This document shows, in pieces, positions 1-27,311 of a stretch of DNA of 27,311 bases. The translations under genes and the position numbers were made by a program. The notes under the pieces are model-generated. The model saw only the letters and a program-made list of their open reading frames with translations. It had not been told where the DNA came from and made no database searches. Numbering within the stretch: the stretch's first letter is position 1; the number at the start of each line of letters is the position of its first letter. The stretch is taken from IMG/VR virus record IMGVR_UViG_3300050045_000003, positions 1 through 27,311 of that record. One strand, written 5' to 3'. This DNA comes from a virus.

Positions 1-1712
1 TCGAACTGGTCGGCTACTGGTCCAGCAGATACCAATTGGATAATCTGTGGAGCGAGTTGCGATGCAGCAAACTTCGCCATCATGTTCGTGCCAGCTAGGA
101 CATCTACGTCATACTCGGCATTGTAGACATCGGTGATGTCACCGTCGTACGCCTTGCCTTGTTGTGTAGTGAGAACCCTGTTGACCTGTTCAATGGTCAT
201 GTGCTCGTGAATCAACTCAAGGAATTCCCTAAGGACTGGTAGATAGACCAAGTCAATGAAGATTTCCAAGAAGTATTGCAGACCTTGAATGATGTCTGTA
301 GAGAACGCTTGGACTCCTTGCGCCGTACGCGCCGTACCTGTGGGCATCTCGGAGCCGCTCTGTGCGCCGACCTTTGCCATAGCACGAGCATCAGACTGGG
401 CTATGAACTCCAGCCCTGCTTTGCTAACATCAGGAATGACTAGAGGTTTCAGTTCTCCACTCTCATTGATAACTCGACCTGGAGATATGGGGATAGACTG
501 TGTGCCTGGGCCAACGCCCTTCAGCAACTGGAATACGGGATTGAGCAAGAGAGCAAGGGAGTCAATGCTGTTATTCATTACACCTTGCTGCAATCTTTGC
601 TCACCTGCTAGTAGTCGTGCTGCACCGAAACCCCAGGCAGAACCTAGAACATCGATGAATGCACAGGAGTGATACGGCAGTTTGCCGAATTCATTGTCCT
701 GATTACGGATTACTAACTTCCTCTGCAGCACAGAAACGACTGTGTGTTCGGTCCTGTACTCCAGAATCTCTAATGGCTGCGCCATTGGGTCTTTGCTTGT
801 GGCTTCAGACTCCAGTTGCGCTTGGTACTCACGCCAAACTGCACGCTTGTCGGCACCCAACGTGTCCTCGGTCATCTCCTGCTTGTTAGCCAGGAAGAAT
901 GCGAGTTCCTCATTGGTCGGAATGTTCTTGTAATCTGGGTCATCCCTCAACTGGTCGAGACCGTACCCATCGGTCATAATCTGCTTGATGACGAACTTGG
1001 CACCGTGCTGGACATCCTGCCGTTTCAATCCTGGGTCCACCAGAATCATCTTCAGGTCCATGCACTCGTAGCGGGGAAGTTCTAACTCCACCTCCTCCAT
1101 CGTGCCCTTCATCTTGCCTTTGTCATCCTTCTTGTAGACCTTCTTTCGAATGGTCTTGGATTCCCAGCTAGTGCCGCCGACCATGAAGCCGTACGTTAGT
1201 GCGGTCTTCAGAGATATTCTCATCTCCTCCTTAGTCTTGGCTTGCTTCATTGCCCAGTCTAGCAGTGATGCATTGGCACGTGCGGCCTCGGGTGCCGTAG
1301 TTCCTATCGGTGTGACGATGAATGGTTGCGTATGACCTTGTCCAAACAATGACATGTGCAGTGCGTGCATGATTTTCTCAATGGCTTGCATCGTCACGTG
1401 CATGGTCAGGTTGGCTCTGGGTTTGCCGTCTGCCCATTGGCGTGGCTTTGTCCATCCTCGTACTAGGTCATCAGCATTCTCAACACCCGTTGGAACGAGA
1501 CCTTTACTCTGCAGGTAGCTGATGGTTGACCATGCGTCACTCAGCACAATGCCAAGAGCTACTTCGTCACTCCACGCTTCACCGTCTGTTGACACTTCAC
1601 TGGCTGTAATAGGTGACAGTGCGGCATTCATGTTGATAGCTTCAGGCAGAGTTGCAAAGCCGCCGCTAGACAACATCACTCCAGCGTCCTCTGGTATTGT
1701 TGGTACTGGCAT
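1..1712 (-). CDS. Portal-like protein 2, cut by the window edge
   Basis: The first 570 codons of a gene that runs off the left edge. The ATG at 1712 follows TAGGAG with good spacing and lies 8 nt after the terminase stop. The sequence has the layout of a phage portal (dodecameric connector through which DNA is packaged): a mixed N-terminal half, then a stretch near residues 310-350 containing FGAARLLAGEQRLQQGVMNN, which resembles the stem region of podovirus-type connectors. A TGTARTAQGV segment follows near residue 450, and such T-R-T-A-x-G-V segments recur in portals. Its position directly after terL is the classic portal position. A second portal-like gene lies at 23929-26613, so one of the two may have another connector role. 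The family call rests on reading and context, not on a search. Confidence 0.6.
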   Translation of the reverse strand, partial: MPVPTIPEDAGVMLSSGGFATLPEAINMNAALSPITASEVSTDGEAWSDEVALGIVLSDAWSTISYLQSKGLVPTGVENADDLVRGWTKPRQWADGKPRANLTMHVTMQAIEKIMHALHMSLFGQGHTQPFIVTPIGTTAPEAARANASLLDWAMKQAKTKEEMRISLKTALTYGFMVGGTSWESKTIRKKVYKKDDKGKMKGTMEEVELELPRYECMDLKMILVDPGLKRQDVQHGAKFVIKQIMTDGYGLDQLRDDPDYKNIPTNEELAFFLANKQEMTEDTLGADKRAVWREYQAQLESEATSKDPMAQPLEILEYRTEHTVVSVLQRKLVIRNQDNEFGKLPYHSCAFIDVLGSAWGFGAARLLAGEQRLQQGVMNNSIDSLALLLNPVFQLLKGVGPGTQSIPISPGRVINESGELKPLVIPDVSKAGLEFIAQSDARAMAKVGAQSGSEMPTGTARTAQGVQAFSTDIIQGLQYFLEIFIDLVYLPVLREFLELIHEHMTIEQVNRVLTTQQGKAYDGDITDVYNAEYDVDVLAGTNMMAKFAASQLAPQIIQLVSAGPVADQF

Positions 1713-1720
1713 CGTAACTC

Positions 1721-3328
1721 CTATTCAAGACCGATTTGGTCGTACTCATCCCACTCTGACAACTGCGGTCGCACAAGCGAATTGGTTAACGCATTGTTGC
1801 GCTCGGCGTCGTTTATCAAAGCGATGATGGGATTCACTGGCTTTGGTGGCATTGGTAACGTACAGAAATTCTTGGTCAACTCTTGGTAGAGCAGGGCGCA
1901 TGTGTCAGGGTAGTCATCGTGATTGTTGCGTCCCTTGGGGAATTCCGTGGCTTGCTGCACCAACTTATCCCACTTGGCAAGTCCTTTGAAGAACTTGAAC
2001 CGCCCACGCTTCACCTGTCCTGCCCAACCTAGAACACGAATGTTCTTGGCGTCATCTTGGTTGTTCACCTTGATGAACTCTGTTGTGATGAACACGTTGT
2101 ACTGCCGTGCTACCATCTTCAACAGCGGCTCAAATACCTTGCCTGATGCCGAACCTTCTAGCATCACTTTGACTGGTCTATGCTTCAATGCCATGGTGAC
2201 AATGTGTGTGGCTAACTCCATAGGTTGCCACTGGCCACCGATTTGGTCTCGTACATACACGATTCCCGTCAGGTCCATCGCACCCGCTTGAATGACACAG
2301 TCATCTGAGGCTATGGTATTGGTGGCTGCTACATCGACTATTAGCACAGCCGTGCTCATGTAAGGTGCCTGACTTCCGTCTATACAGGCAGCTTCCATTT
2401 CTTCTTTGGTGATAGCTCGGTTGCCTTCGTGTATCGGTTTGTTCAGATACTGGCATGCGAAGAATGCAGGGTCCTGCAACTGCAACGCCATGAGTGATTC
2501 ACGTGTGAAGCCGCCGACTTGTCCATTCTTCTTTATGTACTTGGGGAACCGTACGTCGGACTTGTCATCACTCCAACAGTCCTTGACGCTTATAATCCAC
2601 TTGCCTTCGGTATCCCATCGTATAATCTGTTCGTATAAATCTCCGAATGCCCAGCGTGTGCCTGATACCCACCGTGCGCCGTTCTGCACCAGTGGCTGAC
2701 ATCCTTGGTAGTCCTGCTGCACCTTGAGTAGCAGTTTGGGGCTGCGGTAGTTTGATTCGTTCTGCAAGTCATCGAACACGCCAAGGTCATAGTGCTGACC
2801 CGTCTTGATGGCTTTAGGCGATGCTACTGTTACGGTCGCCTGTGGAATCTGCTTGCGTACACGGCAAGGTACCGTGAAGCGCATTGCCGACCCTTGCATT
2901 TCCTTCTTGGTTCCGCAGAACTCTGGAAAGAACTCTTGCAACTTACTTCCCTCAGCTTCACCAGAGAAGTGTTTGTAGACTTCAGCTATGAACAACTGAG
3001 TTACTGCGATGCTGCCCTGCATACACAGGATTGCGATGTCAGGATTGTTAAGGATTGCCTGGATGATGATTACCTTTACGGCAGTGGACTTGTAGTGTCC
3101 TCTGCTCCAGATAACCATGATGTCTTCCTTGGTGGCAATCTGCTCTGCCCAAGGCTTGCCTTCAGCGAAGGTTGGGTACAGGTCGAACAACTCTTGGTGA
3201 CAAGGTTGGAAATCGTAGCCAAGTATTTCGTTGGCCAAGTACATCTTGTCAGTGCGTGCTCGGTCCCGTACCTCAACCCGCTCTTTAGCTAAGGAGAGAC
3301 GAGGGTCTACTGCTGTGGTGTCTTCCAT
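1721..3328 (-). CDS. terL: Terminase large subunit
   Basis: This is the ATPase-nuclease motor that pumps phage DNA into the prohead and cuts it to length. The 535-aa length is normal for the family. A Walker A-type loop, SRGHYKST, is at residues 75-82, and a Walker B with the catalytic acidic pair, GVFDD, is at 183-187. The C-terminal RNase H-like nuclease begins at LIVDVA, with a candidate metal-binding Asp at 332 and further acidic residues at 342-343; the HDD near residue 480 could complete the site. The ATG at 3328 follows AGGAG. It is followed 8 nt later by the portal-like gene and preceded by a 44-aa basic peptide. No small-terminase gene is recognisable in the window. Confidence 0.93.
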   Translation of the reverse strand: MEDTTAVDPRLSLAKERVEVRDRARTDKMYLANEILGYDFQPCHQELFDLYPTFAEGKPWAEQIATKEDIMVIWSRGHYKSTAVKVIIIQAILNNPDIAILCMQGSIAVTQLFIAEVYKHFSGEAEGSKLQEFFPEFCGTKKEMQGSAMRFTVPCRVRKQIPQATVTVASPKAIKTGQHYDLGVFDDLQNESNYRSPKLLLKVQQDYQGCQPLVQNGARWVSGTRWAFGDLYEQIIRWDTEGKWIISVKDCWSDDKSDVRFPKYIKKNGQVGGFTRESLMALQLQDPAFFACQYLNKPIHEGNRAITKEEMEAACIDGSQAPYMSTAVLIVDVAATNTIASDDCVIQAGAMDLTGIVYVRDQIGGQWQPMELATHIVTMALKHRPVKVMLEGSASGKVFEPLLKMVARQYNVFITTEFIKVNNQDDAKNIRVLGWAGQVKRGRFKFFKGLAKWDKLVQQATEFPKGRNNHDDYPDTCALLYQELTKNFCTLPMPPKPVNPIIALINDAERNNALTNSLVRPQLSEWDEYDQIGLE

Positions 3329-3349
3329 GGTCTTCTCCTGATTGTATGG

Positions 3350-3484
3350 TTATTTCCGCTTGGGCGCGGATTTCTCGGCTCGTTTCGCAGCCCACTTCGC
3401 GGATTCAGCCGCGACCTTCGCATGCCCTTTTGCGAGGTGTGCTTGCAGTAGAGCCATCGCTTTTGTGTCAATTGTTTTCGTCAT
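3350..3484 (-). CDS. 44-aa Lys/Ala-rich basic peptide
   Basis: A short gene between the repeat fibre and terL. The ATG at 3484 follows AAGGAG at 5-nt spacing, and this ribosome site overlaps the stop codon of the preceding fibre gene. The stop at 3350 leaves 21 nt before the terL start. The product is strongly basic and helical-looking, with many Ala-Lys pairs (for example KVAAESAKWAAKRAEK), and it ends in PKRK. A nucleic-acid-binding role would fit the composition. A small terminase is unlikely at this length. I do not recognise a family. The case for a gene rests on the ribosome site, the tight packing and the coding-like composition. Confidence 0.6.
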   Translation of the reverse strand: MTKTIDTKAMALLQAHLAKGHAKVAAESAKWAAKRAEKSAPKRK

Positions 3485-3493
3485 GAGGTCTCC

Positions 3494-4732
3494 TTAAACT
3501 GGGGTCGTGTTAAACAGCACCCACGATGCATCGCCCGCTGCACCAGATGCGATGCAGAGGTACATGTTCCCATCACTGGCGATTGAAATTTGACCAGCGG
3601 TTCCCGCCGTTCCAGCAGAAGTCGGGGGTGCTCCTACGACCGTGAACCATATGTTGCCGCCGTTAATAATGGTGTCCGTGACTTCAGAATTGCCAATGAC
3701 CGCCATGTTATCGGCAGTCGCTTGTGCTCCGTAGCCGATTACCGTACTGTTGCTAAAGTCTCCACCTACATCTGCGGCAGCACCTAGACAGGTGTTGAAA
3801 CTGCCAGTGATGATGCTTTGTCCGTTCGTGTCTCCGATGGATGTGTTGTAACTGCCAGTAGTGAGGCGCGAGAGTCCACCACTACCAAATGCGTTGTTGT
3901 TCGTGCCCGACGTGCAAGCATACAGTACGGAAGTACCGAAACCGTTGCTTCCCGCTCCGTTGTAGTTCGCCAGAGTGAATGGACCGAAGGCGCAGTTGAA
4001 GCCTTCTCCGTTAGTGAAGCTGGTCATCGCCTGATAGCCAAAAGCGAAGTTGAATCCACTTCCGCCGTTCAGGGAGTTTAGTGCCTGATAACCAAACGCA
4101 TCATTGTATCCGTTGGTGCAGTGCTCAAGCGCACCAGAGCCGAATGCGTTGCATGCGTTGCCTGCAGCTACAACAGCATTGAGTGCTGAGTCACCGAAAG
4201 CGCAGTGGTCGCTGTCCGTAGTGCACAGGAACAAAGCCGCACGTCCTACTGCAGTACAACTTGCGCCTGATGTGAGTGCATTGAGTGCGTTGAGTCCAAC
4301 TGCGGTGTTGTAGTTGGAGTTGCTATTCTCAAGTGACCCAGTGCCGACTGCGGTGTTGTTTTCGCCTGTGATGTTGGTCGATAGTGCGTCTTCGCCCATT
4401 GCGACGTTGCTGTTTGCTGTGGTGTTAGATGCGAGAGCGTTGACTCCTACGGCTGTGTTGTGTGAACCACTGATGTTAGCGGTCAGGGCTTCATTACCGA
4501 CTGCAGTGTTGTTATCACCAATCGTATTGGCTGATAATGCGCCAAAGCCAACTGCGACCATGTGTACGCCAGTCGTGTTGGCGGAGAGAGTACTGATACC
4601 CAGAGAGGAGTTATTGGCATCTACTTCACCAAGGAACGGATTGACTTGTTCTACGCCTGCAGGATGGAACAACACTCCTATTGTGTTCGTGACGACGGAA
4701 TCGCCGCCCATTTTGTGAATAAAGGCTGTCAA
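3494..4732 (-). CDS. Repeat-containing tail fibre or adhesin-like protein
   Basis: Residues from about 40 to 330 are a run of imperfect 17-residue repeats with the pattern NTxGxxNTAVGxxALxx. This resembles the head repeats of trimeric autotransporter adhesins (YadA type), which also occur in phage fibres, so a trimeric, rod-like receptor-binding or fibre protein is likely. The C-terminal 80 residues lack the repeat (GQISIASDGNMYLCIA and around) and look like a small beta-rich tip. The start is probably TTG at 4732, because AAGGAG lies 7 nt upstream; the first in-frame ATG is at 4711. The gene follows a 208-aa protein and precedes terL. Role inferred from repeat type and position. Confidence 0.7.
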   Translation of the reverse strand: MTAFIHKMGGDSVVTNTIGVLFHPAGVEQVNPFLGEVDANNSSLGISTLSANTTGVHMVAVGFGALSANTIGDNNTAVGNEALTANISGSHNTAVGVNALASNTTANSNVAMGEDALSTNITGENNTAVGTGSLENSNSNYNTAVGLNALNALTSGASCTAVGRAALFLCTTDSDHCAFGDSALNAVVAAGNACNAFGSGALEHCTNGYNDAFGYQALNSLNGGSGFNFAFGYQAMTSFTNGEGFNCAFGPFTLANYNGAGSNGFGTSVLYACTSGTNNNAFGSGGLSRLTTGSYNTSIGDTNGQSIITGSFNTCLGAAADVGGDFSNSTVIGYGAQATADNMAVIGNSEVTDTIINGGNIWFTVVGAPPTSAGTAGTAGQISIASDGNMYLCIASGAAGDASWVLFNTTPV

Positions 4733-4743
4733 TTAAATTCTCC

Positions 4744-5370
4744 TTAATGTGTAGGCATCGAAACGATGCGCTCTGAAATTGTGTATGCTGATGCTGGGCC
4801 TGTGAAGGTTCCAACACTAGTTACTGTCGATCCGCCAAGCACCAATATTGGGTAGGTTTCCATAACCACGTTTGCAGAATCTAACGGCAAAATAAGCGTT
4901 ATGACCTGTGTACCTGCGCCGTTAGCCGCCATATAACTGATGTTAGTTGCGTAGGTACTACCCGGCGAACCTGTACCAATGGAAGCAAGGTATAGTGATA
5001 TAGCGTACATAGTGCCCACGCCAGCAGGGGCAGTGATAGACACATTTTGTGGTACAGAAGTGTTCACTGCCTGTACCGATGCCGTGACCGTGGGTACTGC
5101 AGGGGTGGGACCACCTACCAAAGTATCGAGGATCACAAAGTTATTTGCGATTGTAGAACTCATGTCGTCTGTAGACAGGTTCAAATTTGGCGTCTCAGCC
5201 GAGGGGTAGTACGGAATTGTCGAGGCAGGTGTCCCCGGCGTCTGCGGGTTGTTATTTATACAGTCCTGCACATAAAGATTGGCTTGGTTTAGCGTGGGCT
5301 GTGGCCCCTGTTGAAAGCCTTCCGCCTCAGCTTGTGCCTTGGACAATTCCGCTAGGGTAAGTGGTGCCAT
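4744..5370 (-). CDS. Unknown probable virion protein, 208 aa
   Basis: The ATG at 5370 is preceded by AAGGAG. The first 60 residues are Gln/Asn/Pro-rich (AELSKAQAEAEGFQQGPQPT). The rest is Thr/Ser/Val/Gly-rich and probably beta-structured, as is common in phage tail and fibre-accessory proteins. No catalytic motif, signal peptide or membrane segment is visible. It sits 11 nt upstream of the repeat fibre gene and downstream of the glycosylation cassette, so a fibre or baseplate accessory role is the best guess. I do not recognise the family. Confidence 0.6.
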   Translation of the reverse strand: MAPLTLAELSKAQAEAEGFQQGPQPTLNQANLYVQDCINNNPQTPGTPASTIPYYPSAETPNLNLSTDDMSSTIANNFVILDTLVGGPTPAVPTVTASVQAVNTSVPQNVSITAPAGVGTMYAISLYLASIGTGSPGSTYATNISYMAANGAGTQVITLILPLDSANVVMETYPILVLGGSTVTSVGTFTGPASAYTISERIVSMPTH

Positions 5371-5379
5371 AGTGTCTCC

Positions 5380-5580
5380 TTAGTATCTTACTTTGATGTC
5401 ACGCAGTGCTTGCGTTTGTGTCTTTCGTCGTGCCCAAAACGCTATGAGCGATGGGTTCTTGTACGCTTCCTCAAGAAGTCGTAGTCTTTCCAGTTCAACT
5501 AAGTGCTCCTGCGCGGCCACCTTGCGATCTTCTACGGCCTGTTCATTCTGCACCTTGTTCAATTCATCCAACATTGACAT
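5380..5580 (-). CDS. Small coiled-coil protein, 66 aa
   Basis: A short, charged, helical product (VEDRKVAAQEHLVELERLRL and on) with a heptad-like pattern over residues 10-42, followed by a basic tail. The ATG at 5580 lies inside the end of the upstream glycosyltransferase gene (17-nt overlap), and GGAG is 10 nt upstream. A second ATG two codons later (5574) is equally possible. The stop is 9 nt before the next gene. Function unknown. The overlap and spacing support translational coupling with its neighbours. Confidence 0.55.
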   Translation of the reverse strand: MSMLDELNKVQNEQAVEDRKVAAQEHLVELERLRLLEEAYKNPSLIAFWARRKTQTQALRDIKVRY

Positions 5581-6313
5581 TTTTCTGAGTCTCCTCGTAC
5601 ACCTTGTAGAACTCTTCTATTATTCTGCCTATGGGGGTGGTATGCTGCCCTAAGTCTAAGTACATACACCATGCAAAAGTGTCCGTGGGTGCAACAAGCC
5701 CAAACGGCTCTGGCCTTTTAGGTGAACGCAGAGGACGTTGCAACGGTCTGTTGTTTTGTGGTGCTCCTCTGTGCAGAAAATACCTTTGGTCATCGTGCAG
5801 GAATATTCCGTTCACGTGAAGCACAGTGCTTATCCATGCTTCATCGTTAGCATGGTAATAGCTGTGAGTGCTTCCCGGCCTTCCCGGCAGCGGGGCATTT
5901 ATAACCATCTCCATAGCCTTACGGTTTAACCAGTAGCAGAAACCCCAAGGGGTGTGTATCTCTGTTAATTTTCCGTTTGGATTTCTTGGACCTACAAAGT
6001 CGTGCTCCAGACAGTCCGACGCCAGCATTGACTCTGGTTTCAAAACCACGTCGTCATCACATTTGAGAGCGTTGCTGTATCCATGCTCAAATGCCCACTT
6101 AAACATGGCTTGTGCTTTCTCTGGTATAGAGTAGTAATCATCAGGAACAGAAAGAAACACCTCGTCGTCCTTTGGCTCTCGTGCTGCTCCTACTCCCAAG
6201 AAGAACCTAACGTCTGCTTTGTCTTTTGGTACATGTTTTAACCAAGTGTCCCGTATTGCTTGTTGATAATCAGTACGTGAATGACAGTTTATTATTCCAA
6301 TAAGAGGTTTCAT
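5564..6313 (-). CDS. GT31-like (galactosyltransferase-type) glycosyltransferase
   Basis: A 249-aa protein with the layout of family GT31 (beta-1,3-galactosyl/GlcNAc transferases, GT-A fold). RDTWL at 21-25 is the conserved early motif, followed by VRFFLG (35-40), DEVFLSVPDDYY (about 50-61) and the metal/nucleotide-sugar-binding DDD triad at 86-88 (LKCDDDVVL). An FVG and a GFCYWLNRKA segment follow, where GT31 enzymes have their acceptor-side GGxxY(W/V)LS motif. It overlaps the upstream glycosyltransferase by 4 nt (ATGA) and the 66-aa gene by 17 nt. It is one of three related enzymes in this cassette (others at 7914 and 10046). Substrate unknown; the target could be a virion protein or a surface polymer. 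Confidence 0.8.
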   Translation of the reverse strand: MKPLIGIINCHSRTDYQQAIRDTWLKHVPKDKADVRFFLGVGAAREPKDDEVFLSVPDDYYSIPEKAQAMFKWAFEHGYSNALKCDDDVVLKPESMLASDCLEHDFVGPRNPNGKLTEIHTPWGFCYWLNRKAMEMVINAPLPGRPGSTHSYYHANDEAWISTVLHVNGIFLHDDQRYFLHRGAPQNNRPLQRPLRSPKRPEPFGLVAPTDTFAWCMYLDLGQHTTPIGRIIEEFYKVYEETQKNVNVG

Positions 6314-7440
6314 CGTCTTACCAACTTCCTGTTGTGAGAAGATGTAGTTCCTCCAAAAGTAAGATTGTCAACTTTTGGCCGCTTCAGCGCTCTCAACCCT
6401 CTGCGTTCTATAGGGACCATCTGCTCATTGTATTTTTTGTAGGACTCTAAGTCAAAGTCGCCGTTGTACCTGTACTTGAAGTCGAACATTCCCTGCATGT
6501 CCCAGTCCCTGTCGTAGCCATGTACTATGCAGAATGGATCGTTTCGGCCTGTTACGCACTCTACGCCTGATAGCACATCTACATTATTCTTTACAGACAG
6601 TTTTCTAGTTCTTCTTGCTGTGGGGCACTGAGGGTTAAATTCTACCCATTCATGTCCTTCTTTTGGCTCTCCCAGTCCGGGGTAAAGAATGGCAGTTCTT
6701 AGATCAACCACCGGATGTGCATCTTTTAGGTATGGTAAGCATTTAGACCTAGCGCCTATCCACCATACAGGGTGCAAGCACGCTGCAAATCCTTCCGACC
6801 ATCTAGGAATATACAGCTCACTCTTTAGCGGTTCTTGCCGCAACACAAAGTTTATCCATGCTTGGCATGGAGGGAACGGACCTTGGTATTTGTAGCAACC
6901 AAGGTGAGCTTGATGAAACACCTCTGCCATTAGCTCTGCTTTACCCGCCCACGCTCCGCCGTTTATCACTTCTTCATTTTTAATCGACTGGTATTCGTTT
7001 TCCCCCACTATGGTACGAGACCACATCTGGTTGGTTTCTTCTTGCTCGATAGTGACGCACTCGGTAGAGGCAACTATACCGTGCATTCCTATGTTCTGCT
7101 CCATCCACACACTGGGGTCACTTTGTAGGATTAGGTCCTTGATGTCCAACCAAAAGATATAACGAAACTCTTTGTAGTGGTCCTTCAGGTACTGGTCGCA
7201 AACTCGCATGCGTGCATGAAAGAACGGGTCTTGTGGTTGTGGTAGATCGACCAGCTCGAAGCCGTACTCTAGCAGTTTTTGCCGGGTGTCGGAACGTATA
7301 CCCCACACCAACATCACTTTGCGTCCTGTGAATCCGCTGCGCTTAATGCTTACGAGGTACGCTTCGACGCCGGGGTATGAACCGGGACCAACCCACGTTC
7401 CGCCAAGTACACCTAAGATCAAGTCATTAGTTTTGTCCAC
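6310..7440 (-). CDS. GT-A-like glycosyltransferase (376 aa)
   Basis: The best start is GTG at 7440, because AAGGAG lies 6 nt upstream and the sequence from there (NDLILGVLGG) looks like the first beta strand of a GT-A fold. A longer reading from 7485 is possible but lacks this site. RYIFWLDIKDLILQSDP (about 93-109) contains a DxxD at 99-102 in the place where such enzymes carry their DxD-type metal site. EEVINGGAWAGKAEL further on resembles the acceptor-side region of nucleotide-diphospho-sugar transferases. The C-terminal third is basic. The end overlaps the next GT31-like gene by 4 nt, and the start lies 14 nt inside the upstream GIY-YIG gene. Exact family uncertain. Confidence 0.65.
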   Translation of the reverse strand: MDKTNDLILGVLGGTWVGPGSYPGVEAYLVSIKRSGFTGRKVMLVWGIRSDTRQKLLEYGFELVDLPQPQDPFFHARMRVCDQYLKDHYKEFRYIFWLDIKDLILQSDPSVWMEQNIGMHGIVASTECVTIEQEETNQMWSRTIVGENEYQSIKNEEVINGGAWAGKAELMAEVFHQAHLGCYKYQGPFPPCQAWINFVLRQEPLKSELYIPRWSEGFAACLHPVWWIGARSKCLPYLKDAHPVVDLRTAILYPGLGEPKEGHEWVEFNPQCPTARRTRKLSVKNNVDVLSGVECVTGRNDPFCIVHGYDRDWDMQGMFDFKYRYNGDFDLESYKKYNEQMVPIERRGLRALKRPKVDNLTFGGTTSSHNRKLVRR

Positions 7441-7927
7441 AGGATGCTCCTTGTGCTCGCCTTCTAGCGGAAGACCAAGGAACACCTTTGTGAGATTCTC
7501 TGAGTCTTTCTTTGTGTTCTTCTGAGAACTTCACATCCGTACGCAAGAGTGACAAGTTTCTTTTGTGTTCTTCTGATTGGTGCTTTCCTAGGTTTCTTTT
7601 GTTTCCTAGTAAGTTTTTTCGTATCTTCTCTCGGGTCTCTTTGCTTCTCTTGGAACCTGTAGAAGGTCCAACTCCACCTTCGGAAAGGTTTCTCAATATT
7701 CCAGTAGAATTAGTTTTTCTACCAAACAGAGATATGTACCACAGCTCTTTTTCGTAAGCCTCTTCTTCAGACTCCCAATACTGAATAAAAATCCTTGCCT
7801 TATCCGTAGGTCTATGCGTAACGTGATGATTACTGGTATAAGCACGTCTTCCTTGCCCTTTGCCAACGTAGTACGGAGTACCATCCTCTCGCAACCACAA
7901 ATACGTGTAGAAGTTAGGCTGATCCAT
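7427..7927 (-). CDS. GIY-YIG homing-type endonuclease 1
   Basis: A free-standing nuclease (166 aa from ATG 7927; a GTG at 7933 would add two residues). The N-terminal catalytic core is seen in FYTYLWLREDG followed by YYVGKGQGRRAY, with YLW for GIY and YVG for YIG; the R of GRRAY fits the conserved arginine. From residue 95 there are Ser/Lys/Arg-rich repeats (SKETREKIRKNLLGNK, SEEHKRNLSLL, SEEHKERLRESHKGVPWS) typical of NUMOD3 DNA-binding motifs. It starts inside the end of one glycosyltransferase gene and ends inside the start of the next, with no strong ribosome site, so translation is probably coupled. Paralogous to the gene at 8699-9172. Probably a selfish element, not a sugar-pathway gene. 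Confidence 0.87.
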   Translation of the reverse strand: MDQPNFYTYLWLREDGTPYYVGKGQGRRAYTSNHHVTHRPTDKARIFIQYWESEEEAYEKELWYISLFGRKTNSTGILRNLSEGGVGPSTGSKRSKETREKIRKNLLGNKRNLGKHQSEEHKRNLSLLRTDVKFSEEHKERLRESHKGVPWSSARRRAQGASCGQN

Positions 7928-8735
7928 GCTCACACCATCTGTCGTAGAGTTTCAGGTGGGAAAGGCTCCCATCCAAGTTCATCACTGGTACGTATTCGTG
8001 ATCTGAGCATCGACCAGCGTAAATGTCTCTCATTACCTTGTAGGGATACTGTCCCAAGTGCGTGGTAATGATGTCGTTTTGCTTAGTGGGAACGGCCCCT
8101 TCTTGGTACTGTCCGTACCGTGGGTCATGATGCAGATGTATGTCGGACTTTTGAAGCGTCCAACCTGCCCACCCGTCGTCTGCCCAGAAGTCAACGTGCG
8201 CATTGACAAGAATCTCTATACACCTTTTACTGAGCCAGTAACCTGCACCGCCTTGAGGACACCTGTTCGTGTCGTAGGTCATGCCAATGAAGTCGTGCTC
8301 TTCAAACCCGCTGAACATCAGTTTTTCAACGTCGATGTAGGTGTCGCAAAAACAGTTGAACACGTAGTCATAGCCGTTGCTCAAAGCCCATCGCCATGCT
8401 AACCTAGCTTTGTACGACACATGAACAAGGTCATCAGGCACATGCAACACCACCTCGTCGTCTTTCGGCGTGTAGTCGAAAGGTAGTGGTTTGTTGTTGG
8501 CGTTCTTCCCTTGCGTAAGCGGGTGTGCTGCCTCAAACGATTTGTTTACGTCGTACTCGTCTTCTCCAGTCGGAGTCCCGTCACCCACGAAGATTTTGTA
8601 ATCCAAGCCAGGGAACTTTGACACATCCTGAAGAAAAGTTGCTCTCTGGGCTTTGTGCACTCCACTTCTGCACCCTTCCACCCAGCCGAGGATGCATATT
8701 AAGACGCGTGGGCTGATCTGCGTGCTTCCGACCAT
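7914..8735 (-). CDS. GT31-like glycosyltransferase (273 aa)
   Basis: RVLICILGW at the N-terminus, KIFVGDG (47-53), a DDEVVLHVPDDLVHVSYKARL stretch (92-112, shown here in part: VVLHVPDDL), WALSNGYDYVF and then FCDTYID at 129-135 follow the same order as the other GT31-like proteins here. The canonical DDD is altered to CDTYID, so metal binding would rely on D131 and D135. GGAGYWLSKRCIEI matches the acceptor-side GGxGYxLS motif well. The start ATG at 8735 follows AGGGGG and lies 37 nt inside the end of the upstream GIY-YIG gene. The end overlaps the next GIY-YIG gene. Probably active, with a substrate specificity different from its two relatives. Confidence 0.7.
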   Translation of the reverse strand: MVGSTQISPRVLICILGWVEGCRSGVHKAQRATFLQDVSKFPGLDYKIFVGDGTPTGEDEYDVNKSFEAAHPLTQGKNANNKPLPFDYTPKDDEVVLHVPDDLVHVSYKARLAWRWALSNGYDYVFNCFCDTYIDVEKLMFSGFEEHDFIGMTYDTNRCPQGGAGYWLSKRCIEILVNAHVDFWADDGWAGWTLQKSDIHLHHDPRYGQYQEGAVPTKQNDIITTHLGQYPYKVMRDIYAGRCSDHEYVPVMNLDGSLSHLKLYDRWCEHGSA

Positions 8736-9172
8736 GGCTTCCCCCTGAATCTTTCTCCTACTTCTTTGGCGTGTTTAAGTCCTTCTGCTGTCTGCTTAGA
8801 ACGCGTGGCATATGTGTGCGTTTTACCCAGCATTCCTGGTGTTCTTCCTTCTAAGTATGCCTTCTTGTGAGTCTCGCTCATTCTTAACTTTGTATCTTCT
8901 GAAACTCTCTTCCCTGCTGGTCCGTCTCCACCATCGGTGAAGTTCCTTAAACATCCTGTGCCTAAGTCTTTGCGTCCGTAGTACCAAACCAAGATTTTCT
9001 CCGTATCGAAAGCCTCGACTTCAGACTCAGCAAAGTAAATAACAACACGTTCTCTTGGAGGTGGAGCAAAACGGTGCATATGCTTTTCATATGCTCTTCT
9101 TCCTTTGCCTTTACCCACGTAGTAAGGTGTTCCATCTTCTCGCAACCACAGGTACGTGTAGAACTGAGTCAT
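8699..9172 (-). CDS. GIY-YIG homing-type endonuclease 2
   Basis: 157 aa. The N-terminal core TQFYTYLWLREDGTPYYVG, followed by KGKGRRAY, carries the GIY- and YIG-equivalent tripeptides and the conserved Arg. It is nearly identical over this block to GIY-YIG 1 at 7427, so the two genes are recent relatives. The C-terminal half has NUMOD3-like basic repeats (SEDTKLRMSETHKKAY, HTYATRSKQTAEGLKHAK, GKPWSEARRSA). The start ATG at 9172 is one base after the epimerase stop and has GGAG upstream. The end overlaps the next glycosyltransferase gene by 37 nt. Both GIY-YIG genes sit exactly at junctions between sugar-modification genes. Confidence 0.87.
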   Translation of the reverse strand: MTQFYTYLWLREDGTPYYVGKGKGRRAYEKHMHRFAPPPRERVVIYFAESEVEAFDTEKILVWYYGRKDLGTGCLRNFTDGGDGPAGKRVSEDTKLRMSETHKKAYLEGRTPGMLGKTHTYATRSKQTAEGLKHAKEVGERFRGKPWSEARRSAHAS

Positions 9173-9173
9173 G

Positions 9174-10046
9174 TTACTTCTCCTGAGTCGGAATCAATGA
9201 ATCGTACAGCCTCTTACCTGTGTACTTTGGCACGAAGCCTAGGTTGTGCAGTTTTGTAACGTCCATGTAGAATGAGACCACTGGAACTTTCTTTTGAAAC
9301 TCGGTTGGTTCCTTGTACACAACCTTTCCCAGCGTAGACTGCAAATTGTCTTGCACGTACGTTAGAATGTCATCGTAAAACCAAGTTTTGCCGTTGCCAA
9401 TGTTGTAAATCTCATTGACGTTTCCCTTTGCCATCACCAGTTCCACAGCACGCACGCAATCGTCAACGTGCATGAAGTCTCGGTGGAACAAACCGTCACC
9501 GAACAACTCCACATCTTTGCCTACTGCCAAGAGGTTGATGGCATTCTGCAGCGTGTTCTTCTTTGCCGAGACCTTCGCATCTCCAAGTCCAACGATGTTG
9601 GAAAATCTTAGGATTCTGTACTGGAGTCCGAACGTTGTGCAGTACTCAACCAGAAGTTGCTCCGCGCAACGCTTGGTTATGATGTACCACCCGTGCGGGT
9701 CACACACCGCGCTCTCATTCACAGGCAGGTCCTTTTGGTTGCCGTAGACGCTCCACGAACTGATGAAGTTGAAGACGCCTTTTTCCCCAGTGCTTGCCTG
9801 ATACTCTTTCCAGTTCTCCAGAACTGTCACCAGTGTGTTCAGGTTCGTGTTGATGTCTCGGTGTGGATCGTCGAATATGTGGTAGTTGTGAACCGTGCTC
9901 AGAAGGTACAGGATGTCTGCACTGTAAACCTTGTGATCATCACGTCGGTTCACGTGTGCTATGTTCCCTAAAGCTGCGTCGTAGAACATCTTGGTATACG
10001 CGCTGCCCACAAAGCCAAAACCGCCAAAAATGTTGAGTCTGTTCAT
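9174..10046 (-). CDS. NAD-dependent sugar epimerase/dehydratase (extended SDR)
   Basis: 290 aa from ATG 10046, chosen because CAGGAG lies 6 nt upstream and the protein then begins MNRLNIFGGFGFVGS, the usual start of an extended short-chain dehydrogenase. The Rossmann glycine motif GGFGFVG is at 8-14, the catalytic Ser region SSWSVYG at 96-102, and YIITK (YxxxK) at 121-125. RILRFSNIVG and RDFMHVDDC are typical of NDP-sugar epimerases and dehydratases. It would convert a nucleotide sugar in the cytoplasm, possibly supplying the neighbouring glycosyltransferases. The start overlaps the stop of the upstream glycosyltransferase (TAATG). The precise reaction (4-epimerase, 4,6-dehydratase or other) cannot be told from the sequence. 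Confidence 0.87.
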   Translation of the reverse strand: MNRLNIFGGFGFVGSAYTKMFYDAALGNIAHVNRRDDHKVYSADILYLLSTVHNYHIFDDPHRDINTNLNTLVTVLENWKEYQASTGEKGVFNFISSWSVYGNQKDLPVNESAVCDPHGWYIITKRCAEQLLVEYCTTFGLQYRILRFSNIVGLGDAKVSAKKNTLQNAINLLAVGKDVELFGDGLFHRDFMHVDDCVRAVELVMAKGNVNEIYNIGNGKTWFYDDILTYVQDNLQSTLGKVVYKEPTEFQKKVPVVSFYMDVTKLHNLGFVPKYTGKRLYDSLIPTQEK

Positions 10047-10702
10047 TACCTTCTCCTGAGCCACCGTCGTGTTGGTAATTCTTGCTGCGGCAGTCTGAAC
10101 GTCCCGTCGTTCGCCGCATACATATCTTCGGGTGTCGCCTTGGCGTCCCATGCCTTGACGCTGGATAAATGGTACGTCAGTTCTGTGCCGTCCAATACAG
10201 CCCCAGGCACGAACTTGTAGCGTGCATCGCCGTGCAACTGGATACCTGCCGCCAGCAGTGCGTGCGCTGTGTTCACATCCTCAGCAGGCCCAGGCTTGAA
10301 CGGGCAGTCTATCACAGCTTTCATAGCCTTGCGGGAGAGCCAGTATCCAGCCCCGCCGCTGGCAAAGAAACTGTTGGGGCCTCCCACCCAGTCATACTGG
10401 AAAAAGTCGCTCTGAAGCAGTGCCACGGGGCGCACGAGGGTGTCTAGGTCGGCCTTGAAGACGAAGTCATAGCCGTGGTCATGCACCCAGCGGAACATGG
10501 CGACCACTTTGGCGGTTAGGTCCTGCAGGGTGTCCCCCACGGGCAAGAACACCTCTTCGTCCACTATTGGCACGCCAGCAGGGTTGCCGAGGAAAAACCT
10601 ACAGTCGGTCCCTGCTGGTGCATCTCGCAGCCATGTGTTGCGTATCACTTGTTCGAAGTGGCGCAACGCATGGCAGCTTGGTATTGCTATGAGGACTTTC
10701 AT
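10046..10702 (-). CDS. GT31-like glycosyltransferase (218 aa)
   Basis: The true start is ATG 10702, which forms an ATGA overlap with the stop of the small membrane protein. From there the protein begins MKVLIAIPSCH, matching the start of the 5564 gene. Motifs in order: RNTWL (21-25), CRFFLG (34-39), DEEVFLPVGD (48-57), FKADLD with a DLD metal site at 85-87, and GGAGYWLSRKAMKAVI, the acceptor-side motif. The three GT31-like proteins share this order but only moderate identity, so they may add different sugars or act in series. It is translationally coupled to the epimerase through TAATG. The C-terminus is basic (RRWLRRR). Substrate unknown. Confidence 0.8.
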   Translation of the reverse strand: MKVLIAIPSCHALRHFEQVIRNTWLRDAPAGTDCRFFLGNPAGVPIVDEEVFLPVGDTLQDLTAKVVAMFRWVHDHGYDFVFKADLDTLVRPVALLQSDFFQYDWVGGPNSFFASGGAGYWLSRKAMKAVIDCPFKPGPAEDVNTAHALLAAGIQLHGDARYKFVPGAVLDGTELTYHLSSVKAWDAKATPEDMYAANDGTFRLPQQELPTRRWLRRR

Positions 10703-10902
10703 GGTTGTGGTGGGCCGTCGTGGTCCTTCTGTGCGGGACTGAAGGCATGCCCTGTGATGGCACCGAGGATGGTGCCTGTGTAGGCGACGTAGCTCATGTC
10801 GAGGTGACCGAACCACTTCATCACGGAACCGACAAGGAACATGACAACACATATCGGCAGGTGATAGTCTTTGAAGTTGCTGATTATCTTGTCAAAGTCC
10901 AT
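10699..10902 (-). CDS. Small membrane protein, holin-like (67 aa)
   Basis: The start at ATG 10902 is set by AAGGAG five bases upstream; a longer frame from 10950 lacks this support. Two hydrophobic segments can be seen, about residues 13-27 (LPICVVMFLVGSVMK) and 34-49 (SYVAYTGTILGAITG), followed by a short charged tail. The size and two-segment layout fit a small phage holin or another inner-membrane protein, but no lysis gene is next to it. It ends in an ATGA overlap with the glycosyltransferase and follows the tail spike by 10 nt. Membrane protein: fairly sure. Holin: guess only. Confidence 0.55.
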   Translation of the reverse strand: MDFDKIISNFKDYHLPICVVMFLVGSVMKWFGHLDMSYVAYTGTILGAITGHAFSPAQKDHDGPPQP

Positions 10903-10912
10903 TGCGTCTCCT

Positions 10913-12976
10913 TTATGCTGCGTAGTACGGAATTTTCCTGATTGTTCCACCGATGTTCACTTCTAGGAAGCCCACTGGTGCGACAGGCAATGTTGCTCCA
11001 CCCGCCGTTGCTGTGGCTGACGTGGTAGAACCGAGACCAATTCCTGTCAAAGCCCCTGTTGGAGTTGCGCCTGCTATGATGACTCCTGTACTGGTTACTT
11101 CAAACGCTGTCGTTGCTGCAATCTGCATGAAGATGCTAGTCGGAGCGTTCATGTAAGTTGAGGCTGAAGACACTGCAAAGCAGAAGTTCGTTGTGCTTGG
11201 AGTCACACCACAACCATACATAGCGGCTATAGCTGATGCCGAGCCAACCAATCCTTGCAGAACCAATGTCCCACCAGGGTTGAGGCTGTTTGCCACCAAC
11301 TCAGGTGCGCTCATCAGACCAGCCACGACAATGTTTCCAAAACGGTCAAACAGGTTTGCATTGTTTATCGAGGTTGCAGACACCGTGCCTATCCACGTGG
11401 ACACAAAACCTGATGGTTTGTTGATTTGCCCTGAACCGTTGTTAAAGAAGGTTCCACCAGTGATGATAAGACCGCCAGACGTTTCGTTGTCTATGAGCCA
11501 ACCAAGCACTCCCGAATTTATACCGCTCAGGAAAGTCGTGTTCACTACGTTCGTGAATCCGAAGTTCTGCAAGAAATTGGATGCCTGCTCGATATGACAA
11601 TCAGTCAAACAGAACATCTGGTTGCTGCCTACTGTTCCAACTTTAACAGCCCACGAACTGTTGTTGTCGAAGGAACAAGCTATGCAGTGTACATCAGTTT
11701 GGTTAGAGTCTTTCGATTGGATTCCAACGGTGTTGTTTTGAATGACGCACCCTATGAAGGTTATGCGTTCTCCCGTTGTCGAGCCTGTCTGACCAGCAAC
11801 GTAAATGCCGTATCCGTTGTTCGACATTAGAGATTCGAACGTGGTGATTGACCAAGCATTCAAACCTAGTTGCCATCCTACGCCGAAACCATCAAAAATT
11901 CTGATGCGATTGAAGTTTTGGTGGTCACCAGCCCATGACCCAGGTATTGTAGCTACGGTAGGCGAAGAAACTCCGTTGAAAACTAAACCGTCGCTGCCCC
12001 CTACGTAGAGACCGCCTGTTGCTGTACCAGACCCTGGACCTGTGATGCTTAAGTCCGCAATCTCGCCCTCAAGGTAGAAGAGTGATGCTGCATTGTCTGC
12101 AACAACTATGGCCCAACCTGTGGTTGGTACCCAGTTCAATATGGTTGCTCCTGCACCTGCACCGATGAGGTTGACATTACGTGGTTTTACGATGGTAAAA
12201 CTGTAGTTGTAAGTGCCTGCTGGGATGTACACCGTGCCACCAGCCCCAGCTAATGAGAGGATGGCTGCGTTAGCCTTGACGCCTATGTCCACACCCGCGA
12301 AGTCTGCAGCATTGAGCACACCATTCATGCTGGTGATGTTGGCCAATTGAATGTTGGTTGTTCCACTAAGGGTGGTATTGGTGGTGATGGCTGCAACTGA
12401 CGCTGCCGTAGCAAGACTGGAGTACAGTACTCCTGAATCCTGCACGTTTCCTAAACCATCTGCTACAAGAATGTCTCCACTTGGTGCCGTAGTTACTGTA
12501 GCCAATGCCGAGGACAGCAACGGTGCTGTTCCAGTTGCAGGAACGGCAACGCCTGTGCTGTAGAGAACTGTTTGCCCTAAGGAATTGATGGTTATGGAAA
12601 TGTTGCCGCCGCCTACAAGGTTAAGAAGGTTTTGGTTTGGGTTGTTTATACCGTTCGTCTGCAGAACCAATTGCGTAGACGACTGACCGAGAGACTGATC
12701 TGGGTATACGTTTTGAATCACGCTACCAATAGAGATGACAACCGTGTACGTCCCAGGTGCCGCGTAGAAGTCCGCGTGGCCGAAACCGTCCGTTTGGATG
12801 GGCTGCGTAATCGGGAACAGTCCGTTTGGGTCAGAGTAAATTGTAGCCAAAGGTGATGGCGGTGCGACAGACGTGTTAGAAGGCTGCGTGCACACCCATA
12901 CTTGAACACCAGCGAGTGCTGGGCCTTGGGCTGTCTTCACCCAAGCATCGTATCTCCAAAAACTAGGAATCGCCAT
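10913..12976 (-). CDS. Tail spike/fibre with pectate-lyase-like beta-helix
   Basis: 687 aa from ATG 12976 (AGGAG 5 nt upstream; the GTG one codon earlier is too close). Residues 1-95 form a small beta domain (DAWVKTAQGPALAGVQVWV to GTYTVVIS) resembling carboxypeptidase-regulatory or fibre-anchoring domains. About 228-530 looks like a right-handed beta-helix: AGGTVYIPAGTYNYSFTI (245-262), VNLIGAGAGATIL, then repeated short strands (ITFIGCVIQNNTVGIQS, FCLTDCHIEQASNF). This is the pectate-lyase-3-like fold used by tail spikes that bind or cut surface polysaccharide. No catalytic residues can be assigned. The C-terminal 150 residues are Gly/Ala/Thr-rich and may trimerise. Directly follows the adaptor gene. 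Confidence 0.82.
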   Translation of the reverse strand: MAIPSFWRYDAWVKTAQGPALAGVQVWVCTQPSNTSVAPPSPLATIYSDPNGLFPITQPIQTDGFGHADFYAAPGTYTVVISIGSVIQNVYPDQSLGQSSTQLVLQTNGINNPNQNLLNLVGGGNISITINSLGQTVLYSTGVAVPATGTAPLLSSALATVTTAPSGDILVADGLGNVQDSGVLYSSLATAASVAAITTNTTLSGTTNIQLANITSMNGVLNAADFAGVDIGVKANAAILSLAGAGGTVYIPAGTYNYSFTIVKPRNVNLIGAGAGATILNWVPTTGWAIVVADNAASLFYLEGEIADLSITGPGSGTATGGLYVGGSDGLVFNGVSSPTVATIPGSWAGDHQNFNRIRIFDGFGVGWQLGLNAWSITTFESLMSNNGYGIYVAGQTGSTTGERITFIGCVIQNNTVGIQSKDSNQTDVHCIACSFDNNSSWAVKVGTVGSNQMFCLTDCHIEQASNFLQNFGFTNVVNTTFLSGINSGVLGWLIDNETSGGLIITGGTFFNNGSGQINKPSGFVSTWIGTVSATSINNANLFDRFGNIVVAGLMSAPELVANSLNPGGTLVLQGLVGSASAIAAMYGCGVTPSTTNFCFAVSSASTYMNAPTSIFMQIAATTAFEVTSTGVIIAGATPTGALTGIGLGSTTSATATAGGATLPVAPVGFLEVNIGGTIRKIPYYAA

Positions 12977-12985
12977 CACTGCTCC

Positions 12986-13840
12986 TTATTGCCATCCGCA
13001 AGCGTAGTAGCCGTTGGCATAATCACCGTCGCTGTGTCCGTACGGGATGCGCATGAAGTTTTCACTCTGCATACGTCTGGTGTTTGCGTTTTTCAACTTG
13101 AACATCTGGTCTTTTGATTCCACGATAAGGTCCGCGAGACCTGGGGACCCAAGCATACGCGCATACATGACAGCCGTCTTGTACGCAACCGCGTCTTGGC
13201 AGTCCATGATTGGAACGAAGGTGGAACTGAAGTCGAGAGTTTCGCTGAAGAACTGCGGAAGCTGCGCATAGTAGCGCATGCGAATGTCGCGTTGCTCCGT
13301 GGCTCCACAAAAATTGATGTTGTCATTGCGCCACTCCCACTCTGCCAGCCATGGTACTTGTGGGCGTGGCGGAAGTCCAAACGTGGACTGCGTCATCGGC
13401 AGGAAAGGGTTGTTGGTCCCCGTGGCACGTTCCCACAGACGTTCTGGGTAAATCATGTCGGCTGGAAGTAGGTACTGTGGGTTCTGCTCCACCCCATCAA
13501 AGTAGCCTATGGTGGACAGCACGGTTTGCACGGTTGGGTCAGGCCCACCTACTCCATTAGTCGGTGAGTTCACGACGGGAAGTCCGAGGATGATGACGTT
13601 GTCCTTAATAAGAGTTGGTTGCCCAACGTTTCGTAGCTCTCTGTACACGTCTCGAATCGCTGAGTTTAAGAACGGCTGAGTCCATGGGGACACCAATGGG
13701 TTGTCCGTGAAGACTTGGCCTTCGCCAGGGGTTCCCGTCAATCCTGCTTGGGTATCATTCACCAAGCCTCGCACAAGGTTCATGATGGTCTCCAGGCTTG
13801 TGCTGTATGCCATGGTAGTGTTAACTGTAGGGCTGCTCAT
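12986..13840 (-). CDS. Probable head-tail adaptor protein
   Basis: 284 aa, ATG 13840 after AAAGG. The arrangement of a helical N-terminus (TSLETIMNLVRGLVND), a FLNSAIRDVYRELR helix, a middle part with QYLLPADMIYPERLWERATG, and a helical C-terminus resembles the phage adaptor/tail-accessory family that binds under the portal. The C-terminus has the typical MDCQDAVAYKTAVMYARML helix, which is well kept in such proteins. It lies between the capsid-side genes and the tail spike, as expected for an adaptor. An alternative is another neck or tail-completion protein. Moderately sure. Confidence 0.6.
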   Translation of the reverse strand: MSSPTVNTTMAYSTSLETIMNLVRGLVNDTQAGLTGTPGEGQVFTDNPLVSPWTQPFLNSAIRDVYRELRNVGQPTLIKDNVIILGLPVVNSPTNGVGGPDPTVQTVLSTIGYFDGVEQNPQYLLPADMIYPERLWERATGTNNPFLPMTQSTFGLPPRPQVPWLAEWEWRNDNINFCGATEQRDIRMRYYAQLPQFFSETLDFSSTFVPIMDCQDAVAYKTAVMYARMLGSPGLADLIVESKDQMFKLKNANTRRMQSENFMRIPYGHSDGDYANGYYACGWQ

Positions 13841-13863
13841 CTTTGACCTTTCTTGTGCGGTAT

Positions 13864-13941
13864 AAACAAAAACAGGGGAGGGGATTTAGCCAACGCAATG
13901 CGTGGACTCAGATCACGCACTTGGCGTGGCCTTCCCCTCCC
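13864..13941 (-). terminator. Long G/C hairpin followed by a T run
   Basis: On the minus strand a 9-bp perfect outer stem, GGGAGGGGA with TCCCCTCCC (13933-13941 and 13876-13884), encloses further pairing (GCCA/TGGC and TGCGTG/CACGCA). It is followed by TGTTTTTGTTT. It lies in the 123-nt gap between the HNH gene and the adaptor gene. It could be a transcription terminator or a folded 5' leader; the loop is large for a classic terminator. Confidence 0.5.
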
Positions 13942-13963
13942 AAGATTTACTACTGAAATTACA

Positions 13964-14440
13964 TTACGAGACGCTTGCTCGACAGGTTTTGGACTCAGAA
14001 CAAAACCACTTTCTAGCAAAAAGTCTCGTAAAGATCGTTCGCCATTTTCGGCAAAATCTAAAGTCCGTAGACTTAGTTCGCTTCTTGGAATTACACGTTT
14101 TACACAACGGCTGAAGGTTGTTCGGCCAACTTGTGCCACCTTTGCAGATGGGAATTACGTGATCCACTGTTAGACGTTTACGCTTACTACAGCATAAACA
14201 CCTAAACTTTACGGCTCTGCAAATCCTGAGCCATTGTGCAGGCGTTGTGAATCCTCCTGCCTGAGTTTTCCTAGTGTTTCTTGTGGCGGTGTACATGCAC
14301 GCCCGTTTTGGATGCGCTGACTTAAACAGACTGATCCGTAGACCAATTTCTAACTTGTTTCGTGCATAGCACTGACGTTGCTCCTCCCTATGTTTTTCAG
14401 GGTTTGCTTTTCGCCACGCACTTCTTTGTTCCTTGGTCAT
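13964..14440 (-). CDS. HNH homing-type endonuclease 3
   Basis: 158 aa. A basic N-terminus is followed by an HNH zinc-finger nuclease: CLCC at 81-84, the catalytic DHVIPICKGG at 93-102 (metal-binding His 94), then NLQPLCKTCNSKK (108-120) with the second Cys pair. These proteins cut double-stranded DNA to promote their own spread. It is the paralogue of the HNH genes at 20908 and 26555. The STDFR end of the domain is followed by about 30 residues that look like read-through into unrelated sequence. ATG 14440 follows GGAGG. The conserved structured leader (14441-14520) lies immediately upstream, directly after the stop of the 290-aa gene. Confidence 0.9.
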   Translation of the reverse strand: MTKEQRSAWRKANPEKHREEQRQCYARNKLEIGLRISLFKSAHPKRACMYTATRNTRKTQAGGFTTPAQWLRICRAVKFRCLCCSKRKRLTVDHVIPICKGGTSWPNNLQPLCKTCNSKKRTKSTDFRFCRKWRTIFTRLFARKWFCSESKTCRASVS

Positions 14441-14520
14441 GTTCCTCCATATAAGGTCGAACAGAGCGGTGTATATGGCACCGCCCTGCTCTAGCCCAGG
14501 CTTATAAGACCTGAGATTTA
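14441..14520 (-). ncRNA. Structured RNA leader of HNH gene 3 (copy C)
   Basis: Minus-strand RNA between the stop codon of the 290-aa gene (14521-14523) and the HNH start. It begins TAAATCTCAGG. Stem 1 is CAGG/CCTG. Stem 2 is a 12-bp hairpin, AGCAGGGCGGTG with CACCGCTCTGTT, with a CCATATA loop. A flanking TAG can pair with TTA, and the stretch CGACCTTATATGGAGG contains the ribosome site. The same arrangement lies before the two other HNH genes, with different bases but kept pairing. Role unknown; the CCT near the ribosome site can pair with AGG of the site, so translational control is possible. Confidence 0.75.
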
Positions 14521-15393
14521 TTACTTCTGTTCGGTTGGTAAAGTTGGCTTCGGAGCGACTGGTGCAGCGGGTGCGACTGCTGCGACTCTTGGTGCATACT
14601 TCTCGTCTTCCGTGGCTTCATAAGCCTGAGCACGACTGCGTGCACCTGCCTTGATAGCCTTGTCCCAATCTCCGACGCAAATGCCTCCACCTTCCATGGC
14701 GTGGAACGGTGCGCCGACGTTTGCTAGACCGCCGCAACGTGGGCACATGTCCTTGTGGACTGGCGAACCATGCCACGAAAATTGCTCGTGGAAGTAGTCT
14801 GCTGCCATGTGATGCTCTGGGCTGAGAGTATCAGCCAGTGCCTTCGGGTTGGATGTCTCCACCGTACGAGCCTGCTCCAACAGATGCTTGTAGCGTGCCT
14901 CCATACGTTTGTAGGCCGCTGCAACTTCCTCTTCTTTCGGAGGGTTAAAGAGAGACCAGAACACGCCTTTTTGACCCAAGTCGTTGCCTGTGCCTGTGAC
15001 TTGCTCAATCAGGGCGTCTTGGTTGATGCCCAGGTTGTCTGGATTGATGATGTCCATGGCGAAACGTCTAGTGTCCATTGCGCCGATGTCAATCTCGTTT
15101 GAGTCCACGTTTCCCTTTGGCGTCAGCAAAGGCTGCGGCAATCGGGTTACGAGTGAGTACTTCTCTGTGCTCTTGCGCGGTACAATGCGCATCTCCTTCA
15201 TGATTGGAGGACGAGACACAACGTGCTCTTGCTGCGACACGCTGTAGAGATACACAAAGTACTCTGGGTTTCGATTCAACAGGTAGCTCTGGGTCGCAAA
15301 GTTCCAGTCCACGTTGTTGATCTTGCTCAGACTAGCGGCGATACCTGTGTTGATTTGTTTGTTGCTGTAAAGTGCTGCGTTTATTTCTGGCAT
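14521..15393 (-). CDS. Conserved-type protein, 290 aa, paralogue of 17699 gene
   Basis: Clearly related to the 279-aa protein at 17699-18538. Both share LYSVS, a DINPDNLG-type block (here MDIINPDNLGINQD, there MDLINPDNLGLNQD), a GxFWS..NPP block, a basic helix ending KR(Y/F)xxLLEQA, SNPK, then TxxPEHHxAA(D/N)Y and WHG. After this shared core the present protein has an extra C-terminal part: CPRCGG (a zinc-knuckle-like pair) followed by ICVGD, then an Ala/Pro-rich tail. ATG 15393 follows AAGGA. It is in the head block, so a virion or assembly role is likely. I do not recognise the family by name. Confidence 0.7.
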   Translation of the reverse strand: MPEINAALYSNKQINTGIAASLSKINNVDWNFATQSYLLNRNPEYFVYLYSVSQQEHVVSRPPIMKEMRIVPRKSTEKYSLVTRLPQPLLTPKGNVDSNEIDIGAMDTRRFAMDIINPDNLGINQDALIEQVTGTGNDLGQKGVFWSLFNPPKEEEVAAAYKRMEARYKHLLEQARTVETSNPKALADTLSPEHHMAADYFHEQFSWHGSPVHKDMCPRCGGLANVGAPFHAMEGGGICVGDWDKAIKAGARSRAQAYEATEDEKYAPRVAAVAPAAPVAPKPTLPTEQK

Positions 15394-15417
15394 TTGAGTC
15401 CTTCTTATTGCTGAGTT

Positions 15418-16176
15418 TTATGTTGCTCTTCGTCTGAGTTCTTCTTGTGCCATGGTGGTATTCTGATCCATACCGTTGAGTCCTCGGCCCAAAGTTCGTG
15501 CGTTGCGCATCATGGCATTCCAGTTGCGCGTCATTGCTTCTATTTTCTTGTCCACCAGAGCCGTCCTGCAACCCTGCTTCTGGTATGAAACGGCGGCACC
15601 ATGGAACGGTAGTGCGCTGCTTCGCATGACATCCTCGATCATGTTGATGTCCGCTTGGTCTTCTTTCTCTTTCTGATCTTGGAGGGCGGCTTTAGTCTTC
15701 TCCCAAGATATTTCTTTTGCTTGTTGTATAATGGGCACAACTGTTTCGAGAATGAAACTATTCAACGGCATGGCTTCAAAAAGAAGTTTTCCATCTTTCA
15801 TTTCTGACCATCGTAGGTTGTACAGCATTCTATACCGACCATGGTACGGGTATTCTCCAAGAGTTTGCAGACCTGTTTCTTCGTCATAGTTCATAACATA
15901 GTAAGACTCAGGCGTGCCATACTCAATAGGGTCTTGCCACTGCATGAGCATCCAACTGGGAGTTCCGCCACCAGTCAGTAGGTTTCTGTATCCTCTGAAC
16001 CCGTCATGTTCCCAGTGTCCACCTGCTCTATAGAAACATTCATCTTCTCCACCTTGTGACCAACGCACTATGAAGTTTGGATCATCGTACCTATTTACGC
16101 TGCCAATTTCCGTCAATCTTTCTTGGAATTCCTGGGGGCATTGGTACTGCTGATACCTACTGGTTGGATCACTCAT
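15418..16176 (-). CDS. Unknown probable structural protein, 252 aa
   Basis: The first half is rich in Trp and aromatic residues (NPN-like DDPNFIVRWSQGG, then AGGHWEHDGFRGYRNLL and SWMLMQWQDP). The second half is helical and charged (IIQQAKEISWEKTKAALQDQ). No catalytic motif or membrane segment. The ATG at 16176 overlaps the stop of the endonuclease VII-like gene by 4 nt (ATGA), so it is translated from the same message as that insertion and the 109-aa gene before it. Its place among head genes suggests a structural or assembly protein. Family not recognised. Confidence 0.65.
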   Translation of the reverse strand: MSDPTSRYQQYQCPQEFQERLTEIGSVNRYDDPNFIVRWSQGGEDECFYRAGGHWEHDGFRGYRNLLTGGGTPSWMLMQWQDPIEYGTPESYYVMNYDEETGLQTLGEYPYHGRYRMLYNLRWSEMKDGKLLFEAMPLNSFILETVVPIIQQAKEISWEKTKAALQDQKEKEDQADINMIEDVMRSSALPFHGAAVSYQKQGCRTALVDKKIEAMTRNWNAMMRNARTLGRGLNGMDQNTTMAQEELRRRAT

Positions 16177-16589
16177 AGTACTTCACCGTGCTTCCTGAGG
16201 TATGCCGCCGCAGCCTCTAGTACAATTGGGCTGTCCTTTGCGTGTCCAAGTAATAAATTGCACGAATCACACAGTAAACCTCGTGGTTTTGGTGGATCAC
16301 CATGTTTGTGGTCGGCTCTAAGGTTTCCTTCTATGCGTCTGTTACAGATGTCACACACTCCATTTTGTTCTTTGAACGCCGCTTCATATTTTTCTAAAGT
16401 CCACCCGTTCTTCATTAGCGTGTTGTTTCTCACGATGTCGGTGTTCTCTCTGTACCAGTTGTGCATGTATGCTTTTCGTGCCTCTGGGTCAAAGCAAATA
16501 GGACAGTACGCCCTCGCCCTTCCTTCTTTTTTTACAGTAGGGTGACCTTTAGAACAGAAACCGTTCTTTTGTCCTTTTTGTCTAGGCAT
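16173..16589 (-). CDS. Endonuclease VII-like nuclease B
   Basis: 138 aa from ATG 16589 (GGAGG 9 nt upstream, inside the end of the preceding gene). The N-terminus has a zinc finger of the CSKGH...CPIC type (12-32). The C-terminal half is an endonuclease VII domain: CDIC (79-82), RADHKHGD (91-98) with the catalytic His pair region, then PRGLLCDSCNLLLGHAKDS (102-120), the signature around the second Cys pair. Phage T4 endonuclease VII resolves DNA junctions, but small free-standing copies like this usually act as homing-type elements. It sits in a gene junction with an 8-nt overlap before and ATGA after, so the host operon is not disrupted. Confidence 0.88.
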   Translation of the reverse strand: MPRQKGQKNGFCSKGHPTVKKEGRARAYCPICFDPEARKAYMHNWYRENTDIVRNNTLMKNGWTLEKYEAAFKEQNGVCDICNRRIEGNLRADHKHGDPPKPRGLLCDSCNLLLGHAKDSPIVLEAAAAYLRKHGEVL

Positions 16590-16911
16590 TGTTGACAGCC
16601 TCCGTGCCCACTTCAGCCACCATCTTGGCACGCATCTCAGCCATCTGAGCCTTCTTCACTTCCACATAAGCGTCCATCTCTTGCCGTAACGAAATCATCT
16701 CTTCTGGCGTCTTTGCACCCAACTTCCGTTCAAAAATGAAGTTTATCAAAAGCGCGGCTGTGTCGGCCATGCCAATGAGTTCGGCGTCGTTGGCTCCCAA
16801 CTTGTTGAACACCTTCTGGACTTCACGCCGAGAAATTGGGCTATCCCAAAAAGGATCGTGCGCTGGGGTGATTAGTTCCTTCTGCCCAGGTTGTAGGATG
16901 AGGCTACTCAT
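16582..16911 (-). CDS. Unknown protein, 109 aa
   Basis: The start chosen is ATG 16911, which overlaps the stop of the GroES-like gene by 8 nt; a longer frame to 16959 would only read back through that gene. The product has an SPISRREVQKVFNKLGAND stretch, a hydrophobic helix (TAALLINFIFE) and a charged C-terminal coiled coil (EEMISLRQEMDAYVEVKKAQ). Small helical proteins of this kind are frequent between head genes, but I cannot name the family. Translation is coupled with both neighbours by overlaps. Confidence 0.6.
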   Translation of the reverse strand: MSSLILQPGQKELITPAHDPFWDSPISRREVQKVFNKLGANDAELIGMADTAALLINFIFERKLGAKTPEEMISLRQEMDAYVEVKKAQMAEMRAKMVAEVGTEAVNNA

Positions 16912-17683
16912 CGGACACCTCGGGTTTAACTTCCTGCGCACACTCAGCACAAACCACAAACAGAGGGTCCTCTGCTGTAATCGGAGGCTCTACGCCGCGT
17001 ACGTCTTGGACACGCACGACGCGCAGACCATCTTCATCTTCGAAGTAGTTGAATTGCACGGCATCACACAGAGCCATTACACGCTCTTCGGACATGGTGA
17101 ATACTTCGGAGTTGTAGTCTCCGTAGGTGACGCGGTCTCCAACACGTACGACTTCTTCCATTGGGATGCGTTGCCCACCGAGAATGACGAACTTTCCAGC
17201 GGCCAAGACAACACCGATATTGGAATGCTGCCGATATTTGGCTGCGATGATGAGTCCTGTTTTCTTGTTCTTGACACTGCCATCTTTGAGCAACTCCATG
17301 TTCTCGTTCTCTGTGCACCGTTTGATGAGGATGCGGTCGAGTATGGGATTGAAAGGACCGTAGGTCTTATCTGGATACTTCTTTGGTGCCACTGCCACGG
17401 CATCCACTTTGGTATCCTGACCCATAAAAGTTGAACGCTTGTCAATGACAATGAGGTCACTGCCAACTTCTTGTCGGTTTGCCACTGGCTCCAGAGAAAT
17501 GCGCTCTCCTGCTTCTCTGCGGCCAATGTATTGTCCGAGTTCGGCAAAGCTGATGCCATACTTCTCTTCTATGCCTTCACGTCCGACTGCGATGTCGGTT
17601 TCGAATTCACTGAGTTCACTACCGCCTGCTGCAAACTGTGCGCTCTTCGCGCCACGTGCTAAAACGTCTCCACCTGAGTTCAT
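16904..17683 (-). CDS. GroES-like co-chaperonin domain protein
   Basis: 259 aa, ATG 17683 after CAGGAG. Residues about 112-210 match the pattern of the Cpn10 fold: NPILDRILIKRC (like the GroES start RPLHDRVIVKR), a KTGLIIAAKY stretch in the place of the mobile loop, SNIGVVLAAGK (like RGEVLAVG), VVRVGDRVTYGDY (like VKVGDIVIFND) and EERVMALCDAV at the end. A 110-residue N-terminal part is not GroES-like, and the C-terminus carries a CAEC pair. Known parallels are T4 gp31 and other phage GroES analogues that help the host GroEL fold the capsid protein. The MCP gene is nearby (with a mobile endonuclease unit and the 279-aa gene in between). Confidence 0.75.
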   Translation of the reverse strand: MNSGGDVLARGAKSAQFAAGGSELSEFETDIAVGREGIEEKYGISFAELGQYIGRREAGERISLEPVANRQEVGSDLIVIDKRSTFMGQDTKVDAVAVAPKKYPDKTYGPFNPILDRILIKRCTENENMELLKDGSVKNKKTGLIIAAKYRQHSNIGVVLAAGKFVILGGQRIPMEEVVRVGDRVTYGDYNSEVFTMSEERVMALCDAVQFNYFEDEDGLRVVRVQDVRGVEPPITAEDPLFVVCAECAQEVKPEVSDE

Positions 17684-17698
17684 TGAGTCTCCTGAGTC

Positions 17699-18538
17699 TT
17701 ACAAAAATCGTACTGCGTCAACTTCCCTTGCCAGAACCTTTAGTTCTGCGAGTCTTTCACCATGCCAGATGTAGGTGCCGCCCATGTAGTTTGCGGCTGC
17801 ATGATGCTCTGGTGTGATAGTGTCTCTCAGCATTTTTGGATTGGACTTCTGTACGGCGTCCGCTTGTTCCAGAAGAAACCTGTACCGCTTCTTCATGCGC
17901 TTGATGGCTTTCTTGACTTCCATCTTGCCAGGAGGGTTCTTTGGCGACCAGAAAATTCCCATGTCGCCTAGGCTTCGTCCGTTAAACCGTCCGCATCCCA
18001 GCAATTCGTCTTGGTTTAAGCCTAAGTTATCTGGGTTAATCAAGTCCATCGCAATGCGTCTGCCGTCTTCGAATACTGGCTCCATTTGCCCTGAATCTAC
18101 ATTCTGTTTCAGCCACCGCATGATGCGAGGTATGCTGGTGACAACCGCGTATTCTTGTCCCTCTTCAACAGCGGGGAACTTAACTTGCTTTAGGATTGGG
18201 TGATGGACTGTTTGGTGCGCCATGCGGCTCACACTGTAAAGCCATATCTTGTCCTTCGGTAGAACAGGGATGAGTCCGTAGTGTGCGAAGTCATAATGGA
18301 AATCCGCGTTGCTACCTCTTTCCAAACTTTCGGACAGTTCCTTGTTGTACTTCTTTATTTCAATCGTTGGCCCTACAGCATACGGACGCACGACTTCAGT
18401 ATCCACAAAAGTGACCGTGTGTTTTGGTCCCATGGATATTACTACGGGTGGTTTTGGTTCATGTATTACTGGATTCGGATGCTTCGCCAGCATTTCTGCA
18501 AGCGTAGGTTTCTTCTGAGTTTTGAAAAATTCGAACAT
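17699..18538 (-). CDS. Conserved-type protein, 279 aa, paralogue of 14521 gene
   Basis: It shares with the 290-aa protein a core of about 165 residues, from LYSVS (near residue 100) to the WHG near its C-terminus, including MDLINPDNLGLNQDELL, MGIFWSPKNPPG, KRYRFLLEQAD and ITPEHHAAANY. It lacks the extra Cys-pair and Pro/Ala tail of its relative and instead has an N-terminal extension rich in Pro and Lys. ATG 18538 follows CTCAGGAG. It comes first after the terminator of the endonuclease VII unit and precedes the GroES-like gene by 15 nt. Function unknown; head-block location suggests a virion component. Confidence 0.7.
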   Translation of the reverse strand: MFEFFKTQKKPTLAEMLAKHPNPVIHEPKPPVVISMGPKHTVTFVDTEVVRPYAVGPTIEIKKYNKELSESLERGSNADFHYDFAHYGLIPVLPKDKIWLYSVSRMAHQTVHHPILKQVKFPAVEEGQEYAVVTSIPRIMRWLKQNVDSGQMEPVFEDGRRIAMDLINPDNLGLNQDELLGCGRFNGRSLGDMGIFWSPKNPPGKMEVKKAIKRMKKRYRFLLEQADAVQKSNPKMLRDTITPEHHAAANYMGGTYIWHGERLAELKVLAREVDAVRFL

Positions 18539-18566
18539 TGAGTCTCCTGAGTTTTTTCTGAGTTAT

Positions 18567-18617
18567 GCCCTCAAAGCCAGCCACGCGATGCTATGCGTAC
18601 GTTGACTGGCCGAGGGC
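18567..18617 (-). other. 51-nt nested hairpin in the leader of the 279-aa gene
   Basis: The outer stem is GCCCTC/GAGGGC, then GCCAG/CTGGC, then ACGC/GCGT with an 8-nt loop, on the minus strand. No T run follows, so it is not a simple terminator. It resembles in layout the hairpin at 13876-13941, which also lies between an inserted endonuclease and a structural gene. Function unknown. Confidence 0.5.
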
Positions 18618-18619
18618 GA

Positions 18620-18646
18620 CTGTCTTATCCGCATAGGATTAGACAG
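18620..18646 (-). other. Hairpin CTGTCTAATCC/GGATAAGACAG
   Basis: Two 11-base arms with one A-A mismatch around a 5-base loop, between the terminator at 18661 and the nested hairpin at 18567. The run of three hairpins fills the 158-nt gap between the endonuclease and the 279-aa gene. A processing or stability role is possible but not shown. Confidence 0.45.
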
Positions 18647-18660
18647 AACTTTTTGAGCAG

Positions 18661-18691
18661 CAAAAAGCGCCCCAAGATTCAGGGCGCTTCA
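18661..18691 (-). terminator. Intrinsic terminator after endonuclease VII gene A
   Basis: On the minus strand AAGCGCCC and GGGGCGCTT form a strong G/C stem with a short loop, immediately followed by TTTTT. It starts 5 nt after the endonuclease stop and would end its transcript before the 279-aa gene. Confidence 0.8.
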
Positions 18692-18696
18692 TGGTG

Positions 18697-19092
18697 CTAA
18701 TTTCGGTATGAGTCTAAGTACTTCAAGGCTCGTTCGAGCCACGTTCCCAGCTTCGGTGTGATTGCTCCCATTTTGAGAACATCTTCCACTGCCGCCAGTC
18801 TTCTATTGCACGGCCCACACAGTAGTCCTCGGTTGCATTCTCCACATGCTCTCTTCAAAGTTATTGGCTCTGAACAGCATTCGTGATCATGGTCTATGTG
18901 TAGCCTCTTCTTTGCGTCTCCTTGCTTGGCTTTGCATAAGGCGCAGTGACCATGCTGTTCTCGCAATTTGTTGTCATACCATTCTGGAGTTGTGCGAAAC
19001 CTTCCGACTACAGATCGTCTTCGTAGGTTTATGCGTTGCTCCTCTGGTATGTTTTTGTACCAGTCTTTCATGTACCGCTGTCTGGCGTTCAT
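18697..19092 (-). CDS. Endonuclease VII-like nuclease A (self-contained unit)
   Basis: 131 aa from ATG 19092, preceded by AGGAGG at short spacing. The nuclease domain reads CALC (50-53), LHIDHDHECC (64-73) with the DHDH catalytic block at 67-70, then CGECNRGLLCGPCNRRL (83-99), the endonuclease VII zinc/nuclease signature. Unlike endonuclease B it is not embedded in an operon. It has its own candidate promoter (19152-19180) and leader hairpin, and its own terminator (18661-18691), and lies just after the terminator that ends the MCP message. It therefore looks like an autonomous mobile unit, placed next to an intron-split capsid gene. It might cut intronless MCP alleles, but nothing in the sequence proves the target. 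Confidence 0.88.
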   Translation of the reverse strand: MNARQRYMKDWYKNIPEEQRINLRRRSVVGRFRTTPEWYDNKLREQHGHCALCKAKQGDAKKRLHIDHDHECCSEPITLKRACGECNRGLLCGPCNRRLAAVEDVLKMGAITPKLGTWLERALKYLDSYRN

Positions 19093-19108
19093 TTCCCTCC
19101 TCTGCAAA

Positions 19109-19150
19109 GGTTTGGTAAAAGCCTTGTTGCAGCAAAACTTCTACCAAACC
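19109..19150 (-). other. Leader hairpin of endonuclease VII gene A
   Basis: A perfect 9-bp stem, GGTTTGGTA with TACCAAACC, around a 24-nt loop on the minus strand, ending 16 nt before the start codon. It lies between the candidate promoter and the ribosome site, so it would be in the 5' leader and could affect translation. Confidence 0.65.
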
Positions 19151-19151
19151 A

Positions 19152-19180
19152 ATGGTACCACACCTGCAAGTGTAGTACAA
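19152..19180 (-). promoter_or_regulatory. Candidate sigma-70-type promoter with internal palindrome
   Basis: On the minus strand TTGTAC (-35 like, 19175-19180) is separated by exactly 17 bp from TACCAT (-10 like, 19152-19157); each hexamer matches the consensus at four positions. An inverted repeat, GTACTACAC/GTGTGGTAC, covers most of the same stretch and could be an operator or a second hairpin. It is the only promoter-like site I find for the endonuclease after the upstream terminator. Confidence 0.45.
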
Positions 19181-19198
19181 GGAGAATACATATCCGAC

Positions 19199-19222
19199 CA
19201 AAAAGGACCCGTAAGTCCTTTA
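19199..19222 (-). terminator. Intrinsic terminator after the MCP gene
   Basis: On the minus strand AAAGGAC and GTCCTTT pair across a 6-nt loop and run into TTTTT. It lies 5 nt after the TAG stop of the second MCP exon (19227), which supports that stop as the true end of the capsid gene. Confidence 0.75.
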
Positions 19223-19226
19223 GAAT

Positions 19227-19319
19227 CTAGACTGTAGGAACTGCGGCGTTTTGCACATAGAGGCCAGCGCGTGGCGCGGCGTTTGCCAGATTGAAACAAG
19301 TGTTGTCAAGTTTGTTGCA
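19227..19319 (-). CDS. Major capsid protein, exon 2 (C-terminal end)
   Basis: Thirty in-frame codons plus TAG. They encode CNKLDNTCFNLANAAPRAGL followed by YVQNAAVPTV, a natural-looking protein end with no start codon or ribosome site of its own. It lies immediately after the group I intron core and before a terminator. Joining it to exon 1 would give a capsid protein of about 451 aa. The 3' splice site is placed after a G at a codon boundary: either before TGC (19319, used here) or one codon earlier, before GCG (19322). The join is inferred; the fragment itself and the intron core are read directly. Confidence 0.75.
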   Translation of the reverse strand, partial: CNKLDNTCFNLANAAPRAGLYVQNAAVPTV

Positions 19320-19497
19320 CGCCTGAGCGTGGTGAAATCATTTCTGTTTCACTCTTACGGTTTTGTTCCCGTAATGTTCGGACTATTGCATCATCCCATA
19401 GGATGTTTCTTCGCTTAGTCTCTCAGCGTCCCTTTCGGGTTCGCCCTCGTTGGCGTTTCAGCGTTCGAGTCAATCAGAAGAAATTTTAGTTGCCCCC
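19320..19497 (-). ncRNA. Group I intron interrupting the MCP gene
   Basis: Minus-strand RNA with the group I catalytic core. The R-like element GAGAGACTAAGCG (19412-19424) and the S-like element GCAATAGTCCGAAC (19376-19389) form P7 by GACTA/TAGTC. P8 is CATCC/GGATG with loop TATG (19392-19405). P3 can be CGCT (19460-19463) with AGCG (19412-19415), and the P4-P6 region holds CGCC/GGCG and CCC-GAAA-GGG. P9 is TTACGG/CCGTAA (19355-19374), then GTGAAA/TTTCAC (19332-19352). A possible P1 pairs exon GAGTT with GACTC, giving the usual U-G pair at the 5' splice site (after 19498). About 178 nt and without an ORF, it is very small. Exact ends are uncertain by a few bases. Confidence 0.85.
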
Positions 19498-20760
19498 AAC
19501 TCTCGTTAAGGCAAACATGTGTGAGGTAAGGTAGCTGCCTCCCACGGTCCCGATGTCGGGCACTGGTGCAACGACGTTGCCACCACCGAAGTCATACAAC
19601 TCCAGAGGGGACAACTCACCGATGTACCAGTTCTCCATCACGAGAAGGTCCATGCGGCTTGCGGTTGCAGTCCAAGACTTGTGGTACTTGCGTCCACCGA
19701 ACGTGTCCGAGAAATACTTCTTGGACATGTCGAGCGTCTTGTCTCCCTTGATTTCCTGTGCATTGGCAATCTGAACGTTGTACATCAAGTTCGACTGCGC
19801 GAATGCTTGCTCAGGAGGGCCGTACCAGATGCCTGACTTGATGCTGTCGGCGTCTGGGCCAAGAGCGCGGCCCAATAGTACTTCTGCACGCTGCGCGATT
19901 CCAGGCGTGATTGCAGCGCCACCCAAGTTAATGGTTGGTGTGCTCAAGCGACCAGGATACGCATTGCGGTTCAAACCACCGATGGTGCCAGTGTTGGAGT
20001 TCACATCCCAAGCCTTGATACCGAGGATGGAGTTTCCAGACCCATACGACGCACCGTTGACAACGATGTAGTCGGTTGCGACCACGTCCGTTGGCAGAGC
20101 CGTGCTGAAGAACAGGGTGTTGCTTGGCCCATCAGAGTAGCTGATGGTAGCTGTGGTAGCTCCACCGACTCTCTGCACGCCAGCCGTGCTGTAGAACTTC
20201 ACAACCTGTTGGTCGGTGAAGGCCACTGCGACGTTGACTGGGGAGATGCTGGCGGTCTGGGCGGCGGGGACTCCACCAGCCAGAACGATGACTGCCGTGG
20301 CAGGAATCTGGTCGATCATGCCCGAACCATCCGAGTTGATCAAGCCTTCAATTCCCTGCATTGCAGCGTCCAGTGAGTTCTTCATTTCCTGGGCCTTAAC
20401 AGCGAATAGCCCCTTCTGCTTGGAGTCTGTGGAAGCCTGAGCTAACCACGAGATTTCGCAAACGTTGAAGAGGTACACTGGTGCCAGAGCGAACGATGCC
20501 CACTGTGAACCAGACCCACGCAGCATTGAATCTGCGTTGCCAGTTCCTTGCGAGATTGCTGCACCAGCCTGAACCCTGAAGGGCACGCGGAATGATGCAC
20601 GCTGCGTTCCACCAGCATTGGACTGGTTGGACACAGGAATCTTTGTTGCTTCCGCCTTGAACATGGAATATGCCGTGGTCCCGTGAAACACGAGATCAGG
20701 TATCTCTTTCGCAAAGGCGTCTAACTCGACCGCTTCAACAGCGGCCTCTAATAGTGCCAT
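19498..20760 (-). CDS. Major capsid protein, exon 1
   Basis: 421 codons from ATG 20760 (AAGGAAA upstream). As an unspliced frame it continues through Gly-Gly-Asn to a stop at 19486, but those last codons lie in the intron. The product has the character of a tailed-phage major capsid protein: a helical N-terminus, a Gly/Ser/Thr-rich middle with a loop region (PFRVQAGAAISQGTGNADSM), the FNVCEISWLAQASTDSKQKG helix, and a long beta-rich part to MENWYIGELSPLELYDFGGG. Its position after a scaffold-like gene and before head genes is as expected. An HK97-type fold is assumed from this context, not shown. It is probably the most abundant protein made here, and one that must be spliced. Confidence 0.8.
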
Positions 20761-20907
20761 AAAAGTATTTCCTTAAAACAAAGTACCACATTGCAAGATG
20801 TCTGAGTTCTTGCAGGTCTGGCGCCGAGTCTGTACTCTTTCTTACCACGTCTTCACCTTGTCGAGTTTTAAGTCTTCAAGACCATTCAGGTGTTGATAGT
20901 GTTTAGA
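20761..20907 (-). other. 147-nt leader of the MCP gene
   Basis: Gap between the HNH gene and MCP. It holds a 7-bp hairpin, TGCAAGA/TCTTGCA (20792-20814), a small GAGT/ACTC hairpin, and the ribosome site before ATG 20760. I see no convincing promoter. The long leader before the capsid gene may matter for message stability. Confidence 0.5.
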
Positions 20908-21408
20908 TCAAAAACTGCTTCTAAAATCGGTTGTGCCAGTATGCTTGTGAGCATTACATGGCATGCACAAAGGTTGAATGTTTGAAATGTTGCTAGTTCC
21001 ACCTTTGGCTATTGGGATAACGTGGTCAGGTGTCAATTTCTTACTCTTGCGACAACACAAACACACATTTCCAAATTTGTTGCATAACGTCATCCATTGT
21101 TCAGAAGTATAGGCACCGCCAGCCTTGGTTTTAGCCGCACGACGTTTATGTGTTCGTGCATTGGCTGCTTCTGGATGTGCTTTCCTATATGCTGCATTGC
21201 GTTTGGTAATGCGAACTTTATCTCGTTTGTACCGAGCAGCGTTATTTGCTTTGATGCGCTTCTTGTTCTTCTTTGCCCAAGCGCGGTACATACCATTGGC
21301 TGATTCTCTATTTGCATCGCGCCACTTCTTTTGGTACGCACGGTTCTTCTTTGGATGCTTCTTACGAGACTTTGCGGAGTACTCACGCATATATTCTTTG
21401 GTTTTCAT
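20908..21408 (-). CDS. HNH homing-type endonuclease 2
   Basis: 166 aa. A very basic N-terminal half (KSRKKHPKKNRAYQKKWRD, and repeated K/R-rich segments) probably binds DNA. It is followed by the HNH zinc finger: CLCC at 116-119, DHVIPIAKGG at 128-137 (His 129), NIQPLCMPCNAHK at 143-155, and a TTDFR end. Paralogue of the HNH genes at 13964 and 26555. ATG 21408 follows GGAGG, and the shared structured leader lies directly upstream. It separates the 69-aa gene from the capsid gene, an insertion into the most highly expressed part of the phage. Confidence 0.9.
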   Translation of the reverse strand: MKTKEYMREYSAKSRKKHPKKNRAYQKKWRDANRESANGMYRAWAKKNKKRIKANNAARYKRDKVRITKRNAAYRKAHPEAANARTHKRRAAKTKAGGAYTSEQWMTLCNKFGNVCLCCRKSKKLTPDHVIPIAKGGTSNISNIQPLCMPCNAHKHTGTTDFRSSF

Positions 21409-21494
21409 ACTTCCTCCATAATAGGTCGCCTAGGCGGGTGATTATGGCACCCGCCCAAGCTAGCCCACGCTGATCAAGGCGTGAGATTTTATTT
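21409..21494 (-). ncRNA. Structured RNA leader of HNH gene 2 (copy B)
   Basis: Minus-strand RNA starting AAATAAAATCTCACG, 5 nt after the stop of the 69-aa gene. Stem 1 is CACGC/GCGTG. Stem 2 is a 12-bp hairpin, CTTGGGCGGGTG with CACCCGCCTAGG, around CCATAAT. TAG before stem 2 can pair with CTA in CGACCTATTATGGAGG. It has the same order of parts as the leaders at 14441 and 27182. Confidence 0.78.
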
Positions 21495-21499
21495 ACAAC

Positions 21500-21709
21500 T
21501 TACAGCGATTGCGAAGCAATCACGTCAGTCGCAAGCACCGTAATGTTGTACGGAACGTTGGGACTCAACGGGTTTGCAGCCGCACCGTTGCAAGAAGCCG
21601 TGAGTGATGCTTGGCTTCCTGAACCTGTGACTGCTGTTACTGTTGCTACAACGGAGATTTGGTCTCCGACTTGGACGGGCTTGCCGTCTCTGGTTGTACC
21701 TGATGCCAT
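21500..21709 (-). CDS. Small beta-rich protein, 69 aa
   Basis: The ATG at 21709 follows AGGAG at 6-nt spacing. The product begins with a short Lys/Asp segment (GTTRDGKPVQVGDQISVVAT) and continues with alternating Val/Thr/Ala strands, VTAVTGSGSQASLTASCNG, which suggest a small beta domain. Such small beta proteins before the capsid gene can be head-decoration proteins, but I see nothing specific. It lies 26 nt after the scaffold-like gene and is followed by the HNH insertion, which separates it from MCP. Confidence 0.6.
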   Translation of the reverse strand: MASGTTRDGKPVQVGDQISVVATVTAVTGSGSQASLTASCNGAAANPLSPNVPYNITVLATDVIASQSL

Positions 21710-21735
21710 GATGTTCTCCTATTTCTTTTTGGTAT

Positions 21736-23253
21736 TTACTTCCGCCACGTGACGAGTCGGAAACTTTTGCCATCTGTGCCCTTTACGAAGCCACGTCCAG
21801 CAATCTGCATCGTGATAAGGTCGCTTGAGGAGTACGTTCTTTCCCCAATCTTGACTTCATCCCGAATAAGGTTTGTGGGTCTCGTTGCAACGTAAATCGG
21901 CTTTCCTGAGGATACCGATTGTGCACTGGCTGTTGTAGTCGCTGTCTTCTTCACAGCCGCCGCTGCAACACGGCCTGCTGCTGAGCCACCCTTGGCATAG
22001 CCTGGGTACTTGGTCTGAATCGTCTTGGTCACAATTTCGTTTGCGATTGAGTCAATCTTGCCGTTGTGATAGACGGCGATTGCTGCTTTGTTCTCTGGGG
22101 TGTTGCCCTTTTTCCAGAATGCAGCCATCTGAGCCTGATAGCCCTTGTCGGCCTTCAGTGTGGCGTAGAGACGTTCCTTGATACCGTTTCCGATGTCAAC
22201 TTTTGTTTCACGCGGGAAATCTTTGAAGTAGGCCATCCTCAAGAACGGGGCGAATGCCGCGCCGAGTGTGCGGTTATTGTAGTGTTCCGCATCGGTGGCA
22301 ACGCTTTCCTCGAACGCCTTAATCTTGGCTTGTCCATCGGCAGTTTTGGATTTCTCAAACTCTGCCTTCTCAGCCAAGAACTTCTTGCGCTCTGGTGTGT
22401 CCTCGACAACTTTCTTCTTGTTGGCATCTTCTGCCTGTAAACCCTTGAACCACTCGGTCAAACCACCTGGGTTCTGTATCAACGCCTTGAGAGTCGCAAC
22501 GTCTGGTGCTGGTTTTCCTTCCGCATCCTTGGCGTTAAGAGCGTTGTTCAGGCTCTGAACCATGCCGTCCATGCGTGACTCTATCAAACCCTCAAAAAAT
22601 ATGGGCTTGGTCACGCCATAGTAGGCATCAGCGTCGTGTTCCTTCAGCGTAGACATGAACGACGGTGCCAACTGACCTAAAGCCTCTGGGTGTCCAGCGG
22701 TCTTTATGTCTTCGACTACGTTCTTCCAAAGCTGTGGGTCGGAGGTGTACAGTAATTCATCCGATGCCTTGACAGCCTCAACCGTGTTGTTCAACTTCTC
22801 GTAGCCTTCGGTTCCACCGATACTGGCGATGAAATCCTTGGCTTCCTGCATCTCTTGAACGCCATTGGGGAACACTGCCTTGGCTGCGTTCCAACGTTCA
22901 AATGCTCCGTGAAGTTCCTTGACTACCGCGCCATTGGCAGGAGAAGCGTCACGCATGGCTTTTAGGGCCTTGCGTACGTTGTCTGGTGTGGCCTTGGTGT
23001 CAATCAGCTTGTCGGAGGCCGCAGTCTTTGCTGCCGCCGCTGCTTTAGTCTTGAATGATTCTTGCTCTTCCGCAGACTTTTCTGAGCCGTCTACATTGTG
23101 TGTTTCAGTTTCTTTCCCTGCTGCTGCTGGGTCTACAACTTCGGCTGCGGGGTCTACAACTTCGGCTGCGGGGTCAACTACCTCTGCTGCCACTGGGTCT
23201 ACAACTTCGGCAGCGGGTTCTGCTGCTGCGAAGTCAATCAAATCTTCTGCCAT
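21736..23253 (-). CDS. Probable capsid scaffold protein
   Basis: 505 aa, ATG 23253 after AAGGA. The N-terminus is acidic with tandem AEVVDPA repeats (about 14-45), followed by an Ala/Lys/Glu-rich, largely helical and highly charged body with long coiled-coil-like stretches (KKFLAEKAEFEKSKTADGQA). The C-terminus (from about 415) is basic and ends with a compact region, FVKGTDGKSFRLVTWRK. Such charged helical proteins just before the capsid gene are usually internal scaffolds that guide shell assembly and bind the capsid protein through a basic end. No protease motif is visible. The call rests on composition and position. Confidence 0.6.
   Translation of the reverse strand: MAEDLIDFAAAEPAAEVVDPVAAEVVDPAAEVVDPAAEVVDPAAAGKETETHNVDGSEKSAEEQESFKTKAAAAAKTAASDKLIDTKATPDNVRKALKAMRDASPANGAVVKELHGAFERWNAAKAVFPNGVQEMQEAKDFIASIGGTEGYEKLNNTVEAVKASDELLYTSDPQLWKNVVEDIKTAGHPEALGQLAPSFMSTLKEHDADAYYGVTKPIFFEGLIESRMDGMVQSLNNALNAKDAEGKPAPDVATLKALIQNPGGLTEWFKGLQAEDANKKKVVEDTPERKKFLAEKAEFEKSKTADGQAKIKAFEESVATDAEHYNNRTLGAAFAPFLRMAYFKDFPRETKVDIGNGIKERLYATLKADKGYQAQMAAFWKKGNTPENKAAIAVYHNGKIDSIANEIVTKTIQTKYPGYAKGGSAAGRVAAAAVKKTATTTASAQSVSSGKPIYVATRPTNLIRDEVKIGERTYSSSDLITMQIAGRGFVKGTDGKSFRLVTWRK
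23129..23215. repeat. 21-bp tandem repeats in the scaffold gene
   Basis: Four copies of a 21-bp unit on the plus strand: two identical (23129-23149, 23150-23170), one degenerate (23171-23191) and, after 3 extra bases, one with a single change (23195-23215). They encode the AEVVDPA repeats near the scaffold N-terminus. The number of copies could change without shifting the frame. Confidence 0.9.
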
Positions 23254-23300
23254 TTTGAGTCCTTCTTGTTTCTGAGTTTTCTGAGTTCTTGTCCTGAGTC
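23254..23300 (-). other. Cluster of ACTCAG motifs before the scaffold gene
   Basis: The 47-nt gap contains GACTCAGGA, AACTCAGAA, AACTCAGAA and GGACTCAAA on the minus strand, spaced 10-17 nt, just before the ATG at 23253. The same short motif recurs before other genes of this window, often joined to the ribosome site as CTCAGGAG. Confidence 0.55.
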
Positions 23301-23927
23301 TTAGGAAGTGTATTCAGCACTGTTTTCTACGCCGAAGAGAACTTCCACGCTGTACTTCCCGTCGTCTTCCAGATACACACCCATGGTGCCCCCTGGTTCT
23401 ACGCTTTTCTCGCTACTTTCTTGCCGCCTGTCTTTGGTGCCAGTGACAAGGTTCTCCACTGTTACCAGATTTGAATTGTGCATGACGTACACGCCGAGTT
23501 CATCTTCGTTCCTAAACTCCTTGTCGAAGTACTCTTCTAAACGAGTTGTGAGTTCGTCCAGTGATTCGCCTTCTGGAATTTCTTTCTCTGGGTTGTCTAT
23601 GTAGAAGTCCAAGATGTCTTTGTAAACATCTTTGTTCTTCCCAGACAAGAACCCCAGATTCCAAGCGATGAGACTTCTGTCCTGAACCACTTCCAGTCCC
23701 AGTTTCTCTGCGATGATGTCAGCCGTCTGCACAGCCCTAAGCATGGGCGAGGAGACCACTTTCTTGATCTCCTTGCCGTGATGCTTGGCTATGTCTCTGG
23801 CCGCTGCTTCGGTTTGCTTTATACCCTTGTCATTTAAGGATGGGTCTAGGCGAGAACGGTATACGTTTTCGTCGTTCGCCTCTGTGTCCCCATGGCGTTG
23901 AAGTAACGCTATCAGCTTCTTGGCCAT
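23301..23927 (-). CDS. Histidine phosphatase (phosphoglycerate mutase-like) family protein
   Basis: 208 aa, ATG 23927 after GAGGAG, 1 nt after the portal stop. The N-terminal LLQRHGDTEAN has the RHG nucleophile motif (11-13) of the histidine phosphatase superfamily. DKGIKQTEAA and VSSPMLRAVQTAD (58-70, with the phosphate-binding Arg 64) follow in the usual order, and VYVMHNSNL (147-155) supplies the second catalytic His (150). The acidic proton donor normally found between them (LxE..xG) is not obvious in SLIAWNLGFLSGK, so activity may be reduced or altered. Substrate unknown. Such a gene between portal and scaffold is unusual. Confidence 0.85.
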   Translation of the reverse strand: MAKKLIALLQRHGDTEANDENVYRSRLDPSLNDKGIKQTEAAARDIAKHHGKEIKKVVSSPMLRAVQTADIIAEKLGLEVVQDRSLIAWNLGFLSGKNKDVYKDILDFYIDNPEKEIPEGESLDELTTRLEEYFDKEFRNEDELGVYVMHNSNLVTVENLVTGTKDRRQESSEKSVEPGGTMGVYLEDDGKYSVEVLFGVENSAEYTS

Positions 23928-23928
23928 G

Positions 23929-26613
23929 TTATCTCCTCAATTGACGTGGTTGCTCACCTTGCCCTGGTTGCGGCGGTCCTTGCTGTTGTGGTGCTTGTTT
24001 CGGTGCCTTCAGCGCCTCTGGTACCGCTTTGGCGGCTACCTTGCTCTGAAGTTGATCGTTGGCTTGCTGTGCGAAGTCCTGCGGTGTTGCCTGAATTTTC
24101 ATCTTCGCTAACGCCTGCACTGCCACGCTTGCTGGCATCTTGCTAACGTCTACGCTGATGGACTCTGAAGGCGGTTTGTCAGGCGGTTGGTTCTGCGCGG
24201 CAATCTGTTTGGCCATCTTCAAGTGCTCTGACCAGTGCATGTGCACGTTCTCGTAACCTGCTTGTTGCTGTGGATTACCACTGTGGAACTTCTGTCCCTC
24301 TGTGGAGTTCATCCACTCGAAACACTCGTTCGCTTCTACAAGGTGGTTTTCACTCTCGTCCTGAGCAACTGGAACCGTGCTAATTTGCGGTGGGGTGGCT
24401 TTCATAGCCTGACCCAACTGAGCAACCATGGCTTCATGCTGTGGCAGAACTGGTTGTCCAGTCTGTTGAGCCTGCTGCATACCTGACGTGGCTTGCTTCA
24501 TGGCGTCTTGCATCTGAAGGAACTGAGGATTGTCGTGCGGACCTGTCCTCAATAAGACTTCAAACTCATTACGCTGTTTAGCCGCTGACGATGCACCTGG
24601 GATTTTGAATCCCTTCATACGCAGCGCATCCAAAACTTCAACTGAGTTGGACGGCGAGAATATGATGGCGTTCAAGGCTTGGTTGGTTGCGCCCTGTGTG
24701 ATAAGTTCCTTTAACTTGCCTTCTTTCTGTTGCCAAGTTTCTGGGAAGGCTGGATTGTTCTCTGCATAGCAAAGGACATTTCCTGCCAGCAAGTTTGCGG
24801 TGTTGACCGCAATGTTGCCCTTACCTTTGATGTTCTGTCGGATCGTCTTACCATCTCGACATTCGGCTGCGCACTTCACGGCCTGTTGCGCTGCGGCTGC
24901 AAACATGTCCTGTACTGAATTCCACGGACATCCTACACGCTGCAATGCTTGGTCACGCTGAATTACTGCATTGCCTACCGTGTTCTCGCCAGTTGCGGCA
25001 CCGAACAATGAAGGCAGAGCGCCCGAGATTTCCTCGGACAAACTCGTGATGAACCATTTGATAAAGTCAGGCAACGCGGCTTGCGGCTGCGGAGTAGGCT
25101 CTACCATGATGTACTGGGCTTCTAACGTGAGTCCAGGTTGCGGCAGGAAAGGTCCTGTGCTTCCTGGGACGTTTGGTTGAGTCTTGAGCGCTTCCATATC
25201 GAAAGCGTCAGCGTTCATCCACTTCTTGGGGACGGTTCGTTTGAAGAAGTCGTCCAACAAGTCTACCCAGTCATTGATTCTCTTCTGAATCGAGATGAGC
25301 ATCGTACCCATGGCTCTGCGGTTCTGACCTTTGCCAGCCCACGGGTGACCGATAACAAGGTGGTCGTCCATGCTCTCGTTACGTGAGAAAGCGTACTCTT
25401 GCCCAGCCCTGGCCAGCAATGCTCCGTTAGGGAATGCTTCCAGCAACTCGGCCTTCGCTTCATCGCTCACTGATTGGTCTAGGAACATTGACGGCCTAAA
25501 CCAAGAAAACTTTACTGTACTGTGTCGGTTCAGAGAGTCGCCAGTGACGTACGCACCAACTACTGCTTGGCGCACATTCTCTCTTGCGATTCTGTCCAAC
25601 TGAGTCTCTGACATCCCATCGGTGCCTGGATTGATCTTGCTGGCAATCCACGGGAACATACCACGAACTACCGCTACGTCTAAGTCTAGAGACAACTGCA
25701 CGAACTGCATGAGGTCAAACGTATCAACAGCGATAGGGACTTTGTGATCCAATTTTCCGTGTACGGTTGTGACTTCTCTTCCAAGAGGCTTTCTGTCGTC
25801 GCCTGCATTGCCTGCTTCTGTGAGCAGGTCTTCACCGCCGTTGGTTGGCTCTGGCTCCTCTTCGGACGGCTCCTCGGATGTTTGCGCGTCCAGTACGTCG
25901 TCAAGGGCTTCTTGTCCCGTTGGCTCTGCGTCTGGCTCATTGAATACGTCTTCAGGAACGGTTGGTACTTCAGTTTCTCCTTCGAAACCGTACTTTTGTC
26001 CGTTCAACTCGTAGCGCGTCCACATAAGGACACGGTCTTCATTCCAGAAAATCCTTGCGCACTCGGTGAGCAAACTGTGAAGGTTATTGTTACGCGCCCA
26101 TATCTCTTTGAATCTGTCGGCCTCTTCTTTTGCGACTCTGTCTGGGCCGTACTCTGGGTTTACTGGGAAGAACTCGACCTTAGGGACTTCACGCGCTAGT
26201 GCTGCGACAATGATGTCACCTTTGGGGCCGTAGATGTTGGTATCGTAAATTGAAGCGGTGTTCTTCTGGTCCTTGGCGCTGTATCCTGTACCAGCACCTG
26301 GGAGTTGCCATCCGCCTTGCTTGCCACGAAGTAGATGTTGGTACCCACGCTCAAAGTGCAGCGCTTCCCACGCTTGCTCTACTTCCATGCGGCGTGCGGC
26401 TGTGTCAGTCTTGGTTGCTATGTTGTCGAGACCAATGAGGGCACCACGTGCTGCATCGCTGAGTTCTGCGAACGGCTCTGGACTGTACGGGAAGGGGCTA
26501 TAAACGCCGAGAGGACTTTCGTTAGGATTTTCAGGTTGAGAATCACTGCCTCCCTTAGCGCCTTCCATACCAGTCCCAACATTGCTGGGAGTCGAAGTAT
26601 CCGTTTCCGCCAT
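23929..26613 (-). CDS. Portal-like protein 1, 894 aa
   Basis: ATG 26613 follows AGGAG. The order of parts fits a large P22-type portal: a disordered Pro/Ser-rich N-terminus (1-55), a first domain with EIWARNNNLHSLLTECARIF and EDRVLMWTRYE, an acidic Glu/Pro-rich insert (about 215-275), HSTVKFSWFRPSMFLDQS, then SMDDHLVIGHPWAGKGQNRRA and a long helix with LISIQKRINDWVDLLDDFF, as in portal stem regions. After about residue 690 there is a Gln/Pro-rich tail (QQGPPQPGQGEQP), possibly internal to the capsid. The following scaffold and MCP genes support the role. A second portal-like gene follows terL; which is the true connector is undecided. Confidence 0.7.
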   Translation of the reverse strand: MAETDTSTPSNVGTGMEGAKGGSDSQPENPNESPLGVYSPFPYSPEPFAELSDAARGALIGLDNIATKTDTAARRMEVEQAWEALHFERGYQHLLRGKQGGWQLPGAGTGYSAKDQKNTASIYDTNIYGPKGDIIVAALAREVPKVEFFPVNPEYGPDRVAKEEADRFKEIWARNNNLHSLLTECARIFWNEDRVLMWTRYELNGQKYGFEGETEVPTVPEDVFNEPDAEPTGQEALDDVLDAQTSEEPSEEEPEPTNGGEDLLTEAGNAGDDRKPLGREVTTVHGKLDHKVPIAVDTFDLMQFVQLSLDLDVAVVRGMFPWIASKINPGTDGMSETQLDRIARENVRQAVVGAYVTGDSLNRHSTVKFSWFRPSMFLDQSVSDEAKAELLEAFPNGALLARAGQEYAFSRNESMDDHLVIGHPWAGKGQNRRAMGTMLISIQKRINDWVDLLDDFFKRTVPKKWMNADAFDMEALKTQPNVPGSTGPFLPQPGLTLEAQYIMVEPTPQPQAALPDFIKWFITSLSEEISGALPSLFGAATGENTVGNAVIQRDQALQRVGCPWNSVQDMFAAAAQQAVKCAAECRDGKTIRQNIKGKGNIAVNTANLLAGNVLCYAENNPAFPETWQQKEGKLKELITQGATNQALNAIIFSPSNSVEVLDALRMKGFKIPGASSAAKQRNEFEVLLRTGPHDNPQFLQMQDAMKQATSGMQQAQQTGQPVLPQHEAMVAQLGQAMKATPPQISTVPVAQDESENHLVEANECFEWMNSTEGQKFHSGNPQQQAGYENVHMHWSEHLKMAKQIAAQNQPPDKPPSESISVDVSKMPASVAVQALAKMKIQATPQDFAQQANDQLQSKVAAKAVPEALKAPKQAPQQQGPPQPGQGEQPRQLRR

Positions 26614-27181
26614 GATTCTCTCCTAAGGTCTCTCTGTAGTCAATAATCTTTGTGCCCTTCTTAGAATTACAAGGTTGGCATAAAGGCTGTATATTCCATA
26701 GCCAACTTGGTCCCCCAAGCGCAACAGGAATTACATGGTCGGCTGCTAACGGTTTTACTTCTCTGCAGCAAGCGCACTTAAAACCACACGCAAAGCACAA
26801 AGTGAACCATTCTTCGGCGGTAAAGTACCCACCAACAGCTTCGGCTATGGCTCGTCGTTTGTGAAAGTAAGAACGCAGTTTGTCTGGGTTTTCTTTCTTC
26901 CATGCAGAGATAGCATCTTTGCATTGCTCCAGATTGTTAAGGCGATACTCTTTGCTCTTGGCTCTGAGTGCTACTAAATTCTCTCTTCGGTAATCCTCGT
27001 GTCTAGCAGTGTTCTCTTCTGGGTGTGAATCTCTCCACTTTTTCCCTGCTACACGGATACTTGCGTTGTAGCATACTCTACAGCGTCTTGTGGGTCGAAC
27101 TCGGTCAGGTCTAGGATTTACAATGGTATTTTCCGTAGTAAACTCATGACCCTTCATACAATGTGTGCTTAGTATTTTCAT
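26555..27181 (-). CDS. HNH homing-type endonuclease 1
   Basis: 208 aa, ATG 27181 after GGAGG. An N-terminal zinc finger, CMKGHEF...CRVC (8-37), is followed by a basic linker and the HNH nuclease: CACC at 136-139, DHVIPVALGG at 148-157 (His 149), NIQPLCQPCNSKKG at 163-176. Paralogue of the HNH genes at 13964 and 20908, which have the same finger spacing but lack the N-terminal finger. The domain ends at IIDYR; the last 25 residues are read from the ribosome site and first codons of the portal-like gene in another frame (59-nt overlap), so they are probably by-products of the insertion site. Confidence 0.9.
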   Translation of the reverse strand: MKILSTHCMKGHEFTTENTIVNPRPDRVRPTRRCRVCYNASIRVAGKKWRDSHPEENTARHEDYRRENLVALRAKSKEYRLNNLEQCKDAISAWKKENPDKLRSYFHKRRAIAEAVGGYFTAEEWFTLCFACGFKCACCREVKPLAADHVIPVALGGPSWLWNIQPLCQPCNSKKGTKIIDYRETLGENHGGNGYFDSQQCWDWYGRR

Positions 27182-27263
27182 TGCTGTCCCTCCATAGGAC
27201 GCTCAAAGCGGGTGATGGAGTCACCCGCCGAGCTACTCCACGTTAATTAAGCGTGGGATTTTA
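27182..27263 (-). ncRNA. Structured RNA leader of HNH gene 1 (copy A)
   Basis: Minus-strand RNA beginning TAAAATCCCACG, next to the stop of the gene before it. Stem 1 is CCACG/CGTGG. Stem 2 is GCGGGTGA/TCACCCGC inside an outer GCTC/GAGC. TAG before stem 2 can pair with CTA in CGTCCTATGGAGG, which carries the ribosome site. Matches the leaders at 14441 and 21409 in order and in pairing. Confidence 0.75.
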
Positions 27264-27311
27264 TTAGAAGTGCCCAGAACATTGTCCCTGGCTCCGAGCA
27301 CCCGACTTAGC
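27264..27311 (-). CDS. C-terminal end of an upstream gene (partial)
   Basis: Fifteen codons, AKSGARSQGQCSGHF, then TAA, reading in from the right edge. The stop lies directly against the conserved HNH leader, just as a gene stop does at 14521, which is the main reason to call it. Too short to say more. Confidence 0.35.
   Translation of the reverse strand, partial: AKSGARSQGQCSGHF

Follow-up and report, generated by a model that had tools for sequence, protein, structure and literature searches.

Concealment of a ribosome binding site (RBS) by mRNA structure has been described for the homing endonuclease genes of I-TevI, I-TevII and I-TevIII, and for segB and Aeh1 mobE (PMC2988022). In the T-even cases individual hairpins are used, often with a late promoter in the hairpin, and intron-encoded enzymes are included (PMC2988022). 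The leaders described here were found in a 27.3-kb piece of a tailed-phage genome (the whole stretch analysed, hereafter the window) and in its relatives. They resemble the T-even leaders in that they precede phage homing endonuclease genes and in that the ribosome site is predicted to be hidden in mRNA structure; the feature by which the T4-type leaders are recognised, an RNA structure pairing the SD sequence of such a gene, is thus predicted here as well. They differ in their recurrent P1/P2/P3 kissing-loop architecture, in serving unrelated free-standing enzymes, in being absent from the intron insertions examined and in showing no promoter recognisable by eye.

The HEARO/OMEGA RNAs, which accompany IsrB, IscB or IshB, are likewise structured, belong to mobile units and lie immediately 5′ of the gene for an endonuclease. 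The present leader differs in being common to GIY-YIG and EndoVII genes, and the window proteins are without a RuvC or PLMP domain in Pfam. Group I introns (RF00028) are also mobile, RNA-structured and tied to homing endonucleases, and are found in the capsid genes of the same phages. The leader is distinguished from them by its size (~80 nt), by its position between genes after a stop codon, and by giving no RF00028 match, though the search finds introns in the loci of relatives. Loops of 6-7 nt paired over their full length are known from the ColE1 RNAI/RNAII kissing loops and from loop-loop riboswitches, some of which control a ribosome site. Unlike those, the leader contact is predicted within one mRNA, with one of the two loops being that of the ribosome-site hairpin. 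No long conserved unpaired core resembling the ligand-binding core of a riboswitch was recognised in the leaders, nor did Rfam provide one. The window leaders had no Rfam match at the gathering score or at E<=1, HEARO and RF00028 included, which agrees with the original prediction that no named RNA family has this layout. A search of the open-access literature found no description of a homing endonuclease leader with a kissing loop. Functions of this type are known; what appears to be new is the architecture and its sharing among enzyme families.

Four leaders in the window

The terminase, portal-like, capsid-like and tail genes of the window lie on the minus strand and were assigned mostly by position and sequence. 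No match to the capsid or the portal was found in INPHARED, a collection of cultured phages, with whose members the terminase shares only 21-25% identity, and a capsid search of GTDB genomes found none. Three minus-strand genes encode HNH_5 homing endonucleases (Pfam PF14279/PF01844). These are 13964..14440, with its ATG at 14440; 20908..21408, upstream of the capsid gene 19486-20760; and 26555..27181 (from the ORF list), the 3′ end of which overlaps the start of the portal-like gene 23929-26613. An EndoVII-type HNH endonuclease gene (PF02945) is located on the same strand at 18697..19092, with a likely ATG at ~19092. The window endonuclease proteins match HNH_5/HNH or Endonuclease_7 only in Pfam, with no RuvC and no other extra domain.

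The HNH_5 genes are preceded on the minus strand by leaders 1, 2 and 3, which share a single RNA fold with compensatory changes. The common order is (A)AATCYCA, hairpin P1, TAG, long hairpin P2, CG(A/T)CC(T), GGAGG and ATG. As had been proposed, each leader starts close to a stop codon, at most about 7 nt past the TAA of the gene upstream. The apical loop of P2 is complementary to the loop of a small third hairpin, P3, whose 3′ strand is the SD sequence, a pairing overlooked at first.

In leader 1 (14441..14520; covariance model score 86.9 bits, training member), P1 pairs 14515-14510 with 14500-14495 and P2 pairs 14491-14479 with 14471-14459. The kissing helix joins the P2 loop 14478-14472 (CCATATA) to the P3 loop 14453-14447 (TATATGG), and the P3 stem pairs 14456-14454 (CCT) with 14446-14444 (AGG of the SD). 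Leader 2 (21409..21494; 75.9 bits, training member) has P1 at 21485-21479 with 21470-21464, P2 at 21460-21448 with 21440-21428, the kissing helix at 21447-21441 (CCATAAT) with 21422-21416 (ATTATGG), and P3 at 21425-21423 (CCT) with 21415-21413 (AGG). Leader 3 (27182..27263) scored 31.5 bits and was not a training member; its P1 pairs 27256-27252 (CCACG) with 27242-27238 (CGTGG), and a bulged P2 pairs 27233-27222 with 27214-27201. The kissing helix is formed here by 27220-27215 (CTCCAT) and 27195-27190 (ATGGAG), and P3 by 27200-27197 (GTCC) and 27189-27186 (GGAC).

A divergent form, leader 4 (19099..19176, minus strand), was detected by the loop/RBS scan before the EndoVII-type gene and was missed by the search with covariance model R1. 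Its P1 occupies 19176-19157 and its P2 pairs 19150-19133 with 19126-19109. The kissing helix joins 19132-19127 (CTGCAA) to 19107-19102 (TTGCAG), and P3, 19110-19108 (CCT) with 19101-19099 (AGG), overlaps the last P2 pairs. The same form is found before EndoVII genes in four relatives (L030, L032, L046, L061).

The original prediction of three leaders with one fold, in which stem changes keep the pairing, was borne out, the structure covarying at a level reached by 0 of 500 shuffles. Its statement that all three HNH genes carry the leader holds for the HNH_5 genes and was incomplete, as a fourth HNH-type gene (EndoVII, ~19092) has the divergent copy and a second EndoVII gene (16173-16631, minus strand) has none. 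Two NUMOD3/GIY-YIG-like genes on the minus strand (7427-7933 and 8699-9172) also have no leader. Two of these three leaderless genes overlap the end of the gene upstream, which suggests translational coupling in place of a lock.

Pairing of the P2 loop with the ribosome-site hairpin

A scan for hairpins of at least 8 bp with a loop complementary to the RBS matched the window four times, on the minus strand in each case and immediately in front of an HNH-type gene. In 100 first-order Markov shuffles the mean number of matches was 0.18 and the maximum 2. This figure shows how rare the pattern is; it is no independent test, the scan grammar having been drawn up once the pairing in these leaders was known. 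More independent tests were provided by a loop test on MFE folds and by a covariance model blind to the kissing pairs. When the P2 loop was taken from the MFE fold without looking at the RBS, it was complementary over 6 nt to its own RBS region in 59 of 77 endonuclease leaders; the 77 come from a set enriched by its collection with HMMs built from scan-found genes. Loops and tails taken from different leaders were complementary in 2.3%, and leaders of distant phages in 0 of 9. Covariance model R1, which contains P1 and P2 only, gave 80 unique matches, and exact loop/RBS kissing complementarity was present in 73 of them; the 80 include the training rows, which came from the loop/RBS scan.

Pairs were counted in small sets of equal loop length (A7, A8, A9). 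Among 18 leaders, 24 of 27 pairs were changed on both sides, which none of 500 shuffles reached, and 92% of the cells in this alignment were paired as against 36-50% in slid controls. The mark of a kissing loop, complementary loops kept by compensatory change, is seen here in compensatory double changes at 6 of the 7 kissing pairs, both in A8 and in A9; the 100% pairing of this helix in the two sets reflects the selection of exact complements. P3, which was not selected for, has compensatory changes in 3 of 4 pairs in A8 and 2 of 4 in A9. None of 500 shuffles and no slid version comes near the kissing and P3 pair counts.

The bases on either side of the RBS partner pair with one another at positions 1-3 in 96, 99 and 93% of leaders (cross-leader 90, 89 and 70%) and at position 4 in 51% (cross-leader 27%). 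Because these flanks pair with each other, the RBS partner is taken to be the loop of hairpin P3 and the contact to be a kissing loop. An H-type pseudoknot between the P2 loop and a single-stranded RBS was considered and rejected, since about 5 nt would need to span a 13-bp stem and the flanks proved complementary and covarying.

An intramolecular kissing loop is thus predicted to bury the ribosome site; in 56 of 66 leaders P3 or the kissing helix takes in the whole SD sequence. A pairing between CCT and the ribosome-site AGG, as had been proposed, proved to be real, being the covarying P3, and covariation in all four helices supports the selection on RNA structure that had been put forward.

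Enzyme families and the inserted unit

Loci from viral contigs were gathered mostly around 58 capsid homologues. The loop/RBS scan of these loci gave 51 unique matches, nearly all before endonuclease genes of four families, assigned first by motif and later by HMM. Because the same scan supplied the genes from which the endonuclease HMMs were built, the fraction of genes with a leader is biased upward; for EndoVII, the alignment proved too divergent to be used in scanning the collection. Of the 80 matches of the blind covariance model, 71 precede classified endonucleases, namely GIY-YIG (27), EndoVII (25), HNH_5 (13) and other HNH-like enzymes (6), and most of the remainder precede a further HNH-like family recognised by motif reading. 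HNH_3 genes are also preceded by the leader. None of 80 bacterial-genome loci matching a short leader pattern had a covariance model match, and the pattern matches there are due to chance.

The leader is therefore not tied to small HNH proteins; it precedes at least four unrelated families of free-standing homing endonucleases. The special link to small RuvC-less HNH proteins that had been proposed is not supported, given the presence of the same leader before GIY-YIG, EndoVII, HNH_5, HNH_3 and other genes, and one insertion site occupied by different endonucleases, each with its own leader.

In a loop/RBS scan of three genomes (~300 kb, read in pieces) 23 matches were obtained, 17 of them before classified endonucleases. 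Of the others, most stand before genes that have a MUG113 domain or motifs resembling those of endonucleases; one resembles noise. The sole clear leader before a non-endonuclease gene is at ~51730 of genome G001 (L166); this gene (331 aa, no Pfam match) is directly followed by a GIY-YIG-like gene, with which it may form one cassette. Some endonucleases in leader-bearing genomes are without a leader, as are most GIY-YIG relatives in other phages. The leader gave no match in three relatives whose capsid identity is 59-61%.

Comparison with phages lacking the insertion was possible at the portal/next-gene site. In the window and in L026 the portal gene ends in CAATTGAGG, which is joined directly to AGATAACATGG of the next gene. 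In L007 and L027, CAATTGAGG is followed by CGTTAA, the leader and an EndoVII gene, and the insertion ends in TACAGG before AGATAACATGG. In a pattern scan of viral contigs, L006 and L007 had turned out to have the same or a very similar leader at the portal site, with an EndoVII-type gene in the place of HNH_5. L006 and L056 differ again at the portal/next-gene site, where another EndoVII gene and a GIY-YIG gene are found, both with leaders of their own. Close relatives in which this site is empty have no leader; the gene and its leader thus appear to travel as a single inserted unit. To judge from these junctions, the unit appears to bring a synonymous Arg codon and a stop for the upstream gene, and its 3′ end appears to provide the RBS of the next gene. 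The original suggestion that the leader marks the insertion holds at this site, where it comes and goes with the gene; a part in directing the insertion does not follow.

A resident phage element behind which endonucleases jump was also considered, and was rejected for the portal/next-gene site, where geneless close relatives have no leader; other sites were less closely read. Apparent deletion relics are seen in L029 (5906-5980), where the leader is retained with P3 cut off, and in L234 (4804-4881), where leader and RBS are retained and the endonuclease is reduced to its last codons.

Group I introns of the same phages provide a second class of insertion. The capsid genes of relatives L045-L079 contain up to four intron-sized insertions each, several of which match RF00028 in Rfam. 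Scans of 38 such insertions in capsid genes found no leader copy; 24 of the 38 hold ORFs of at least 100 aa, which, where read, look mostly LAGLIDADG-like by eye. The capsid reading frame of L066 has a 49-nt gap (6175-6223, residues 21/22), too short for a group I intron, which may be an insertion, an error or a bypass-like element.

Readings of the leader

The explanation favoured here, with a probability of roughly 0.75, is that the leader acts in cis as a portable RNA lock, holding down translation of free-standing homing endonuclease genes. Past the stop codon of the gene upstream, hairpin P1 and the 12-13 bp hairpin P2 would form in the mRNA. The 6-7 nt loop of P2 would kiss the 6-7 nt loop of P3, a hairpin of 3-5 bp whose 3′ strand is the SD sequence. 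In the usual form the GG of the SD would lie in the kissing helix and the AGG in P3. P3 is short and would be held by the kissing helix, leaving the SD buried. The 30S subunit could then not readily bind, and little endonuclease would be made from an abundant structural-gene mRNA. Since the fold starts past the stop codon, ribosomes on the upstream gene would not need to melt P2. We infer from the modelled structure that the leader lowers translation; a fold covering the SD could instead be opened efficiently or even help initiation. The same lock would be used by the unrelated endonuclease families of the phage group, and it might be opened by RNase III cleavage of P2, by a phage protein, or by nothing.

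That one covarying architecture serves several unrelated nuclease families, and apparently moves with them, suggests that selection favours quiet expression as a property of the mobile unit itself. A loop-loop lock would be small and modular, any complementary pair of 6-7 nt loops being sufficient. In this phage group the leader may aid the annotation of endonuclease starts and insertion boundaries.

A constant throttle could be replaced by a regulated switch, in which a phage protein, a metabolite or RNase III acting on P1/P2 opens the RBS at a set time and the endonucleases of a genome form one regulon. We consider this possible, but it is not the reading we would choose. P1 is kept in nearly all copies though it makes no contact with the RBS, and its loops fall into a few recurring types (UUAGCGG, CUUGAUCAG, ACUAAUUACC, CUUAUAA, GUUGCUC, CGACGG); the retention of P1 with such loops may allow for a factor acting in trans. 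A genome of ~100 kb has as many as nine leader matches, and the leader is confined to one phage group while the enzyme families are not. Against a switch, the P1 loop types differ between copies within one genome, leaving no single conserved binding site, and no factor or ligand is known. In a fuller form, held equally tentatively, the selfish genes would make up a genome-wide RNA regulon. Each endonuclease, whatever its family, would bring a leader of the one kissing-loop class, and a signal acting in trans and shared by the phage group, whether RNase III cleavage, a ligand or a phage RNA-binding protein that acts on P1, would unlock all of them at the same time.

Timing could also be imposed by a late promoter inside the leader, giving a short transcript in which the lock cannot form and thereby restricting translation of the endonuclease to late times. 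This arrangement has been published for I-TevI, with similar ones for segB and mobE (PMC2988022). It is unlikely for the present leaders, in which the 5′ strand of P2 varies freely in sequence and the conserved unpaired stretches are short; inspected by eye, the alignments show no common promoter.

More doubtful still is that the sequence acts as DNA, as a homing target or recombination site, or as a terminator or processing site, with pairing incidental to translation. The leader is indeed placed at the 5′ edge of the insertion, and its inverted repeats are strong. However, the empty portal/next-gene site is without a leader, which is thus not a resident target there, and pairing persists through changes of sequence, G-U pairs occurring in P2. 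In addition, all 71 covariance model matches in the 84-locus set lie on the strand of the query gene, the coding strand where examined, and P2 is not followed by a U-run in the leaders read. The original prediction had also allowed for a guide RNA of the HEARO/OMEGA kind, serving the encoded nuclease. Such a role would fit a structured RNA directly 5′ of small HNH genes but is very unlikely indeed, because unrelated nuclease families, GIY-YIG included, share the leader and one site carries different endonucleases. Burial of the RBS is needless for a guide, Rfam gives no match and the HNH proteins match only HNH domains in Pfam.

Two further elements were noted. A tandemly repeated element, ATTTCAGTA..AATCTTRGGGGGAG...GATCTGAGTCC...CTCCCCCTATGTT, is located at ~13830-13960 of the window (minus strand) and in the g290>ttA intergenic region of most relatives. 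It has a conserved CTGAGTCC and is apparently structured, with stems that seem to covary by eye, and it has no Rfam match in the window. In the gap between the HNH and capsid genes (~20765-20900, minus strand), and at the same place in relatives, a conserved stretch of ~150 nt (GATCTAAACACYATC..CCTGAATG..CTCGACA..GACGTGGTAAG..) looks non-coding and is possibly another structured RNA.
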